From the NCBI RefSeq assembly GCF_000447205.1, contig NZ_AUWY01000047.1, positions 62,001 to 126,000 of the forward strand: 64,000 nucleotides of DNA, read 5' to 3'. This stretch comes from Sphingobium ummariense RL-3. GTDB taxonomy: Bacteria; Pseudomonadota; Alphaproteobacteria; Sphingomonadales; Sphingomonadaceae. Below are positions 1-64,000 of this stretch, one piece after another. The notes below the pieces were generated by a model. The model did no database searches. It had not been told where the DNA came from and saw nothing but the letters and a program-made list of their open reading frames with translations. The position numbers were made by a program, and so were the translations under genes. Position 1 is the first letter of the stretch. Every line of letters starts with the position of its first letter.

Positions 1-1
1 G

Positions 2-277
2 CAGATCGCCGAAAATGCCGGGCATGATGGCGGCGTGATCGCCGGCCGGCTGCTTGATGAGCGCGACGAGAATATGGGCTTCAATGCCCAGACCGAACAG
101 TTTGAGAACCTGTTCCAATCCGGCGTGATCGACCCGACGAAGGTCGTGCGGATCGCGTTGCAGGACGCGGCCTCGGTTGCGGGCCTGCTGATCACCACCG
201 AAGCTGCTGTTGCGGAGTTCACCGACGAACGCAGCACGGCTTCAATGACCGGCGGCATCGGCGGCACGGGCTTCTGA
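2..277 (+). CDS. groEL: Chaperonin GroEL, C-terminal end (5' end outside window)
   Basis: This is the last 91 codons of a 60-kDa chaperonin, which forms the double-ring folding chamber with GroES in the cytoplasm. The frame is open from base 2. It contains the diagnostic stretch [20 protein letters not shown] followed by [11 protein letters not shown], which forms the lower equatorial domain of GroEL. The usual flexible tail of repeated GGM is replaced by a short Gly-rich end, GGIGGTGF. Upstream sequence is missing, so it cannot be told whether this is the main or an accessory groEL copy. The neighbourhood of copper-resistance genes would fit an accessory copy, but that is inference. Family assignment is near certain. 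Confidence 0.95.
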
Positions 278-651
278 CAAACGGGATGGGACGGCGGCCA
301 CACTTGCTCCTTCAAGTTACCCGACCCGCCGCTCACGTGGCCGAATCCCGTGACCGATGAACATATCGACAAAAGGACCGATCTGGGACTGTCCGGTCTC
401 AGCGTTTTCATGAGAGCCAACGGCGATCGATCCGATTTCCCGGCGTCTTGAATGGCCGCTTTCAGCGGAGGCGGCCATTCCGCTCGCGTTCCTCGAACGA
501 CTGACAGTGTTCTTCGAAGGGCGAAGTTTGCCCACAGGAGACGTTACTTCGTTGAGCTATGTATCGCCACAATTGCGGACGAGACAAGATGTCTTCGTAT
601 CAATGTGAACTTGCGTTTTCCGGATACATGTTTCGTTCAGCCAGCCATAGT
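278..651. other. Intergenic stretch without a recognisable gene
   Basis: These 374 bases lie between the groEL stop and the convergent DUF305 gene. Short open frames exist on both strands, but none has a recognisable domain, a good ribosome binding site or sensible composition. I see no RNA gene. It probably holds the 3' untranslated regions of two convergent transcripts. Confidence 0.5.
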
Positions 652-1215
652 TCACGAAATTGGCTTCAGCGTATCGATCCCGGTGCTCTTGTCGGTCTCT
701 GGTTCAGGCGGCTCCTTCTTTAGATCTCGGTAGGATGGGAGATCGGGAGCGTTTGTAGGCGCAGGCGTGGCTTCGAGCCGCGCAATCATCCGCTTCATCT
801 GGGTGATTTCCCTCACCTGGGCGTCAATGACCCCGTCGGCGAGCTTGCGGACCTCGGGATCCTTGATGTGTGCCCGCTCGCTGGTCATGATAGCAATCGA
901 ATGATGCGGGATCATGGCCTTCATATAAGACACATCGTCGATCGTTTCCTGGCTCCGCACCAGCCACAGCGCGAGAGCGAATATTACCGCGCTGCCGATG
1001 AGGATGCCGGTCTTGACCCGTGCTTTAGGATACATGCTCCACATGAACCCAAGCATGATCGCGGCCATCGCGGCGCCCATGACGACCGCCATCCACAATC
1101 GGGTCTGGCTGAACGCCACGTGGCTCAACGCGTAGGTGTTTAGGTACATGAGGCCGAACATGACGACCGTCGAGGTCGCGATCATTGCAGCAAACCGACC
1201 GAAACCCATCTGCAT
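652..1215 (-). CDS. DUF305 membrane protein
   Basis: The product is a small membrane protein of about 187 residues with three hydrophobic segments in its first 95 residues (one begins FAAMIATSTVVMFGLMYL), followed by a DUF305 domain. The domain carries the typical motif MKAMIPHHSIAIMTSERA, with a paired histidine, and a conserved KLADGVIDAQVREI helix. DUF305 proteins are often found beside copper and other metal-resistance genes; their exact role is not settled. It lies downstream of cueR in the same direction, so it may be part of the copper response. I chose the start at 1215 because AAGGAGG lies five bases upstream. An ATG at 1239 with a weaker AAGGA is an alternative that adds eight residues. 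Confidence 0.85.
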   Translation of the reverse strand: MQMGFGRFAAMIATSTVVMFGLMYLNTYALSHVAFSQTRLWMAVVMGAAMAAIMLGFMWSMYPKARVKTGILIGSAVIFALALWLVRSQETIDDVSYMKAMIPHHSIAIMTSERAHIKDPEVRKLADGVIDAQVREITQMKRMIARLEATPAPTNAPDLPSYRDLKKEPPEPETDKSTGIDTLKPIS

Positions 1216-1333
1216 TCCGCCCTCCTTGCCGTCCATCATCCCGTCCTTTCGTATCGTTGCAGGTCACAATAGAACCCGGGTGGCGACGGTGAGTTTCAGG
1301 CTGCCAACAGACATGAGGAGTTCGCGTGGCCTT

Positions 1334-1720
1334 TTATTCCTCAAGCCTGTCGAGGATCGGGCAGTCCGGTCGCTCGCCGCCCGCGCAATTTCTGGCGAGA
1401 TCAAGCAAGGTTGTGCGCATGCCTTCAAGCGCGCGAGCCTTACGTCCCAGTTCCTCTGCGCGGGCCAAGGCCAGCGCCTTGACCTCGCCGCTGGCACGGT
1501 TGCGGTCGGACCACAGCGCCAATAGCGAACCGATCTCCTCGATGCCGAAGCCGAGATCGCGGGCGTTGGCGATGAAGTGCAACCGGTGGACGTCGGCGTC
1601 GCTGTAATCGCGGTAGCCGCTGTCCCGCCGCGCGGCCGGCGGGATCAGCCCGATCTGCTCGTAATGGCGGATCATGCGTTCCGATACGCCGCTGGCGCGC
1701 GCTGCGGCACCGATGTTCAT
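1334..1720 (-). CDS. cueR: MerR-family copper-responsive regulator (CueR type)
   Basis: This is a 128-residue MerR-family activator. It has an N-terminal winged helix-turn-helix ([17 protein letters not shown]), a long dimerisation helix and a C-terminal metal loop. The loop has two cysteines eight residues apart (CAGGERPDC followed by PI), the spacing that binds a single Cu(I) ion in CueR. It would twist the over-long spacer of the copA promoter when Cu(I) is bound. The gene overlaps the copA stop region by four bases (ATGA), so it is co-transcribed with copA and controls its own operon. A MerR-type operator is visible upstream of copA. Silver or gold sensing cannot be excluded. Confidence 0.9.
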
Positions 1721-4047
1721 AGCGCCTGCCGGTTCAGCCGCAGGGCATTGGTGACGACACTGACCGAGGACAGAGCCATCGCAGCGGCGGCGATCATCGG
1801 CGAGAGCAGGATGCCGAACAGCGGATAGAGCAGGCCTGCCGCGACCGGCACCCCGGCGGCGTTGTAGATGAAGGCGAACAGCAGGTTCTGGCGGATGTTC
1901 GACATGGTCGCCTGGCTCAGGCGCCGGGCGCGTACGATGCCGGTCAAGTCGCCCTTGAGCAGGGTCACGCCCGCGCTTTCTATGGCGACATCGGTGCCCG
2001 AGCCCATCGCGATGCCAACGTCCGCAGCGGCGAGCGTGGGCGCATCGTTCACGCCATCGCCCGCCATGGCGACGACGCGGCCCTCCGCCTTGAGCCGCGC
2101 GACGACGGCACTTTTCTGGTCGGGCAGGACATCGGCCTCGACCTCGTCGATGCCCAGCCTGCGGGCGACCGCCTCCGCGGTCGTGCGGTTGTCGCCGGTC
2201 AGCATGACGACACGGATGCCTTCACGGCGTAGGCCTTCGAGTGCTTCGGGAGTGGTGGGCTTGACCGGATCGGCGATAGCGATGGCGCCGCCGGCCTGCC
2301 CGTCGATTCCGACGAAGATGGCGGTCGCGCCTTCGCGTCGCAGGTCATCGGCCGCCGATGAAAGCTCCGCCGTGTCGATGCCTTGCTCCGTCATGAACCG
2401 GGCGTTGCCGAGCACGATTGTCTTCCCCTCGACGATGCCCAAAGCGCCGCGGCCGGTGGGTGAGTCAAACTCGCTCACGGCAGAAAGTGCAACGTTGCGG
2501 GCCTTGGCGGCCTCAACGATCGCGAGCGCCAAGGGGTGCTCCGAGGACCGCTCGACGGCCGCAGCCAGGCGAAGAATATCTTCATCGATGAACCCTGCCG
2601 CCGGCACGACCGCGGTGACTGCCGGATGACCCTGGGTCAGCGTCCCGGTCTTGTCGACGACGAGCGTGTCGATCTTTTCCATGTGCTCGAGCGCCTCGGC
2701 GTTCTTGATCAGCACGCCGAGCCCGGCGCCGCGTCCGACGCCCACCATGATCGACATCGGCGTAGCAAGCCCGAGCGCGCAAGGGCAAGCGATGATCAGC
2801 ACCGCGACCGCCGCGACGAGACCATAGGCGAAGCGCGGCTCAGGACCCCAGATGCTCCATCCAGCAAAGGCGAGCACGGCTATGGCGATCACCACTGGGA
2901 TGAACCAGCCCGAGACCTGATCGGCCATGCGTTGGATCGGCGCGCGGGACCGCTGGGCTTCGGCGACCATCTGGACAATGCGAGCGAGCATCGTGTCGCG
3001 CCCGATTTTGGTGGCGGTGATGACGAGGGCACCGGTCTGGTTGAGCGTGCCGCCGATCACGGCGTCGCCCTTGGCCTTGGTGACCGGCATGGACTCCCCA
3101 GTGACCATCGACTCGTCGAGCGAGGACCGCCCGTCCTCGACGCTGCCGTCCACCGGTACTTTCTCGCCAGGGCGCACGCGCAGCCGATCTCCGACGTTCA
3201 CGGTTTCGAGGCTGACCTCTTCCTCGGTGCCATCGGACAAGAGGCGGCGGGCAGTCTTAGGCGCGAGGTCGAGCAACGCCTTGATCGCGCCCGATGTACG
3301 TTCGCGGGCGCGCAGTTCGAGGACCTGGCCGAGCAGCACCAGCACGGTGATGACCGCCGCAGCCTCGAAATAGACCGCGACGCTGCCATCGGCGTTGCGG
3401 AAGGCAGGCGGGAACAGCGCGGGCGCCAGTGCGGCGACCATGCTGTAGGTCCACGCCACGCCGGTGCCCATCGCGATCAGCGTGAACATGTTGAGGTGGC
3501 GGGACTTCAACGAAGCCCACCCCCGCTCAAAGAACGGCCAGCCGGCCCAGAGCACGACCGGCGTCGCCAAGGCCAGTTGGATCCACGTCGAAAGCCGCAT
3601 CGGCACGAGGTGGTGGATCGCCGGAAACAGGTGCCCACCCATTTCAAGCAGGAAGACCGGCAGTGCGAGCACGAGGCCGATCCAGAAACGCCGCGTCATG
3701 TCGGCAAGTTCGGGATTTGGCCCGTGATCGAGCGACACCGTCTCCGGCTCCAGCGCCATCCCGCAGATCGGGCAGGCGCCTGGATGGTCCTGCCGGACTT
3801 CGGGGTGCATCGGGCAGGTCCAGATCGCCCCTTCCGGCGAATCGACGGGGGCGGCCCGCCTTAGATAATATTCGGGATCGGCCACGAACCTCGTCCGGCA
3901 TTTGTCACTGCAGAAATGCCACTCATGGCCTGCATGCATTGCGTGATGCCGGGTCTTCTCCGGGTCGACGGTCATCCCGCAAACGGGGTCCTGGATTTGT
4001 GCCAGGCCGGCCTCGCCGTGCTGATGCTTATGCTCGCAATGCGCCAT
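1717..4047 (-). CDS. copA: Copper-translocating P1B-type ATPase
   Basis: This 776-residue inner-membrane pump exports Cu(I) using ATP. The usual N-terminal HMA domain is absent. Instead there is a YHS domain ([16 protein letters not shown], about residues 20-62) and a heavy-metal-binding motif ([20 protein letters not shown], about 76-100). Then come the pump elements: TGES actuator loop, [11 protein letters not shown] in the sixth membrane helix, the phosphorylation site [15 protein letters not shown] in the nucleotide domain, and [20 protein letters not shown] in the hinge. [13 protein letters not shown] near the end marks the Cu(I)-selective seventh helix. The His-rich start (CEHKHQHGE) may also bind metal. 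The gene leads a copA-cueR operon under a CueR-type promoter. Confidence 0.95.
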
Positions 4048-4082
4048 GTTTCACCTGCTTCCTCTATGACGCTCTCGTCTCT

Positions 4083-4108
4083 GCACCTTGACACCATGTC
4101 AGGGTCAA
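4083..4108 (-). promoter_or_regulatory. MerR/CueR-type operator-promoter of copA
   Basis: On the minus strand a -35-like TTGACC (4108-4103) leads into an inverted repeat with arms ACCCTGACA and TGTCAAGGT (4105-4085, one mismatch). This is the arrangement of MerR-family promoters, where the dyad fills a long spacer. The -10 box is poorly defined (CAGAGA at 4083-4078). It lies about 40 bases upstream of the copA start, so the copA-cueR operon is probably induced by copper through CueR. Confidence 0.8.
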
Positions 4109-5089
4109 GCGGATTTTGCCTCCCGGCGTTGCCGGGTTCGAAACCGGTACCACGCCAGTGATGACCGCCGTGTCCGTGGCACATGAAGAGATGTATCGGC
4201 GGACAAGGGAGAAAGAGCCCATTTGCGGCAGCTTCCGGCACAAGCGGCCGTAACAACATCGCCCTGATGGTCATGGACGGACACGCATTCACTCGAAGAG
4301 AGAGGCAGTTTCCTGCATCATAGCGGTGCGGAGGCAAGGGCGGGCGCGTGCGCTGATATTTGCCCTCCCGGCTGGCATTGCGAGCTATCACGCCGTTCAC
4401 GGGATCATGCAGCTTGCGATCGATCCGACACAACGCCCTCGGCGATGAGTTGGGCCGGCGCTGTCGTCATTGCGTCGGCCTGGGTTGATTTTCAATCCAT
4501 TGTCAGGACGTGGCGCTGCGCGCCTGAACCTCGCGAGAAATCCGCCCTGCGGTTAACCTGATCCTGGAAGGCAGGAACAGGCCAAAGCCGTCCCTGTCAC
4601 CCGCCACCATCACGGCCTCGTCTTAATGCGCACAGGCCGTCAGAGCGATATCGGGGATGGTCGAGCCCTCCAGCACGGATCGATAACAGGAAACAACCGG
4701 CTGAAAAGCGCGACGGAGAGACTACGGTCCAATACCTCCGTTGACGCGGTCAGCCGGTAGTGGATGGTGTCCTAGTTTGAACTGGTCGAGAGCGTGGCTC
4801 GTATTTGGTAGTCGCGCAAGCGCTTACGAGCTTTGGCCAGTTCTTTGTCGATGAAGAGGCTCTGCCATCCATTAAATTAGCTGACCTATTTGCCGGGCGT
4901 CGCTCGCCATGCCCGTGATCGCCGAGACGGACAATGTGGCGCGTCAACGCCATCAGCAGCAAATCGGGCGTCTTGCGGGATGCGTCAATGACGGGAACGG
5001 ATTTCTGCGCTATCCCTTCCGCTAACCCTTTTTGGGCACTGTGGCGGGGTAGGGAGCATGGACCTGGGCGGCTCCGAAGAAGACCGGCG
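4109..5089. other. Long intergenic region, no convincing gene
   Basis: Nearly 1 kb between copA and the kinase gene holds no frame I can defend. A minus-strand frame near 4170-4310 encodes a His-rich run (MCHGHGGHHW), reminiscent of small His-rich proteins beside copper pumps. It runs on into copA out of frame, so I regard it at most as a relic. Near 4780-4860 the minus strand reads FIDKELAKARKRLRDYQIRA before a stop, which resembles the tail of a larger protein. The promoter of the kinase gene must lie in the last part of this stretch, but I cannot define its boxes. Confidence 0.4.
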
Positions 5090-8000
5090 TTGAACCGGAT
5101 CGCATTGATCCTGATCGCGCTGACCTATGGCGCGTCGATGTTCGGCGGCGCGGCCTGGGCGCAGCGGCGGCGCGCGCAACTCGAACGCTCGCCCTTCCGC
5201 TTCTATGCCTATGCACTGGCGCTGCCGGTCTATTGCACGAGCTGGACCTATTTCGGGGCGGTCGGCATGGCGGCTGCGCAGGGATGGGGCTATCTGCCCA
5301 TCTATGTCGGGCCGATGCTGCTGTTCCTGCTCGGCGGTCCCTTCCTCATGCGCCTGACCGCGGCCGTGCATGCCGAAGGGGCGACCTCCATCTCCGACTT
5401 CATCGGCTCGCGCTTCCAGAAAAGCCGTGGAGTGGGGGCACTGGTGACGTTGCTCGCGCTGCTGGGCACCATCCCCTATCTGGCGCTGCAGCTCCGGTCC
5501 GTGGGTATCAGCTATGCGCTGGTGTCGGGGACGGGCGCGGTGATCCCTCCGATTCTGTGTGTCGCCGCCGGGTTGGCGCTGTTTGCAATCCTTTTCGGCA
5601 CGCGTGTCTTTGACGCCGCCGCGCGCAACGAGGGCGTGCTGTTCGCGGTGGCGGCGGAATCGGTAGTGAAACTGCTGGCGCTGTGCGGCATCGCGCTGTT
5701 CGCGATCCTTCTCTTCGTACAGGCACCGGGCGCCCAGCAGGCGGCGGGCCTTGCCGCACTCGCCCGGACCTTCCGGCCGACAGCGCTCGGCATCGACTTT
5801 CCGGTGGTGACGCTGATCTCGGTCATGGCGATCCTCTGCCTGCCCCGGCAATTCTATATCGGCGTGATGGAGGCGCGGGCACCGGCCGACATTGTTCGCG
5901 TCCGCTGGACCTTCATCCTCTACCTGCTGCTGACGGTGCTGGCGGTGGTTCCCATCACCCTGACTGGCCTGGCGCTGCTGCCGGACGGCGCGCAGCCGGA
6001 CTTCTTCGTCCTGGCGCTGCCGATGGACGCGGGCGCCGGATGGCTGGCGCTGCTGGTCTTCCTGGGCGGGCTGTCGGCGGCGGTGGCGATGGCGGTGACG
6101 GAAACCATTGCCCTCTCCACCATGGTCTCCAACGACCTCATCGCTCCTTTCCTGTTGCGCAGCCAGTCGGAAGGCGCCAATTTTGGCCGTATCCTGCTGC
6201 TGGTGCGCCGAGCGACGATCGTGTTGCTGATGGGATCGGCGGTCGCATATGCCGCCTTCATACCGGGTGACGCCCAGCTTGCATCGGTGGGGCTGATCGC
6301 CTTCGTCGCCATGGCGCAGTCCGCGCCGGCGCTGGTCATGGCGGTGCTGCGGCCGAACAACGACGCCGCCGCCGCCAAGGCCGGGCTTTCGGTGGGGCTG
6401 ATACTATGGCTCTACACGCTGTTCCTGCCGGGCGTGGGCGGACACCTGCTGCCCGGAACCCTCGAGAACACGCTGTTCGACCCTCATGCGCTGCTCGGCA
6501 TCGGCGGCATGAGCGCGATCACCCATGGCGCGCTGTGGAGCCTGGGCGGCAATATGGTCGCCTTCGGGGTGGTGGCAGCCCGCCGTATCGATCGGCGCGA
6601 CCTGTCGCTGCGCATATCCCGGCAGCGCGGCATCGTCCAGATTGATCATCGCGGCGCGCTCGCTGAGATGGTGGAACGCTTCGTCGGGCCGGAGGCGGTG
6701 GCCGAGGCGCTGGGCGACGGCGACCCGTCCGCCCCGATCGACCGGGCCAGCGCGCGGACGGCGGAGCGGCTGATCGCCAGCGTTGTCGGCGCATCTTCCG
6801 CGCGCGCCATCATGGCTTCCGCCTTGTCGGGCGCGAGCCTGGGGATCGAGGATGTCACGCAGCTGCTCGACGCCTCGGGCCAGAGCCTGCATTTCTCGCA
6901 GGGGCTGTTGGCGGCGACGCTGGAGAATATCGACCCGGGCGTCAGCGTCGCGGACCGCAACCTGCGGCTGATCGCCTGGAACAGCCGCTATCTGGAGCTG
7001 TTCGCCTATCCGCCCGGCATGGTGCGAGTAGGCGCGCCGATCGCCGACCTCATCCGCTTCAACGCCGAACGCGGGGAGTGCGGCCCTGGCGAAGTGGAGG
7101 GTCATGTCGAGCGGCGGCTCCACCATATGCACAGTGGCCACGCCCACAGCTTCGAGCGGCACCGGGCCGACGGACGAGTGATCAAGACCGTCGGCGGCCC
7201 CATGCCCGACGGCGGCTATGTGATGTGCTTCACCGACATTACCGCAGAGGCCGTGGCGCGCGAGGCGCTGGAACGCGCCCGCGCCGAACTGGAGCGGCGT
7301 GTCGCCGAGCGGACCGCCGAGCTGTCGGAAGCGAATCGCAAGCTCGCCTTGGCGATCACGGACAAGACGCGTTTCCTGGCGGCGGCGAGCCACGACCTGC
7401 TCCAGCCGCTCCATGCCGCGCGCCTGTTCTGCGCCTCGCTGCAGCGCGACATCTCCGACCAGGGCAGGGTCAAGCTGGAGCGGGTGGATCGCGCGATCGA
7501 AGCCGCCAACGACCTGCTGCGCGCGCTGCTCGACATATCAAAGCTGGATGCAGGCGGGATCGAGCCGCATCCCACCCATTTCTCGCTGCGCCTGTTGCTG
7601 GCCGAACTGGTAGACGGCTTCGAGCCGTTGGCATCGGAGCGCGGGCTTTCGCTGCGCCTCGGCCCCGGCGACGCGGCGGTTTTCCTCGATCGGACGCTGC
7701 TGCGCTCGATCCTCCAGAATTTCCTGTCCAACGCCATCCGCTACACCCGTCGGGGCGGCGTGCTGATCGGTATCCGCAAGCGCGGCGCGATGGTGCGGAT
7801 CGAGGTATATGACAGCGGCATCGGCATTCCCCCGGAAAGCCAGGAACGCATATTCCGCGAGTTCGAGCGGCTGGAGAGCGAGGGCGAACATGGCGTCGGG
7901 CTGGGCTTGGCGATCGTCGAACGGTCGGCGCCGCTGGTCGGCGGCGAGGTCGACCTGCGTTCGGAACCCGGCCGGGGCAGCCGCTTTGCGATCACCGTCC

Positions 8001-8446
8001 CGGCCGCGGCGCGGCCGGCCGCTGCAACGGAGGTGCCCGCTGCACGCATCACCGATCCGGTACGCGGCCAGCGGCTGCTGGTCGTCGACGACGATCCGAT
8101 GATCCGCGAGGCGATGGCCGCCTTCCTCACCGACCGGGGCCATCGCCCGCTCGTGTTGCCGGGTGCCGTGGAGGCGCTCGCCTGCCGGGAATCTTTTGAT
8201 GCCGCGTTGATCGACTTCCACCTGGGTACGGATGACGGCATAGACCTGATCACCGCAATGCGGGCGGTGCGGCCAAGCCTACGTGCCGCGCTCATCACCG
8301 CCGACCGCAGCCCCGCAATGCTGGAGCGCGCGGCGCAGCACGGTATCGCGGTGCTGAGCAAGCCGCTGGCCGCGCCCGCGCTTGACGAATGGCTCGCGCG
8401 CGGGACGGCGAAGCAGGAAGGATCAGTGCTGAAAGCCCAGGCCTAG
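5090..8446 (+). CDS. crbS: Transporter-fused hybrid sensor histidine kinase (CrbS-like)
   Basis: This protein of about 1,118 residues joins a solute:sodium symporter-like membrane domain (roughly residues 1-520, many helices, e.g. SRFQKSRGVGALVTLLALLG) to a signalling half. The order after the transporter is a PAS-like region (about 605-720), a coiled coil, an H-box with phosphoacceptor His at about 768 (SHDLLQPLH), a catalytic ATPase domain (FLSNAIRYT, GVGLGLAIVER) and a C-terminal receiver domain (VVDDDPM; acceptor Asp in ALIDFHLG, about 1,040). This is the architecture of CrbS/MxtR/ErdS-type kinases, which control acetate use with a LuxR-type partner. That partner and acs lie next door, in convergent orientation. 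I chose the TTG at 5090 (MNRIALILIALTYG) because the membrane domain begins there. The frame is open further upstream, but that part is not protein-like. Confidence 0.85.
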   Translation: MNRIALILIALTYGASMFGGAAWAQRRRAQLERSPFRFYAYALALPVYCTSWTYFGAVGMAAAQGWGYLPIYVGPMLLFLLGGPFLMRLTAAVHAEGATSISDFIGSRFQKSRGVGALVTLLALLGTIPYLALQLRSVGISYALVSGTGAVIPPILCVAAGLALFAILFGTRVFDAAARNEGVLFAVAAESVVKLLALCGIALFAILLFVQAPGAQQAAGLAALARTFRPTALGIDFPVVTLISVMAILCLPRQFYIGVMEARAPADIVRVRWTFILYLLLTVLAVVPITLTGLALLPDGAQPDFFVLALPMDAGAGWLALLVFLGGLSAAVAMAVTETIALSTMVSNDLIAPFLLRSQSEGANFGRILLLVRRATIVLLMGSAVAYAAFIPGDAQLASVGLIAFVAMAQSAPALVMAVLRPNNDAAAAKAGLSVGLILWLYTLFLPGVGGHLLPGTLENTLFDPHALLGIGGMSAITHGALWSLGGNMVAFGVVAARRIDRRDLSLRISRQRGIVQIDHRGALAEMVERFVGPEAVAEALGDGDPSAPIDRASARTAERLIASVVGASSARAIMASALSGASLGIEDVTQLLDASGQSLHFSQGLLAATLENIDPGVSVADRNLRLIAWNSRYLELFAYPPGMVRVGAPIADLIRFNAERGECGPGEVEGHVERRLHHMHSGHAHSFERHRADGRVIKTVGGPMPDGGYVMCFTDITAEAVAREALERARAELERRVAERTAELSEANRKLALAITDKTRFLAAASHDLLQPLHAARLFCASLQRDISDQGRVKLERVDRAIEAANDLLRALLDISKLDAGGIEPHPTHFSLRLLLAELVDGFEPLASERGLSLRLGPGDAAVFLDRTLLRSILQNFLSNAIRYTRRGGVLIGIRKRGAMVRIEVYDSGIGIPPESQERIFREFERLESEGEHGVGLGLAIVERSAPLVGGEVDLRSEPGRGSRFAITVPAAARPAAATEVPAARITDPVRGQRLLVVDDDPMIREAMAAFLTDRGHRPLVLPGAVEALACRESFDAALIDFHLGTDDGIDLITAMRAVRPSLRAALITADRSPAMLERAAQHGIAVLSKPLAAPALDEWLARGTAKQEGSVLKAQA

Positions 8447-9052
8447 CGCCCGCGCGGCGAGCGCCGCCTGCGTCCGGTTCTGCACGCCCAGTTTCGCCAG
8501 CACTGTCGTCATATGCGCCTTGATTGTGGACTCGGTGACACCGAGCTCATGGGCGATCTGCTTGTTGAGCTGGCCGGCCAGCACACCGAGCAGCACGCGA
8601 AGCTGCGTCGGCGTGAGCGAGGCCACCTTTGCGGCCATGTCGTCGACCTTGTCCATGGCGTACGGGGCCGCGATGGGCGTCCCCGAAAGCGCGGCTGCGA
8701 TGGCGTCCTCGATTGCCTCGAGGTCCTGGTCCTTGCCGATGAAGCCCACCGCGCCGAAGCGCCGCACCTCGGGCATGGCAACGGCCGGGTCCGCGCTGGA
8801 GATCACGAGGATCGGGACGGACGGCCGCTCGGCATGGAGCAGGGCGACGCCCGAATAGCCTTGGACGCCCGGCATCTTGAGGTCGAGGAGGATCAGGCGG
8901 AGGTTCGCCGCCCCGGCGGTCAGACGGACGGCGTCATCTAGCGTGGCCGCCTCCATGACGCAGGTGCCGGGCGCCACTTCTCCGGCCGCAAGCATCAGCG
9001 CCTGACGGAACAGCGGGTGGTCGTCCGCGATCAATATGCTCCCGCCCGGCAC
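8423..9052 (-). CDS. crbR: LuxR-family response regulator (CrbR-like)
   Basis: This is a 209-residue response regulator. The N-terminal receiver domain starts ILIADDHPLFRQAL and has its phosphoacceptor Asp in LILLDLKMPG. A C-terminal LuxR-type helix-turn-helix reads LTPTQLRVLLGVLAGQLNKQ followed by IAHELGVTESTIKAHMTTV. It should activate acs and related genes when phosphorylated by the neighbouring transporter-fused kinase. The start is a GTG preceded by GAGGGAACGAG. It lies 36 bases behind acs and is read in the same direction, so the two are probably co-transcribed. Its last 24 bases overlap the 3' end of the convergent kinase gene, so the two transcripts could interfere. Confidence 0.88.
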   Translation of the reverse strand: MPGGSILIADDHPLFRQALMLAAGEVAPGTCVMEAATLDDAVRLTAGAANLRLILLDLKMPGVQGYSGVALLHAERPSVPILVISSADPAVAMPEVRRFGAVGFIGKDQDLEAIEDAIAAALSGTPIAAPYAMDKVDDMAAKVASLTPTQLRVLLGVLAGQLNKQIAHELGVTESTIKAHMTTVLAKLGVQNRTQAALAARALGLGFQH

Positions 9053-9088
9053 CTCGTTCCCTCGTCCTCACTGTCTCGCGGAATGCCT

Positions 9089-11035
<1,947 letters not shown>

Positions 11036-11214
11036 GGGGTCTCTCCTGACTTTTCCGGAGAACATAGGGGCGGGCCCGGCGGGAGGCACCCCCGACCAAA
11101 GTACCAGGGCCCCGCGACCATGGTCCTGCTTCCGCGGTACCCCTCCCGCATCCATGATCGCCCCATCGAACACGGACTCGCGACGACAGCGGGACGGAGA
11201 TGAAGGAGAGCAGG

Positions 11215-12612
11215 ATGCCCAACGTGGTGTTGTGGGGGCGGCTGTTGGCGGGCGCGGCGTCCGTTTGCGTCGCCCCGTCCGCCATTGCCGCTCCCCAGGC
11301 CTCGCGCGAGGCGGAGCTGGAGGTTCGGCTGCAGCAGTTGGAGATCGCGATGGCGGCGCTGCGCAGCGAACTGGCAGATACCCGGGCGGCGCAGCGAACC
11401 ATGGCGGACCAGGCCGCCGCTTCCGCCGAGGCTGCGCAGAAAGCGCAGGCCCGCGTCGCCGCGCTGGAGGCAAAGCCGGCGGCGCCTGTGGAAGGCTTCA
11501 ACGTCGGCGGCACGACCGTAAGGCTCAACGGCTTCATCAAGACGGTCGCCAGCGGCACCCGCTATGACGACGGTTCGGTCGCCACCGGATCGCTGGGCAA
11601 GGATTTCTACCTGCCCCAGACCATCCCGGTGGGCGGCAGGAGCAGCAAGGATTTCGTCGCTCACGGCAAGCAGACACGGCTCTGGCTCTCGACCGCAACG
11701 TCGGTCGGCACGCATACGCTCAAGGGCCTAGTGGAGTTCGACTTCCAGACCTCCGCCGGCACCCAAGGGTCGCAGCGTACCACTAACGGCTATAATCTCG
11801 CACTGCGGCGCGGCTTTGTGACCTTCGACAACCTGCTGGTTGGGCAGGAGTGGTCGAACTTCCAATATGTGGCGGCGCTGCCCGAATCGACCGACTTCGT
11901 TGGCGCGACCGAGGGCACGGTCTTCGTCCGCGAAGCGCAGGTCCGTTATACGAAAAGGCTTAGCCCTGCCACGACGCTCTCCGTCTCGGCGGAGAATCCG
12001 GAAACGGCGAGCATCACCACCGCCTCCCCCGCACTGGTCGAGAACGACCAGGACCGCACGCCCGACTTCACCGCCCGGCTGACCTTGACGGAGGACTCCG
12101 GCGAGTTGTCACTGGCCGGCGTGATACGCGACTTGTCGGCCGACAACGGCGTCGCCAGCGACACGGCGCTCGGCTGGGGCGTCAGCGCGGCGGGCAAGAT
12201 CGGCTTCGGGCCGGATAAGCGCCACGACCTGCGCTTCATGGCGAGCTATGGCGACGGCATCGGCCGTTATCTCGGCCTCAACTTCGCGCCCGACGCGGTG
12301 TTCGCCGGCACGCCGGGGAGCCGGTTGGAGACGGTGAGGAACTTCGCCGGCTTCGCCGCGCTGCGGATCGGCTGGACGCCCGTCCTGCGCTCCAGCATCA
12401 TCGGCAGCTACAACAAGGCGAATTATCCCAGCGGGATCGTCATACCGGATCTCGCCAACCTTCGGGCCTGGAGCACTGCGGTCAATCTGTTCTGGACGCT
12501 GGCCAACGGGTTCGATGTCGGCGCAGAATATCGCCATGGCGAGCGTAAGCTCGCCAGCGGCTCAAGTGGACAGCTCGACAGGATCGAATTTGCTGCGAAA
12601 TATACATTCTGA
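11215..12612 (+). CDS. Outer-membrane porin, DcaP-like
   Basis: This outer-membrane protein of about 465 residues has a signal peptide ([21 protein letters not shown]), a coiled-coil segment after cleavage ([20 protein letters not shown], about residues 25-85) and a beta-barrel body that ends in phenylalanine (EFAAKYTF). An N-terminal coiled coil before a trimeric barrel is the layout of DcaP-type porins, which take up small acids. The second ATG (11215) is chosen over 11200 because AAGGAG lies six bases before it. It is divergent from acs across about 180 bases. It is followed after 21 bases by an MHS symporter and then by prpE, so it probably gives short-chain carboxylates entry to the periplasm. 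Confidence 0.8.
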
Positions 12613-12633
12613 CCGCATCCCAGGAGAGGACGC

Positions 12634-14301
12634 ATGGCGACGAAATACGACACTTTGCCCAAGCATCATCGGGCCACGCAGAGCGAGAAGCTGGTCATTG
12701 CCGCTTCGTCGCTGGGGACGGTCTTCGAATGGTATGATTTCTATCTCTACGGCCTGCTGGCCACCTATATCTCGGCCCAGTTCTTCTCGGGCGTGAATGA
12801 GACGACGGCATTCATCTTCGCGCTGGCCGCCTTCGCCGCCGGCTTTGCCGTCCGGCCCTTCGGCGCGCTGGTGTTCGGGCGGATCGGCGACCTGGTAGGG
12901 CGCAAGAACACTTTCCTCGTCACCATGGGCATCATGGGCCTGTCGACCTTCGCGGTCGGGCTGCTGCCGAGCTATGCGTCGATCGGGGTCGCGGCCCCCA
13001 TCATCCTGCTGGTCATGCGGCTGGCGCAGGGCCTGGCGCTGGGCGGCGAATATGGCGGCGCGGCCACCTATGTCGCCGAGCACGCGCCTGAGGGCAAACG
13101 TGGTCTCTATACCAGCTGGATCCAGACGACCGCCACCTTCGGCCTGTTTGCGGCGCTGTTGGTGGTGATCGGCTTCCGCTTCACGCTGGGCGAGGACGCG
13201 TTCGCCGCCTGGGGCTGGCGCCTGCCCTTCCTGATCTCCATCCTCCTGCTCGGCGTGTCGATGTGGATCCGCCTGCAGCTCAACGAAAGCCCGGTCTTCC
13301 AGAAGATGAAGGAGGAAGGCACCACGTCGAAGGCGCCGCTGACCGAGGCGTTCGGCGAATGGAAGAATCTGCGCTGGGTCATCATAGCGCTGCTGGGCGC
13401 GGTCGCGGGCCAGGCGGTGGTCTGGTATGCGGGGCAATTCTACGCGCTCTTCTTCCTCGAAAAGACACTGAAGGTAGATGGCGCCACGGCGAACATCCTG
13501 ATCGCCATCGCCCTGGCATTGGCGACACCCTTCTTCGTCGTCTTCGGCTGGCTCAGCGACCGGATCGGCCGCAAGCCGATCATTCTGGGCGGCTGCGCGC
13601 TGGCGGCTTTGCTCTACTTCCCGCTGTTCTCCGCCCTGACCGGGGCAGCCAACCCCGCGCTCGCCCGCGCGCAGGCCTCGGCGCCCGTCTCCATCACCGC
13701 TAGCCAGGCGGAATGCGCCTTCCAGTTCGACCCGGTGGGCAGGAACAAGTTCGATTCCTCAGGCTGCGACATCGCCAAGGCCTATATGGCGAAGGCAGGC
13801 GTCAGCTACGCCAATGCCGATGCCCCTGCAGGCACGCCCGCGCTGGTGAGGATCGGCGGAGCCAGCTTCACGGCGCCCGATCCCGGCACGCTGGCCGGCG
13901 AGGAGAAGATCGCCGCGATCGCCGCCTTCCAGGACAGTCTGAAAGCAGGCCTTGCCGCCGCGGGCTATCCGGCCAAGGCGGACCCGGCACGGATCAACAA
14001 AGTGGCCGTCGTTGCGATCCTGTGGGCGCTGGCGATGCTGGTGACCATGGTCTACGGCCCGATCGCGGCGATGCTGGTGGAATTGTTCCCCAGCCGCATC
14101 CGCTACACATCCATGTCGCTGCCCTATCATGTCGGCAACGGCTGGTTCGGCGGCTTCCTGCCCACCACCGCCTTCGCCATGGTCGCCGCGACCGGCGACA
14201 TCTATTACGGCCTCTGGTACCCCGTCGTGATCGCCGCAGCCACTGTCGTGATCGGCCTCCTGTTCCTGCCCGAAACCTTCCAACGCAATATCGACGCATA
14301 G
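12634..14301 (+). CDS. MFS transporter, metabolite:H+ symporter type, with long extra-membrane insertion
   Basis: This 555-residue inner-membrane transporter has the MHS-family start (SLGTVFEWYDFYLYGLLATY) and the MFS loop signature GRIGDLVGRKNTF. A second loop motif, GWLSDRIGRKP, marks the second half. Between about residues 330 and 445 an insertion of some 115 residues interrupts the helices. It contains two cysteines (QAECAFQF and SSGCDIAK) that could form a disulfide if the segment is periplasmic. Ordinary members have about 430-450 residues. It has a good ribosome site (AGGAGAGG), follows the porin closely and precedes prpE, so a monocarboxylate such as propionate or acetate is the likely substrate. 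The substrate is inferred only from context. Confidence 0.85.
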   Translation: MATKYDTLPKHHRATQSEKLVIAASSLGTVFEWYDFYLYGLLATYISAQFFSGVNETTAFIFALAAFAAGFAVRPFGALVFGRIGDLVGRKNTFLVTMGIMGLSTFAVGLLPSYASIGVAAPIILLVMRLAQGLALGGEYGGAATYVAEHAPEGKRGLYTSWIQTTATFGLFAALLVVIGFRFTLGEDAFAAWGWRLPFLISILLLGVSMWIRLQLNESPVFQKMKEEGTTSKAPLTEAFGEWKNLRWVIIALLGAVAGQAVVWYAGQFYALFFLEKTLKVDGATANILIAIALALATPFFVVFGWLSDRIGRKPIILGGCALAALLYFPLFSALTGAANPALARAQASAPVSITASQAECAFQFDPVGRNKFDSSGCDIAKAYMAKAGVSYANADAPAGTPALVRIGGASFTAPDPGTLAGEEKIAAIAAFQDSLKAGLAAAGYPAKADPARINKVAVVAILWALAMLVTMVYGPIAAMLVELFPSRIRYTSMSLPYHVGNGWFGGFLPTTAFAMVAATGDIYYGLWYPVVIAAATVVIGLLFLPETFQRNIDA

Positions 14302-14410
14302 ACAGCCACACGGCGCACCTTTCGACCATCGTCGAATGGCGAAAGATGCGCCCAAGGCCCAGAAAGGAAGAGGAGCGGCGCGGGTTCGGCGCGGCCCGTG
14401 GGAGTAGGTC

Positions 14411-16294
14411 ATGTCTGAGCGTTACCAAGCCGCCTATCGCCGCAGCCTCGACGACAGCGAAGGCTTCTGGCTCGATGCTGCCGCCGCGATCGACTGGGAC
14501 CGCGCGCCTTCGCGCGCCTGGGACGAGGACAAGGGCTGGTTCGCCGACGGGCTGCTCAACACCTGCTACAACGCCGTTGACCGCCATGTGCTGGCGGGGC
14601 GCGGCAGCGCCGTCGCGGTGATCCACGAAAGCCCGGTGACGGGAACGCGCCAGGAGATCAGCTACGACGTGCTGCTGGAACAGGTGTCCCGAACGGCCGG
14701 CATGCTCGCAGGGCTGGGCGTCGGCAAGGGCGACCGGGTCGTCATCTACATGCCGATGATCCTGCAGACCCTGGTCGCCATGCTGGCTTGCGCCCGGATC
14801 GGCGCGATCCATTCGGTGGTGTTCGGCGGCTTCGCGGCGCCGGAACTGGCCAAGCGGATCGACGACGCGAAGCCGAAGCTGCTGCTCACCGCCTCCTGCG
14901 GGATCGAGGGGGCCAAGGTCGTCCCCTACAAGCCGCTGGTTGACCATGCGCTGGAGCTGGCGTCGCATTCGGTCGGGCATGTCGTCCTGTTCCAGCGGCC
15001 GCAGGCCGCCGCCGCCATGATGGAAGGACGCGACCTCGACTGGTCGGCGTTGCTGGTGCAGGCGTCCACCGTGCCCTGCGTCCCGGTCGCGGCGACCGAT
15101 CCGCTCTACATCCTATACACCTCCGGCACCACCGGCACGCCCAAAGGCGTCGTCCGCCAGAATGGCGGCCACGCGGTGGCGCTTGCCTGGAGCATGGCGC
15201 ACATCTACGGCGTCCGTGCGGGCGACGTGTTCTGGGCGGCGTCGGACGTGGGCTGGGTGGTCGGCCACAGCTATATCGTCTACGGGCCGCTGATCGCCGG
15301 CTGCACCACATTGCTGTTCGAGGGTAAGCCGGTGGGCACGCCCGATGCCGGCACCTTCTGGAGGACGATCGAGCGCAACGCCGTCGACATCTTCTTCACC
15401 GCCCCCACGGCGATCCGCGCCATCCGCAGGGAGGATCCAGAGGCGTCCTTCCTCGCCGAAATCGGTACCGGGCGGCTGCGCGCGATGTTCCTGGCGGGCG
15501 AACGCGCAGATCCCGACACGGTGCAGTGGGCCGAGGAAAAGCTACACCGCCCGGTGATCGACCATTGGTGGCAGACGGAGCTGGGTTGGCCGGCCCTCGC
15601 CGCCTGCTTCGGCTTGGGTGACAACCGGCGGCGGCCGGGCAGCGCGGGCTTCCCGGTGCCGGGCTACCGTTTCGCCGTGCTGGACGAGAATGGCGTGGAG
15701 GTGCCCCTGGGCGCGACCGGCAACATCGTGATCCGGCAGCCACTACCGCCCGGCTGCTATACCAGCCTGTGGAACAACCCAGCGACCTTCGCCCGCTCCT
15801 TCGAGGCCTTTCCCGGCTACTACGAGACAGGCGATGCGGGGCATGTGGATGCGGACGGCTTCGTCAACATCATGGGGCGGACCGATGATATCATCAACGT
15901 CGCCGGCCATCGCCTTTCGACCGGACAGATGGAGGAGATCGTCGCCCGCCATCCCGCCATTTCCGAATGCGCTGTCGTCGGCGTGGACGACCAGCTGAAG
16001 GGCATGATCCCGATGGCCTTCGCTGTGCCCAAGGCAGGCGTGGAACAGCGCGCGGAGCTGTGCCGCGAGATCATCGCCTCGGTGCGCGACGAGTTGGGTC
16101 CAGTCGCGGCGCTCAAGCACGTCCATGTGGTCGACGCGCTGCCCAAGACGCGGTCGGGCAAGATCCTGCGCGCAGCCCTGCGCAAGGTCGCCAATGGCGA
16201 GCCGATCGAAATGCCACCGACTATCGAGAATCCCGATGCGCTGAGTCGTATTCGCGAACTGTTCGTCCTGCTAGATTTTGCGGACAAAGCTTGA
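14411..16294 (+). CDS. prpE: Propionyl-CoA synthetase
   Basis: This 627-residue AMP-forming acyl-CoA synthetase starts with the PrpE-type acetyl-CoA-synthetase N-terminal domain (RRSLDDSEGFWLDAAAAIDW, CYNAVDRHV). It has the AMP-binding motif YTSGTTGTPKGVVRQNGGHA and the acyl-pocket signature HWWQTELGWP; the change from the TETGG of Acs is typical of PrpE. The catalytic Lys lies in [15 protein letters not shown] near residue 586. It makes propionyl-CoA from propionate. The gene is about 110 bases behind the symporter and closes the rightward porin-symporter-prpE set. No methylcitrate-cycle genes are visible here, so propionyl-CoA must be handled elsewhere. Butyrate or acrylate use is possible. 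Confidence 0.92.
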   Translation: MSERYQAAYRRSLDDSEGFWLDAAAAIDWDRAPSRAWDEDKGWFADGLLNTCYNAVDRHVLAGRGSAVAVIHESPVTGTRQEISYDVLLEQVSRTAGMLAGLGVGKGDRVVIYMPMILQTLVAMLACARIGAIHSVVFGGFAAPELAKRIDDAKPKLLLTASCGIEGAKVVPYKPLVDHALELASHSVGHVVLFQRPQAAAAMMEGRDLDWSALLVQASTVPCVPVAATDPLYILYTSGTTGTPKGVVRQNGGHAVALAWSMAHIYGVRAGDVFWAASDVGWVVGHSYIVYGPLIAGCTTLLFEGKPVGTPDAGTFWRTIERNAVDIFFTAPTAIRAIRREDPEASFLAEIGTGRLRAMFLAGERADPDTVQWAEEKLHRPVIDHWWQTELGWPALAACFGLGDNRRRPGSAGFPVPGYRFAVLDENGVEVPLGATGNIVIRQPLPPGCYTSLWNNPATFARSFEAFPGYYETGDAGHVDADGFVNIMGRTDDIINVAGHRLSTGQMEEIVARHPAISECAVVGVDDQLKGMIPMAFAVPKAGVEQRAELCREIIASVRDELGPVAALKHVHVVDALPKTRSGKILRAALRKVANGEPIEMPPTIENPDALSRIRELFVLLDFADKA

Positions 16295-16544
16295 CGCGGT
16301 GACTCGCTATAGAAATATGGGGCCCATAGGCGCCTCGTCAAAGGATGCAGGACCCCGGCTCATAGATCCAGGGCTCCCACTGGAATCCTTTCACCCGCAG
16401 GAAGGCAGAATGAAAGCACTGCGACGGGGATCGCAGCCAGATAGACGAGGCGATGCAGTGTCTGGGCGATTTCGCGGTGGGTGCGCGGGCCGAGATCGAC
16501 CAGCTCGGCGGCGGGCTCGCGAATGCCGGTCGTCATATAGTCCC

Positions 16545-16980
16545 GGGGCGATGATCAGGTCGGCGCAGCGATCGTCCTTCCCGCGCACCATTACCTCGTC
16601 GCGGACGCGGGCCTTTTCGGCTTCGGGGGTGAAGCGGTCAGCATAGACGACGGTGGTGCCATGCTCGCCCTTGCGGACGTAGCCGCCAGCCTTCAGCGCC
16701 TACTTGAAGGTCAGTCAGCCCTGCGAGGGATAGCCATGTTCGATCACCGCGCCCCACAGGATCAGGACATTGACCCCGAATAGCGCCGTGCGGTGAGCGC
16801 ATTGCGCGGCAGGCCCGGACCGATCGCGCTGCTGCCCGCATCTGGCTGACCCCAAGGCTGAACCCACGGGAAGCGGCCCGCCTCAAGCTCGCCGATGATC
16901 CGCGTCGTCACCTCGTCATAAAGGTTTGCGCGGTTCGTCTCGCCCCTGTCGTCTTCCGTTCGTGTCTCAGCCGAAAACCG
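16545..16980 (-). pseudogene. ardC-like antirestriction gene, frameshifted relic
   Basis: Reading the minus strand gives the start of an ArdC-type protein: LYDEVTTRIIGELEAGRFPW, then VQPWG and GLPRNALTARRYSG. The frame then breaks near 16770. In the next frame VNVLILWGAVIEHGYPSQG is followed by a stop, LTF, another stop, and then ALKAGGYVRKGEHGTTVVYA and DRFTPEAEKARV. This order matches the N-terminal ssDNA-binding region of ArdC/DUF1738 proteins carried by plasmids and ICEs. One frameshift and two in-frame stops show it is dead. The rest of the protein is missing beyond about 16,545, and I cannot assign the sequence between 16,300 and 16,540. It marks former plasmid or ICE DNA right behind prpE. 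Confidence 0.75.
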
Positions 16981-17084
16981 GCTGTCCACCCTTGTTCGCT
17001 TGGAGTTTCCGACCCTTACCGGTCGCGCGATGGCCAGTGGAAGCACGCATCGTCCATCTCCTCAAAACCGCCCCAAAACCACCA

Positions 17085-17440
17085 TGGCCTCCCCGAAAAG
17101 CGGGGGCGGCAAGATGCGACCGGAAAGGCCCGCCGCGAGCGGCGCCGGCATCATTTGTGCGATGCTGACGCGTGGCGAGGAATATAAGCTGCAGACCGCA
17201 TAACGCGGTGCGCTAAAGAGACCCTACAGTGCTGAAGCGCCAAGGGTAGTGAGGCAATTGCTCAGGAGATGATGACGAACCGGTTGTGTACCCGGGATCG
17301 GCAAAACCCGCAAAGCGAATGGCGCTTCGAGCGCGTTCGGCTGATTGGGAGCTGCTCCGCGGACTTCATCAGGGCCCGCGATCTCGGATCGCGCAATGAG
17401 GCCGTACACATGACTGCAAACGACCCACTTCGTCTAATCG
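17085..17440 (+). mobile_element. IS110-type element remnant (transposase C-terminus plus 3' flank)
   Basis: The plus-strand frame ending at 17203 reads SGAGIICAMLTRGEEYKLQT and stops, like the extreme C-terminus of IS110-family transposases (ANKxARxxWAxLxRGExY). The following 230 bases contain GGACTTCATCAGGGCC and GGCCGTACACATGACTGC. These resemble GGATTTCCATCAGGGCC and GGCCGGACATATGAAAGC in a second remnant at 36.9-37.0 kb. No intact transposase is present. It lies just downstream of the end of the large leftward operon. Confidence 0.55.
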
Positions 17441-17493
17441 AACGACAATTTAGGCCCAGCCGCTTCGGCGTTTCACCCGACGAGCCGCCATCG

Positions 17494-19017
17494 TCATAGA
17501 GGGTCTGGACGTAGGCGCACGCATTGAAACCGCTTTCCTGTCGCAACAGCGGCTTTGGGGTACGGACAAAGTGGCATGGTCTCGGATTTTCGAGACGCGG
17601 TCACAGCCTGCGGTGGAGACGAATGCTCGACCCAATTCACCAGTGAATCCAGGAGATCGAAGCGGTCGAACGCATTTCCCCCGCTGCAGTGGCCCATGCC
17701 CGGCACAAGGTACAGCCGCGCGGCACTTCCCCATTTGTCGGGTCCGCCATTCGCTGCCTGCGCGCGCTCAAACCATCCAACCGTGTCCCATGCCGAAAAC
17801 CACGGATCACTTACACCATGATAGAGAATGAGTTTGCCCCCATGACCCAGAAATGAGCTGAGGTTTGTCCACGGCCAGCTATCAACCAGCCGCTGATTCG
17901 CATCGTCCTGCACCTTCTGCCAAAGCGCATCCACATCGATGCTCATATCGCGACGTGGCGGGCCGAGCGGCCCAGGCTTGGCGCTTGGGAGGAAGCCCGA
18001 GATAGGATCCGACTCCGCTACGATGCCCGTGTCGTAGGGAAAGCCAGGATAGATTTGCGCGCCGGTGATGCTACGAGGGCCAGCGAAGGCGAACTGCAGT
18101 GCGTGGACCTGCTCCTTGGAAAGACAATCCGCTGTTTTCGCGCCGCTACAAGCAAGTATGGCAGGATCAAAACGGCATCCCACAGGATCGGCAATGATCC
18201 CATCCTCGCGCCCGTCGCGACCGTCGCAGGCAGCAAGCAGCGCGCGGAGTATCAGCGCCTTGTCGGCGGGCGGGAAGGCCATGTAAGTGATCGGCATTCC
18301 CCCTGCATCGCGTGGCGCGATCCGGTTGAAGGCGACCTGCGCGTTGGCCAAGGCCAGATTGGAATGCCCCGTACGCATTGCAGGCGCGCCGGCGATGATG
18401 CCATCGAACGCGTCCGGAAAGCGCTGCGCCGCTATCATCGCCTCTTTCCCGCCGGTCGAACAACCGGCGAAATAGCTGCGGGCGGCAGCCCGACCATAGC
18501 GCAGCACGATCAGCCGTTTTGCGGCATCTGCCACACGTCCCAGCGCGGCATAGGCAAAATCAAGGCTGGCCCGTTGGTCCTCGCGGAAGGATGCGTCGAA
18601 ATTCGCACCTTTGTGTCCGCTGTCGGTTGATGCAACTGCAAATCCTCGTGCCAGCGCTGGATTGCCACCTGCCGCAATGTTCCCGGTCGCAGGCCGAACC
18701 ACGCCATTGAGCCCGCCGCCGCCCTGGAAAAGGAAACGCTCATTCCAGTCGTTCGGGAGCGCGACCTCGAAACCGATGCCATAGGGCTTGCCGCCCACAC
18801 CCACACGCTGGTCAATCATGCCGCGAATCCGGCAGTAGCCAGGCAGCGCGGGTTCAGTACCTTGCGCGGTTCGCTCCGCCACCGGCGTGGCCTCTGTGAC
18901 CTGGACGCTATCGCCGAGTTCCGCGTCGGCAAGACTTGCGCAGGGAATCTCCTTTGCAAAGGCACGTGCAGGGCTGCACGCCAGCAAGATTGACAAGGCG
19001 ACCAACCATCTGCGCAT
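17494..19017 (-). CDS. Tannase/feruloyl-esterase family protein, secreted
   Basis: This 507-residue protein has a signal peptide (LVALSILLACSPARAFA) and the tannase-family fold. The nucleophile serine sits in GCSTGGKEAM, and two nearby cysteines (ASLADAELG region; GC-S) are those that normally form the disulfide next to the catalytic site. The catalytic histidine is in VPGMGHCSGGNAFD and the acidic partner in LILYHGVSDPWFS. The family hydrolyses esters of phenolic acids, including gallate and ferulate esters of sugars or hydroxy acids. It is the last gene of a leftward operon, 22 bases behind the aconitase X small subunit. The hydroxycinnamate operon starting at 29.9 kb makes a feruloyl or caffeoyl ester a plausible substrate; this is inference. 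It acts in the periplasm or is anchored outside. Confidence 0.85.
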   Translation of the reverse strand: MRRWLVALSILLACSPARAFAKEIPCASLADAELGDSVQVTEATPVAERTAQGTEPALPGYCRIRGMIDQRVGVGGKPYGIGFEVALPNDWNERFLFQGGGGLNGVVRPATGNIAAGGNPALARGFAVASTDSGHKGANFDASFREDQRASLDFAYAALGRVADAAKRLIVLRYGRAAARSYFAGCSTGGKEAMIAAQRFPDAFDGIIAGAPAMRTGHSNLALANAQVAFNRIAPRDAGGMPITYMAFPPADKALILRALLAACDGRDGREDGIIADPVGCRFDPAILACSGAKTADCLSKEQVHALQFAFAGPRSITGAQIYPGFPYDTGIVAESDPISGFLPSAKPGPLGPPRRDMSIDVDALWQKVQDDANQRLVDSWPWTNLSSFLGHGGKLILYHGVSDPWFSAWDTVGWFERAQAANGGPDKWGSAARLYLVPGMGHCSGGNAFDRFDLLDSLVNWVEHSSPPQAVTASRKSETMPLCPYPKAAVATGKRFQCVRLRPDPL

Positions 19018-19039
19018 GTCGCGCTCTCCTAAAAGGGTC

Positions 19040-19480
19040 TCAAACGCTGAACTTCCAAATCGTCACGGTTCCGGCGTCGCCGTCGACGCGTACCCTGTCA
19101 CCTGTATCGATCAACTCGAGCGGATCGCGGTCCAGTTCTGTAACGCTCGGCACGCGCATCACGACTGCACCCAGCGCGACCTTCGTGGTCATGACGTTGA
19201 AGACGAGCGCGAGCGGAGCAGTGCCGGCCAGCCGCGTGGTGTGAAATATGGACGACCAGCCGGACGATCCCTTGGCACCGGGGAAGACGAGTATCTTGCC
19301 CGCGAAACTCTGGCCTCTTAGCTCATGGCGGCTCTCGATGATCGTGCCGGACATCGGCGCGACGCCGCCCCAGCCCGAGATCGTCTCTCGCGTGACGAGG
19401 GCCTCGCCTTCCGCGACGCCCGGCACGATACCGCGACCCCGCAAGGTGATTGGCGCATCGATGAAGACAGCGTCATTCAT
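19040..19480 (-). CDS. Aconitase X swivel-domain (small) subunit
   Basis: This 146-residue protein matches the aconitase X swivel domain (DUF126). It contains GRGIVPGVAEGEALVTRETI, then ISGWGGV, GTIIESRHELRGQSFAGKIL and FPGAKGSSGWSSIFH. It swings over the catalytic subunit to close the active site. The start at 19480 overlaps the large-subunit stop by four bases (ATGA), so translation is coupled, as expected for subunits of one enzyme. The frame is open further upstream but lies inside the partner gene. In proteobacteria two-subunit aconitase X enzymes include cis-3-hydroxy-L-proline dehydratases. No proline racemase or related gene is present here, so another hydroxy-acid substrate is possible. 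Confidence 0.88.
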   Translation of the reverse strand: MNDAVFIDAPITLRGRGIVPGVAEGEALVTRETISGWGGVAPMSGTIIESRHELRGQSFAGKILVFPGAKGSSGWSSIFHTTRLAGTAPLALVFNVMTTKVALGAVVMRVPSVTELDRDPLELIDTGDRVRVDGDAGTVTIWKFSV

Positions 19481-20766
19481 ACCAGCGCCCCGCGCCATTG
19501 TCCGGTGCATGCGGCATCGATGCACTGGGCGGTCGTGCCGTACCATCCTTCCAACCCCATGATAGCCGGGAGATAATGCACTTGCTTGGCGCTATCGACG
19601 GCGACGACCCGCGTGCCCGCAGGCACCGCCTGGCTGATCGAGGAACAGGTGTCGGTCATCAGCCGCGCTCCGGCTCTTGACAGGATGGCGGTGTAGCCGC
19701 TGGCATCGGCGGTGGCTTTCACCGCACGACTGGTGAAAATCCATAGCGCCGAATTTGCCGAAACCCGCCTGCCTTCGATTAACCGCGCCGCCTGTGCGAT
19801 TTGTTCGATGGAGTAGTGCGGACAGCCGAGCATCACGAAGTCGACGACCATCGACCGGCCAAGTGCGTTCAACGCGGCATATGTCTCGGCCCGCGCAGTG
19901 CTGTCATAAACGAAAGTCTCACCGCGAGGGCGGCCGCCGAACGCCTGCTCGCTGCTCCTTGCTTCCGGCGTTATGCCGACCATGTGGTACATCTCAACCC
20001 CGCCGGAAGAGGCGGCAGCCGCACCGAAATGCTTGTGCCGAATGAGATTGGGCGGGCCAATGTGGCCGTCGAGGACGGGAATGGCATCTTGTACCGCAAT
20101 GCCGACATAATAGCCGAGCATGCCCCACTCGAAGATGTCGTCCACCGGCACATCCACCTGCACCCGGTGCTGGCCGCGACGAAATTCGTCCCGGTGGAAG
20201 CCCCAGTCTGGAATGCGTTTGGCCAGCATGGCAGCGCTGGTCGATTCGCGCCCTTCACAGTTGGTGCGGGCGCCGACGACTGAGTTGCAATAGACGACTG
20301 CGGAGCTTTCCATCCAGGCGCAATGCTCCCCCATCACCGGCACATTGCCGGCAAGATATGGGGTGCAGGTCTTCAGCACCTGTATGCCGTGCCCGGCGAC
20401 CTGCGCTTCATCGCTGGCAAAGTTGGCATGCGCTTCGGCGGAGAAGCCCTGCTCGGCCCAAAGTTCGGGGTCCATTCCGCCCTGCAAATGGCATGAGAAG
20501 GCGTTCACGCGCGGCACGTCCACCACTTCGTCGGAATCAAGGTCGTAGCGGGAGAACACGGCGCGATAGTCGCCGCCATCGGCAGCATAATATTGCTTGA
20601 TCCAGGGGGTGGACGAACCGGGCACACCGGCGACATTGTCGGTCTCGACGAAACGGTCAGCGCCCAGCGCATCGGCGTAGCGCACCAGAAGCTCTATCGC
20701 CTTCTGCACGGCCGCCCCATCGGACCCGTCGAGCATGGCGCGCTCCTGATCGGTCAGCGCCACCAT
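19477..20766 (-). CDS. Aconitase X catalytic (large) subunit
   Basis: This 429-residue protein is the aconitase X catalytic subunit (DUF521). Candidate ligand or active-site cysteines are in LKTCTPYLAGNVPVMGEHCA, GARTNCEGRES and MTDTCSSISQAVP, as in the family. Other family segments are FSCHLQGGMDPE, VMLGCPHYSIEQI and SANSALWIFTSR. Enzymes of this group are Fe-S or metal-dependent dehydratases acting on hydroxylated acids: cis-3-hydroxyproline in some bacteria, mevalonate 5-phosphate in archaea. The start overlaps the MarR gene stop by one base. The pairing with an IlvD/Edd dehydratase, FAD oxidoreductase and esterase in one operon is not one I recognise, so the substrate is open. Confidence 0.88.
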   Translation of the reverse strand: MVALTDQERAMLDGSDGAAVQKAIELLVRYADALGADRFVETDNVAGVPGSSTPWIKQYYAADGGDYRAVFSRYDLDSDEVVDVPRVNAFSCHLQGGMDPELWAEQGFSAEAHANFASDEAQVAGHGIQVLKTCTPYLAGNVPVMGEHCAWMESSAVVYCNSVVGARTNCEGRESTSAAMLAKRIPDWGFHRDEFRRGQHRVQVDVPVDDIFEWGMLGYYVGIAVQDAIPVLDGHIGPPNLIRHKHFGAAAASSGGVEMYHMVGITPEARSSEQAFGGRPRGETFVYDSTARAETYAALNALGRSMVVDFVMLGCPHYSIEQIAQAARLIEGRRVSANSALWIFTSRAVKATADASGYTAILSRAGARLMTDTCSSISQAVPAGTRVVAVDSAKQVHYLPAIMGLEGWYGTTAQCIDAACTGQWRGALV

Positions 20767-21467
20767 CAGCGCAGCTCATCGAGGCGCAGGATGAGTTGCG
20801 ACAGCACCCGTTGCGTCACCGCCAGATCAGCCGGATCGATGTCCTGCAACACCTCCTCACGAAGCTTGCCGGTGATCGCCTTGATGTCCTCGATCACCTG
20901 TTCTCCAGCCGGCGTGATCGTGTTGATCGTCACGCGCCGATCGATTTTGCTCTGTTCGCGCGTGACCAGCCCGTCCTGTTCAAGCAGGTGGAGCATCCGC
21001 ACCATCGTTGGACCTTCTATCCCGACCAGATTGGCCAGCTCTGACACTGACAACTCATGGCCAGAGAAGGCGACCAAAAACAATGTTTCCCACCGCGCCA
21101 TCGACTGGCCGATCGCGCGTACGCGCTCATTGGCGATTTTGCGCCAGCGTCGCGCGGCCGTGACGAGAGCGCGGGTGAGACGAAAATGCTCACCCGCATG
21201 CGACCCGCTCTCATAAGTCGCGTAATAGCGTTGCAGCGAAACCTCAGGCGAATAGCGCTGCTCGTCGTTACGATCCTTCGCGGCTATGCGGCGTGCCTGG
21301 ATCGTCAGCGGATCGAGCGCGTTCGGGTCGGCGGACTTACGGCCCCGCGTGGGGCGAAGCGGCTTGGTGCTCATTGCGCTCGTCTCCGTTGCAACATCCT
21401 CTGCATCTTGGGGAGCATAGACTCCTGCAGCGGCCTCGGACAACGGCGCGAGATCGTCGAGACTCAT
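20766..21467 (-). CDS. MarR-family transcriptional regulator with N-terminal extension
   Basis: This 233-residue protein has a MarR winged-helix domain in its C-terminal two thirds: ELSVSELANLVGIEGPTMVR, LLEQDGLVTREQSKIDRRV and TITPAGEQVIEDI. The first 75 residues are polar and probably disordered (TKPLRPTRGRKSADPNA). An internal ATG at 21374 would give a shorter form. The long start is favoured because its ATG overlaps the dehydratase stop by four bases. The gene lies inside the eight-gene leftward operon and is a good candidate to regulate it. The inverted repeat at 28,828-28,853 upstream of the TonB receptor is a likely target, but the other MarR protein at 29.3 kb could also bind there. 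The ligand is unknown. Confidence 0.88.
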   Translation of the reverse strand: MSLDDLAPLSEAAAGVYAPQDAEDVATETSAMSTKPLRPTRGRKSADPNALDPLTIQARRIAAKDRNDEQRYSPEVSLQRYYATYESGSHAGEHFRLTRALVTAARRWRKIANERVRAIGQSMARWETLFLVAFSGHELSVSELANLVGIEGPTMVRMLHLLEQDGLVTREQSKIDRRVTINTITPAGEQVIEDIKAITGKLREEVLQDIDPADLAVTQRVLSQLILRLDELR

Positions 21468-23128
21468 TTGCTCACCGTCAGAACGGCTCCAGCGGACTGC
21501 GGACGGACATCGCGGCGGTAGATGCCGAGCCAGCCGGGTGCTTCCACCGCGTCCATCGTCGGCAAGCTGGGGCGCGAGGCCAGTTCTTCTGCGTCAATAT
21601 CGACATCGATGCGGCGCGTGGGCACATCAATCACAATCCAGTCGCCATCGCGCACCCTGCCAATCGCCCCGCCTTCTGCCGCCTCCGGCGAGACCTCGGC
21701 GATGGTCAAGCCCTTGAGGCAGAGACCGGAAAGCTGGCCGTCCGTGATGAAGGCGGTGTCGCGGGCGAGCCCGGCGGCGTCGATTGCGAACAGAACGGTG
21801 GATGCGCCGCCGCCCATCGCGGGACCGCCTTTCACGCCCTGGCCGCGGAGGACGACGACATGGCCGGGCTTCACTTCGCCCCCAGAGATCGCAGCCAGTG
21901 CATCCGCAGAACTGTCAAACGTAATTGCGGGGCCAGAAAAGCTTTCTGGTCGCTTCCCATCGGGGATGCCGAGCTTGACGACGGCGCTGTCCATAGCGAG
22001 GGAGCCTTTGAGAATGGCGATAGCTGGGCCTGGCGCAATCGGGCGCTCGCGGGGACGAATGATTTCTTCGTCAGCTTGCGCGTCCCGAATGTTCTGCCCG
22101 ATTGTGGCGCCAGTGCATGTGAGGGCGTCGCCATCGATGAGATCGCCCAATTGCCTCAACATCGCTGCCGCGCCCCCGGCATCCTCGAACTGCTCGATAC
22201 GAACGGTGCCGTTCGGCCGCACCGCGCTGAGAATGGGCACGTTTGATTTCTCTTCCCAAACCGCGAACATATCGAGGTCCAATCCGCCTTCAACGGCGGT
22301 CGCCTGAAGATGCTTGATGGCGTTGATTGATCCCGACACGGCCTGCACCATCGCAGCTGCGTTGCAAAAAGCGGAAGGGGTCATGATCTGACGGGGGCGA
22401 AGATCCTCCCGCACCATCTCGACGATGCGCGCGCCACTGCGGCGGGCTGAGTCGAACATCTTTTCGCTGTTGGCGCGCACCGGGGCCGAACCCGGCAGGC
22501 ACATGCCGAGCGCTTCGACCACGCAGTGCATGGTATTGGCCGTCGCCATGCCCGCACAGACACCGGGGCCGCGCACGGCGTTGGCCGTGATGTCAGACAG
22601 GCTGTGCCGGCCCGGCTTGCCGAAGCGGTCTCCGACCATTCCTGCGAACAGGTCCTCAATGTCGACCGGATCGCCCTCGATCTCGCCCGAAGCCTGATAA
22701 CCGCCAATCACCAGCAGGGTCGGTATGTCGAGCCGCATCGCCGCCATGAGGTGTCCGGGCGGTGTCTTGTCACAAGAGGTCAGGCAAATCATGCCGTCGA
22801 GCAATGCGGCCTCTACCTGGGCCTCGATATCGTTCGGTATGAGGTCGCGCGCTCCGAGGATATAGGAGCCCATCCGCGCCGCGCCGGTAATGAAGTCGCT
22901 TGGCGCAGTGGTGCGCACCTCAAACGGGATACCGCCGGCGGCTCGGACCGCATCCTTAACCACCCTCGCGACGCCGTCGAGATGCGCGTAGCAGACGGCA
23001 AGCTCGGACGAGGTGTTCACGACCGCAATCTTGGGCTTTAGCATGTCCTCATCGGTCAGGCCGAGCGCACGCCAGTGCGCACGGCGGACGGCAGAGGTGA
23101 CGGAAAGGCTGCGTAATTGGGCGGGCAT
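21464..23128 (-). CDS. IlvD/Edd-family dehydratase
   Basis: The protein of about 554 residues belongs to the dihydroxy-acid/6-phosphogluconate/sugar-acid dehydratase family. Conserved points are NTSSELAVCYAHL, SCDKTPPGHLMAAMRLDI and GPGVCAGMATANTMH, whose cysteines would hold the Fe-S cluster, GQNIRDAQADEEIIRP, and the catalytic serine in ITDGQLSGLCLKGL followed by EVSPEAAEGG. These enzymes remove water from 2,3-dihydroxy or sugar acids to give 2-keto-3-deoxy acids. The operon contains no other branched-chain amino acid gene, so a catabolic sugar-acid or polyhydroxy-acid substrate is more likely than IlvD function. I chose the ATG at 23128 (MPAQLRSLSVTSAVRR) with ACGGAG upstream. A frame further upstream lies inside the permease gene. 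Confidence 0.88.
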   Translation of the reverse strand: MPAQLRSLSVTSAVRRAHWRALGLTDEDMLKPKIAVVNTSSELAVCYAHLDGVARVVKDAVRAAGGIPFEVRTTAPSDFITGAARMGSYILGARDLIPNDIEAQVEAALLDGMICLTSCDKTPPGHLMAAMRLDIPTLLVIGGYQASGEIEGDPVDIEDLFAGMVGDRFGKPGRHSLSDITANAVRGPGVCAGMATANTMHCVVEALGMCLPGSAPVRANSEKMFDSARRSGARIVEMVREDLRPRQIMTPSAFCNAAAMVQAVSGSINAIKHLQATAVEGGLDLDMFAVWEEKSNVPILSAVRPNGTVRIEQFEDAGGAAAMLRQLGDLIDGDALTCTGATIGQNIRDAQADEEIIRPRERPIAPGPAIAILKGSLAMDSAVVKLGIPDGKRPESFSGPAITFDSSADALAAISGGEVKPGHVVVLRGQGVKGGPAMGGGASTVLFAIDAAGLARDTAFITDGQLSGLCLKGLTIAEVSPEAAEGGAIGRVRDGDWIVIDVPTRRIDVDIDAEELASRPSLPTMDAVEAPGWLGIYRRDVRPQSAGAVLTVSK

Positions 23129-23145
23129 AATGGGGCTCCGTGACG

Positions 23146-24519
23146 TCAGGATGCCGGAAGGGCATCGGGAAGGGGCAGGGTGGAGGGAAGACGGCGGCGC
23201 CGTACGATCAGGCCGATGCCGATGGCGCAGCCGGCAAGTATGGCTGGGCAAATCGCCAGGAAGGCAAAACTGCGCACGGCGGGCAGGCCGCTGGCCAAGA
23301 CCATCGCGCCAAGAATTGGCCCTGCGATACCGCCAATCTTGGCAATCGACGTGGCCCAGCCTGCCCCGTTGGCACGGATCGAACTGGCGTAGAAGACGCC
23401 GGCGATGCTGAGGATGCCAAAATGCTCCCCGCCCACGATCGAAGTCGCCGCGATCGAAAGCGGCAGGAAAACGCCGGATGACATGTCGACGAGGCCCAGC
23501 ACAAGCAGGAGAGGAAAAGCGATCAGGGGGTAGGCGGCGATCGCAAATGGCCCCTTGCCGTCAGTAAATCGCATGAGAAGGAGGCCCAGGCCTGCCCCGG
23601 CGATGCCCGAAATGGATGCTGCGTAGGCCGCGACATCGCGCTTGAAGCCCAGTTCCTCATAGACCAGCGGCCCCCAGTTGGACTTGAAATACACCGCCAG
23701 CGTGCTGGCGATGTAGCCCAACCAGAGGAGTGGGGTCAGCCAGCGCAGGTCACCTTCGAAAAGGCTGCTGACGCGAAACGATCGCTCGTCGATCTTCTCG
23801 TCGCCAAGCACGAAACGGTCGTCGGGACTGGCCCGGAGCGTCGGATCCACCCAGTTGAGCGTGGCAGCGATCGTCCCGTGCCGCATTTGCTTGCTGACTA
23901 GGAAGCGGACGGATTCCGGCAGGAAGAACAACAGGAATGCCGCGCAGACCAGCGTTGCGGCGCCGCCGAACATGAAGACGCCTTCCCACCCATAATGCGG
24001 CGCCAGCCAGACCGTGACCGGACCTGCCATCGCTGTACCCAGGCTGTACCCCATCATGATGACCGTCACGACCGTCGAGCGCATCCGTGTCGGCACGAAC
24101 TCGATGTTCAGCGCCCATGCTAGCGGCAACATCCCGCCGATCGCAAAGCCATCCACGAAACGCAGCAGCAACAGCGCTTCGTAGCTGCGCGCGAACGCAG
24201 TGAGGAACGTCAGAACCCCGAAGGCGAAAGCGGCGGCGACGATCGTCCGCCGCCGCCCGATCCGATCGCCGACATAGGCGAGCGCGAAGCCGCCCACCAT
24301 CATCCCGAACAGTCCCGCCGAGAAGATGTTGCCGAGCATCATCTTATCCAGCCCCAGTTCGTCGCGCATGTAGGGCGCGGTGAAGCTGATCATCATCATG
24401 TCGAACCCGTCGAACACGGTGATGAGCCAGGAAAGGGCTATCAGGCGGTAGTTGAAACCGGTCAGGCCCCGCTTGTCGATGAGGGCGGCGACATCAATCG
24501 TGCGGTGCGGGGTCGCCAT
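23146..24519 (-). CDS. MFS permease, aromatic acid:H+ symporter-like
   Basis: This 457-residue inner-membrane transporter has twelve predicted helices. The N-terminus has the AAHS pattern: WLITVFDGFDMMMISFTAPY, where the DGFD motif typifies aromatic-acid and related symporters. It continues with the loop motif AYVGDRIGRRRTI and RFVDGFAIGGMLPLAWALN. It lies three bases behind the FAD oxidoreductase stop and 17 bases before the dehydratase start, within the leftward operon. It probably imports the product released by the TonB receptor and esterase route, either a phenolic acid or a hydroxylated organic acid. A second AAHS permease serves the adjacent ferulate operon, so this one may be for the partner acid; that is inference. 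Confidence 0.88.
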   Translation of the reverse strand: MATPHRTIDVAALIDKRGLTGFNYRLIALSWLITVFDGFDMMMISFTAPYMRDELGLDKMMLGNIFSAGLFGMMVGGFALAYVGDRIGRRRTIVAAAFAFGVLTFLTAFARSYEALLLLRFVDGFAIGGMLPLAWALNIEFVPTRMRSTVVTVIMMGYSLGTAMAGPVTVWLAPHYGWEGVFMFGGAATLVCAAFLLFFLPESVRFLVSKQMRHGTIAATLNWVDPTLRASPDDRFVLGDEKIDERSFRVSSLFEGDLRWLTPLLWLGYIASTLAVYFKSNWGPLVYEELGFKRDVAAYAASISGIAGAGLGLLLMRFTDGKGPFAIAAYPLIAFPLLLVLGLVDMSSGVFLPLSIAATSIVGGEHFGILSIAGVFYASSIRANGAGWATSIAKIGGIAGPILGAMVLASGLPAVRSFAFLAICPAILAGCAIGIGLIVRRRRLPSTLPLPDALPAS

Positions 24520-24522
24520 GGA

Positions 24523-25818
24523 TCAATCCTCGATATTATGCCGGATCCGTTGTTTCAGGCTCGCAAGATCCAGTTGGTGAACGCTTCCCGAGCCTGCCAG
24601 GTCGAGCGCGTGTGCGGCAGCCGCTCCCATGGCGATGCATGGACCCATGACCCGAACCGAGGAAAGAGCCGCAGAGTCGGCATCGATGCAGCGGCCGACA
24701 GCCACCACATTGTCGGCGCCCGCCACCAGCAGGGATCGTAGCGGCACCGTGTGGATGTGATCGTCAGGGAAGACTTCCCACACATAGCCCTCGCGATTGT
24801 GATGCTGCTCGAGCGGCCAGGCGCAGCGGGCGATCGCGTCATCAAAGCGCGTTGCTTCTCGCACCTCGTCCGTAGTGAGGTGATGGGTGCCCACGATCCA
24901 GCGCGTCTGACGCACGCCTGGAAGACCGTATGCGCGCACGCTGGCTTTCCCGTAGGCGTCGGGATATTCGGCACGCAGGAAGGCAAGAGTGCGATCGGCT
25001 TGCTCCTTTCCATCGATCTGCTTTTCGGCGGCGTCGAAAGGATCGAGCGGCGTCTCTATGTGGGTCATATTCACCATGGCGACATTGCGCCCCGGATAGC
25101 GCGCCGAAAAACCGTCGCGACGCATCAGCCCGTAGTCCCCACCCTTGTCCCACAAGCGCTGGGAAACATCTTCTCGGGCAGGCAGATTTGCTTCGTCGAA
25201 CCCTTCGATGATAAGCATCTGCGAGCCGTAAATCTGACCGTTCTTATGGACCTGACAGTCGAAGCCTGCATCCCAGGTCAGCGCGGCATCGCCCGTTGCA
25301 TCGACGAAACCAGTGGCCTTGATGCGTACGTCGCCGAAGCGCGTAGCGATATCGAGAGCGATGACGCGGCGACCATCGCGGTGGACATGCCGGATGATAG
25401 CTCCCGTCAGCGGCACCACGCCGGCCCCCACGGCGGTTCGCTCAACCCAGCGGCCAAGCGCCACCTCGTTGTACATGGCGACCTTCATGACCCCACCCTG
25501 CGTGACATGCAGGTCGCCGCTCGCGCCCAGGTCGTGGAGTATCTCGTCGGCGATGCCGTGGGTGAGCTGCCGTCCACCCTGGCCCGAGGTATAGAGGCCG
25601 CAAAACATGCCGATGATCGAATTGACCGCCTGGCCTCCCAGTGTCGGAAGCCCGTCCACTAGAATGACGCTGCGGCCGGCGCGCGCCGCCTCGATAGCGG
25701 CAGAGGCGCCCGATGCGCCCGAACCTACGACACAGATGTCGCATTCGCGCTCGATGATGGCTTCCGCTGCCGTTTTTGCGACGATGCGCGTGTCTGGATC
25801 GAAGGGACGGTCGAGCAT
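24523..25818 (-). CDS. FAD-dependent oxidoreductase (FAD_oxidored type)
   Basis: This 431-residue flavoprotein opens with the dinucleotide-binding motif CDICVVGSGASGASAAIEAA and the family motif LPTLGGQAVNSIIGMFCGLY. Near the C-terminus SLLVAGADNVVAVGRCIDAD, then SALSSVRVMGPCIAMGAAAA, is the second FAD contact typical of this group. No signal peptide is visible, so it should be cytoplasmic. It could oxidise a hydroxyl of the imported acid or reduce an enoate; the sequence does not say which. The gene lies 23 bases behind the TonB receptor and three bases before the permease. Related proteins occur in several catabolic clusters, but I do not recognise this one by name. Confidence 0.85.
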   Translation of the reverse strand: MLDRPFDPDTRIVAKTAAEAIIERECDICVVGSGASGASAAIEAARAGRSVILVDGLPTLGGQAVNSIIGMFCGLYTSGQGGRQLTHGIADEILHDLGASGDLHVTQGGVMKVAMYNEVALGRWVERTAVGAGVVPLTGAIIRHVHRDGRRVIALDIATRFGDVRIKATGFVDATGDAALTWDAGFDCQVHKNGQIYGSQMLIIEGFDEANLPAREDVSQRLWDKGGDYGLMRRDGFSARYPGRNVAMVNMTHIETPLDPFDAAEKQIDGKEQADRTLAFLRAEYPDAYGKASVRAYGLPGVRQTRWIVGTHHLTTDEVREATRFDDAIARCAWPLEQHHNREGYVWEVFPDDHIHTVPLRSLLVAGADNVVAVGRCIDADSAALSSVRVMGPCIAMGAAAAHALDLAGSGSVHQLDLASLKQRIRHNIED

Positions 25819-25841
25819 TGCATTCCTTATCGTTTGTGTCG

Positions 25842-28808
25842 TCAGAAACCGAAGCGGATGCCCGCCTTGTAGGCGCGGCCGACCGGAGAGAAGAGCAGGT
25901 TGTTGCCAACGCCGTTGGCACCGGGCACCAGCGGCGGATCCTTGTCGAACAGGTTGTCGATGCCGAAGAAGAACGTCCCGTTGCGGCCCCCGTCCTTCAG
26001 GAACTCGATCTGCGTCATCAGATCGACATAGATGGCGTCTGGCACCGAATTGATGTTCGAGCTGTTTGTCGCGGCGACGTTGTAGCCCTCCTGATCGGGG
26101 CCAATGAACGAGCTGTTGTAGAAACCGCTCGGAATATAGCGCGCATGGGCCGACACGCTGAGCGCTTCGCGCGACCAGGTCAGCAGGCCGTCGAGGATAT
26201 AGTCGGGCACACCCGGCACAGTGCCGCCGCGAAGCCCGGTCTGGCCGGCCCGGTCGGTTGAACCGGCGCTGTCGCGCGTGATAAGGTTGTTGGTGATCGT
26301 CGCCAAAAGGCGCAGGTCGACATTGCCCATGTCGCCCAGCGGCTGCCGATAAGTCAGCTCCACATCCAGCCCGCGTGTGATGAGCTTGTTCACATTCTGC
26401 TGCGTATCGACGATCCGCGTCAGGATGCCGCTCGCATCGCGAGTGACGAGGTTGCAGAACTCGGTCGCACCTTGGAAACAGCGGTCGACGATAGTCTGTC
26501 CGCCAATATTGCCGATCGCGTCATCGATCTGAATGTCATAATAATCGACGGAGGCACGTAGCCTGCCAAGCAAGCCCCCGCCACGCGGTTGCAGCACCAC
26601 GCCTACCGTCCAGGTGTTTGCCACTTCGGGGACAAGGTTAGGATTGGAACCGGAAAGCACGCGCGGCTGGATCTGCGCGCCCCCGTTCTGACGGTCGTTG
26701 ATAATGCCGAAGCTCTGTGTCGTTGGGCCGAACAGTTCGGCGATATTGGGTGCGCGAATGTCGCGCGATCGCGTGCCGCGGAGCCGCAGCCACTCCACCG
26801 GCTCCCAGACCGCGCCAACCTTCCAGGTCGTGGCGTTAACCGTCGATTGATTGTTGGCCCCCTGTCGATTGTAGTGAGTGCGCCGGACCGCGCCGTTGAG
26901 GCTGAGTTCACGCAGCAGAGTGATATCGTGCGCAAGCGGCAGTTCGGCTTCGACATAGCCTTCGGTCACCTCGACCTTGCCCTGAACCAGCGATCCACCG
27001 CCCTGGAACAGCAGAAGGTTCTGGGAATAGAAATCAGTGTCACCGGTGATCTTATCGCTTCGGAACTCGCCACCGAATGCGACAGAAAGCGGCCCAGCCC
27101 AAAGGTCGATGAGCGTACCGTTGAGATTGCCGACGATCACATGCTCGGTCGTGCGGTTCTTCTGAAACGCGTTTGTGCTTACATAGGCTTGTGCCGCCGG
27201 CGTGGTCAAATTTCCGAAGGGATTGAGAGGTACGCAGCCGGCCGCAGCGGCCCGTGAAGCAGGGTCGGTGTTCAGGCTGCTGAGTGCGCGGCATACGATC
27301 TGACCGGACACAGGATCGCGGACCGCATCGATCGCACGATTGTAATTGCTCGTGATCGAAGCGTTGTAGACCGTGCTATGGAAGTTGTTCCGGCCGAATT
27401 CGTAATAGGCGTCCCAGCTCCATCCATCACTGATTTTACCTTTGATCGACGCCACTGTGCGGAACGTTTCGTTACGGGCAAGGGTGCGGCCGACGCCGAT
27501 GTCGTTGTAGGTGCGGCCCAGCCGGAATGAAGCGATATTGGGGTTTGCGTTGAGGATGCTCCGAATGTTGAGCCTCGGGTCCGGCGATTGCGGCAGTAGG
27601 TCGATGAATGCGTTGTCGCGACGGATGACCGTTTCGGCGTCCTTATATTCGCGCACGCCGTGCCGAGCGCGCAGTCGCCCATAGCTTACGTCGAGAGCGG
27701 CGGTGATATTAGGACTGATATCCCAGGTCAGCCGGGCATAGGCAGCGACACGCTCGGTTGGGGATTTCAAGGGAAGGGCATCGAAATAGCCATTTTCGCC
27801 TTCGCCCTCTCCACCCACCATATAGAGCGAATTGACCGAATTCGCGACAGAGCCAAGGCCTGTCCCATATTGGAAGAAGCGCGCGCTCCCGTCCGGGTTG
27901 AAGGTGATGCCGCGAAGCGGGTCCGTGGCGCTGGAGAAGGCAATCCCGGCCGCGTTGCGGGACGAGTTGATGACGCCTCGCCGTGAAATCGTCGAGGGGC
28001 GGACGCCGGACAGGATGTTGTTCGCGGGGATGTTGGTGATGCCGGGCGGACGACCAAAGTTGAGCGTCTCGGTGGCGCACCATTCCCGCTCGTAGCAGTT
28101 GCCGATGCCGGTGCTCTTTTCATACTCCATGCCTGCTATCAGATGAAGATTGTTGCCAATCTTGGCGCCACCTGCCAGCGAAAGCAGCGTCTGGCGATCA
28201 TCGCCGCGGTCAGTGATGCCGCTCTGAGCCGAGGCCTTGAAGCCCTCGAGCCGACCATTGATGATAAGGTTGACCACGCCTGCCACAGCATCGGAACCAT
28301 AGGCGGCGGACGCGCCACCGGTGACAACTTCTGCCCGCTCGAGCAGCACGCTTGGGATGAGGTTGGTGTCAACCGTACCCTGAAGCGTCGCCGGCACGAA
28401 CCGCTTGCCATCGACCAGCGTCAGCGTGCGAACGGGACCCAAGCCGCGTAAGTCGAGGATGCGCCCCCCAATGTATCCCGTTTCGCTAAGGCCTTGGGAG
28501 GCCGGCCCAGTCGTGGCGCGGAACGAAGGCAGTTCGTTCAGCGCATCACCGATGTTCGTGACGCCGCGCTGTTCAAGGCGATCCGCGCCAACCACGGACA
28601 CCGGTGTAGGAGCCGAAAAGCCGCTGCGCGCAATACGTGATCCGGTAACCACGATGTCGGCAGGGGTTACCGGAGATTCTGCATCGGCAGGGGCGGTGAC
28701 GACCGACTTATCCTCTTGAGATGCCTCCTGTGCCAGCGTCGTCGAGCCGACAAACGCTGCATATGCGGATCCAAGCATCAATGCCGCGCGAGTGACACTT
28801 TTCGCCAT
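25842..28808 (-). CDS. TonB-dependent outer-membrane receptor
   Basis: The 988-residue receptor has a signal peptide (ALMLGSAYAAFVGSTTLAQ), a TonB-box-like region (DIVVTGSRIARSGF) and a plug domain (about residues 65-180: NIGDALNELPSFRATTG, VRTLTLVDGKRFVPATLQGT, AYGSDAVAGVVNLII). A large barrel follows and ends in IRFGF. There is no N-terminal STN signalling domain, so it does not work as a classical transducer. Such receptors in sphingomonads import plant-derived oligomers and aromatics. It is the first gene of the leftward operon and is preceded by an AT-rich inverted repeat. Import of an intact ester, later cut by the tannase-family enzyme, is a reasonable working model. Substrate is not readable from sequence. 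Confidence 0.93.
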   Translation of the reverse strand: MAKSVTRAALMLGSAYAAFVGSTTLAQEASQEDKSVVTAPADAESPVTPADIVVTGSRIARSGFSAPTPVSVVGADRLEQRGVTNIGDALNELPSFRATTGPASQGLSETGYIGGRILDLRGLGPVRTLTLVDGKRFVPATLQGTVDTNLIPSVLLERAEVVTGGASAAYGSDAVAGVVNLIINGRLEGFKASAQSGITDRGDDRQTLLSLAGGAKIGNNLHLIAGMEYEKSTGIGNCYEREWCATETLNFGRPPGITNIPANNILSGVRPSTISRRGVINSSRNAAGIAFSSATDPLRGITFNPDGSARFFQYGTGLGSVANSVNSLYMVGGEGEGENGYFDALPLKSPTERVAAYARLTWDISPNITAALDVSYGRLRARHGVREYKDAETVIRRDNAFIDLLPQSPDPRLNIRSILNANPNIASFRLGRTYNDIGVGRTLARNETFRTVASIKGKISDGWSWDAYYEFGRNNFHSTVYNASITSNYNRAIDAVRDPVSGQIVCRALSSLNTDPASRAAAAGCVPLNPFGNLTTPAAQAYVSTNAFQKNRTTEHVIVGNLNGTLIDLWAGPLSVAFGGEFRSDKITGDTDFYSQNLLLFQGGGSLVQGKVEVTEGYVEAELPLAHDITLLRELSLNGAVRRTHYNRQGANNQSTVNATTWKVGAVWEPVEWLRLRGTRSRDIRAPNIAELFGPTTQSFGIINDRQNGGAQIQPRVLSGSNPNLVPEVANTWTVGVVLQPRGGGLLGRLRASVDYYDIQIDDAIGNIGGQTIVDRCFQGATEFCNLVTRDASGILTRIVDTQQNVNKLITRGLDVELTYRQPLGDMGNVDLRLLATITNNLITRDSAGSTDRAGQTGLRGGTVPGVPDYILDGLLTWSREALSVSAHARYIPSGFYNSSFIGPDQEGYNVAATNSSNINSVPDAIYVDLMTQIEFLKDGGRNGTFFFGIDNLFDKDPPLVPGANGVGNNLLFSPVGRAYKAGIRFGF

Positions 28809-28827
28809 TACCCCTCTCCCTCGTAAT

Positions 28828-28853
28828 TTTATATAGAAAGCATCCTATATAAA
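28828..28853. promoter_or_regulatory. Perfect 9-bp inverted repeat upstream of the TonB-receptor operon
   Basis: The arms TTTATATAG and CTATATAAA are exact reverse complements, separated by eight bases. The site lies 20 bases upstream of the receptor start codon in an AT-rich patch inside GC-rich DNA. Size and symmetry fit a dimeric repressor, most simply the MarR protein encoded in the operon. It could overlap the promoter or its transcription start and would control all eight genes. Confidence 0.7.
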
Positions 28854-28974
28854 TTTCGTGGTGTCAACGTCAGATTTGGCTGGCCATCTCGTTGATCGAA
28901 AGACTTACAAGGAAAGACGCTCCGCCGCGCTCGCGGAGTGGCAATCCATCGCGAGCTAGCCCTCTGCCCTCCCG

Positions 28975-29279
28975 GCCCCAAATGCATCCGGTGGAGACCA
29001 GTTCGCGTTGGACTGACAGAACCGCACCGGCAGATCGTCGAAGGATCGGGCAATGCCGTGATCGCCGAATTTCTCAAGCGGCTGAACGTCCCCATCCACC
29101 GCCTTCTCTTTGAGAGCTTTTACGACGAAAGACGCTTGTGGACCGCCAATGCGGATCATCAGAACATGGTGCGGCTGATCATGGCCGGCGATGCCGATGG
29201 GGCGGAAGCGGCCATACGCAGCCATATCGGCAAGGGTTTCGAAACGCTTTCGAAGATCGAGAGCGAATTTTACAGCTGA
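28975..29279 (+). pseudogene. GntR-family regulator, C-terminal (FCD) fragment
   Basis: The plus-strand frame ending at 29279 reads LTEPHRQIVEGSGNAVIAEF, KRLNVPIHRLLFESF, MVRLIMAGDADGAEAAIRSH and IGKGFETLSKIESEF. This is the last part of an FCD ligand-binding domain of FadR-type GntR regulators (AGDADxAEAAIRxH is the conserved end). The N-terminal DNA-binding domain is absent; the TonB operon promoter takes its place. It is therefore a truncated relic. It may be the remains of an earlier regulator of one of the flanking operons. Exact 5' limit of the homology is uncertain. Confidence 0.65.
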
Positions 29280-29348
29280 AACAGTATCAGCGGCGTGCCC
29301 CGGAAACCTGTCTGGCGCGGCCCGGCCGGATCGCGCCGCCACGCCATC

Positions 29349-29807
29349 TCAGCCGCCCTGCTCTGCTCCACCCGCAGCGATCGCAGTCAGCATCGCGCGC
29401 AACGGCCCTTGGTCGCAACCGTTCAATATTTCATCGAAGCGTCGCTCATGCTCGTCCATGATGGCATCGGCGCGGGATCGCATCGCTTCGCCCGCGTCCG
29501 TCAAACTCAGAGCGAGCGAGCGTCCATCGACCGGCGACTTGGCGAGATAGCCCTTTGCGGCCAGTGAGGAGATCAGCGGCGCCATGTTGGCCCGCTTGAT
29601 GCCCAGCACCCTACCCAGATCGCTTTGAATACAGCCTGGATTGGCACCCACAAGGATCAGGATCGTCGCCTCTACGGGCCGAAGTCCGATTTCGGCCAGC
29701 CCCCCTCCCAGATCCGCCATCATGGCGGACGATGCGCGACGCAACAGATAGCCCAGCCGGGATATGATGGGATCATTGAGGGGCGAGGCCAGATTGGATC
29801 GGTCCAT
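29349..29807 (-). CDS. ferC: MarR-family regulator of the hydroxycinnamate operon (FerC-like)
   Basis: The 152-residue protein is a MarR-family winged-helix regulator: LRPVEATILILVGANPGCIQ, SDLGRVLGIKRANMAPLISS, LAAKGYLAKSPVDGRSLALS and LTDAGEAMRSRAD. It is divergent from an aldehyde dehydrogenase-ferB-ferA operon with a perfect palindrome between the two start codons. In Sphingobium sp. SYK-6, FerC is a MarR-type repressor of ferBA that responds to hydroxycinnamoyl-CoA; the same arrangement here supports the name. The start could be GTG at 29810 or ATG at 29807. Ligand identity is inferred from context. Confidence 0.82.
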   Translation of the reverse strand: MDRSNLASPLNDPIISRLGYLLRRASSAMMADLGGGLAEIGLRPVEATILILVGANPGCIQSDLGRVLGIKRANMAPLISSLAAKGYLAKSPVDGRSLALSLTDAGEAMRSRADAIMDEHERRFDEILNGCDQGPLRAMLTAIAAGGAEQGG

Positions 29808-29843
29808 CACCCCGCATTATTGCCGTTGCCCGCCTCAATCAAC

Positions 29844-29864
29844 ATTGCTATGTTTCATAGCAAT
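29844..29864. promoter_or_regulatory. Perfect palindromic operator between ferC-like and aldehyde dehydrogenase genes
   Basis: ATTGCTATG and CATAGCAAT are exact reverse complements separated by TTT. The site lies 36 bases before the MarR start and 16 bases before the dehydrogenase start, overlapping the zone just upstream of its ribosome site (TAAGGAGCGAGG). Position and symmetry fit binding of the MarR protein to repress both directions until a hydroxycinnamoyl-CoA appears. Confidence 0.8.
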
Positions 29865-29880
29865 AATAAGGAGCGAGGAT

Positions 29881-31332
29881 ATGCCTGCATCGGAAATTCA
29901 GCTGATTATCGGCGCCGAATCACGCGCCGGCGCTGCGCAATTCGAGCGCGTCGATCCGGTAACGGGCCAGGTTGCAACGCTTGCCGCCGCAGCCGGTCCG
30001 GACGACGCGATCGCTGCTGTCGATGCCGCCAAGGACGCCTTCCCGCGCTGGTCGGCCATGGGTCCCAACGCCCGCCGTGCGGCGCTGATGAAGGCGGCAG
30101 ATCGGCTGGAAGCGAAGGCTGGCGATTTTGTCGAGGCGATGATGCAGGAAATCGGCGCGACCGAAGGCTGGGCGCGTTTCAACCTGATGCTCTCCGCCTC
30201 CATGGTGCGGGAAGCAGCCGGCCTCACCACCCAGATTGGCGGCGAGGTCATCCCATCCGATAAGCCGGGCTGCATCGCCATGGCGATCCGCGAGCCCGCT
30301 GGGGTGGTGTTGTCCATAGCGCCCTGGAATGCTCCGATCATTCTGGCGACGCGCGCTATCGCGGTGCCGCTCGCCTGCGGCAATACGGTGGTGCTCAAGG
30401 CGTCGGAACAGTGCCCGCGCACCCATGGCCTCATCATACAGGCCTTTGTCGAAGCCGGGCTTGACGGCGGCATCGTCAACCTCATCACCAACGCCCCACA
30501 GGATGCTGCGGAGGTCGTCGGAGCGATGATCGACCATCCGGCTGTCCGTCGCGTCAACTTCACCGGATCGACCGCGGTAGGCAAGATCGTCGCCAAACGC
30601 TGTGCCGAGAGTCTGAAGCCTGTCCTGCTCGAACTGGGCGGCAAGGCGCCGTTGATCGTGCTGGAGGATGCCGATCTCGACGAAGCGGTGAAGGCCGCGG
30701 CCTTCGGCGCCTTCATGAATCAGGGCCAGATCTGCATGTCGACCGAGCGCATCATCGTGGTCGACGCCGTTGCGGATGCATTCGCCGAGAAATTCCAGGT
30801 AAAGGTCGGCACCATGCCGGTCGGCGACCCGCGCGAGGGCAAGACCCCGCTGGGCGCGGTGGTCGACAGCCACACCGTCGCGCATGTGCGATCGCTGATC
30901 GAGGACGCGCTGGCGTCCGGAGCGTGGCAACTGAACGGCGGCGATGCCAACGGTGTGCTGATGCCGGCGCATGTGATCGATGGCGTGACGCCCCAGATGA
31001 AGCTGTTCCAGGACGAAAGCTTCGGTCCGGTGGTCGGCATCGTCCGTGCGCGCGACGAGGCGCATGCCATCGAACTGGCGAACGATACCGAATATGGGCT
31101 GTCGGCATCGGTGTTCACGCGTGACGCCGCGCGGGGCCTGAAGGTGGCGCGCCAGATCCAGTCGGGCATCTGCCACGTCAACGGTCCGACCGTGCATGAC
31201 GAAGCGCAGATGCCCTTCGGCGGCGTCAAGGCGTCGGGCTACGGCAAATTCGGGGGCAAGGCCGGCATCGATAGCTTCACCGAGCTGCGCTGGATCACCA
31301 TCGAAACCGAGCCGGGCCATTACCCGATCTGA
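29881..31332 (+). CDS. Aldehyde dehydrogenase (vanillin/benzaldehyde dehydrogenase type)
   Basis: The 483-residue NAD(P)-dependent aldehyde dehydrogenase contains SIAPWNAPIILATRAIAVPL, VNFTGSTAVGKIVAKR, the general-base Glu in LLELGGKAPLIVLEDADLDE, and the nucleophile Cys in NQGQICMSTERI. The C-terminal DEAQMPFGGVKASGYGKFGG is typical of the vanillin/salicylaldehyde group. With a hydroxycinnamoyl-CoA hydratase/lyase directly downstream, the expected reaction is vanillin (or 4-hydroxybenzaldehyde) to the acid. The start at 29881 follows TAAGGAGCGAGG; the frame is open upstream through the operator and into the divergent gene. It is the first gene of the rightward operon. Confidence 0.88.
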   Translation: MPASEIQLIIGAESRAGAAQFERVDPVTGQVATLAAAAGPDDAIAAVDAAKDAFPRWSAMGPNARRAALMKAADRLEAKAGDFVEAMMQEIGATEGWARFNLMLSASMVREAAGLTTQIGGEVIPSDKPGCIAMAIREPAGVVLSIAPWNAPIILATRAIAVPLACGNTVVLKASEQCPRTHGLIIQAFVEAGLDGGIVNLITNAPQDAAEVVGAMIDHPAVRRVNFTGSTAVGKIVAKRCAESLKPVLLELGGKAPLIVLEDADLDEAVKAAAFGAFMNQGQICMSTERIIVVDAVADAFAEKFQVKVGTMPVGDPREGKTPLGAVVDSHTVAHVRSLIEDALASGAWQLNGGDANGVLMPAHVIDGVTPQMKLFQDESFGPVVGIVRARDEAHAIELANDTEYGLSASVFTRDAARGLKVARQIQSGICHVNGPTVHDEAQMPFGGVKASGYGKFGGKAGIDSFTELRWITIETEPGHYPI

Positions 31333-31356
31333 TCTTCCTGATTTCCGGAGAACAAC

Positions 31357-32217
31357 ATGACCAATATCCTGCAAGTCGAGGGCGTGGAGCAAACCGAACT
31401 CGAAACCGTCGCCTTCACTGTCGAGGACGGCATCGCATGGGTCAGCTTCAACCGCGCCGAAAAGCGCAATTGCATGTCCCCTCGCCTCAACCGCCAGATG
31501 ATGCGCGTTCTCGACGAGCTGGAGTTTCGCGACGATGTCGGCGTGCTGGTCCTGACCGGCGAGGGGACTGCATGGACCGCGGGCATGGACCTGAAGGAAT
31601 ATTTCCGTGAGACCGAAGTGCTGGGGCTCAAGGGCACCCGGAACGCCCAGCGGGAAAGCTACGGATGGTGGCGCCGCCTGCGCTGGTATCAAAAGCCGAC
31701 CATCGCCATGGTCAACGGCTGGTGTTTCGGCGGCGGCTATGGCCCGCTCTTCGCCTGCGATCTCGCCTTTGCGGCGGAGGAAGCGCAGTTCGGCCTCTCG
31801 GAAATCAACTGGGGCATATTGCCCGGGGGCGGCGCGGCCAAGGTCGCGGTGGAGCTGACCAGCTTCCGCAATGCCATGTATCATTCGCTGATGGGCGAGA
31901 ATGTGGATGGCAGGAAGGCCGCGGAATGGGGCTTCGTCAACGAAGCGCTTCCGCTCGCCCAGCTCAAGGACCGGGTGACGGAAGTGGCGAAAGTGCTGCT
32001 GACCAAGAATCCGGTCGCGCTCAAGGCCACGAAGGACGCCATCCGCCGGGTGCGTGAAATGACCTATGACAATGCCGAGGACTATCTGGTCCGCGCGCAG
32101 GAAGCGGCCAACAGCTACGACAATCAGGGCCGCAAGGAAGGCATCAAGCAGTTCATCGACGACAAGAGCTACAAGCCGGGCCTGGGCGCCTACGACAAGT
32201 CGAAGCAAGGCGCCTGA
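31357..32217 (+). CDS. ferB: Hydroxycinnamoyl-CoA hydratase/lyase (feruloyl-CoA to vanillin)
   Basis: This 286-residue crotonase-fold enzyme hydrates feruloyl-, caffeoyl- or coumaroyl-CoA and cleaves it to the aromatic aldehyde and acetyl-CoA. The match to bacterial HCHL is strong over the full length: GIAWVSFNRAEKRNCMSP, WTAGMDLKEYFRE, TIAMVNGWCFGGGYGP, then FGLSEINWGILPGG with the catalytic Glu, and QFIDDKSYKPGLGAY at the end. NINE of ten residues around the oxyanion hole are as in the Pseudomonas enzyme by eye. The gene lies 24 bases behind the aldehyde dehydrogenase and 44 bases before the CoA synthetase. The order fits ferB of sphingomonads. Confidence 0.93.
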   Translation: MTNILQVEGVEQTELETVAFTVEDGIAWVSFNRAEKRNCMSPRLNRQMMRVLDELEFRDDVGVLVLTGEGTAWTAGMDLKEYFRETEVLGLKGTRNAQRESYGWWRRLRWYQKPTIAMVNGWCFGGGYGPLFACDLAFAAEEAQFGLSEINWGILPGGGAAKVAVELTSFRNAMYHSLMGENVDGRKAAEWGFVNEALPLAQLKDRVTEVAKVLLTKNPVALKATKDAIRRVREMTYDNAEDYLVRAQEAANSYDNQGRKEGIKQFIDDKSYKPGLGAYDKSKQGA

Positions 32218-32261
32218 TCGGCCCGCTTGTCCTAGTCGGAAATATATATTCGGGAGAGCCA

Positions 32262-34424
32262 ATGATGGTCGAGACGCTCAATCCGCCCGTCGACGATTTG
32301 CCAGAATCTGCGGACCGCCATCGGATAGATCGGCTGCTTCGTCCCCGATCCGTCGCCATCGTGGGCGCATCCGACAAGCCCGGAGCGCTGGGCGCTTCGG
32401 TCCTCTCCAATCTGGACCGCAACGGCTTCAGTGGCGAAGTCCACCTCATCAACCCCAAGCGGTCGGAAATCGGAGGACGCCCCTGCCTTCCCTCGATCGA
32501 CGCTTTGCCCGAAGCAGTCGACGTGGCCGTGCTCGCTATTCCACGTGCGGCGGTGATCGACACGATCAAGGCGCTGGCGATGCGCCAGGTGGGGGCAGCG
32601 ATCATCTTTTCCGCAGGTTTTGCCGAGGGCGGCGAGGAAGGCCTTGCCGAGCAGCGCGAGATCGGACGGATCGCGCGGGAAGCCGGCATGGTCGTAGAAG
32701 GACCGAACTGCCTTGGCATGACCAATTTCATCGACCGGGTGCCGCTGACCTTTGTGGAAACGGACGCGCGGCCATTGGGCGAAAGGGCGGGTATCGGCGT
32801 CGTATCACAGAGCGGCGCGATGGCCTGCGTTCTCTGCACCACACTGGCAAGCCGAGATCTTGGCCTGTCCTTCTCCGTCTCGACCGGTAACGAGGCCGCG
32901 AGCGGCGTCGAAGACTATGTCGATTATCTCCTGGACGATCCGTCCACGCAGGTCATCGCCATGATCGTCGAGCAGTTTCGCGATCCGCAACGTTTCCTTG
33001 CTGCGGCGAGGCGGGCACGCTTGCTCGGGAAAACGATCGTGCTGCTGCATCCGGGCAAGAGCAGCGCGGCGCGCCAGTCCGCAGCGACACATACTGGCGC
33101 CATGGCGGGCGACTATCAGGTGATGCGCGTGAAGGTGGCGCGTGCGGGCGTGGTTCTCGCCGAAACGCTGGAGGAACTGGGCGACATTGCGGAGATCGCC
33201 CTGCGCTGTCCTTCCGTGCCAGCAAGCGGCGTGGCCGTGCTGGGAGAGTCGGGCGCGTTCAAGGCGCTCACCCTGGATCTATGCGAAGCCCTTGGGCTCG
33301 ACCTGCCCCCCGTGGACGACCAAAGCGCCCCTACCCTGCGCGCCGCGTTGCCGGATTTCGTTGGCGTCTCCAACCCCCTCGATCTCACCGCGCAGGGACT
33401 CGTCGATCCGGACCTCTACTATCGCACTCTGGCCGCGCTGTTCGCAGACGACCGCTTCGGCAGCCTAGTCGCAGGGATCATTCAGACCGATCCCGTGACC
33501 GTCGGCATCAAGCTGCCGCCCATCCTGCGCGCGGTCCGCGAGTTGAAGCCGACCAAGCCCCTGATCTTCGCTGGCCTGGATGAAGGCGCGGCAATGCCTG
33601 CCACCTATGTCGATCAGCTTCGCGCGCTCGGCATCCCCTATTTCCCGTCCACCGAACGGGCATTCCGGGCGCTCAAACGCCTGAACGAACGCGCGCGGCT
33701 GGATTTTTCCGTCCGTCCTCCCCGGCTATTCGACGCGGTCGATCTTCCCCCATCGGGCGGCGTCATCCCGGAATATCGCGCGAAAGCGATATTGTCGCCG
33801 CTCGGCATAGCCTTTCCCGTCGGCGCCTTCTGCACCAGCCTGGAACAGGCCCTCGTCGAAGCGGAGCGCATGGGCTATCCGGTCGCGCTCAAGGCGCAGT
33901 CGCCAGACCTCAGCCACAAGAGCGATGCCGGCGGCGTCATTCTGAACCTGCGCGACGTGCAGGAACTGCGCGAGGGGTGGGATCGCCTCTGGGCCGATGT
34001 CGCGGCCTATGACGCCGGGCTGATGCTGGACGGCGCATTGATGGAGCGCATGGGGGAGCGCGGCGTCGAACTCATCATCGGTGCGAAGAACGATCCGGAC
34101 TGGGGTCCGGTAATACTGGCAGGCTTCGGCGGCGTGACGGCCGAAATCCTGCACGACGTTCGCCTGATGACGCCAGACCTCCCGCGCGAAGAGATCATAG
34201 CCGAACTGCAATGTCTGCAGCAGGCGGTGCTCCTGCGGGGGTTCCGCGGATCGCCGGCACTGGATGTCGAGGCCGTAGCCACCGTCGTCGCCACGCTGGG
34301 CGATCTCATGATGGCACAGCCGTCGATCCAGGAGATCGATCTCAACCCCGTCATCGTTTATCCCAAAGGAAAAGGAGTGGTCGCGTTGGATGCCCTGATG
34401 CTGACGACGCCTCAGGCAGGATAA
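32262..34424 (+). CDS. ferA: ADP-forming-type acyl-CoA synthetase (feruloyl-CoA synthetase, FerA-like)
   Basis: The 720-residue protein belongs to the ADP-forming acyl-CoA synthetase superfamily rather than the AMP-binding family. It has an N-terminal CoA-binding domain (RPRSVAIVGASDKPGALGAS, VHLINPKRSEIGG, VEGPNCLGMTNFID), succinyl-CoA-synthetase-like domains with STGNEAASGVEDYVDYLLDD, and a C-terminal ATP-grasp domain (YPVALKAQSPDLSHKSDAGG). The His in the phosphohistidine loop region appears in SAATHTGAMAG. In Sphingobium SYK-6, FerA is of this type and activates ferulate. Its place behind ferB supports the same role here. ATG at 32262 or 32265 are both possible. Confidence 0.88.
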   Translation: MMVETLNPPVDDLPESADRHRIDRLLRPRSVAIVGASDKPGALGASVLSNLDRNGFSGEVHLINPKRSEIGGRPCLPSIDALPEAVDVAVLAIPRAAVIDTIKALAMRQVGAAIIFSAGFAEGGEEGLAEQREIGRIAREAGMVVEGPNCLGMTNFIDRVPLTFVETDARPLGERAGIGVVSQSGAMACVLCTTLASRDLGLSFSVSTGNEAASGVEDYVDYLLDDPSTQVIAMIVEQFRDPQRFLAAARRARLLGKTIVLLHPGKSSAARQSAATHTGAMAGDYQVMRVKVARAGVVLAETLEELGDIAEIALRCPSVPASGVAVLGESGAFKALTLDLCEALGLDLPPVDDQSAPTLRAALPDFVGVSNPLDLTAQGLVDPDLYYRTLAALFADDRFGSLVAGIIQTDPVTVGIKLPPILRAVRELKPTKPLIFAGLDEGAAMPATYVDQLRALGIPYFPSTERAFRALKRLNERARLDFSVRPPRLFDAVDLPPSGGVIPEYRAKAILSPLGIAFPVGAFCTSLEQALVEAERMGYPVALKAQSPDLSHKSDAGGVILNLRDVQELREGWDRLWADVAAYDAGLMLDGALMERMGERGVELIIGAKNDPDWGPVILAGFGGVTAEILHDVRLMTPDLPREEIIAELQCLQQAVLLRGFRGSPALDVEAVATVVATLGDLMMAQPSIQEIDLNPVIVYPKGKGVVALDALMLTTPQAG

Positions 34425-34432
34425 GGGGAAGG

Positions 34433-35005
34433 ATGAGCAGGATGACCGATGATGTGGCCCGCCGCAGCCTATTGATGGCGGCACCAACTGTCCTGCTCGG
34501 CGGTACGCTCGCATCCCCCACCCAAGCGGCAGAAGCTTCGCAACTGCCCCCTCCCCGGCTCGATCATGCGATGCGCTTCAACGTGCTGATTGGGCCTGCA
34601 CAGGAACTGGGGCAGGTAGACGGCGTCCGTAAGCGGATCATTCCCATAACCGGCGGGATGGTGGAGGGACCGCGGCTCAAGGGCCGGATCCTGCCCGGCG
34701 GCGCCGACTGGCAATCGATCCGCGCCGACGGCACGGCCGACATACTGGCGCGCTATGCGATAGAAGCGGAGGACGGCACAGTTATATCGGTCATAAACCC
34801 CGGCTATCGCCACGGCCCCGCGCCCGTTCTCGCGCGCATCGCCGCAGGGGAAGATGTTGATCCGGCCCTCTACTATTTCCGGACGACGCCCCGTTTCGAA
34901 GTAGCGCAGGACGGCCCTCATGCCTGGCTGGGCCGCACGATATTCCTGTGCACTGCCGCGCGATATCGTGACCATGTGCGGCTCGATATCTTTTCGGTCG
35001 GCTGA
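34433..35005 (+). CDS. DUF3237 protein with Tat-type signal
   Basis: The 190-residue product starts with a twin-arginine signal (DVARRSLLMAAPTVLLGG) and then a single DUF3237 domain (LIGPAQELGQVDGVRKRIIP, ITGGMVEGPRLKGRILPGGA, DWQSIRADGTADILARYAIE). DUF3237 proteins are often encoded near aromatic-degradation genes but have no firm function. The start at 34433 follows AAGGGGAAGG and lies eight bases behind ferA; an in-frame ATG at 34442 is an alternative. It precedes the AAHS permease by 15 bases, so it belongs to the same operon. A periplasmic binding or enzymatic role for phenolics is possible but not shown. Confidence 0.8.
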   Translation: MSRMTDDVARRSLLMAAPTVLLGGTLASPTQAAEASQLPPPRLDHAMRFNVLIGPAQELGQVDGVRKRIIPITGGMVEGPRLKGRILPGGADWQSIRADGTADILARYAIEAEDGTVISVINPGYRHGPAPVLARIAAGEDVDPALYYFRTTPRFEVAQDGPHAWLGRTIFLCTAARYRDHVRLDIFSVG

Positions 35006-35020
35006 GCATCGAAAGGCGCA

Positions 35021-36334
35021 ATGAGCATGACTGGCGACTCCGCCGATATCAAACGCCTGATGGACGAGGCGCCGATGAGCCGCGCGCAGCTGGCGGCAAT
35101 TGTCCTGTGCGTCCTGCTGAACGCCCTCGACGGCTTTGATGTATTGGCGATCAGCTTCGCTTCACCGGGTATCGCCGCGGAATGGGGCGTCGATCGTGCC
35201 GCATTGGGTATCATCCTTTCGATGGAGCTGATCGGCATGGCCGTGGGGTCGGTTCTGTTGGGCTCGCTTGCCGACAGGATCGGCCGGCGGCCGACAATCC
35301 TTTTCTGCCTGATCGTCATGACCGCGGGGATGCTGGCTGCCACACAGGCCTCCAGCATCCAGTCGCTCTCTGCAATCCGACTGTTCACCGGCCTCGGGAT
35401 CGGCGGGATGCTCGCCTGCACCAACGCGATGGTAGCCGAACTCGCCAACGCGCGGGCACGCAGCCTGGCCGTGTCGATCATGGCGGCGGGATATCCTGTC
35501 GGCGCGATACTGGGTGGATCGATCGCCTCCATGCTGCTCGTGGGAGGAGACTGGCGGGATGTGTTCCTGTTCGGCGCGATCGCTACAGGCATCTTCCTGC
35601 CACTGACGTTCCTGTTGCTCCCGGAATCCATCGGGTTCCTGCTGCAAAGGCGGCCTGCCCGCGCGCTCGACAGGGTCAACCAGCTTCTGACGCGCTTCGG
35701 CCATCAGCCAGCGACGACGCTGCCCCCGCCAGATGAAAGCGCGCCCAGGCCTGCCATGCGGACATTGTTCGAACAGGGGCTGGCGCGCACAACCCTGCTG
35801 CTGACGGCGGCCTATTTCGCCCATATCATGACATTCTATTTCATCCTGAAATGGGTGCCGAAGATCGTTGTCGACATGGGTTATGCCGCCTCCGCTGCCG
35901 GGGGCGTGCTGGTGTGGGCGAATGTCGGAGGCCTCGCCGGCGCCCTGTTGCTCGGCCTGCTCAGCTGGCGAATCCGTATCCGGACGCTTGTGATCGCGGC
36001 AATGCTGTTGTCGACGGTGATGGTCACGGTTTTCGGTCAGGGACAGTCCAGCCTGGCCGGACTCGCGCTGATCGCGGCAGCCGCCGGCTTCTTCACCAAC
36101 GCTGGCGTGGTCGGATTATATGCCATCACCGCACAGTCGTTCCCCACCGCAGTCCGAGGTGCGGGCACGGGGATCGTCATAGGCATCGGCCGGGGTGGCG
36201 CGGCGCTGGGGCCGATCATCGCAGGTTTCCTGTTCAGCCTGGGCTTCGGGCTGTCATTGGTCGCGATGGCCATGGCGGCGGGCTCTCTCATCGCAGCGGC
36301 CGCCTTGTCGGCGCTGCGTCCCAACAGATCATAA
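35021..36334 (+). CDS. AAHS-family aromatic acid:H+ symporter
   Basis: This 437-residue inner-membrane MFS transporter has the AAHS signature NALDGFDVLAISFASPGIAA and the loop motif GSLADRIGRRPTILFCL, with RLFTGLGIGGMLACTNAMVA following. The second half contains FYFILKWVPKIVVDMGYAAS, found in hydroxybenzoate/vanillate permeases. It lies in the ferulate operon behind DUF3237, so ferulate, coumarate or vanillate is the expected substrate. It is the last intact gene of the operon; 11 bases later begins a broken Rieske oxygenase gene. Confidence 0.9.
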   Translation: MSMTGDSADIKRLMDEAPMSRAQLAAIVLCVLLNALDGFDVLAISFASPGIAAEWGVDRAALGIILSMELIGMAVGSVLLGSLADRIGRRPTILFCLIVMTAGMLAATQASSIQSLSAIRLFTGLGIGGMLACTNAMVAELANARARSLAVSIMAAGYPVGAILGGSIASMLLVGGDWRDVFLFGAIATGIFLPLTFLLLPESIGFLLQRRPARALDRVNQLLTRFGHQPATTLPPPDESAPRPAMRTLFEQGLARTTLLLTAAYFAHIMTFYFILKWVPKIVVDMGYAASAAGGVLVWANVGGLAGALLLGLLSWRIRIRTLVIAAMLLSTVMVTVFGQGQSSLAGLALIAAAAGFFTNAGVVGLYAITAQSFPTAVRGAGTGIVIGIGRGGAALGPIIAGFLFSLGFGLSLVAMAMAAGSLIAAAALSALRPNRS

Positions 36335-36345
36335 GGAGGATCGCC

Positions 36346-36700
36346 ATGGACCTGCAAGCCGGAAGGTCAGTCCATCTGGCCGCGCAACGTGTGGTATGTC
36401 GCCTGCACCCCTGACGAGATCGACGGCCGGCCGATCGGTCGTAAAATATGCGGCGAACAGATGGTGCTGTTCCCGTCCGGAGAAGGCAAGGTAGCCGCAC
36501 TCGACGATTTCTGCCCGCATCGCGGCGCGCTCCTGTCGCTGGGTTTCCTGCGCGATAGCACGCTGGTTTGCGGCTATCACGGCCTTGCCATGGGATGCGC
36601 CGGAGAGGCCGTCTCCATGCCGGACAGAGGATCAAGGGCTTCCTGCCCATTCGAAGCTATCCGGCGCTGGAGCGATACGAAACCTATGTCCATGCGAGCA
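36346..36700 (+). pseudogene. Vanillate demethylase oxygenase-like Rieske gene, truncated and frameshifted
   Basis: After an ATG with AAGGAGG upstream, the first frame gives only about seven sensible residues. The next frame gives NVWYVACTPDEIDGRPIGRK and the Rieske 2Fe-2S motif CPHRGALLSLGFLRD followed by CGYHGLAM. Near 36,625 the frame changes again: IKGFLPIRSYPALERYETYV. This is the N-terminal quarter of a VanA-type oxygenase subunit. The catalytic domain is missing; IS110-like sequence replaces it from about 36,715. Two frameshifts and the truncation show it is inactive. It once completed the operon by demethylating vanillate, so protocatechuate formation must now rely on another gene. 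Confidence 0.8.
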
Positions 36701-36714
36701 GCATCGGCCAGAGG

Positions 36715-37115
36715 AGATCGACGAGGCGGCGGTCAAGACGCGCGCGGACGAGGATGCCAACAAACTCGCCCGGATCGCTTGGGTCGTGCTGACCCGCAAG
36801 GAGGCCTATCACCCCACGCGAACTTGACCTGATCAAACCCAGGTCACCCAAAATTGTAATAGCAGTCGATGATGAGTGAAGATCGAGCCAATGGTAAGGT
36901 CAACCCGTCTGATTCACTGCGCTTCAAACGCGCGCGAGCTTGATTAGGGACCTCACCGGCGGATTTCCATCAGGGCCAGCGGTAGCCAAACGCCGCACAA
37001 ACAGGCCGGACATATGAAAGCAACCGATCAAAACCCACACCGGCACAATGCCTTTGCCAAGGGGGGCGTCCACATATGGCCTCTTGGGAATCCCCCCGTT
37101 CAATCACACACGGAA
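36715..37115 (+). mobile_element. IS110-type element remnant (second copy)
   Basis: The frame ending at 36828 reads ANKLARIAWVVLTRKEAYHP, the typical C-terminus of IS110-family transposases. The following bases carry GGATTTCCATCAGGGCC and GGCCGGACATATGAAAGC, similar in sequence and spacing to the remnant at 17.1-17.4 kb, and GGGGGCGTCCACATATGG near the end. Only the 3' portion remains. It truncates the VanA-like gene and precedes the integrase gene. Confidence 0.6.
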
Positions 37116-37134
37116 TGACTCTAGGCTGGGAGCC

Positions 37135-38358
37135 TCAGGCGCGTCGGAAGTTGGGCTTCAGAACCCTTGCGCCATCGCGCATCTCGTCGAGCTGATCCGA
37201 CCAGTACTGCATCATCCGCACGCGCTCGTCCCAATATTCGCCGCGCGTGTAGGCTCGCCGGATGGCGTTGGTCTCCATATGGGCGAGTTGGCGCTCGATG
37301 GCGTCGGGATTGAATTTGCCCGTTTCGTTGAGCAGCGTCGCCGCCATCGCCCGGAAGCCGTGCGCCGTCATCTCCTCCGGGCCGAACCCTAGCGCGCGAA
37401 GGGCAGCGTTGACCGTGTTCTCCGACATCGGGCGACGCGGCGAGCGGAAGGAGGGAAAGCAATATCGTCCTGTGCCCGTCAGCTCCCAGAGCTGCTCGAA
37501 AAGCGCAGTCACCTGCGTGGATAGCGGCACGCGGTGCGGCCGTCGCATCTTCATCTTCTGCTCGGGGATGTTCCAGACCGAGCGGTCGAAGTCGAATTCG
37601 CTCCACTCGGCCTGTCGCAGTTCGCCCGGGCGGACGAAGAGATGGGCCGACAGCCTGAGCCCGAACAGGGTGATGGCATGACCGGTATAGCCCTCGATCG
37701 CGCGCATGAGTTCACCGGCGCCCTTGGGTGTCGTGATGGCGGCGAGATGCTTGGCCTTGGGTACGGTGAGCGCGCCGCGCAGATCACGCGCCGGATCGGT
37801 TTCGGCCCGCGTGGTTGCGATGGCGTAGCGGAACACGCGGCTGAGAACGCTGCGCATGCGCAGCGCGCTTTCATATCGGCCGGTTGCCTCGATCGAACGG
37901 AGCATGGCAAGCACTTCCTGGGCGGTGATCTTGGCGACCGGGCGGTTGCCGATCCTGGGATAGGCCTTGTCGAGCAACCAGCGGATCTTGCTGAGGGTGA
38001 TCTCTGCCATCCCTTCGCGTTCCTGCTTGGCAACCCATTCCTCAGCGACGAGCCTGAAGCTGTTTTCCTCGGACAGCATCGCGCGGGCTTCGGCAAGCTT
38101 CGCTTCGTGCGAAGGATCGAGGTCAGCGGCGATCAACTTGCGGGCTTCGTCGCGCCGCTCGCGCGCATCGGCGAGGCCGACGTCGGGCCACGCGCCGAAA
38201 GAGAGCGTGTGCTGCTTGCCGGGATAGGCGTAGTTGAGACGCCAGAGCTTGCGGCCGTTCGGCTTGACGAGGAGATAGAGGCCGGCGCCGTCGGTGAGCT
38301 TGTATTCGCGTTCCCTCGGCCTGGCGCTCGTGACAGTGGTCGCGAAGAGTTTTCCCAT
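37135..38358 (-). CDS. Tyrosine site-specific integrase, genomic-island type (copy 1)
   Basis: The protein of about 407 residues is a P4-type integrase. It has an N-terminal DUF4102 arm-binding domain (KLTDGAGLYLLVKPNGRKLW, SFGAWPDVGLADARERRDEA), a core-binding domain and a catalytic domain. The first catalytic Arg is in RPGELRQAEW, the HxxR in HGFRAMAATLLNE and the nucleophile Tyr in RGEYWDERVRMMQ. It looks intact. The start MGKLFATTVTSARPRER at 38358 is preferred to 38406. It is clearly related to the integrase at 53.9 kb and reads in the same direction. A tRNA-Leu-end-like sequence lies 163 bases upstream. Confidence 0.9.
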   Translation of the reverse strand: MGKLFATTVTSARPREREYKLTDGAGLYLLVKPNGRKLWRLNYAYPGKQHTLSFGAWPDVGLADARERRDEARKLIAADLDPSHEAKLAEARAMLSEENSFRLVAEEWVAKQEREGMAEITLSKIRWLLDKAYPRIGNRPVAKITAQEVLAMLRSIEATGRYESALRMRSVLSRVFRYAIATTRAETDPARDLRGALTVPKAKHLAAITTPKGAGELMRAIEGYTGHAITLFGLRLSAHLFVRPGELRQAEWSEFDFDRSVWNIPEQKMKMRRPHRVPLSTQVTALFEQLWELTGTGRYCFPSFRSPRRPMSENTVNAALRALGFGPEEMTAHGFRAMAATLLNETGKFNPDAIERQLAHMETNAIRRAYTRGEYWDERVRMMQYWSDQLDEMRDGARVLKPNFRRA

Positions 38359-38520
38359 GGTATCGGCCCGTCCATAAGGGGCCTTCGATACCATGCAGGA
38401 TACCATATTTGTTCCCGATTGGTGCCGGATCAGCCCGGATTTGACCGGACGACCTTAGCACAAAAAACGTCTGAAATCAGCCACTTTCGGGACGTCCCCG
38501 GACGCTGCCGGAAGAACAAA

Positions 38521-38533
38521 TGGTGCAGAAGAG
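38521..38533. repeat. Possible attachment-site relic (tRNA-Leu 3'-end-like)
   Basis: TGGTGCAGAAGAG here resembles TGGTGCCCAGAAGAGG at the 3' end of tRNA-Leu (55,267), with a two-base gap. It lies 163 bases upstream of integrase copy 1; the tRNA end lies 177 bases upstream of copy 2. The intervening sequences (GGATTT-CCGGACG and GGACGCTGC-type words) are also alike. The short length makes this tentative. The rest of 38,359-38,747 holds no recognisable gene. Confidence 0.4.
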
Positions 38534-38747
38534 CTTGATCGCTGGGCAGCTAAGCAATTGATTTGGCAATCAAATCTTAGACTTGCGAACTCGCCGAGGG
38601 CAGCATTAGCATGCTTTCAGTTGGTGGAAAAGGCCGGACGGTAATGGACTTGGAGATTTGAGTCCTTGCGTCGAGCTACTCGGCCTGTTCCTGAGGCTAA
38701 CGAGTTGTTCAAGACGACAGTTAGCTGACCGTCTGCGCGGGGGCTCC

Positions 38748-39362
38748 TCAGAAGGGCAGCGGACTGTCGATCTTCACGAGATCATGGGCGATGAGCGGGC
38801 CGCCGGGAGACTGGAACAGGCGGCTGCCATGTTCGACACCACCCAGGTTCAGCCCGAAGAAGCCGAGCTGGTCGATCAGCTTGGCAACCTCGGCCTTTGC
38901 ACCCTCGTCGTCGCCGGCGTAGAACAAGACGCGCCGTCCGCCGTCGACGTCGGGGGCCTTCTCCAAATTCATGAAGAAGTGGTGGTTGAACGCCTTCACC
39001 ACGCGGGCGCCTGGCGCCCATTCCTGAACGATCGCGGTGGAGGCGCGCCCGCCGATATCGATCGGCGGCAGCGGCGGCTTTTGCATGTTGTTGTTGGTGT
39101 CGACGAGGATGCGGCCGTTCCAGTCGAGCCCGGCGAGTGCACCCTGCAGTTTTGGCCAGTTCACTGAGACGAAAACGATGTCCTTGGCCGCCGCTTCCTC
39201 GCGGGTGCCCGCCGTGATCGACGGCCCTGCCTTGGCCACGAGGTCAGCAAGCGTTTCCGGCCCGCGGCTGTTGGCGATCGTCGCCGGAATGCCCTTAGCG
39301 CCGAGACGCTGGGCGATGGCACCGCCAATCATTCCAGTGCCAATGATTCCGATGGTGGGCAT
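38748..39362 (-). CDS. NADPH-dependent oxidoreductase, F420-reductase-like fold
   Basis: This 204-residue protein starts with a Rossmann motif, MPTIGIIGTGMIGGAIAQRL, followed by ATIANSRGPETLADLV, with the SRG that selects NADPH in the NADP:F420 oxidoreductase-like family. It also has VFVSVNWPKLQGALAG, GRILVDTNNNMQ and ARVVKAFNHHFFMNL. Such short proteins in bacteria without F420 are thought to be NADPH-dependent reductases of unknown substrate. The gene looks intact. Its neighbour across the IS element is a truncated AraC regulator, which in related loci is usually divergent from this reductase; that regulator is now broken. Confidence 0.85.
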   Translation of the reverse strand: MPTIGIIGTGMIGGAIAQRLGAKGIPATIANSRGPETLADLVAKAGPSITAGTREEAAAKDIVFVSVNWPKLQGALAGLDWNGRILVDTNNNMQKPPLPPIDIGGRASTAIVQEWAPGARVVKAFNHHFFMNLEKAPDVDGGRRVLFYAGDDEGAKAEVAKLIDQLGFFGLNLGGVEHGSRLFQSPGGPLIAHDLVKIDSPLPF

Positions 39363-39435
39363 GTGTGGTCTCCAATTCGTTCACAAGAAGGGGGCAGCCA
39401 GGACCAAGGGCAGGCCCTGGCCGCGGTTGTGGCTA

Positions 39436-40271
39436 GGCTCAGGACTCGTTGATCACAGCCAGAAGAGCACGGTAGCTGCGAGGGCGATGGCGGAGAAGAA
39501 GACGGTTGGGCAGCGGTCGTAGCGGGTTGCCACACGGCGCCAGTCTTTCAGGCGGCCGAACATGATCTCGATGCGGCTGCGGCGTTTGTATCGGCGCTTG
39601 TCGTATTTCACTGGAAAGGAACGGGATTTCCGGCCCGGGATGCAGGGCGTGATGCCCTTTTGCTCGAGCGCGTCCCTGAACCATTCGGCGTCATAGCCCC
39701 GGTCAGCCAGCATCCACTGCGCCTTGGGCAGATCATCGAGCAGGGCTGCCGCGCCGGTGTAATCGCTGATCTGGCCGGCCGTGATGAAGAAGCTCAAGGG
39801 GCGGCCGTTGGCATCGGTGACGGCGTGAAGCTTGGTGTTCATGCCGCCCTTGGTCCGTCCGATCAGGCGGCCGAGATCCCCTTTTTTACCCCAAGGCTGG
39901 AAGCCGTGCGGTGGGCCTTGAGATAGGTCGCATCGATCATGAGGGTCTGCGGTTCGGCTTTCTGGGCGGACAGACCCTCCATCATCCGGCCAAACACGCC
40001 CATCTCGCCCCACCGTTTCCATCGGTTGTAGAGCGTCTTGTGCGGACCGTATTCCCTGGGCGCGTCTCGCCAGCGCAGCCCGTTGCGATTGACGAAGATG
40101 ATCCCGCTCAGCACCCGCCGGTCATCAACCCGAGGCTTGCCGTGACTCTTGGGAAAATACGGCGACAAACGCGCCATCTGCTCGTCCGTCAGCCAATACA
40201 GGTCGCTCATGCTCAGTCTCCTCGCGGAGCCTGAATCACATCGCTCTCAGCCAATCAATGGGTCCTGAGCC
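39436..40271 (-). mobile_element. IS5-family (IS427-group) insertion sequence, complete
   Basis: The 836-bp element is bounded by imperfect inverted repeats: GGCTCAGGACTCGTTGA at 39436-39452 and the reverse complement of GGCTCAGGACCCATTGA at 40255-40271 (three mismatches in 17). It is flanked by TA on both sides, a target duplication normal for this group. The transposase is coded on the minus strand in two overlapping frames. The element appears recent because its ends and genes are intact. It removes the start of the AraC gene to its right. Confidence 0.88.
39453..40210 (-). CDS. IS5/IS427 transposase, two frames joined by programmed -1 frameshift
   Basis: The first frame (40210 to 39863) encodes the N-terminal DDE-family part: YWLTDEQMARLSPYFPKSHG, GLRWRDAPREYGPHKTLYNR and MIDATYLKAHRTA with the first catalytic Asp. 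The second frame, read on from about 39885 to 39453, encodes KGDLGRLIGRTKGGMNTKLH, MLADRGYDAEWFRDALEQKG with the second Asp, and YKRRSRIEIMFGRLKDWRRV with the Glu. The overlap contains the slippery heptamer A AAA AAG (39887-39881), whose -1 slip joins the frames exactly. This two-frame layout is normal for IS427-group elements, so the gene is probably active. Confidence 0.88.
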
Positions 40272-40807
40272 TACTGCCTGACCGCATTCATATCCCCACC
40301 TCGGCGGGTAAGGCCACGCGCTTTGGTCGACTGATCGACCTGCTTGTCGAAGAATGCGCCGACGACTATCCCGGCAGGGACATGTTCCTGCAACGGATGC
40401 TGGAAGCGCTCCTTATAGAGGCCTTGCGTTGGCAGGGCGTTGGGACTGATGGAAGTACGGTTGCAGGTTTGCTCAGCGGCATGCGAGACCCGGCGATCGC
40501 CCGGGCGCTTCGGGCTATCCATGCTGACGTGCGCGCTGGCTGGACCGTCGCCGGGCTCGCCGGCATCAGCGGCATGTCACGCTCGGCCTTTTCGGATCGG
40601 TTCGGCGCGCTAATCGGCTGCGCGCCGATCGAGTATCTCGCGCGCTGGCGGATGGCGCTGGCGAAGGAGGCGCTGGCGCGAGGATCCAAGTCGCTGGACC
40701 GGATCGCCGAGGAAATTGGCTATGAATCGGCCAGCGCCTTCAGCACCGCTTTCCGTAAACGACTGGGCTGCCCGCCGGGCAGATTTGCGCGAGAGGCGGC
40801 CGCATAG
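40272..40807 (+). pseudogene. AraC-family regulator, 5' end removed by IS insertion
   Basis: From the IS border the frame is open (LPDRIHIPTSAGKATRFGRL) and runs through the end of a cupin_6 sensor domain (DMFLQRMLEALLIEALRWQG) into a complete AraC DNA-binding domain (GWTVAGLAGISGMSRSAFSD and SLDRIAEEIGYESASAFSTA, then FRKRLGCPPG). About the first 120-130 residues are missing. They are not found on the far side of the IS, where only 73 bases separate it from the reductase gene, so the insertion was accompanied by a deletion. An internal ATG at 40382 might still allow a short product with the DNA-binding domain. It probably regulated the neighbouring reductase. Confidence 0.82.
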
Positions 40808-41016
40808 ACAGACACGCAATTGAAGCGCAGGCAAGCCCATCGCTGAGGTGCGGCGCATGGCAGGGAAACGCGCTTTCCTGCCCATACCCTCTACTGCACT
40901 GATTGCGGTAGCTCAGCGCTAAAGCTGAACAGCCGGCAGGTTTCAGTCGCCGGGATCGGCCGCATGAACGGTGGCTATGTCGGCGGTCGCAGTCAATTGA
41001 GCTCGCCCGAACGGAT

Positions 41017-41991
41017 TCATGCTAGCAGCGGTTCGAACTTGGCAAACTGCTGGGTACTCGGGCAATCGGCGCAGTCGCGAGCCGGCCGCGCGTGCTGATG
41101 CGACTGCAACTGGCGCGGCAAAGCCTGAAGATCCACGATGCTATGAAGGTCCTCAACTGAAACGCCGAAATGCTCGGGCGCGAAGCTACATGGCGCAATG
41201 CGGCCGGCTTCGTCGATAAACAGGAAGGTTTCCGCTACCCTGCAGTCGGCGATGGGCATCGGCCGGCCGGCGACGGTGTCGGCGAGTCGCTCCAGATAGG
41301 CGGCCCCGCCAACCAACATTGTTCCCATCCGGCCGAGTTCGGCCCGCAGCTGCGGCATTTCAGCGGCCAGTTGTGCGACATCGCCGGGGCGCAGGCGATG
41401 GTCGGGATAGAATTCGGGTCGATCGCGCCCGCCCAGCTGATTGAAGCTAATTTCGTCGATGCCCCAGTCGGCAAGTGTGTGGCACAACGTGGCGAAACCG
41501 TCGATGTTATCCCGCATCAGCACGATGTTGGCGCGCACCTTCAGCCCCGCGCCCGCAGCGTCCCGCTCGCTTGTCAGCGCTGGCACGCTCTGCGCGAGCT
41601 TGTCGAACGCGCCGCGCCAGCCGCGCATGGCATCATGGAAGCTGGCCATGCCATCGATGCTGATCGTGACCTCGCGATAGCGCTGCACAAGCTCCGCGCG
41701 CACGCGCGGCGCACCCAGGCGGGTGCCGTTGGTGGTCAGGCTGAGTCCAATGCCCCACCGTGCCGCGCGTTCGTCCAGCTCGGCACGCGGTGCCCAAAAT
41801 AATGGCTCGCCGCCGAGCCAGCTCAACAGCACCGGATGTCCGGTTTCGCTCCGCCACGCCCCGAGCAGGTCGATGAGCCGCGCGACCTGCGCCGGATCCG
41901 CCTCTTCGCGCGGCAGGGTGAGACGTTTGTCGTAGGCGCAGAACGGACACGCCAGATTGCAGTGGTTCGAGACGCGCCACAGGACAATCAT
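41017..41991 (-). CDS. Radical SAM protein of the NAD-salvage cluster
   Basis: This 324-residue radical SAM enzyme has its 4Fe-4S ligand motif at the very start: WRVSNHCNLACPFCAYDKRL (CxxxCxxC). SWLGGEPLFW, LTTNGTRLG and EVTISIDGM complete the radical SAM half. The C-terminal part has further cysteines (IADCRVAETF, GRIAPCSFAPEHFG, DCADCPST) resembling a SPASM-like auxiliary cluster. The gene overlaps the nicotinamidase gene by four bases, so the two are translated together. No peptide substrate gene is visible nearby. Its role in NAD metabolism is unknown; the reaction cannot be read from sequence. Confidence 0.85.
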   Translation of the reverse strand: MIVLWRVSNHCNLACPFCAYDKRLTLPREEADPAQVARLIDLLGAWRSETGHPVLLSWLGGEPLFWAPRAELDERAARWGIGLSLTTNGTRLGAPRVRAELVQRYREVTISIDGMASFHDAMRGWRGAFDKLAQSVPALTSERDAAGAGLKVRANIVLMRDNIDGFATLCHTLADWGIDEISFNQLGGRDRPEFYPDHRLRPGDVAQLAAEMPQLRAELGRMGTMLVGGAAYLERLADTVAGRPMPIADCRVAETFLFIDEAGRIAPCSFAPEHFGVSVEDLHSIVDLQALPRQLQSHQHARPARDCADCPSTQQFAKFEPLLA

Positions 41992-42581
41992 CCCGCCGCC
42001 TCCAGGCGGACCGGTGCGTCCGCAAGGTCATCGGCGATGACCTGTTCGATCGGTCGCGCAATGCCGCGGGTAAGCCCCATCGGCACTTCGACCGCGAATC
42101 CACGCGCGACGAGACCCTCGATTGCCCAGCGTACGCAATAGTCGGCAGCGACGCCGATCACCGTCGCTTCAGTGACGCTCCGCGCCTTCAACTCCGCAAA
42201 GAAAGCGTCCCGCGCAACCTGCTCACCTGTCGCGACCGCCGTAACTGTGAGGTCGGGCTCGGCCCACATGTCGAAGACGCCCTTTTCGAGGAGGTAGACC
42301 GGGATTGCAGGATCGATCGTGCCTGGATCGAGCACATTCTCCCATCCGGGCGTGCCCTTCTCGCAGTGTGGTGGAAACTGTTCGGCCTCGGCCGAACCCG
42401 CATAGATCTCAGACACGTGCGTGTCCGCCGTGAAGAGCACACCAGCCACATCTTCGGTACGCAGACCCGCGAGCCAGGCTTTCATTGGTGGTACGATCGC
42501 CTCTGCTCCAGCCACCGGCAGCGCCCCGTCTGCGGCCACGAAATCCCGCTGCATGTCCACCACAATCGCGAAACCCTTCAT
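41988..42581 (-). CDS. pncA: Nicotinamidase/isochorismatase-family hydrolase
   Basis: This 197-residue cysteine hydrolase shows the family pattern: catalytic Asp in FAIVVDMQRDFVAADGALP, DTH in TADTHVSEIYAGSAEAEQF, Lys in EKGVFDMWAE, and the nucleophile Cys in VIGVAADYCVRWAIEGLVAR. The neighbourhood (NrtR, nicotinate phosphoribosyltransferase) points to nicotinamide deamidation to nicotinate, the first step of salvage, rather than isochorismate hydrolysis. The start has a strong AAGGAGA. It is divergent from nrtR across a short region with a palindrome, so NrtR probably controls it. Confidence 0.85.
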   Translation of the reverse strand: MKGFAIVVDMQRDFVAADGALPVAGAEAIVPPMKAWLAGLRTEDVAGVLFTADTHVSEIYAGSAEAEQFPPHCEKGTPGWENVLDPGTIDPAIPVYLLEKGVFDMWAEPDLTVTAVATGEQVARDAFFAELKARSVTEATVIGVAADYCVRWAIEGLVARGFAVEVPMGLTRGIARPIEQVIADDLADAPVRLEAAG

Positions 42582-42600
42582 ATGTCATCTCCTTGCATTT

Positions 42601-42616
42601 GACATATGCGTATGTC
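42601..42616. promoter_or_regulatory. Palindrome between pncA and nrtR, likely NrtR operator
   Basis: GACATATGCGTATGTC has exact six-base arms (GACATA and TATGTC) around TGCG. It lies 19 bases upstream of pncA and 40 bases upstream of the chosen nrtR start, in the only gap between the two divergent transcripts. NrtR regulators bind palindromes in front of NAD genes and release on ADP-ribose; this is the obvious candidate site here. Confidence 0.65.
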
Positions 42617-42656
42617 GCACATAAGTAAAGCGCATAACGCATGTAAGGTCGAGTCG

Positions 42657-43391
42657 ATGGACGAAGCTGCCTTTCTCGAAAGCTATGATCCCACCGCATA
42701 CGAACGCCCGTCGGTCGCAGTGGATTTGATCCTGATGAGCGTGGTCGATGGCGCGCCTTCCGTGTTGCTGACGCGACGCGACCAACACCCGTTTGCCGGG
42801 GAATGGGCGTTGCCCGGCGGCTTTGTCGGGATCGGCGAAAGCCTTGATGAAGCAGCACTCCGCATCCTCGCCGCGAAGGCGCGGATGTCGGATGCCTATG
42901 TCGAGCAGCTTTATACGTTCGGGGCGGTCGATCGTGACCCGCGGACGCGGATCATCAGCGTCGCCTATTTCGCGCTCCTTCCGGCAGACCGCTTCGCGGC
43001 TGCGCTGAAATCCGCCCCCGAGCTGGCGCTCGCGGAACTCACCGTACTATGGCCCGGCGAGACAGGCGGCCCTATCGAGGCGCGCATCGGCGACGGCGAT
43101 CCGCTGCAACTCGCTTTTGACCACGGCGCGATGCTCAGCCTCGCGGTGCGTCGCCTGCGCGGCAAGCTCGATTACTCCGGGATCGCCTTCGCGCTCCTGC
43201 CCCAGCGTTTCACGTTGCGCGCCTTGCAGGACATCTACGAAGCCATCCTTGACACCAAGCTCAACAAGCCCGCCTTTCGCCGCCGCATGCTGGATCGCGG
43301 CTGGCTGGAAGCGACGGGCGAGCGCGAGACCGGCGCGTCGTTCCGTCCGGCCGAACTCTATCGCTACCGTAAAGCAGAAGGGGAACAATGA
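42657..43391 (+). CDS. nrtR: NrtR-type regulator (Nudix domain plus winged helix)
   Basis: The 244-residue protein joins a Nudix domain to a C-terminal winged helix-turn-helix. The Nudix box is present only in degenerate form (GGFVGIGESLDEAALRILAA, followed by KARM instead of the catalytic REExxE pattern), as in NrtR proteins that sense rather than cut ADP-ribose. The C-terminal part has the conserved FTLRALQDIYEAILDTKLNK and FRRRMLDRGWLEATGE. It represses NAD biosynthesis and salvage genes. The start MDEAAFLESYDPTAYERPSV at 42657 is preferred to the frame start at 42606, which lies inside the palindrome. The stop overlaps the SPFH gene start by four bases. Confidence 0.9.
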   Translation: MDEAAFLESYDPTAYERPSVAVDLILMSVVDGAPSVLLTRRDQHPFAGEWALPGGFVGIGESLDEAALRILAAKARMSDAYVEQLYTFGAVDRDPRTRIISVAYFALLPADRFAAALKSAPELALAELTVLWPGETGGPIEARIGDGDPLQLAFDHGAMLSLAVRRLRGKLDYSGIAFALLPQRFTLRALQDIYEAILDTKLNKPAFRRRMLDRGWLEATGERETGASFRPAELYRYRKAEGEQ

Positions 43392-44374
43392 TGGCACATG
43401 TCCGCACTTTCGGCTTCGCTGCCCAGCTTCGCGCCGACGCGAGCAGCCATGTCATTCGCTATCGCAACGGCCGCGCGCGGCAGAGCGGGCGTGGCCTCGT
43501 CTTCTGGTTTCGCCCGGAGACCGCCAGCATTGCCGAGCTACCGATGGACGACCGCGAGATGGCGCTGTTCGTCAAAGGCCGCAGCCAGGATTTCCAGACC
43601 GTGGCGGTGCAGGGCACGCTGACGTGGCGCGTTGCCGATCCCGAGCTGCTCGCGGCGCGCGTGGATTTCACGATAGGCCTGCGCAGCGGTAGCTGGACCG
43701 CTGAGCCCATTCAGCGCATTGAGACCCGTCTTGCCGGCCTGGTCAATCAGGCGGTGCTGCAATATCTCGCACAGGCACCAGTGCAGGCGCTGCTCGATGG
43801 GGGGCCGGACCCCTTGCGCGGCGCGCTGCAGACGGCGCTGGCGCACGATCCGGCGCTGGGCGAGATTGGTCTCGAAGTCGTCGCGATCCGGCTCACCAAC
43901 CTCGCGCCCAGCGCCGAACTGGAACGCGCGCTCCAGACGCCCACCTTCGAGGCGCTCCAGCAAAAGGCGGATCAGGCGACGTTCGAACGTCGGGCGCTCG
44001 CCGTGGAGAAAGAGCGTGCCATCGCCGAGAACGAGCTCGCCAATCGGACCGAACTCGCTCGCCGCGAGCAGCAGCTGATCGCGGAGGAAGCCACAAACGC
44101 CCGCACGCGTGCGGCTGGCCTCGCCGAAGCGCAGCAGGTCGAGGCGGCCGCCGAGGCGGAGCGCATCCGCACGATCGAGGGCGCCAAGGCGGACGCCGAG
44201 CAGGCGCACATCGCGATTTACCGCGATCTGCCGCCTGCGGTTCTGCTCGGCCTCGCGGCGCGCGATCTGGCGGGCAAGTTGGAGACGATCGAACATCTGA
44301 ACGTGACGCCCGATCTGCTGGCCAGCCTCGTCGGCGAGTTCCGCCGCGAAGCGTCTGCGCTTCCGGCCCGGTGA
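43388..44374 (+). CDS. SPFH/Band 7 domain protein
   Basis: This 328-residue protein has an SPFH/Band 7 domain over about residues 10-200 (ASSHVIRYRNGRARQSGRGL, VQGTLTWRVADPELLAARV, GEIGLEVVAIRLTNLAPSAE), followed by a long charged coiled coil (RALAVEKERAIAENELANRT, ARREQQLIAEEATNARTRAA). No hydrophobic N-terminal hairpin or membrane anchor is obvious, unlike classic flotillins. It is translationally coupled to nrtR and lies eight bases before the NAD-kinase-like gene, so it belongs to the NAD operon. SPFH proteins scaffold membrane complexes. A link to NAD enzymes is unexplained. Confidence 0.85.
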   Translation: MMAHVRTFGFAAQLRADASSHVIRYRNGRARQSGRGLVFWFRPETASIAELPMDDREMALFVKGRSQDFQTVAVQGTLTWRVADPELLAARVDFTIGLRSGSWTAEPIQRIETRLAGLVNQAVLQYLAQAPVQALLDGGPDPLRGALQTALAHDPALGEIGLEVVAIRLTNLAPSAELERALQTPTFEALQQKADQATFERRALAVEKERAIAENELANRTELARREQQLIAEEATNARTRAAGLAEAQQVEAAAEAERIRTIEGAKADAEQAHIAIYRDLPPAVLLGLAARDLAGKLETIEHLNVTPDLLASLVGEFRREASALPAR

Positions 44375-44381
44375 AGGCGCG

Positions 44382-45275
44382 ATGCCGACCAACAGTCCCC
44401 GCGCGGTCTTCGTCACTCGGGAGAGCGACTATGAACTGCTGCTTGCGCGCCATGCCACGCGCGAGCAGGCGCGGTTCTTCCTCGAGACGCGCGGCCAGCG
44501 GATCGAGACGCTGGAGGATCGCGACCGCCAGCTGCACGACGCCTTGAAACAGGCGCGACTCGCGGTGCCGGACGACTGGCGGCAGGCGCATGTGCGCCGT
44601 CCCGATCTGGACCGGTTCCTGTTCGGTCCGGAGGACGTGATCGTGCCGGTCGGCCAGGACGGGCTTGTCGCCAACGTCGCTAAATATCTCGCTAGCCAAC
44701 CCGTGCTGGGCGTGAATCCGTCGCCCGACCTCTATGACGGCATCCTGGTCCGCGTGCCCGTACGGCGGCTCGCCGATCTGCTTCGCGCCGCCGCCGCAGA
44801 ACAGGCGCCGATCGAGCGCCGCACGATGGTCGAAGCCCGGCTCGACACCGGAGAGCGCCTGCTCGCGCTCAATGAAGTGTTCGTGGGCCATCGCAGCCAC
44901 CAGTCCGCGCGCTACAGCATCGAGGTCGGCGGAGGCCACGAGGATCATAGCTCGAGCGGTCTGATCGTCGCATCGGGAACCGGCGCCACCGGCTGGGCTC
45001 GTTCGATTATGGAATCGATGGGGACGCACCTGCCGCTGGCGCCCGAGGAGCGCGCCGTCGCCTATTTCGTCCGCGAGCCCTTTCCGAGCATCGCCACTGG
45101 CACCAGCCTGCGTGCAGGCAAACTTGCCGGCGAACCGATCGAGATCACCTCGCGGATGAACGATGGCGGCGTGATCTTTGCGGACGGCATGGAACAAGAC
45201 TTTCTGGTGTTCGACTGGGGCCGCCGCGTATCCGTGGCTCCCGCTGCCCATGCCCTTCAACTCGTCACCGGCTGA
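44382..45275 (+). CDS. NAD-kinase-like protein, resembling the mitochondrial NADK2 clade
   Basis: The 297-residue protein has the NAD-kinase fold features in order: a nucleotide-binding loop ([18 protein letters not shown]) where the usual GGDGT is GQDGL, then [33 protein letters not shown], and the NAD-contact loop [20 protein letters not shown]. Spacing and the NEVFVGxxxxSxARY and SSGLxxxxGTGxxxW motifs recall NADK2-type kinases more than classical bacterial PpnK. With GGDGT altered, activity is uncertain; it may be a kinase of altered specificity or a binding protein. It lies between SPFH and pncB in the NAD operon and probably uses NAD or a precursor. Confidence 0.75.
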
Positions 45276-45285
45276 GGATCGACCA

Positions 45286-46590
45286 ATGCCCGTCACTGAT
45301 ATCGCGACTCGCGTCTATAACCATGGTTGGCGGCTCGATCCGGTCGTCCGAAGCCTGCTCGACACCGACTTCTACAAGCTGCTGATGCTGCAGATGATCC
45401 GGCATCTGCATCCGGACGTGCAGGCAACCTTCTCGCTGATCAATCGCAACAAGTCGGTGCGATTGGCGGAGGTGATCGACGAGACGGAGCTGCGCGAGCA
45501 ACTTGACCATGCGCGCACGGTCCGCTTCTCCAAGAAGGAGCTGATCTGGCTCGCTGGCAACAGCTTCTACGGCAAGCAGCGCATGTTCGCGTCGGACTTC
45601 ATCGAATGGCTCGCCGATTTCCAGCTGCCGGACTACGAGCTGCGCAAGATCGATGGCCAGTTCGAGCTGCACTTTGACGGGCCGTGGACGCACACGACGA
45701 TGTGGGAGATTCCGGCGCTCGCCATCGTCAACGAGCTGCGTTCGCGGGCAGCGCTCAAAGGCAAAGGCCGCTTCGAGCTCGACGTGCTCTATGCTCGCGC
45801 CAAGGCTAAGCTCTGGGAAAAGGTCGAACGGCTGCGCCAGCTCCCCGACCTCGTCATTTCGGACTTCGGCACTCGCCGCCGCCACGGCTTCCTCTGGCAA
45901 CGCTGGTGCGTCGAGGCGCTCAAGGAGGGGCTGGGACACCGCTTCATCGGTAGTTCGAACGTGCTGCTCGCGATGGACAACGATCTCGAGGCGATCGGCA
46001 CGAATGCGCACGAGCTACCGATGGTGCTGGCCGCTCTCGCCGATAACGACGCAGGGATTGCGGCCGCGCCCTATCGGGTGCTGGAGGAATGGCGGGCACA
46101 TTATGACGGCAACCTGCTGATCGCGCTCCCGGATGCCTTTGGCACCACCGCCTTCCTGCGCCACGCCCCGGATTGGCTCGCCGACTGGACCGGTTTCCGT
46201 CCCGACTCCATGCCCCCGATCGAAGGCGGCGAGCAGATCATTGCCTGGTGGCAGGCGCATGGCCGCGATCCTCGCACCAAGCTGCTGATCTTTTCCGACG
46301 GTATGGATATCGACGGCATCGAAGCGACGTATCGCCACTTTCATGGCCGGGTGCGGATGAGCTTCGGCTGGGGCACCAATCTCACAAACGATTTCCGCGG
46401 CTGCGATCCCGATGGCGGACACGGGCTGGAACCTATTTCGCTCGTTGCCAAGGTGATCAGCGCCAACGGGCGTCATGCCGTGAAGCTCTCCGACAATCCT
46501 TCCAAGGCGACCGGTGATCCTATCGAAATCGAGCGCTACCTGAGGATTTTCGGGCAAGATGGTCGAATGCAGCAAACCATCGCAGTTTAA
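45286..46590 (+). CDS. pncB: Nicotinate phosphoribosyltransferase
   Basis: The 434-residue enzyme makes nicotinate mononucleotide from nicotinate and PRPP. Diagnostic segments are [62 protein letters not shown] with the conserved histidine of the catalytic loop, [20 protein letters not shown] and [14 protein letters not shown]. Its length is normal for PncB. The ATG at 45286 is ten bases behind the NAD-kinase-like gene; a longer frame overlaps that gene. With the nicotinamidase on the other side of nrtR it completes a two-step nicotinamide salvage route. Confidence 0.93.
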
Positions 46591-46691
46591 TCAGCCGCTG
46601 ACCGACGCGCCTAAGTTATTTTAGAGTCCCCTTGAGGGAGGAACCCCTCCGACTTCAGTCGGATGCTGGCTTCAGCCACAGACTCGGCCAG

Positions 46692-46763
46692 TAGCCTGTA
46701 CCCTCGGAGAAAAATGAACAGCCCAAAGGGCGAGGGTTCATTTTTCTCCGAGGGTACAGGCTA
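46692..46763. repeat. 28-bp perfect inverted repeat abutting tnpA start
   Basis: Arms 46692-46719 and 46736-46763 are exact reverse complements (left arm begins TAGCCTGTACCCTCGGAG, ends AAATGAAC), separated by a 16-base loop that itself holds GCCC-AAA-GGGC. The right arm ends on the A of the tnpA ATG and includes the only possible ribosome site. In RNA it would bury the start of tnpA, much like the translational lock of IS200, but the stem is longer and perfect. Confidence 0.85.
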
Positions 46764-47181
46764 TGGGCTACAGCAGCGGTTGTCACACGACATTTCATCA
46801 TCGCTACCATCTGGTCTGGGCGCCGAAATATCGGTTCAAAGTGCTGCATGGCGAGGTGCGCTTGCGGGTCCGGGAGATCATTCGACAGGTTTGTGCCGAA
46901 ATGGGCGTGACGATCGTTCATGGCGTACTGTCGCGCGATCATGTCCACATGTTCGTGGAAATCCCTCCGCATGTCTCGGTCAGCGACTTCGTTCGCCGTG
47001 CCAAGGGGCGATCGTCGCGCAAAATCCAGCAGGAGTTCGAGCACATCCGCAAGCGCTATTGGGGCCACGCTTCTGGCAGCGCGGTTACTTCTCCACCACG
47101 TCCGGCAACATCACCGATGACATCATCCTGCGTTACCTCGACAAACATGGCCACAAGAACGGCTTCAGCCCCTCGCCATGA
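46763..47181 (+). pseudogene. tnpA: IS200/IS605 transposase TnpA, frameshifted
   Basis: The first frame encodes most of a Y1 HUH transposase: TTFHHRYHLVWAPKYRFKVL, EMGVTIVHGVLSRDHVHMFV with the HUH pair (HVH), and SVSDFVRRAKGRSSRKIQQE. Near 47060 one base appears to be missing. The true C-terminus continues in the next frame: RFWQRGYFSTTSGNITDDII and LRYLDKHGHKNG. The C-terminal helix with the catalytic Tyr is therefore lost from the translated product. Programmed frameshifting is not known for this family, so I call it inactive. In trans mobilisation by another TnpA remains possible. Confidence 0.8.
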
Positions 47182-47211
47182 TCCTACCGGCGTCAGCCGG
47201 TCAGTCATTCA

Positions 47212-47385
47212 GCCATATACGAGATCGAGACGAACGATCTCAACGCGTTCAAACGAGCGCTCGGCGCCCGGGCCAAGGAGATCGAGATCAGCCCCGCGCT
47301 AGACCGCGCCAGCATCAAGATGACTTATTACGAGCAGCTGACGCTTTGCGCGACCGCCGAAAACCCACTTCCTTCCGGGAAATAG
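47212..47385 (+). pseudogene. Unidentified C-terminal fragment
   Basis: A 57-codon frame without a start reads IYEIETNDLNAFKRALGARA, KEIEISPALDRASIKMTYYE and QLTLCATAENPLPSGK before a stop. Composition and amphipathic spacing look like genuine protein, the end of a larger one cut off by the IS200/IS605 element at its 5' side. I do not recognise the family. The bases from 47,386 to 47,524 hold nothing that I can identify. Confidence 0.35.
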
Positions 47386-47524
47386 GATGTTCGGTGGATC
47401 CCCCATAAAGCCGGCCTGACCTACAGGGATGGGGCGTGTGGGTTTCAATCCAGGATAAAGCAGGCGCCAGGGGGGTGGGATCACCCGTCAGGATCGTCGC
47501 AGATTATAGCAAGAAAGGTTTGAA

Positions 47525-48453
47525 ATGGCGGATGGCAGTGCGGAGAATCAGCCGGCGGGGTATGTGCCGCTGAAGGTCTGGAGCTGGAACAAGAGTAATG
47601 GCGGCCAGTTCGCCAGCACCAATCGTCCGATTTCCGGTGCGACGAGCGAGAAGGAATTGCCCGTCGGTCGGCATCCCTTGCAGCTTTATTCGCTCGGCAC
47701 GCCCAATGGGCAGAAGGTCACGGTCCTGCTCGAGGAGTTGCTCGCCGTCGGCCATGCGGACGCCGATTACGATGCCTGGCTGATCGATATCGGCAAGGGC
47801 GACCAGTTCGGCAGTGGCTTCGTCGCGGCAATCCCAACTCCAAGATTCCGGCGTTGGTCGACTATAGCGTTGACTCGCCCATCCGCTTGTTCGAGAGCGG
47901 GTCCATCCTGTTCTATCTGGCGGAGAAGTTCGGCGCATTTCTGCCTGCCGAGCAGCCGGCGCGGGCTGAAACGATAAACTGGCTTATGTGGCAGATGGGC
48001 TCGGCGCCGTTTGTGGGCGGCGGGTTCGGCCATTTCTTCGCTTACGCCCCATTCAAGATCGAATATGCGATCGATCGCTATGCGATGGAGACCAAGCGCC
48101 AGCTGCACGTGCTCGACACGCATCTTGCCGATCGCAAATATCTGATCGGCGATGATTATACGATCGCGGATATGGTGGTCTGGCCCTGGTACGGCGGATT
48201 GATCAACGGCGCCTATGACGCGCGGGAATTCCTGAACCTGAGCGAGTACCGGCATCTTGAGCGCTGGACGAAGTGCATTGCGGAACGACTGGCGGTCAAG
48301 CGCGGATGTATTGTCAATCGCAGCACCGGCGAGCCGGGAACGTTTCTGCGTGAACGCCACGACGCCGCGGACTTCGATCGGGCCGGGCAAGGACAGTCCT
48401 TAAACGGGATTATTGATAAGCAGGCCAGCGCCCCGCCGGCACGCTCGGGATGA
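47525..48453 (+). pseudogene. Glutathione S-transferase, YghU-like, frameshifted
   Basis: The first frame gives the N-terminal thioredoxin-like half: GYVPLKVWSWNKSNGGQFAS, RPISGATSEKELPVGRHPLQ, LYSLGTPNGQKVTVLLEELL and GDQFGSGFVA. At about 47,830 one base is missing. The next frame continues NPNSKIPALVDYSVDSPIRL, FESGSILFYLAEKFGAFLPA and the all-helical C-terminal domain (TINWLMWQMGSAPFVGGGFG, IGDDYTIADMVVWPWYGG). Together they make a full YghU/YfcG-type GST that would reduce disulfides or peroxides. An internal GTG at 47854 could start the second half, but it would lack the glutathione site. I treat it as a recent pseudogene; a sequencing error is the alternative. Confidence 0.82.
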
Positions 48454-48599
48454 CCGTGCGTCCTACGGCGCCGACAGCATTTATCAGGCATAGTCGATCA
48501 CCGCTGAGAGGCCGCTTCGCGCAAGCGCTATGGCAGCTGCGCGCCCGATTCCGCCGGCCCTTCGGTGATGATTGCGGCTGTCTTTGCTTGGCTTGTTGA

Positions 48600-48850
48600 T
48601 TGCCGCTGAGAAGTGATCCGGGGAGGCCAGCAATTTTCACTGAGAAGTGACCCATGTTTGAACACGTCCCTGGCTTTGGCGAGCGGGGGACCATGGAGAA
48701 TTGGACACGGCATTATTGAGCGTCATCCGACGCTGGCATTCCCGTGATCATCTGTCGAACCGGGAGATAGCCAAGCGCGCCGGTTTATCCCGTAACACCC
48801 TCCGCAAGTATCTGCGGTCGGACACAGTCGAGCGCAGTTCAAGGGGCCCG
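48600..48850 (+). mobile_element. IS21-family left-end fragment with istA N-terminus
   Basis: Two copies of CTGAGAAGTGA (48606 and 48639 regions) look like the terminal repeats of IS21-type elements. They are followed by a frame from 48701 reading LLSVIRRWHSRDHLSNREIA and KRAGLSRNTLRKYLRSDTVE, the helix-turn-helix of IstA. Homology then stops; the DDE domain and istB are absent. It is a dead end fragment next to the conjugation relic. The bases 48,454-48,599 contain nothing else I can name. Confidence 0.75.
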
Positions 48851-49032
48851 AGCGGCCAAGCAAGCTCCTCTCTGGAACAGCGGCGCAATCCGCATTTCAA
48901 CCGGCGCAGTCGGCTGAAACGTCCCTTGCGAGGTAGCCTATGGCACTCGCGGGTGTCTGCCGGTCTACCGCGTAATTCAGGAACATAGCCCAAGCCCAAA
49001 ACGACATTCGGTCGGTGCGGGCGGAGGCCCGC

Positions 49033-50022
49033 ATGACCCCGACCAAGCTGCTCATCGGACAGATCCTCGTGGTGCTCGCGATTATCGTCGCGAGCATCTG
49101 GGTTGCTACGCAATGGGCGGCGGCGCAACTGGCCTATCAGCCTGAGCTCGGCCCACCCTGGTTTATGGCGTTCGGCCAACCTGTCTACCATCCATGGTCA
49201 ATCTTCCCGTGGTGGTTCTCATTCGACGCCTATGCGCCGATCATATTTGATGAAGCGGGTGCGATCGCAGCGGCCGGCGGGTTCATCGGGTGCGGCGCCG
49301 CCATCTTCGGATCGCTGTGGCGCGCCCGGCAGTCGAACAACCTCACCACCTACGGCTCGGCGCGCTGGGCGAACCATCGTGATATCAAAGCCGCTAGTCT
49401 GCTCGATAGCAAGGGCGTTGCGCTCGGGCGGATCGGCGCCGATGACCTGCGCCATGACGGCCCAGAACATGTCATGGCGTTTGCGCCGACCCGCTCGGGC
49501 AAGGGCGTCGGTCTCGTCGTGCCGACGCTGCTCAGCTGGACCGGCTCGACCGTCGTTCATGACATCAAGGGCGAGAACTGGCAGCTGACCGCCGGCTGGC
49601 GGGCGCGCTTCTCGCACTGTCTGTTGTTCAACCCGACCGACGCCCGCTCGGCGCGTTACAATCCGCTGCTCGAAGTGCGGCGTGGCGTGAACGAAGTCCG
49701 CGACGTGCAGAATATCGCCGATATTCTCGTGGACCCGGAAGGCGCGCTCGAGCGTCGAAATCACTGGGAAAAAACCAGCCATTCTCTGCTGGTCGGCGCC
49801 ATCCTCCATGTGCTCTACGCCGAGGAGGAGAAGACGCTCGCCAACGTCGCTTGCCTTCTGTCCGATCCTCAGCGCAGCTTCGCCGCGACGCTGCGACGGA
49901 TGATGGCGACCAACCATCTCGGCACCGAAGATGCCCCGCTGGTCCACCCGGTGGTCGCCTCAGCCGCGCGCGAACTCCTCAACAAGAGCGAGAACGAACG
50001 CTCGGGCGTGCTTTCGACGGCG
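49033..50022 (+). pseudogene. traG: traG/virD4 coupling-protein gene, 3' half deleted
   Basis: About 330 codons remain of the type IV coupling protein that links relaxosome and secretion channel. An N-terminal membrane region (LLIGQILVVLAIIVASIWVA) is followed by YGSARWANHRDIKAA, Walker A in FAPTRSGKGVGLVVPTLLSW, VVHDIKGENWQLTAG and HWEKTSHSLLVGAILHVLYA. The match to TraG ends at NERSGVLSTA near 50,022. There the sequence jumps to trbG in another frame, so Walker B and the C-terminus are lost. The frame runs on in shadow to 50,265, making a non-functional fusion tail. Coupling activity is not expected. Confidence 0.88.
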
Positions 50023-50399
50023 CGCTCCGACGCAAGGCGGAAGCCGATCGGGCTGCCGCGCCGGTCGCCACGGGACTGTCCGTCGAGACGCTTCACTTCA
50101 ACTACGCGATCAGCGGCGATAAACCGGGATGGCGTCCGCTACGCGCGTTCGACGACGGCCAGCGGACCTATGTCGAATTCCCCGCGTCGCTGGCGAGCAA
50201 CGAGGCGCCGCCACTGTTCCTCGTCGATCGCGAGGGCAAGGCAGAGCTGGTCAATTATCGGTTGAGCGGCCGCTTCTACGTCATCGACCGGATCTTCGAT
50301 GCCGCCGAGCTTCGGCTTGGCCTCAAAAGGCAGCAGATCGTGCGCATCGACCGGATCGCGCCCCAAGGCACATCCAAGTCCAAGCGGAGGGGCGCATGA
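50023..50399 (+). pseudogene. trbG: trbG C-terminal fragment
   Basis: From about 50,023, in a frame different from traG, the sequence reads ALRRKAEADRAAAPVATGLS, VETLHFNYAISGDKPGWRPL, RAFDDGQRTYVEFPASLASN and VNYRLSGRFYVIDRIFDAAE. This is the C-terminal domain of TrbG/VirB9, an outer component of the mating channel. The signal peptide and N-terminal domain are missing. Its stop overlaps the trbI start by four bases (ATGA), the native arrangement. The junction with traG marks a deletion of everything that normally lies between: rest of traG, trbB to trbF and start of trbG. Confidence 0.85.
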
Positions 50400-51601
50400 C
50401 CGAGACCGCCACAATCGCACCAGGCGCGTCGGGTTCGTCGGCGCAGGCGGGTCCGGCAAAGCTCGATCCCGAGACCCTCGCCATTCGCTCACGGCCGGCG
50501 CGTGCGATCCGCTTCCGCAAGGGTGCGATAATCGGCATCGCGGCGCTTGGATCCGCCAGCCTGATGGGGATAGCCTGGCTGGCGCTCAAGCCGCAGGTGT
50601 TCCGGCAGATCGCACAGGATAGCGAATTGTCTCAGCCGATGTCGAAGCCGGCGTCCGATGCACTCTCCGGCCTGCCGTCCAGCTACGGCGACGCGCCCAA
50701 GCTCGGGCCGCCGCTTCCCGGCGATCTCGGTCGGCCGATCCTGCGGGCTCAGCAGCAGGCGGAGGGCATGACCCCGGACGCGCGGGTGGATGCTGCCGAA
50801 GCCGAGCGCCAGCAACGCCTCGCCGATCTGAAGGCCGCGCGAGAATCGGGATTGATGGCGCAGATACAATCGGGTCGTGCTGCTCCCGTTTCGCCGGGCG
50901 GCGATTCAACGGCGGGCGGCTCGGGGACGCCCCCGGCAACCACGGCAACCGGCACGCGCAAGGAGCAATTTGCTTCCGCGCGCGACAAGGATGGCGATCT
51001 CAATTCCGGGGGGGTGGTCGCGCCGGTCTCGCCCAACAGCCTGCTTGCCGGCAGCGTCATCGCGGCGAGCCTCATCACCGGGCTGAACTCCGATCTGCCC
51101 GGCATGGTCACCGCGCAGGTAACGCAGAATGTCTTCGACACGGTGACGGGCAATATCTTGCTGGTGCCGCAGGGTGCCCGCCTGATCGGCAAATACGATT
51201 CCGTCGTCGCGTTCGGTCAGCGGCGTGCGCTCGTTGTCTGGCAGCGTCTCATCCTGCCAGATGGCGGCTCGATCAGTCTCGACAATATGCCCGCTACAGA
51301 TCCGGCAGGCTACGCGGGGCTCGCCGACAAGGTGGATTTTCACACGTGGACGCTGCTCAAGGGCGTGGCGATCGCCACGTTGCTGGGCGTCGGCTCGGAA
51401 TTGTCGATCTCGGGGGAAAGCGATCTCGTTCAGGCCATTCGTGAATCAGCGCAATCGAACACGGCGCGCGCCGGCGACCAGATCACGCAGCGGAATCTCG
51501 ACATCCAGCCGACCATCACGATCCTGCCGGGCGCACCCGTCAGAGTGCTGGTGACCCGCGATCTTGTTCTGACGCCTTGGCGCAACATGGTTGGGAATTG
51601 A
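50396..51601 (+). CDS. trbI: Conjugal transfer protein TrbI (VirB10 family)
   Basis: The 401-residue protein spans the envelope as the core-complex VirB10-type component. A short cytoplasmic start is followed by one membrane helix (GAIIGIAALGSASLMGIAWL, about residues 42-62), a Pro/Ala/Gly-rich periplasmic linker (DALSGLPSSYGDAPKLGPPL) and the C-terminal barrel-forming domain (AGSVIAASLITGLNSDLPGM, YDSVVAFGQRRALVVWQRLI, ITILPGAPVRVLVTRDLVL). The gene looks intact, but with trbB-F gone and trbG and traG broken it cannot support transfer here. It is followed after three bases by a DUF2274 gene, as in many alphaproteobacterial ICEs. Confidence 0.92.
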   Translation: MTETATIAPGASGSSAQAGPAKLDPETLAIRSRPARAIRFRKGAIIGIAALGSASLMGIAWLALKPQVFRQIAQDSELSQPMSKPASDALSGLPSSYGDAPKLGPPLPGDLGRPILRAQQQAEGMTPDARVDAAEAERQQRLADLKAARESGLMAQIQSGRAAPVSPGGDSTAGGSGTPPATTATGTRKEQFASARDKDGDLNSGGVVAPVSPNSLLAGSVIAASLITGLNSDLPGMVTAQVTQNVFDTVTGNILLVPQGARLIGKYDSVVAFGQRRALVVWQRLILPDGGSISLDNMPATDPAGYAGLADKVDFHTWTLLKGVAIATLLGVGSELSISGESDLVQAIRESAQSNTARAGDQITQRNLDIQPTITILPGAPVRVLVTRDLVLTPWRNMVGN

Positions 51602-51604
51602 TCG

Positions 51605-51835
51605 ATGGTGGACCTGAAACTCGGAAGGCTGCCCGATCGCACCCCGGTCAAGCTCGCTATCACCATCACGCCAGACCTGCAGAGCGCCCTCAACGATTAC
51701 GCTGCGCTCTACGCTCAAGCTTATGGCCGCGAGGAACCGGTCACCGAACTGATCCCCGCCATGCTGGCGGCGTTCCTCGACAGCGACCGCAATTTCGCGA
51801 AGGCGCGCGACGAAGCGCGCAAGGGGCGGCCATGA
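51605..51835 (+). CDS. DUF2274 protein linked to trbI
   Basis: The 76-residue protein starts VDLKLGRLPDRTPVKLAITI and continues TPDLQSALNDYAALYAQAYG and LIPAMLAAFLDSDRNF. This is DUF2274, a small domain regularly encoded directly after trbI in conjugative elements of Alphaproteobacteria. It resembles ribbon-helix-helix proteins in length and charge, but the function is not known. It is in the native context (three bases behind trbI) and overlaps the next gene by four bases. Confidence 0.85.
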   Translation: MVDLKLGRLPDRTPVKLAITITPDLQSALNDYAALYAQAYGREEPVTELIPAMLAAFLDSDRNFAKARDEARKGRP

Positions 51836-52047
51836 TCGAGCGGGCCTGGGAGCAGAAAATCGAACCGCTCACGGTGCGTATTTCGACGGCCGTCCGCATC
51901 ACCGGACTCAGCCGATCCCGGATATACGAGCTGATCCAGTCCGGCGATCTTGAAACAACGAAGGTCGGGCGGGCAACCTTGGTGCAGTATCGAAGCCTGA
52001 AGTCGCTGACCGGGAATGACGCGGCGAGCCCGGAAAGCCAGGTCTGA
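51832..52047 (+). CDS. Small helix-turn-helix (excisionase/AlpA-like) protein
   Basis: The 71-residue protein contains a MerR/excisionase-type DNA-binding helix-turn-helix: VRISTAVRITGLSRSRIYEL, IQSGDLETTKVGRATLVQYR and SLKSLTG. Such proteins act as excision factors or small regulators of integrated elements. It is translationally coupled to the DUF2274 gene (ATGA). It ends five bases before the convergent hipA stop, so it is the last gene of the conjugation block. Its target may be an att site of the nearby integrase; this is a guess from position. Confidence 0.8.
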   Translation: MIERAWEQKIEPLTVRISTAVRITGLSRSRIYELIQSGDLETTKVGRATLVQYRSLKSLTGNDAASPESQV

Positions 52048-52051
52048 AGCG

Positions 52052-53344
52052 TCAGAGGCCGGCGGGTGTGCCATCCACATAGCCCTCAAATGCATAGTCG
52101 TTGAGGATCTGACGCCGCCACAGGAAGGCGCGATCGATTTGGGCAAGCCCGGCTTCGTCGCAGACCTCGCCCCAGTTCGCGATGATCGCACCGGCCTGCT
52201 CGTTGATGATTGTCCGCGCGTTCGCGTCACTGAGCAGGAAGGACGGAGCGGACAAGCGGCAATTTTCGAGAAGGCTCCGCCGGTCCTGTCCAATCACAGC
52301 CATGGCCTGGTTCACTTCCCGGCCGTTCCGCGCCTGGGGACAAATGTCGTAGGCGGGGGTCAGTGCCAGCGCCTTCCCATCCCATAGCGCAGCATGGTTG
52401 CGGGCGTGATCGTCCGTATTTCCGACCAGGATGTTGAACGTCATGCGCGCGAACAATTCGCGCAGCGTTTCTCGCGGCTCGACGAAACGCGCACGCACGA
52501 TCTGCGCGAGCTCGACATAGCTTCCATAGTGCGCTTGGAGTTCGGTCAGCCCTTGCATCGTCAGCGCGGACACCATCGCCTTGCGCGTCCATCCTCCTCC
52601 GACCTTCGCTCTGTCGAAGCGCTGCACAAGGAGGACATCCTTGCCATTTGCCTCCGTGAGAGTGACCGGCGCGACATCCAGGCCGATCCGCTCGGCGAGG
52701 CGCATTGCCACGAATTCCGATTTGACTACCGCGTAGGTGTCGTTCGTTGCCGAGAACTTGGCGATGAACTTCGTGCCTCCATTCTCGATGAGCGCCTTTG
52801 GACGCGCACCACCGATCGAGCTGCCGTGGAACAGGGCTTTCTCCAGGCCCGCCGGAATCGGTTCGCCGCGCTCGACATGGCCCGCGGCGTCCTGCAACTC
52901 CTCGAGAGTCGCATTCTCCTGCTCGCGTGGCTCGTAGGTCTCGGCCGACCGCTGGAAGTCGAGTGCACCGATGCGGTCCGACCCCGAGTTGAGCATGAAT
53001 GTAAGCTCGTCGAAATCGACGTCATTCGCTGCGTCGCCCTGCAGGCCCGTCAGGCGGTTGATGATGACGCGCCGTCCCCAAGCGTCGGGCGCGCCGTCGC
53101 GGAGGCACCCCGCCATGTCGAGTGGCAGGTCCGGCGCGATCGGTCCGCGCTTGAGGTCGAGCTCAGGCGAGTAGATCGGGATAGCGTCATCGCGGTTGAG
53201 ATAGGATCGGCCGTAGGTGAAGATATGAGTGTTGCCGTCCCGCTCGATTCGACCAGCGATAACGGGGTCTAGCGCACCCGGAAGCCAGATCCAGACAAAC
53301 GCCTCCTTGGCAGCGGGCACGCCAGCTTCCGCCTCAGAAGTCAT
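52052..53344 (-). CDS. hipA: HipA-family serine/threonine kinase toxin
   Basis: The 430-residue toxin shows the HipA pattern: N-terminal subdomain (GRSYLNRDDAIPIYSPELDL), then the phosphorylation/P-loop segment SSIGGARPKALI with the autophosphorylated Ser, KSEFVAMRLAERIGLDVAPV, catalytic NILVGNTDDHARNHAALWDG and metal-binding LTPAYDICPQ. HipA of E. coli phosphorylates glutamyl-tRNA synthetase and causes dormancy. Substrates of such homologues vary. The gene overlaps hipB by eleven bases, downstream of it, the usual order. It sits between the conjugation relic and the integrase, where it could stabilise the island. Confidence 0.93.
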   Translation of the reverse strand: MTSEAEAGVPAAKEAFVWIWLPGALDPVIAGRIERDGNTHIFTYGRSYLNRDDAIPIYSPELDLKRGPIAPDLPLDMAGCLRDGAPDAWGRRVIINRLTGLQGDAANDVDFDELTFMLNSGSDRIGALDFQRSAETYEPREQENATLEELQDAAGHVERGEPIPAGLEKALFHGSSIGGARPKALIENGGTKFIAKFSATNDTYAVVKSEFVAMRLAERIGLDVAPVTLTEANGKDVLLVQRFDRAKVGGGWTRKAMVSALTMQGLTELQAHYGSYVELAQIVRARFVEPRETLRELFARMTFNILVGNTDDHARNHAALWDGKALALTPAYDICPQARNGREVNQAMAVIGQDRRSLLENCRLSAPSFLLSDANARTIINEQAGAIIANWGEVCDEAGLAQIDRAFLWRRQILNDYAFEGYVDGTPAGL

Positions 53345-53669
53345 CGCGCGGTTCCGATCGCGGACGGCGGACAGATTGCGGCAGCAAGGCCAACTTGTCG
53401 TCGATCCGCGATATCTCGGGCGCGAGGCGTGACGGCTCGTCCACGAACAGCGGTACGCCCAGCAAGGCGGCGGCTTCGAATGCCAAGCCTATCTCGACTT
53501 TGGGCTGGCCCTTTTCGATCGCTTGAAGTGTGCCGCGCGCTATCCCGATGCGTGCAGCAAGGTCCACTTCCGACATCTTCCGCTGCTTGCGTGCGAGACG
53601 GATCGACCGACCTAGCAGCGCCAGAGCCTCGCCCGTGGTGCGCGAATATGTTCTCAGATGTTCTGCCAC
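53334..53669 (-). CDS. hipB: HipB-like antitoxin (XRE family)
   Basis: The protein of about 111 residues has an XRE helix-turn-helix: LGRSIRLARKQRKMSEVDLA, ARIGIARGTLQAIEKGQPKV, EIGLAFEAAALLGVPLF. It should neutralise the HipA kinase and repress the hipBA promoter. The frame is open to 53732, but that start lies inside the repeated operator. GTG at 53669 is preceded by GAGG at six bases and leaves the operator in the leader, so I chose it. The C-terminal tail (RRPRSEPRDDF) overlaps hipA. Confidence 0.87.
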   Translation of the reverse strand: MAEHLRTYSRTTGEALALLGRSIRLARKQRKMSEVDLAARIGIARGTLQAIEKGQPKVEIGLAFEAAALLGVPLFVDEPSRLAPEISRIDDKLALLPQSVRRPRSEPRDDF

Positions 53670-53686
53670 CTTTACCCTCAATCGAT

Positions 53687-53731
53687 CATTACAGTGAGCA
53701 CGGATTTGCTTCCTGCTCATTATAGTGAGCA
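53687..53731. promoter_or_regulatory. Repeated hipBA operator
   Basis: CATTACAGTGAGCA (53687-53700) and CATTATAGTGAGCA (53718-53731) are direct repeats with one mismatch, 31 bases apart, or about three helical turns. The second is part of a dyad, TGCTCA with TGAGCA. They lie just upstream of hipB and are well placed for cooperative binding of HipB dimers, or of HipB-HipA, to switch off the pair. Confidence 0.7.
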
Positions 53732-53860
53732 TTTAACGCTTGAGGCTGGAAATTTCAACCCATCGTCCAGTATGATAGGCACGAACTGCTTTCGTGGCCA
53801 ACAAAATGATCAATAGGGCAATGACGCGAGACGGTAACGTCGTCTCGCGTCATCGAGCTT

Positions 53861-55090
53861 TTATCGACGAGCCGTGCTCTTGCCGAAGTGGCCATGCAGC
53901 ACCTTACCCCCGTCTCGCAGAAGATCGAGATAGTCCGACCAGTGCTGCATCATCCGGACACGCTCATCCCAATATTCGCCGCGAGCATAGGCTCGCCGGA
54001 CCTGGTTGGTGTCGACATGGGCGAGCTGACGCTCGATCGCATCGGGGTTCCATTCTCCCATCTCGTTTAGCAACGTCGCGGCCATCGCCCGGAAGCCGTG
54101 CGCGGTCATCTGGTCCGTCGTGTAGCCGAGCTTGCGCAGGCCCTGGTTGACGGCATTCTCCGACATCGCCTTGCGCGGCTTGCCGAGGCACGGGAACAGG
54201 TATTTCCACCAGTGCGTGTGCTCGTGAAGCTCCTTGAGCATCGCGATCACCTGCCGTGACAGCGGCACCCGGTGCGGCCGTCGCATCTTCATACGCTCAA
54301 CAGGGATGAACCAGATCGCCTCGTCGAAATCGATATCGGTCCATTCCGCCTGCCGCAGCTCGCCCGGACGAAGCAGCACATGAGGGGAGAGGCGCATCGC
54401 CATCACTGTCACCTTGTGCCCGGTATAGCCGTCGATCGCCCGCAGCAGCGCGCCCACCTCTGACGGTCGGGTGATGGCCGCAAAATGCTTGACCTTGGGT
54501 ACGGCGATAGCGCCACGAAGATCAGCGGCGACATCCTTGTCGCACCTAACGGTCGCCACGCCGTATCGGAACACCCGGCTCAGCACGCTGCGCATGCGCC
54601 GCGCACTCTCGTAGGCGCCGGTTGCCTCAACCTTGCGCAGGACGGCGAGCGCCTCATGCGGTGTGATCTGCGCGATCGGGATGGTGCCGAGTAATGGATA
54701 GGCCTTGGCGAGCAACCAGCGAATCTTGTCGACCGTCACCGGGGCGAGACCGTCCCGCTCGCATTTGATGAGCCATTCCTCGGCCACCGCCTGGAACGTG
54801 TTGGCAGCGGCGTACTTGGCAGCGATCCGCGCGCGCTTCTTCTCCAGTGCCGGATCGATCCCTTCGGCAATCTTCTTCTTGGCCTCGTCGCGCCGGGCAC
54901 GCGCTTCCGCGAGGCTGATCGTTGGCCATCCCCCGAGGTGGAGTTTCTTCTGCTTATCGAGAAAGCGGTAGTTGAAGCGCCAGAGCTTCGAGCCGTTGGG
55001 TTGGATGACGAGGTAGAGGTTTTGTGAATCGGACAGGTTCCAAGCCTTCGCTCTCGGCTTGGCGGCATTGATCTGGATGTAGGTCAGCAT
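53861..55090 (-). CDS. Tyrosine site-specific integrase next to tRNA-Leu (copy 2)
   Basis: The protein of about 409 residues is a P4-type island integrase: DUF4102 N-terminus (NLSDSQNLYLVIQPNGSKLW, LGGWPTISLAEARARRDEAK), then catalytic Arg in RPGELRQAEWTDIDF, HGFRAMAATLLNEMG and nucleophile Tyr in RGEYWDERVRMMQHWSDYLD. It is closely similar to the integrase at 37.1 kb over the whole length. Its start at 55090 lies 177 bases from the 3' end of a tRNA-Leu gene, the standard position for an element integrated into that tRNA. Gene and catalytic residues look intact, so excision of the island may still be possible. Confidence 0.93.
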   Translation of the reverse strand: MLTYIQINAAKPRAKAWNLSDSQNLYLVIQPNGSKLWRFNYRFLDKQKKLHLGGWPTISLAEARARRDEAKKKIAEGIDPALEKKRARIAAKYAAANTFQAVAEEWLIKCERDGLAPVTVDKIRWLLAKAYPLLGTIPIAQITPHEALAVLRKVEATGAYESARRMRSVLSRVFRYGVATVRCDKDVAADLRGAIAVPKVKHFAAITRPSEVGALLRAIDGYTGHKVTVMAMRLSPHVLLRPGELRQAEWTDIDFDEAIWFIPVERMKMRRPHRVPLSRQVIAMLKELHEHTHWWKYLFPCLGKPRKAMSENAVNQGLRKLGYTTDQMTAHGFRAMAATLLNEMGEWNPDAIERQLAHVDTNQVRRAYARGEYWDERVRMMQHWSDYLDLLRDGGKVLHGHFGKSTARR

Positions 55091-55266
55091 GGTCGTATTC
55101 CCAGCAAGGCCGGGTCGATCCGAGGGCAATAAAAAGGGCAGCATTTGTGGTCGCTGCACATGCCCTTAGCCGGATTTCGCCGGACGGTGTCTGGCGATTC
55201 TCGGCCTGAAAATGCTGTGAAACCAGCCGCTTACTGGACGCTGCTGGACGTATCCAGAGCCAGTAT

Positions 55267-55353
55267 TGGTGCCCAGAAGAGGACTCGAACCTCCACGACC
55301 TTGCGATCGCCAGCACCTGAAGCTGGTGCGTCTACCAATTCCGCCATCTGGGC
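55267..55353 (-). tRNA. tRNA-Leu (CAG anticodon)
   Basis: The minus strand reads as a complete 87-base tRNA: acceptor stem GCCCAGA paired with TCTGGGC, D-arm with AATTGGTAGACGC, anticodon stem CCAGC/GCTGG with loop TTCAGGT (anticodon CAG), a long variable arm typical of tRNA-Leu, T-arm with GTTCGAGTC, and encoded CCA. It is intact. Its 3' end faces the integrase gene, marking it as the attachment site of the island to the left. Confidence 0.95.
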
Positions 55354-55483
55354 ACGGGGTAGGAGCGCGCGATTAGCCGGTGCCTTTGGGCCTGTCAATC
55401 GCGCGCCATGGATTATTTTTTGGCTTGCGGCGCGGGACAGGGGTAAGGCCGCGGTCCCAGACGAGACAGAGGCAGGCCCGTTT

Positions 55484-56239
55484 ATGATCGATCCCGAAAC
55501 CGTCACGCCCGCGTTCCTTGCCCGGCCGGACGGCCTTCGCCTGGCCTATCGCTTCACGCCCGGCGCCAGCCCTACCATCGTATTCCTGCCGGGCTACATG
55601 TCCGACATGGAAGGGAGCAAGGCGGTCGCTCTGGACGGGTGGGCGCGCGTGCAGGGCAGGGCCATGCTGCGGCTGGATTATGCCGGCAACGGCGCTAGCG
55701 AGGGGCGGTTCGAGGATGGCACGCTCGCGACCTGGCGCGACGATGCGTTGCTGCTGATCGATTCGCTGACGGCGGGGCCACTGGTGCTGGTCGGCTCCTC
55801 CATGGGCGGATGGCTGGCGCTGCTGATCGCGCTTGCCCGGCGGGAGCGGGTCGCGGGGCTGGTCGGCATCGCCGCCGCGCCGGACTTCACCGACTGGGGC
55901 TTCACCGATGCCGACAAGGCGCTGCTGATGGCCGAAGGGCGGATCGTCGAGCCGCCCCCCTATGGCGATGCGCCCTATGTCACCACGCGCGCCTTCTGGG
56001 AATCGGGGCAGGCGCTGCGGCTGCTGGACGAGCCGATCGCGATCGACTGCCCGGTCCGGCTGCTCCAGGGGCAGGCGGATCCCGACGTTCCCTGGCAGAC
56101 GGCGCTGCGGATCGCCGAGCGGCTGCGTTCATCGGACGTGCAGACGCTGCTGATTAAGGACGGCGACCATCGCCTTTCCCGCGACGGCGACATCGCCCTG
56201 CTGATCCGTACCGTCGCCAGCCTGCTGGACAGCCTCTGA
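55484..56239 (+). CDS. Alpha/beta hydrolase
   Basis: The 251-residue hydrolase has the nucleophile elbow VLVGSSMGGWLALLIALARR (GSSMGG), an oxyanion region FLPGYMSDMEGSKAVALDGW, and the catalytic His near the end in IKDGDHRLSRDGDIALL. The acid is probably in LLQGQADPDVPW. It resembles palmitoyl-protein thioesterase/ABHD10-like and YqiA-type esterases, but substrate is unknown. The start at 55484 has GAGGCA upstream; the longer frame runs through the tRNA and is not real. The stop overlaps the next gene by one base. It is the first protein gene on the chromosomal side of the island. Confidence 0.85.
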   Translation: MIDPETVTPAFLARPDGLRLAYRFTPGASPTIVFLPGYMSDMEGSKAVALDGWARVQGRAMLRLDYAGNGASEGRFEDGTLATWRDDALLLIDSLTAGPLVLVGSSMGGWLALLIALARRERVAGLVGIAAAPDFTDWGFTDADKALLMAEGRIVEPPPYGDAPYVTTRAFWESGQALRLLDEPIAIDCPVRLLQGQADPDVPWQTALRIAERLRSSDVQTLLIKDGDHRLSRDGDIALLIRTVASLLDSL

Positions 56240-57123
56240 TGCTCGCTTTTCTTCCCCTGCTGCTTCAGGCCTACGACCCGGAGGTCGAGGCCGTGATGAA
56301 CCGCAGCCGCCAGCGCAAGCAGGAGGAGCGCGCAGCCGCGGCCGACGCCGCCGCTGCACAGGCGAACCAGGCGGCGAAGGCGACGGCGGCGGCGCAGGAC
56401 GGCCCGGTGCCCATCCCTGCGAAATTCGCCGCCCCCTTCCAGGCGTGCATCGACAAGGCCAACCAGTCGCCCGACGAGGCCGTGGCCTTCGCGCAGAAAT
56501 GGCGGCTGGAGGGTGGCAGCTTCTACGCCCGCAATTGCATGGGCTATGCCTTCTCCCGCGCCGAGCGCTGGTCGCCCGCGATCGTCGCCTTCGAGCAGGC
56601 GGCGGACGAGGCGGAACGCGGCGGCGAGATGGTGCAGAGCGCGCGCCTCTGGGCGCAGGCGGGCAATGCCGCGCTGGCCTCGGGCGATGCGGCGAAGGCG
56701 CGGGCCGATTTCGATGCGGCGCTGGCGCGGGGCATTCCCGACGGGCTGGAAAAGGGCGAGGTGTATCTCGACAGGGCGCGGGCGCTGGTGGCGCTCGGCG
56801 ACAATGACGGTGCGCGCACGGCGCTGGACGTCGCGCTCGAACAGGCGCCGCGCGACCCGCTCGGCTGGCTGCTGTCGGCGACGCTCGCCCGGCGCACCGG
56901 CCAGATGACGCTGGCGCAGGGGCATATCGCCCGCGCCGTGCAGCTGTCGCCCGACGATGCCTCCGTCGCGCTGGAGGAAGGCAATATCGCGGTCCTCAGT
57001 GCCCATGAGGACGTGGCGCGCTCGGCCTGGGAACGGGCGGTGAGGATCGCGCCTGCTTCGCCCGCCGGTAAGGCCGCGGCGGACAATCTGTCGCGCCTGA
57101 CGGCCGCCAAGCCGGCGGGCTGA
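56239..57123 (+). CDS. Tetratricopeptide-repeat protein
   Basis: This 294-residue protein begins with a hydrophobic segment that may be a signal peptide (LAFLPLLLQAYDPEVEA), then a Lys/Arg/Ala-rich coiled stretch (RSRQRKQEERAAAADAAAAQ). Several TPR-like repeats fill the rest, for example ARLWAQAGNAALASGDAAKA, RADFDAALARG and AYLSP-like AVQLSPDDASVALEEGNIAV. TPR proteins mediate protein contacts; the partner is unknown. Translation is coupled to the upstream hydrolase (TGATG). It is convergent with the SIMPL gene, one base apart. Confidence 0.8.
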   Translation: MLAFLPLLLQAYDPEVEAVMNRSRQRKQEERAAAADAAAAQANQAAKATAAAQDGPVPIPAKFAAPFQACIDKANQSPDEAVAFAQKWRLEGGSFYARNCMGYAFSRAERWSPAIVAFEQAADEAERGGEMVQSARLWAQAGNAALASGDAAKARADFDAALARGIPDGLEKGEVYLDRARALVALGDNDGARTALDVALEQAPRDPLGWLLSATLARRTGQMTLAQGHIARAVQLSPDDASVALEEGNIAVLSAHEDVARSAWERAVRIAPASPAGKAAADNLSRLTAAKPAG

Positions 57124-57124
57124 G

Positions 57125-57829
57125 CTATTTCAGATAAAAGTCCACGGTCGTGACCACCCGCACCTTCTTGTAGGGCGTGTCGGCGGACCCGTCGCCCTCG
57201 CCGTCCCGCGCCTCGATCGAAAAATAGCCCTGCGTGGCGCTCTTGATCCCGCCAACGCTGGCGCCGCTGTCGCGCGCGAACTGCTCGGCGGCGGCGCGGG
57301 CGTCTTTCGTGGCGGCCGCCACCATCGGCGGCTTGATGTCGTTCAGCTTGGTGAAGCTGTAGCGCATGCCCGATCCTTCCTGCAGCGTGACGCCGCGCCG
57401 GACCAGGTCGAACTGCTGTGCCACGGCGCGCTGGGCGCGGGCGATGTCGGTCGTGCGCAGCAGCATGCGCTGGGTGATGGTGATCGTGTTGACGCCGTTG
57501 TTGAGATACTGGTTCACGCCCGCGCCCACGGGCGTCAGCGCATCGGCCTTGAAGCCGAGACTGGTGAAATAGGCGCGCAGCTCTCGGGTGTTGGCGTCGA
57601 TTTCCGCTCGCACGGCGGGCAGGTCGAAGCCGGTGGCCGAATAGCTGATCGACCAGGTGGCCAGATCCGCCGTCACGTCCTTTTCCGCAAGACCGCGCAC
57701 CGTCACCGACCGGTCGGCCGCCCTGGCGCGCTTGAGCCCGTCGCCCAGCAGATAGCCGCCGCTTACCAAACCTACCGCCAACAGCGCCGCGCAGCCGAGC
57801 AGCACCTTGTCCCGCATATCCAGGGTCAT
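57125..57829 (-). CDS. SIMPL-domain periplasmic protein
   Basis: The protein of about 234 residues has an N-terminal membrane helix (KVLLGCAALLAVGLVSGGYL) and a SIMPL domain (SVTVRGLAEKDVTADLATWS, ITITQRMLLRTTDIARAQRA, AAATKDARAAAEQFARDSGA and VVTTVDFYL at the end). The family forms oligomeric rings in the cell envelope and is linked to oxidative-stress protection in some bacteria. The start MTLDMRDK at 57829 follows GAGGGAG; the longer frame adds ten unlikely residues. It is divergent from the glyoxalase gene. Its exact role is not known. Confidence 0.85.
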   Translation of the reverse strand: MTLDMRDKVLLGCAALLAVGLVSGGYLLGDGLKRARAADRSVTVRGLAEKDVTADLATWSISYSATGFDLPAVRAEIDANTRELRAYFTSLGFKADALTPVGAGVNQYLNNGVNTITITQRMLLRTTDIARAQRAVAQQFDLVRRGVTLQEGSGMRYSFTKLNDIKPPMVAAATKDARAAAEQFARDSGASVGGIKSATQGYFSIEARDGEGDGSADTPYKKVRVVTTVDFYLK

Positions 57830-57934
57830 CGTCTCACTCCCTCTTCCGTCGCAGCCCATGCGGCCCTATCTTTGCGACAGACATAAAATCTCTAAGATGA
57901 ACCGTTGCTTTATAGCGACGAATGGAGCCGCGCC

Positions 57935-58366
57935 TTGAAATATCTCCACACGATGATCCGCGTTACCGATCTAGACCAGACAATCGGCTTCTTCGAGCTG
58001 CTTGGCCTCAGGGAGGTGCGCCGGTTCGACAATGAGCAGGGACGCTTCACCCTGGCATTTCTGGCGGCGCCGGGAGATGAGGACGCGCAGGTGGAGCTGA
58101 CTTACAACTGGCCGCCGGAAGATGGTTCGCCGGGCGAGGTCTATGGCGGCGGACGGAATTTCGGCCATCTCGCCTATCGCGTCGATAATATCTACGAGAC
58201 CTGCCAGCGGCTGATGGATGCCGGGGTGACGATCAATCGCCCGCCGCGCGACGGCCATATGGCGTTCGTGCGGACGCCGGACGGCATTTCGGTCGAACTG
58301 CTGCAGGATGGCACCCTGCCGCCCGCCGAGCCTTGGGCGACGATGCCCAACAGCGGCAGCTGGTAA
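57935..58366 (+). CDS. gloA: Glyoxalase I (lactoylglutathione lyase)
   Basis: This 143-residue metalloenzyme converts the methylglyoxal-glutathione hemithioacetal to S-lactoylglutathione. Four metal ligands can be placed: His in KYLHTMIRVTDLDQTIGFFE, Glu in QVELTYNWPPEDG, His in NFGHLAYRVDNIYETCQRL and Glu in GISVELLQDG. The start is the TTG at 57935, preceded by GGAG at seven bases, which yields the standard N-terminus with Lys-Tyr-Leu-His. Glyoxalase II follows after five bases, so the pair forms one detoxification operon. Confidence 0.92.
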   Translation: MKYLHTMIRVTDLDQTIGFFELLGLREVRRFDNEQGRFTLAFLAAPGDEDAQVELTYNWPPEDGSPGEVYGGGRNFGHLAYRVDNIYETCQRLMDAGVTINRPPRDGHMAFVRTPDGISVELLQDGTLPPAEPWATMPNSGSW

Positions 58367-58371
58367 GGGCG

Positions 58372-59094
58372 ATGCTGGAAATCGTCCGCATCGCCGTCCT
58401 CAGCGACAATTATGTCTGGCTGATGCACGATGCGGCCAGTGGGGACACGGTGGTCGTCGATCCTGCCGTGGCCGAGCCGGTGCTGGCGGCTGCGGCCGAT
58501 CGCGGCTGGACGATCGGCCAGATCTGGAACACCCATTGGCATCCCGACCATGTCGGGGGCAATGCGGCGATCAAGGCAGCGACCGGTAGCATCGTCACCG
58601 GTCCGGCGGCGGAGGCGGAGAAGATCGGCACGCTCGACCGGCTGGTGGGGGAAGGGGACAGCGTCCGCATCGGCGACCATGTCGCGCAGGTGATGGCGGT
58701 GCCGGCCCATACGGCAGGGCACATCGCCTATCATCTGGCGGACGACCGCATCCTGTTCGTCGGCGACACGCTCTTCGCCATGGGCTGCGGCCGGCTGTTC
58801 GAGGGGACCGCGGCGCAGATGTTTGCCAACATGCAGCGTTTCGCTGCGCTTCCGGACGACACGGTGGTCTATTGCGCGCATGAATATACCCAGTCCAATG
58901 GCCGTTTCGCGCTGCGGATCGAACCGGACAACGCGGCCATCGCCGCGCGCATGGCGCAGGTGGACGCGGCGCGGGCGCGGGGCGAAGCGACGGTGCCCAC
59001 GACCATCGCGCTGGAACGGGACACCAATGTCTTCCTGCGCGCCCGCGACGTGGCCGAACTGGCGGCGCGGCGTACGGCGAAGGATGCCGGCTGA
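58372..59094 (+). CDS. gloB: Glyoxalase II (hydroxyacylglutathione hydrolase)
   Basis: The 240-residue metallo-beta-lactamase-fold enzyme hydrolyses S-lactoylglutathione to D-lactate and glutathione. Metal ligands are in WNTHWHPDHVGGNAAI, VMAVPAHTAGHIAYHL and LFVGDTLFAMGCGRLFEG, with VVYCAHEYTQSN near the end. The C-terminal glyoxalase II segment has PTTIALERDTNVFLRA. Its length is slightly below the usual 250-260. The ATG at 58372 is directly behind gloA; the frame upstream overlaps it. Both steps of methylglyoxal removal are thus encoded together. Confidence 0.92.
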   Translation: MLEIVRIAVLSDNYVWLMHDAASGDTVVVDPAVAEPVLAAAADRGWTIGQIWNTHWHPDHVGGNAAIKAATGSIVTGPAAEAEKIGTLDRLVGEGDSVRIGDHVAQVMAVPAHTAGHIAYHLADDRILFVGDTLFAMGCGRLFEGTAAQMFANMQRFAALPDDTVVYCAHEYTQSNGRFALRIEPDNAAIAARMAQVDAARARGEATVPTTIALERDTNVFLRARDVAELAARRTAKDAG

Positions 59095-59148
59095 CGGCTT
59101 TTGCGCTATGCTGCCGTCCTCAAGATTGTGGATGAACGGAGAGTCGCC

Positions 59149-59565
59149 ATGCGCCGCCTGATCTGCCTGCTTCCCCTGCTCCTCGTCGCCTGCACCGGGA
59201 CCTACGAGCCGCCCAAGCTCACCGAGAAGCAGGCGGCCGAGCTGGAGAAAGCGCTTCAGGGTAAGGTGGCGGGCGAGAAGGTGACCTGCATCAACCGCGA
59301 GCCGCAGAGCAACTTCCGCGTCATTAGCGGCAATGTCCTGCTTTACCAGGTCAATCGCCGCCTGATCTACAAGAACGAACTGATCGGCAGCTGTTCCGGC
59401 CTGACGCGCGGCGACACGATGATCGTCCGTACCTTCGGGTCGCAATATTGCCGGGGCGACATCACAACCAGCGCGAACCTGTTCACCGGGACGATATCGG
59501 GATCCTGCGCGCTGGGCGATTTCATCCCCTACCGGACGCCGGCGAAAAGCCCAAGCGGCGGCTAG
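59149..59565 (+). CDS. Small lipoprotein of unknown function
   Basis: The 138-residue product has a type II signal with lipobox: LICLLPLLLVACTGTYEPPK, cleaved before Cys. The mature part has four further cysteines (VTCINREP, GSCSGLTRG, QYCRGDI, GSCALGDF) that could form two disulfides. The C-terminal GDFIPYRTP is conserved in related small sphingomonad lipoproteins as far as I recall. The start at 59149 (MRRLICLL) gives the signal peptide; the frame further upstream is unlikely. Its last four bases overlap the end of the convergent acyl-CoA synthetase gene. No function is known to me. Confidence 0.75.
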   Translation: MRRLICLLPLLLVACTGTYEPPKLTEKQAAELEKALQGKVAGEKVTCINREPQSNFRVISGNVLLYQVNRRLIYKNELIGSCSGLTRGDTMIVRTFGSQYCRGDITTSANLFTGTISGSCALGDFIPYRTPAKSPSGG

Positions 59566-61340
59566 GCCTTGTACAGGGCGTCGAGCCGATCCTGATAGCG
59601 CGCGCGTATGACATGGCGCCGGATCTTCATCGACGGCGTCATTTCCTCATTCTCGATGGTGAACGGCTCGTCGGCGAGGACGATGCGCCGGACCCGCTCG
59701 ATCACGGACAGGTCGTCGTTGACGCGGTCGACCGCGGTCCGCAGCGCCGCCTGATAAGCAGGATCGTCCGCGACGGCCGTCGGCGCCTTGCCGTTCGCCT
59801 CCGCCCATTCGCGGGTCCATTCGACATCGGGCACGATCAGGCCGACCAGATAGGGCCTGCGGTCGCCATGGACCATCGCCTGGCCGATCTCCGGCTGCAG
59901 CGTCAGCATGCCTTCTACCTTCTGTGGCGACACATTGTCGCCCTTGTCGTTGACGATCAGGTCCTTCTTGCGATCGGTGATTCGGATGCGGCCGCGCGCG
60001 TCGATCTCGCCGATGTCGCCGGTGTGCAGCCAGCCATCCTGCAAGGCCTTTGCCGTTTCGGCGGGATTGCGCCAATAGCCGTGCATCACCAGCTCGCCGC
60101 GCACCAGTATCTCGCCATCATCCGCTATCCTCACCTCGGCATTGTCGAGCGGCGGGCCGACGGTGTCCATGGCGAGGCCCGCGCGCGGGCGGTTGCAGCT
60201 GATGACCGGCCCTGCCTCGGTCTGGCCATAGCCCTGCAACAGGGTGAGCCCCATCGCCTGGAAGAACAGGCCGACATCGGGATTGAGCGGTGCGCCGCCC
60301 GACACGAGAGCCTTCATCCGGCCGCCGAAGCGCTGCGCGATCTTGGGCTTCAGCGTCCGCGCCAGCAATGCCTTCATCGGCAGGTCGAGCAGGGACTTCT
60401 CGCCGCGCTGCTCCTTTGCGGCGATGCGCAGCGCCTGGCCCAGCAGATAGGCGGGGAACTTCCCCTGCTTCTCGATCGACTTGATGATGCGGGTGCGCAG
60501 CACTTCGAACAGGCGTGGGACGACGACCATGATGGTCGGGCGCGCTTCCTCGATATTGCTGGCCAGCTTCTCCAGCCCCTCCGAATAATAAATCTGTCCC
60601 GCCAGCATGATCGGCAGGAACTGGCCGCCGCTATGCTCATAGGCATGGGACAGCGGCAGGAAGGACAGGAACACTTCCTCGTCCCAGCCGAAATCCTCGG
60701 CGACGATGCGGCCGGCACCCTCGATATTGCTGAGGATCGCGCCATGATGCTGCATCACGCCCCGCGGCGCGCCGCCGGTGCCGCTGGTGTAGATGATGCA
60801 GGCCAGGTCATCGCGCGTCGCATTCTGCGCCGCGGCGCAGGCGTCGACATCCGCGGCATGGCCGGCGATCAGGTCGCTCCAGAGGCGGCAGCTCACCTGC
60901 CCCTGCGCCCCGCGCAGCGGCTCCATGCCGATGACGAAGCTCGCCTGCGACCGGATCACGGCCGGCATCAGCGTCGCCGCCAGCTTCGCGGTCGATACGA
61001 TGACGGCGCGGGCGCCGCTGTCGGTCAGGACATGCTGATGGTCGCGGGTGGTGTTGGTGGTGTAGGTCGGCACGGTGACGCAGCCCGCCGCCATGATAGC
61101 GAGGTCCGCGATGCAGAATTCCGGCCGGTTCTCGCTGACTAGCATCACCGGGTCGCCCGGCATCAGCCCCTCGTCCTTCAGCGCCGACGCCAGCGCCGTC
61201 ACCTGCCGTGCCGCCTCGGCCCAGCTCATCGGCTGCCAGGCGCCGCCGGTCTTGCGCCACAGGAAGGGGGCATCGCCCATCTCCCAGGCGCGGGCGAAGA
61301 ACATCGTCACCAGATTGGGGAAGGTCTCGATCGCCCTCAC
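59562..61340 (-). CDS. Long-chain acyl-CoA synthetase (AMP-binding)
   Basis: The 592-residue enzyme is of the eukaryote-like long-chain acyl-CoA synthetase type. It has the AMP-binding loop CIIYTSGTGGAPRGVMQHHG, SFLPLSHAYEHSGGQFLPIM, GYGQTEAGPVISCNRP in the adenylate site, LHTGDIGEIDARGRIRITDR and KDLIVNDKGDNVSPQKVEG. It activates free fatty acids for beta-oxidation or lipid synthesis. The start is a GTG at 61340. It stands alone, with the glyoxalase side convergent and the DJ-1 gene more than 120 bases upstream. Confidence 0.9.
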   Translation of the reverse strand: MRAIETFPNLVTMFFARAWEMGDAPFLWRKTGGAWQPMSWAEAARQVTALASALKDEGLMPGDPVMLVSENRPEFCIADLAIMAAGCVTVPTYTTNTTRDHQHVLTDSGARAVIVSTAKLAATLMPAVIRSQASFVIGMEPLRGAQGQVSCRLWSDLIAGHAADVDACAAAQNATRDDLACIIYTSGTGGAPRGVMQHHGAILSNIEGAGRIVAEDFGWDEEVFLSFLPLSHAYEHSGGQFLPIMLAGQIYYSEGLEKLASNIEEARPTIMVVVPRLFEVLRTRIIKSIEKQGKFPAYLLGQALRIAAKEQRGEKSLLDLPMKALLARTLKPKIAQRFGGRMKALVSGGAPLNPDVGLFFQAMGLTLLQGYGQTEAGPVISCNRPRAGLAMDTVGPPLDNAEVRIADDGEILVRGELVMHGYWRNPAETAKALQDGWLHTGDIGEIDARGRIRITDRKKDLIVNDKGDNVSPQKVEGMLTLQPEIGQAMVHGDRRPYLVGLIVPDVEWTREWAEANGKAPTAVADDPAYQAALRTAVDRVNDDLSVIERVRRIVLADEPFTIENEEMTPSMKIRRHVIRARYQDRLDALYKA

Positions 61341-61468
61341 AGGCTCAACTCCTCTTGTGCGCGTCTGACGCGCGCGTTCGTCGAGGGGTGCTATATCCTC
61401 GCCTCGCCGTAACGGCTATCCCCATTGGATGTTTCGCTGTTGCTGTCCGCGGGAGGGGCGAGCCGGCC

Positions 61469-62212
61469 TCAACTGAGGCCGTTCTTCGCGGCGAAGGGAT
61501 CGTCGGCTGGATCGTCATGCCAGCGATATTCCGCCCGATCGGCGACCCATTGCGCCATCGCCTTGCCGTAAAGCCGGGAGATGAGCGCCAGTGCCATGTC
61601 GGTGCCAGCGGAGACGCCGGAGGAGGAGATGAACTTCCCGTCATCCACCCACCGGGCCTTGGGAACCCACAGGACCTTTGCCCCCTGCGCCGTCGCCCAT
61701 TTCCACGCCATCTTGTTGGTGGTTGCCTTGTGGCCGTCGAGCAGGCCGGTCTTCGCCAGCACGCCGGCCCCGGTGCAGATCGTCGCGACCTGCGGTGTCG
61801 CTTCGGCTAGAATCCTGATCGCCTGCATGAAGGCCGGATTATCGACCTCTCGCCGCGTGCCGATGCCGCCGGGGATCATCACGATGTCGAGCCGCGGCGC
61901 ATCGGCGAAGCCATGGTCGGCCATCGCCGCGGGACCGGCACCGCTCTTTACCGGGCCCGCCTTCTCGGCAATCGTTACGATCTCGACACGATCCTTGATC
62001 ATGCCGAACATCTCCAGCGGCCCGAAGACGTCGAGCAGCTCGAAGCCTTCGAACAGGACCATGCCCAGGCGCCGCTTCGCGCCGGGCTCGGGCGGAACGG
62101 GCGGGCTGGTCGGCACCTGCGCGGTCGCGGGCGCGGCAAGGGCCAGGCTGGCGGCGCCGGCGCCCAGCAGCAGGGCGCGCCGCGATGTTTCAGATTCGGT
62201 TCGGTCGGTCAT
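61469..62212 (-). CDS. DJ-1/PfpI-family protein with Tat signal
   Basis: The 247-residue protein carries a twin-arginine signal (SRRALLLGAGAASLALAAPA) and a DJ-1/PfpI domain: MVLFEGFELLDVFGPLEMFG, IVMIPGGIGTRREVDNPAFM and the nucleophile elbow QVATICTGAGVLAKTGLLDG, with the conserved Cys and a following HKATTNKMAWKWA. This pattern is typical of GlxA-like proteins without the AraC domain, related to isonitrile hydratase. Export through Tat suggests a folded, perhaps cofactor-free periplasmic enzyme. The substrate is unknown. A lipoprotein gene lies upstream on the same strand, 30 bases away. Confidence 0.87.
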   Translation of the reverse strand: MTDRTESETSRRALLLGAGAASLALAAPATAQVPTSPPVPPEPGAKRRLGMVLFEGFELLDVFGPLEMFGMIKDRVEIVTIAEKAGPVKSGAGPAAMADHGFADAPRLDIVMIPGGIGTRREVDNPAFMQAIRILAEATPQVATICTGAGVLAKTGLLDGHKATTNKMAWKWATAQGAKVLWVPKARWVDDGKFISSSGVSAGTDMALALISRLYGKAMAQWVADRAEYRWHDDPADDPFAAKNGLS

Positions 62213-62242
62213 GGATCGTCTCCCTCCTGAAAGCGGGACGAG

Positions 62243-62770
62243 TCAGCGGCCGCCATCCCCCATGGCCATGTCGACGCCCCCGCAGCCCTTCAGCGTTCCG
62301 TCGGCAAAGGCGAGCTGCACATGGTCCGACCAGATGGCGTCGCTCATCCCGTCGCTGCACGGTCCCTCGACGGCGCGCATCGCGAAAGCGTCGCCCAGCC
62401 AGCGGACTGCCCTGCCATCGTCGCTCCGGACGATCGCGAAGCGCATCGGCGGCTTGTCCGGCCGGTCCAGCGTCGCGACCGACCCGGTCACCGTGACCGC
62501 CCAGAAAGGCTCGGTCCCGATCGCGCGATAAGCGGTGTCGGCGGGAGCCGGCTTCGTGGGTTCACGGCGGGATGGAATCTCCGGCGCCGGCTCAGCGACC
62601 GGACTCGCCGCCCCAGCGGCATTTTTCCCTTCGTTCACAGGACCTTCGTGGACAGGAACGGCCAGGCTTGCGCCCGGAACGACCGCGTTTCTTGTGTCCG
62701 CCTCGCTCTCCGGGTTGCCGCAGGCCACCATCAGCAGCGCCAGCAGGGCAGGCAGTGCCGTCCGCGTCAC
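62243..62770 (-). CDS. Lipoprotein with COG3650-like C-terminal domain
   Basis: The 175-residue lipoprotein has a lipobox (LPALLALLMVACGNPESEAD), a Pro/Ala-rich linker (AGAASPVAEPAPEIPSRREP) and a small folded domain: YRAIGTEPFWAVTVTGSVAT, GPCSDGMSDAIWSDHVQLAF and LKGCGGVDM. The CSDGMS and GCG motifs are shared by a family of uncharacterised membrane-linked proteins. It overlaps the tag gene by four bases at its start, so the two are translated together. Function is not known. Confidence 0.78.
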   Translation of the reverse strand: MTRTALPALLALLMVACGNPESEADTRNAVVPGASLAVPVHEGPVNEGKNAAGAASPVAEPAPEIPSRREPTKPAPADTAYRAIGTEPFWAVTVTGSVATLDRPDKPPMRFAIVRSDDGRAVRWLGDAFAMRAVEGPCSDGMSDAIWSDHVQLAFADGTLKGCGGVDMAMGDGGR

Positions 62771-63324
62771 GCGCCGGCCCGCCGGAAGCAGCCCGTCGCA
62801 TGGTCGTCCACCATTCCCACCGCCTGCATCCAGGCATAGACGATGGTCGGCCCGACGAACTTGAAGCCGCGCTTCTTGAGATCCTTCGAGATCAGCGCGG
62901 ACAGCGGCGTCAGCGCCGGCACGGTCACGCCGTCGCCCACCCGCGGCCGGCCATCGACGAAAGACCAGGCATAGGCCGCGAAGTCCTCGCCCGCGTCGCG
63001 CATCGCGCAGAAGATGCGGGCTCCCGCGATCGTCGCCTCGATCTTGGCGCGGGCGCGGATAATGCCGGGGTCGGCCATCAACCGCTCCACATCATCGGTA
63101 CCGAACGCCGCCACTTTGTCAGGGTCGAAGCCGGCGAAGGCAGCGCGGAACGCCTCCCGCTTGCGCAACACGATGATCCAGGCGAGGCCTGCCTGGAATC
63201 CCTCCAGCATCAGCATTTCCCACAGCATGCGCGGATCATGCTGGGGCACGCCCCATTCGGCGTCATGATAGGCGCGCATCAGCGGATCGCCCTGTGCCCA
63301 GGCGCAGCGCGGACGATCCGTCAC
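62767..63324 (-). CDS. tag: DNA-3-methyladenine glycosylase I
   Basis: This 185-residue base-excision enzyme removes 3-methyladenine from alkylated DNA. The match is full length: RCAWAQGDPLMRAYHDAEWG with the zinc Cys and His, MLWEMLMLEGFQAGLAWIIV, LISKDLKKRGFKFVGPTIVY and VDDHATGCFR with the second zinc His and Cys. The start is GTG at 63324. It lies three bases behind gyrB and overlaps the lipoprotein gene, forming a leftward gyrB-tag-lipoprotein string. Confidence 0.93.
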   Translation of the reverse strand: MTDRPRCAWAQGDPLMRAYHDAEWGVPQHDPRMLWEMLMLEGFQAGLAWIIVLRKREAFRAAFAGFDPDKVAAFGTDDVERLMADPGIIRARAKIEATIAGARIFCAMRDAGEDFAAYAWSFVDGRPRVGDGVTVPALTPLSALISKDLKKRGFKFVGPTIVYAWMQAVGMVDDHATGCFRRAGA

Positions 63325-63327
63325 GGG

Positions 63328-64000
63328 TCAGACGTCCAGATTGGCGACGTTCAGCGCATTGTCCTGGATGAACTCGCGCCGAGGCTCGACGACATCGCCC
63401 ATCAGCCGGGTGAAGATCTCGTCGGCAACGTCCGCCTGCTCGACCTCGACGCGCAACATCGACCGATTGTCCGGATCAAGCGTGGTTTCCCACAGCTGTT
63501 CCGCGTTCATTTCGCCCAGGCCCTTGTAACGCTGGATCGCCAGGCCCTTGCGCCCGGCCGCGAGGATCGCTTCCAGCAACTCGCTCGGCCGGGTGACGAT
63601 GGCGCCCTTCGCCGGTACGGCGGGCAGGTCGTCCTCGCCCGCATCCTCGGCGGCCTGCGCCGCCTTCGCGGTGACGAGCCGGGCCGGAGCGAGATAGCTG
63701 TCCGCTTCCTCCACCGCGATGGCGTGCAGCTTGCGCGCCTCCGCCGATCCGATGAAGCCGCCTTCGATCATGTGATGATCGGTCACGCCGCGCCACAGCC
63801 GCTCGAAATGGAAACCGCCTTCTTCGGCGATCCGGCCGCTCCAGCGGCCTTCCTGGTCCTGCGCGTCCATCCATGCCACGGTCGCGGCCAGCCGCTCCGC
63901 CTGCGCCTCGTTCGACAGTTCGGGGTCGAGCGCGCCGTTGAGGCTCAAAGCCTCGATGATCGCGGGATCGTAGCGGCGGGGCACGTAGCGCATCACCGCC
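63328..64000 (-). CDS. gyrB: DNA gyrase subunit B, C-terminal part (5' end outside window)
   Basis: The minus-strand frame is open to the window edge and encodes the last 224 or so residues of GyrB. Near the end [20 protein letters not shown], then [20 protein letters not shown] and [20 protein letters not shown], are characteristic of the Toprim-tail region that binds GyrA and DNA. The less conserved insert before it ([20 protein letters not shown]) is typical of the alphaproteobacterial form. With ATP it introduces negative supercoils. It is a core gene and a good phylogenetic marker for placing the organism. Confidence 0.95.

Follow-up and report, generated by a model that had tools for sequence, protein, structure and literature searches.

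A sphingomonad operon joining a type-II AcnX pair, an IlvD/Edd dehydratase and a tannase-family esterase: a possible uptake and catabolism unit for plant-type aromatic esters

In known bacterial pathways for hydroxycinnamate esters, such as that for chlorogenate, the ester is hydrolysed and the side chain then undergoes CoA-dependent cleavage. Two activities are known in the AcnX family, that of the type I cis-3-hydroxyproline dehydratase and that of the archaeal type IIb mevalonate-5-phosphate dehydratase. PMC8184944 describes types IIc-f as having none of the landmark residues of these two activities and as awaiting characterisation. In the window (the whole 64,000-nucleotide stretch of Sphingobium ummariense RL-3 DNA analysed here), an AcnX pair lies in an operon with an IlvD/Edd-family dehydratase and a tannase-family esterase. 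The original prediction noted no described pathway of this kind; our literature search, for which most subscription journals were beyond reach, likewise turned up none, and no pairing of AcnX with IlvD, SYK-6 or tannase. We favour, at a probability of about 0.4, the reading that this operon serves to take up and break down a plant-type aromatic ester with an alpha,beta-dihydroxy acid half.

The operon and its surroundings

Eight genes run leftward between positions 17494 and 28808, and their junctions are gaps of 3-23 nt or overlaps of 1-4 nt. The ORFs, the Pfam/NCBIfam assignments and the junctions were rechecked, and both the arrangement as one operon and the enzyme families originally named for it were upheld. 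From the first gene to the last, the operon comprises:

25842-28808, minus strand: TonB-dependent receptor, 988 aa (PF00593 and PF07715); 23-nt gap to the flavoprotein gene
24523-25818, minus strand: FAD-dependent oxidoreductase of "type G", 431 aa (PF12831, 248.7 bits); 3-nt gap to the transporter gene
23146-24519, minus strand: MFS transporter nearest the AAHS kind, 457 aa (best NCBIfam match TIGR00895); 17-nt gap to the IlvD gene
21464-23128, minus strand: IlvD/Edd-family Fe-S dehydratase, 554 aa (PF00920 and PF24877), predicted start MPAQLRS; 4-nt overlap with the MarR gene
20766-21467, minus strand: MarR/SlyA-like regulator, 233 aa, with a long N-terminal extension (PF01047); 1-nt overlap with the AcnX large-subunit gene
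19477-20766, minus strand: AcnX type-II large subunit, 429 aa (PF04412, 351.5 bits); 4-nt overlap with the small-subunit gene
19040-19480, minus strand: AcnX small (swivel) subunit (PF01989; match to 7cnr_B at 3.8e-25), predicted start MNDAVFI, the mechanical ORF running from 19546; 22-nt gap to the esterase gene
17494-19017, minus strand: tannase/feruloyl-esterase/MHETase-family esterase (PF07519, 344 bits)

Judging from spacing and synteny, the eight genes probably form one transcript. A promoter and terminator scan returned sites no more numerous than in shuffled sequences. The surroundings of the operon include:

28829-28852, no strand: perfect palindrome, rich in A and T (TTATATAG-N8-CTATATAA), lying 20 nt before the start codon of the TonB receptor gene
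29764-34424, plus strand: hydroxycinnamate operon of three genes (PRK09120, PF00171, PF13549, PF13607), namely
29764-31332, plus strand: aldehyde dehydrogenase (PF00171; under every listed NCBIfam cut-off)
31357-32217, plus strand: p-hydroxycinnamoyl-CoA hydratase/lyase of the crotonase kind (PRK09120, 462.5 bits, above the cut-off of 276)
32262-34424, plus strand: ATP-grasp acyl-CoA ligase (PF13549 and PF13607)
37135-38406: tyrosine integrase
16762-17046: ArdC fragment

The palindrome is a candidate operator. It was the sole match in the window at up to 3 mismatches and none occurred in 100 shuffles; among 213 stretches upstream of module genes in the relatives and the window, the motif was present in the window's own and was not found in the other 212. 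The regulator scored 67 bits against the SlyA model, under its cut-off of 120, and the transporter 299.1 bits against TIGR00895 (AAHS), under the cut-off of 418.55 yet its best match. Relatives of the TonB receptor, at 47-62%, occur in AcnX clusters of other sphingomonads.

Family assignments and catalytic positions

The esterase belongs to PF07519 by its family score and its Ser-Asp-His stretches. It matched MHETase at 1.7e-84, in an alignment that covers its GCSxGG, HGxSDxxFSAxDT and MxHCSGG stretches, and feruloyl esterases were matched as well; judged by eye, its N-terminus is signal-like. The dehydratase has both Pfam domains of the IlvD/Edd superfamily at full length, and scored 446.8 against TIGR00110, the biosynthetic dihydroxy-acid dehydratase model, under the cut-off of 618.15. 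A second IlvD in the same genome (G000:C123) is 38% identical to it. When the AlphaFold model of the flavoprotein (pLDDT 73.9) was searched with Foldseek, the top 50 rows contained flavoenzymes of a generic kind (monooxygenases, halogenases, reductases, oxidases and thiazole synthase) with query TM of 0.29-0.48, and the attempt to derive a substrate from the fold was dropped.

The separate catalytic (PF04412) and swivel (PF01989) subunits place the AcnX pair in type II. The best solved match of the large subunit was 7cnr_A (7.6e-53), and the cis-3-hydroxyproline dehydratase 7cnq_A was also matched (1.6e-38). Cys134, Cys315, Cys374, Glu153-Ser154-Ser155 and Lys394 aligned with 7cnr_A and were invariant among 18 aligned AcnX sequences of the 55 at hand; the three Cys are the cluster positions, and the Glu-Ser-Ser/Lys set binds the carboxylate and the beta-hydroxyl in solved AcnX enzymes. 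TkAcnX binds phosphate through the backbone of Gly48-Val49-Ser50 and the side chains of Asn53 and Asn79. The window AcnX keeps the first two as Gly47 and Val48 and has Pro49 in place of Ser50, the comparison with the phosphomevalonate loop being partial since Asn53 and Asn79 fall in an unaligned stretch. The window AcnX looks like an uncharacterised type-II AcnX.

The match to 7cnq, together with a Trp at the position of AtAcnX Trp35 (taken via the Thermococcus small subunit), would suit the degradation of cis-3-hydroxy-L-proline; the original prediction had offered hydroxyproline-like substrates as an alternative. However, in pairwise alignments made via Thermococcus TkAcnX, Ala46, Gly and Pro49 stand where AtAcnX has Asp203, Thr72 and Ile206; the operon has no proline racemase-like or pyrroline gene, and the esterase, the IlvD and the AAHS-like transporter would be left unexplained. 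The score against the C3LHyp equivalog (213.6, cut-off 700) also falls short, which is weak alone because that model was built for, and covers, the fused single chain. The residue changes and the gene content of the operon thus disfavour hydroxyproline, and we consider it extremely improbable as the substrate.

Recurrence among relatives

Neighbours were counted in 54 AcnX loci by tblastn with bit-score limits, ORFs being taken from a codon-usage caller. A search for the same gene order in sphingomonads had been proposed. The seven genes other than the esterase are kept together in 6/54 loci; the esterase is clustered with AcnX in the window only (0/54 other loci). Five of those six loci are named Novosphingobium, one a MAG, so the six are not independent cases. 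In 7 further loci the TonB, MFS, IlvD and AcnX genes are accompanied by another PF12831 flavoprotein, "type 5" (FAD5), 25% identical to type G in the single pair measured. Type G was found in 18 of the 54 loci and type 5 in 17 others, never both together; no flavoprotein was present in 12 of the 38 loci of at least 18 kb. Smaller sets of FAD and AcnX genes, some including IlvD and some not, are present in Burkholderia (IlvD-MFS-TauD-AcnXL-AcnXS-FAD-MFS, next to a porin gene), Paroceanicella (a compact IlvD-FAD-AcnXL-AcnXS, separated by one gene from TRAP genes on the opposite strand), Halomonas, Bradyrhizobium (FAD and AcnX, no IlvD within the locus) and Terriglobia; genome G482 has IlvD-AcnXL-AcnXS-FAD-MFS-OprD-MFS.

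We also searched 298 genomes of the family; scoring was limited to the best 4-5 first-look candidates in each genome, and weak negatives are possible for that reason. All 16 genomes with a close AcnX carried a type-G or type-5 flavoprotein, against 1.5 expected (hypergeometric p ~2e-19, with the window's own genome included, relatedness ignored and no control gene). By genus the figure was 8/8, the flavoprotein being present in 11 of 96 genera (p ~1e-9, relatedness ignored). Such a flavoprotein was also present in 20/21 genomes with this IlvD, and in 23 of the 27 with esterase relatives (8/9 genera). The AcnX-flavoprotein co-occurrence and the seven-gene set kept in six loci argue that the clustering is more than chance.

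The original model had the acid dehydrated twice and oxidised. This order is not established by the sequences: FAD5 and this IlvD occur in the absence of AcnX in 9 family genomes, and this IlvD is absent from 5 of the 16 genomes with a close AcnX. The two dehydratases may therefore act in parallel, and these genomes, together with the Bradyrhizobium loci, make a single linear three-step route doubtful.

The esterase relatives are absent from 4 of the 16 close-AcnX genomes, and in 20 other genomes no relative of AcnX, IlvD, FAD or the ferulate operon was labelled among the neighbours of the esterase relatives (12-19 kb), so the esterase substrate may be separate; in locus L042 a carboxylesterase gene follows AcnX. 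With the esterase clustered only here, and with an integrase and an ArdC fragment nearby, a function linked to the esterase and an acid pathway independent of it could have been joined recently on a mobile island. The co-occurrence of esterase relatives and flavoprotein (23/27 genomes, 8/9 genera) speaks against this, and we judge it improbable. The proposed hydroxycinnamate ester gains from the same co-occurrence and from the adjoining hydratase/lyase (462.5 bits), which strengthen the link; it loses in that the esterase stands outside the conserved cluster.

Caffeoyl- or feruloylquinate would be one such ester, cut by the esterase, with the flavoprotein and the two dehydratases turning quinate into protocatechuate. 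The net formula agrees (quinate minus 2 H2O minus 2 H), and the AAHS-like transporter, the MarR and the hydroxycinnamate operon would suit aromatic traffic. Known IlvD and AcnX mechanisms require an alpha-hydrogen and a beta-hydroxyl next to the carboxylate, and quinate has neither in those positions, so we rank it low; glyoxylate-type neighbours in relatives would also go unexplained. This makes the chlorogenate route very improbable.

Those neighbours bear on a second reading, in which the module degrades lignin-type aryl ethers or aryl-substituted hydroxy acids (2-aryloxy-3-hydroxypropanoates, arylglycerates): AcnX would dehydrate the beta-hydroxy acid, and in some relatives a TfdA-like dioxygenase would cleave the ether to a phenol and glyoxylate or hydroxypyruvate. 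Genes for such dioxygenases, whose closest solved relative is 2,4-D dioxygenase (1.2e-67), form part of the module in Burkholderia and L099 and are adjacent to it in Halomonas. A glyoxylate/hydroxypyruvate-reductase-like gene is near the module in L022 and L037 (best models under cut-off), a tartronate-semialdehyde reductase is near it in L037 (above cut-off), and GMC, SDR and PQQ dehydrogenase genes are near some AcnX loci. The lignin specialist Sphingobium SYK-6 has all four kinds of gene, though scattered: AcnX at ~2.98 Mb, FAD5 at ~2.96 and ~1.71, IlvD at ~3.95 and an esterase relative at ~0.88. However, TfdA-like relatives are common (17/21 genomes at 1e-30), and at that threshold the window's genome and G482 had none. 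In addition, the operon has no known lignin-dimer enzyme, the IlvD mechanism requires a free alpha-hydroxyl, and the module is present in deep-sea Paroceanicella. We regard the lignin-type reading as rather unlikely. Loci L021/L064, L022 and L037/L038 have a gene of 285-292 aa (cluster c17) close to the reductase-like gene; it looks like a D-glycerate kinase, a likeness that we do not use as evidence. NCBIfam gave no match for three members and Pfam none for one, and a relative was present in 2 of the 5 genomes searched for it, among them that of the window (55%).

Tartrate alone was rejected as substrate, since it accounts for the dehydratases and a hydroxypyruvate reductase and not for the keeping of three enzymes. 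Piscidic and fukiic acids, hydroxycitrate, apionate and 3-hydroxy-3-methylglutarate were weighed and set aside, evidence being wanting.

Proposed route and comparison with known systems

Gene content, spacing, enzyme families, co-occurrence across genomes and the conservation of the cluster and of the Fe-S and catalytic positions are what was observed; from these we infer the ester and the dihydroxy acid in it, as well as the sequence of steps and what the flavoprotein does. In the favoured route for a plant-type aromatic ester, the TonB receptor would carry the ester over the outer membrane, the esterase, probably exported, would cleave it, and the AAHS-like transporter would bring the acid into the cell. 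The non-aromatic half could be a tartrate-, threonate-, glycerate- or aldarate-like acid, or an arylglycerate. IlvD would take the beta-hydroxyl off this dihydroxy acid as water to give a 2-keto-3-deoxy acid; AcnX, through Fe-S chemistry of its own, may remove a beta-hydroxyl either from this acid or from a stereoisomer of it, and the flavoprotein may oxidise the acid at a hydroxyl or at a bond. The hydroxycinnamate half would pass to the adjoining CoA-ligase/hydratase-lyase/aldehyde dehydrogenase operon, with MarR as the likely switch. The TfdA-like dioxygenases and the tartronate-semialdehyde reductase give a hint of ether conjugates and of C2-C3 products, and these hints, like that of hydroxypyruvate, come from subsets of relatives.

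A broader view is more tentative still, and we hold it to be doubtful: FAD, IlvD and AcnX could form an undescribed, widespread pathway. Its two Fe-S dehydratases, unrelated to each other, would take as substrates the stereoisomers of a single alpha,beta-dihydroxy (or alpha-oxy-beta-hydroxy) acid; AcnX would represent an uncharacterised type-II subclass, and exchangeable front ends (the tannase-family esterase for esters, the TfdA-like dioxygenase for ethers) would feed in plant aromatic conjugates. The window cluster gives an AcnX that looks to be of an uncharacterised type a tight set of partners, namely flavoprotein, IlvD, transporter and esterase. As the cluster genes occur in bacteria that are named and sequenced, the lignin model SYK-6 among them, the AcnX reaction is open to testing. 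If the reading is true, the acid half of plant phenolic esters would have a route that is now missing, and the AcnX family would gain a third reaction.

Compared with AcnX type I (7cnq), the window AcnX has the same fold family and retains Glu-Ser-Ser and Lys, but it has two chains, three aligned cluster Cys, changed pyrrolidine-ring residues and no hydroxyproline gene context. With type IIb (7cnr/7cns) it shares the separate subunits and the three aligned Cys. It differs in Pro49 at Ser50, whose backbone NH contacts phosphate in the archaeal enzyme, in a stretch between aligned blocks that is about 25 residues longer (77 against 52), and in its place in a bacterial catabolic operon. The operon IlvD matches solved members of the dihydroxy-acid/sugar-acid dehydratase family over its full length, whereas it stays below all the NCBIfam cut-offs listed. 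The esterase has the family score and catalytic stretches of the tannase/feruloyl esterase B/MHETase family, and differs in being embedded in an AcnX/IlvD operon, its function being predicted. As in the bacterial hydroxycinnamate-ester pathways, an esterase lies close to a hydratase/lyase operon; in contrast to them, the window operon has no quinate dehydrogenase-type gene, and Fe-S dehydratases together with a flavoprotein would deal with the acid half.

Layout and surroundings of the operon

The original prediction of eight genes on the minus strand, with their order and coordinates, was confirmed by a check of reading frames, families and junctions. The predicted spacing (gaps of at most 24 nt, overlaps of 1-4 nt) was also correct: of the seven junctions, the first three were gaps (23, 3 and 17 nt), the next three were overlaps (4, 1 and 4 nt) and the last was a gap (22 nt), lengths that assume the inferred starts of IlvD at 23128 and of the AcnX small subunit at 19480.

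17494-28808, minus strand, the operon, with these genes in order:
TonB receptor, minus strand, PF00593 and PF07715
Flavoprotein (FAD), minus strand, PF12831
MFS transporter, minus strand, best model TIGR00895, score below cut-off
IlvD/Edd dehydratase, minus strand, both domains, under the cut-off of every NCBIfam model listed
MarR/SlyA-like regulator, minus strand
AcnX large subunit, minus strand, PF04412
AcnX small subunit, minus strand, PF01989
Tannase-family esterase, minus strand, PF07519
11200-16294, plus strand, consecutive genes for a DcaP-like porin, an MFS transporter and an enzyme resembling propionate-CoA ligase
16762-17046, minus strand, ArdC-type anti-restriction protein, N-terminal fragment, directly downstream of the operon
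28938-29279, plus strand, 113-aa ORF, ligand-binding FCD domain of a GntR-type regulator
29764-34424, opposite strand to the operon, p-hydroxycinnamoyl-CoA hydratase/lyase (above cut-off), aldehyde dehydrogenase and ATP-grasp CoA ligase
37135-38406, minus strand, tyrosine integrase (Arm-DNA-bind_3), about 2.7 kb past the CoA-ligase gene

A perfect 8+8 AT-rich palindrome (28829-28852), the sole match within the window, precedes the TonB start codon by 20 nt; it was not found upstream of the module genes (the FAD/IlvD/AcnX set) in the relatives scanned. The FCD ORF upstream of the operon is apparently a remnant, with the DNA-binding half missing. The ArdC fragment is a trace of a mobile element and, together with the integrase, may bound a catabolic island of 16.7-38.4 kb. 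The genes at 11200-16294 are possibly an organic-acid uptake unit. A second IlvD gene of this genome, on contig C123, is 38% identical to that of the operon and may be the biosynthetic one.

The conserved core among relatives

The operon is real and has a conserved enzyme core, of which no description was found in the literature searched. A pattern scan of one genome per species (84,980 species) yielded 54 loci, where neighbours were counted by tblastn with bit-score limits, several loci being cut by contig ends. The AcnX small subunit was found at 52 of the 54, IlvD at 25, MFS at 24, TonB at 23 and MarR at 19. The search for the same gene order, which the original prediction had proposed, bore out the set TonB-FAD-MFS-IlvD-MarR-AcnX, with the window's kind of flavoprotein, in six loci (L027, L034, L042, L044, L045 and L072; five Novosphingobium and one MAG), but not the esterase, which these tblastn counts placed at none of the 54. 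The flavoprotein of the window's kind (type G) was present at 18/54 loci and a second PF12831 kind (type 5, 25% identical in the one pair measured) at 17/54, never both together; when only the 38 loci with a length of 18 kb or more are counted, 26 carried a flavoprotein and 12 had none. Type 5 accompanied TonB, MFS, IlvD and AcnX in seven loci (L021, L032, L041, L043, L047, L049 and L064).

Outside the sphingomonads the core is smaller. Paroceanicella has LysR, IlvD, FAD and the large and small AcnX subunits (AcnXL, AcnXS), with TRAP genes one gene away on the opposite strand; Burkholderia cenocepacia has IlvD-MFS-TauD-AcnXL-AcnXS-FAD-MFS followed by a porin gene; genome G482 has IlvD-AcnXL-AcnXS-FAD-MFS-OprD-MFS. 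Bradyrhizobium combines FAD-AcnXL-AcnXS with a solute-binding protein at a locus without IlvD, Halomonas has FAD, a TAXI-type binding protein, IlvD, AcnX, DctM and TauD, and two Terriglobia have FAD and AcnX with MFS. Five loci (L134, L135, L137, L140 and L141) carry type 5 FAD, IlvD and MFS in genomes without an AcnX match, and may represent a sister module using a related acid. In Altericroceibacterium spongiae (L073, 9800-10786) the AcnX match starts only at about residue 166 and adjoins an IlvD fragment, and at L024 (8889-9311) IlvD is shortened to about 140 residues.

Among 298 genomes of the family, a search at E<=1e-30 detected AcnX in 19: 16 close matches (71-100% identity; that of G175 covers 166-428 only) and three remote ones (G174, G253 and G278; 33-50%). 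Type G FAD occurred in 2 genomes, type 5 in 26, the operon's IlvD subfamily in 21 and the esterase or its relatives (44-56% identical) in 27. The flavoprotein was the most constant partner in the module: either type was present in 16/16 close-AcnX genomes (1.5 expected), 20/21 IlvD-subfamily genomes (2.0 expected) and 23/27 esterase genomes (2.5 expected), expectations that ignore kinship and general catabolic richness. Counted by genus, the esterase-FAD overlap was 8/9 against 1.0 expected. Neither type was found in the three remote-AcnX genomes. Weaker links joined close AcnX to the esterase (12/16) and to the IlvD subfamily (11/16).

The six sampled genomes of the window's genus split cleanly, AcnX, FAD and esterase being all present in the window's own genome, G076 and SYK-6 (G144) and all missing from G196, G237 and G273. 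In SYK-6, a lignin specialist, the module genes are scattered over the chromosome. Of the remaining 26 esterase genomes, 20, including the FAD-negative G065 and G032, were inspected over 12-19 kb around the esterase gene, and no AcnX, IlvD, FAD or ferulate-operon relative was labelled in these neighbourhoods. At L126, L127 and L129 a 411-415 aa gene lies between two genes related to the window's esterase (50-51% and 30%).

Clues to the substrate

By its gene families, the neighbouring operon at 29764-34424 is a predicted ferulate/coumarate side-chain route, and at L042 a carboxylesterase gene follows AcnX. A TfdA-like dioxygenase gene lies inside the module in Burkholderia and at L099 and adjoins it in Halomonas and at L022, L037 and L038, the closest solved protein being 2,4-D dioxygenase (1.2e-67 for Burkholderia, 5.8e-44 for L037). 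Such genes are common anyway (17/21 genomes at 1e-30); the same search found none in the window's genome or G482. SYK-6 has a pair of type 5 FAD and TauD, of a different TauD group, adjoining a divergent MFS gene. Beside the AcnX genes of SYK-6, at locus L023 (11897-18427, minus strand), stands a separate group of genes for a TonB receptor, an MFS transporter, a thiamine-diphosphate enzyme (PRK06154, above cut-off) and a TauD-family dioxygenase.

A glyoxylate/hydroxypyruvate-reductase-like gene, its best models below cut-off, adjoins the module at L022 and L037/L038. L037 also has two further genes beside the module, a tartronate-semialdehyde reductase that scores 382 bits against a cut-off of 341 and a 2-oxo-tetronate/hydroxypyruvate isomerase that scores 335 against 325 for the first name. 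These neighbours suggest that conjugates of a hydroxy acid, whether ester or ether, are opened and yield C2-C3 hydroxy-oxo acids. Some loci also have alcohol-oxidising genes of the GMC, SDR and PQQ kinds nearby. Aromatic-ester catabolism is the best reading of the operon, tentatively at a probability of about 0.4; its chief rival, a substrate among lignin-type ether or aryl hydroxy acids, is less probable.

IlvD enzymes convert alpha,beta-dihydroxy acids into 2-keto-3-deoxy acids, and AcnX takes off a beta-hydroxyl adjoining an alpha-CH. With an alpha,beta-dihydroxylated acid as the substrate, both dehydratases would give the same product and might work side by side on isomers, which would explain why genomes keep FAD with IlvD, FAD with AcnX or all three.

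AcnX and its characterised relatives

The AcnX large subunit matched Thermococcus AcnX, a phosphomevalonate dehydratase, at 7.6e-53 and the Agrobacterium cis-3-hydroxyproline dehydratase at 8e-40 to 2e-38. PMC8184944 names Thr63(S), Ser130 and Lys361 as carboxylate ligands in AcnX, Glu129 and Lys361 as ligands of the beta-hydroxyl, backbone Gly48-Val49-Ser50 with Asn53 and Asn79 as phosphate ligands of the archaeal AcnX, and Asp203, Thr72, Trp35 and Ile206 as proline-ring ligands of the proline enzyme; it describes subclasses IIc-f as without landmark residues and uncharacterised. The residue comparisons that follow were made in pairwise HMMER alignments, reliable at motifs but less dependable within loops. 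In these the window's AcnX has the general set (Glu153-Ser154-Ser155, Lys394 and three Cys). Phosphomevalonate activity is less firmly excluded, because the equivalents of Asn53 and Asn79 fall in an unaligned stretch (77 residues in the window's AcnX, 52 in Thermococcus). Compared with the proline enzyme, the window's AcnX keeps Trp at the place of Trp35, whereas Ala46, Gly and Pro49 replace the ring residues Asp203, Thr72 and Ile206, so that hydroxyproline, an alternative substrate in the original prediction, is unlikely.
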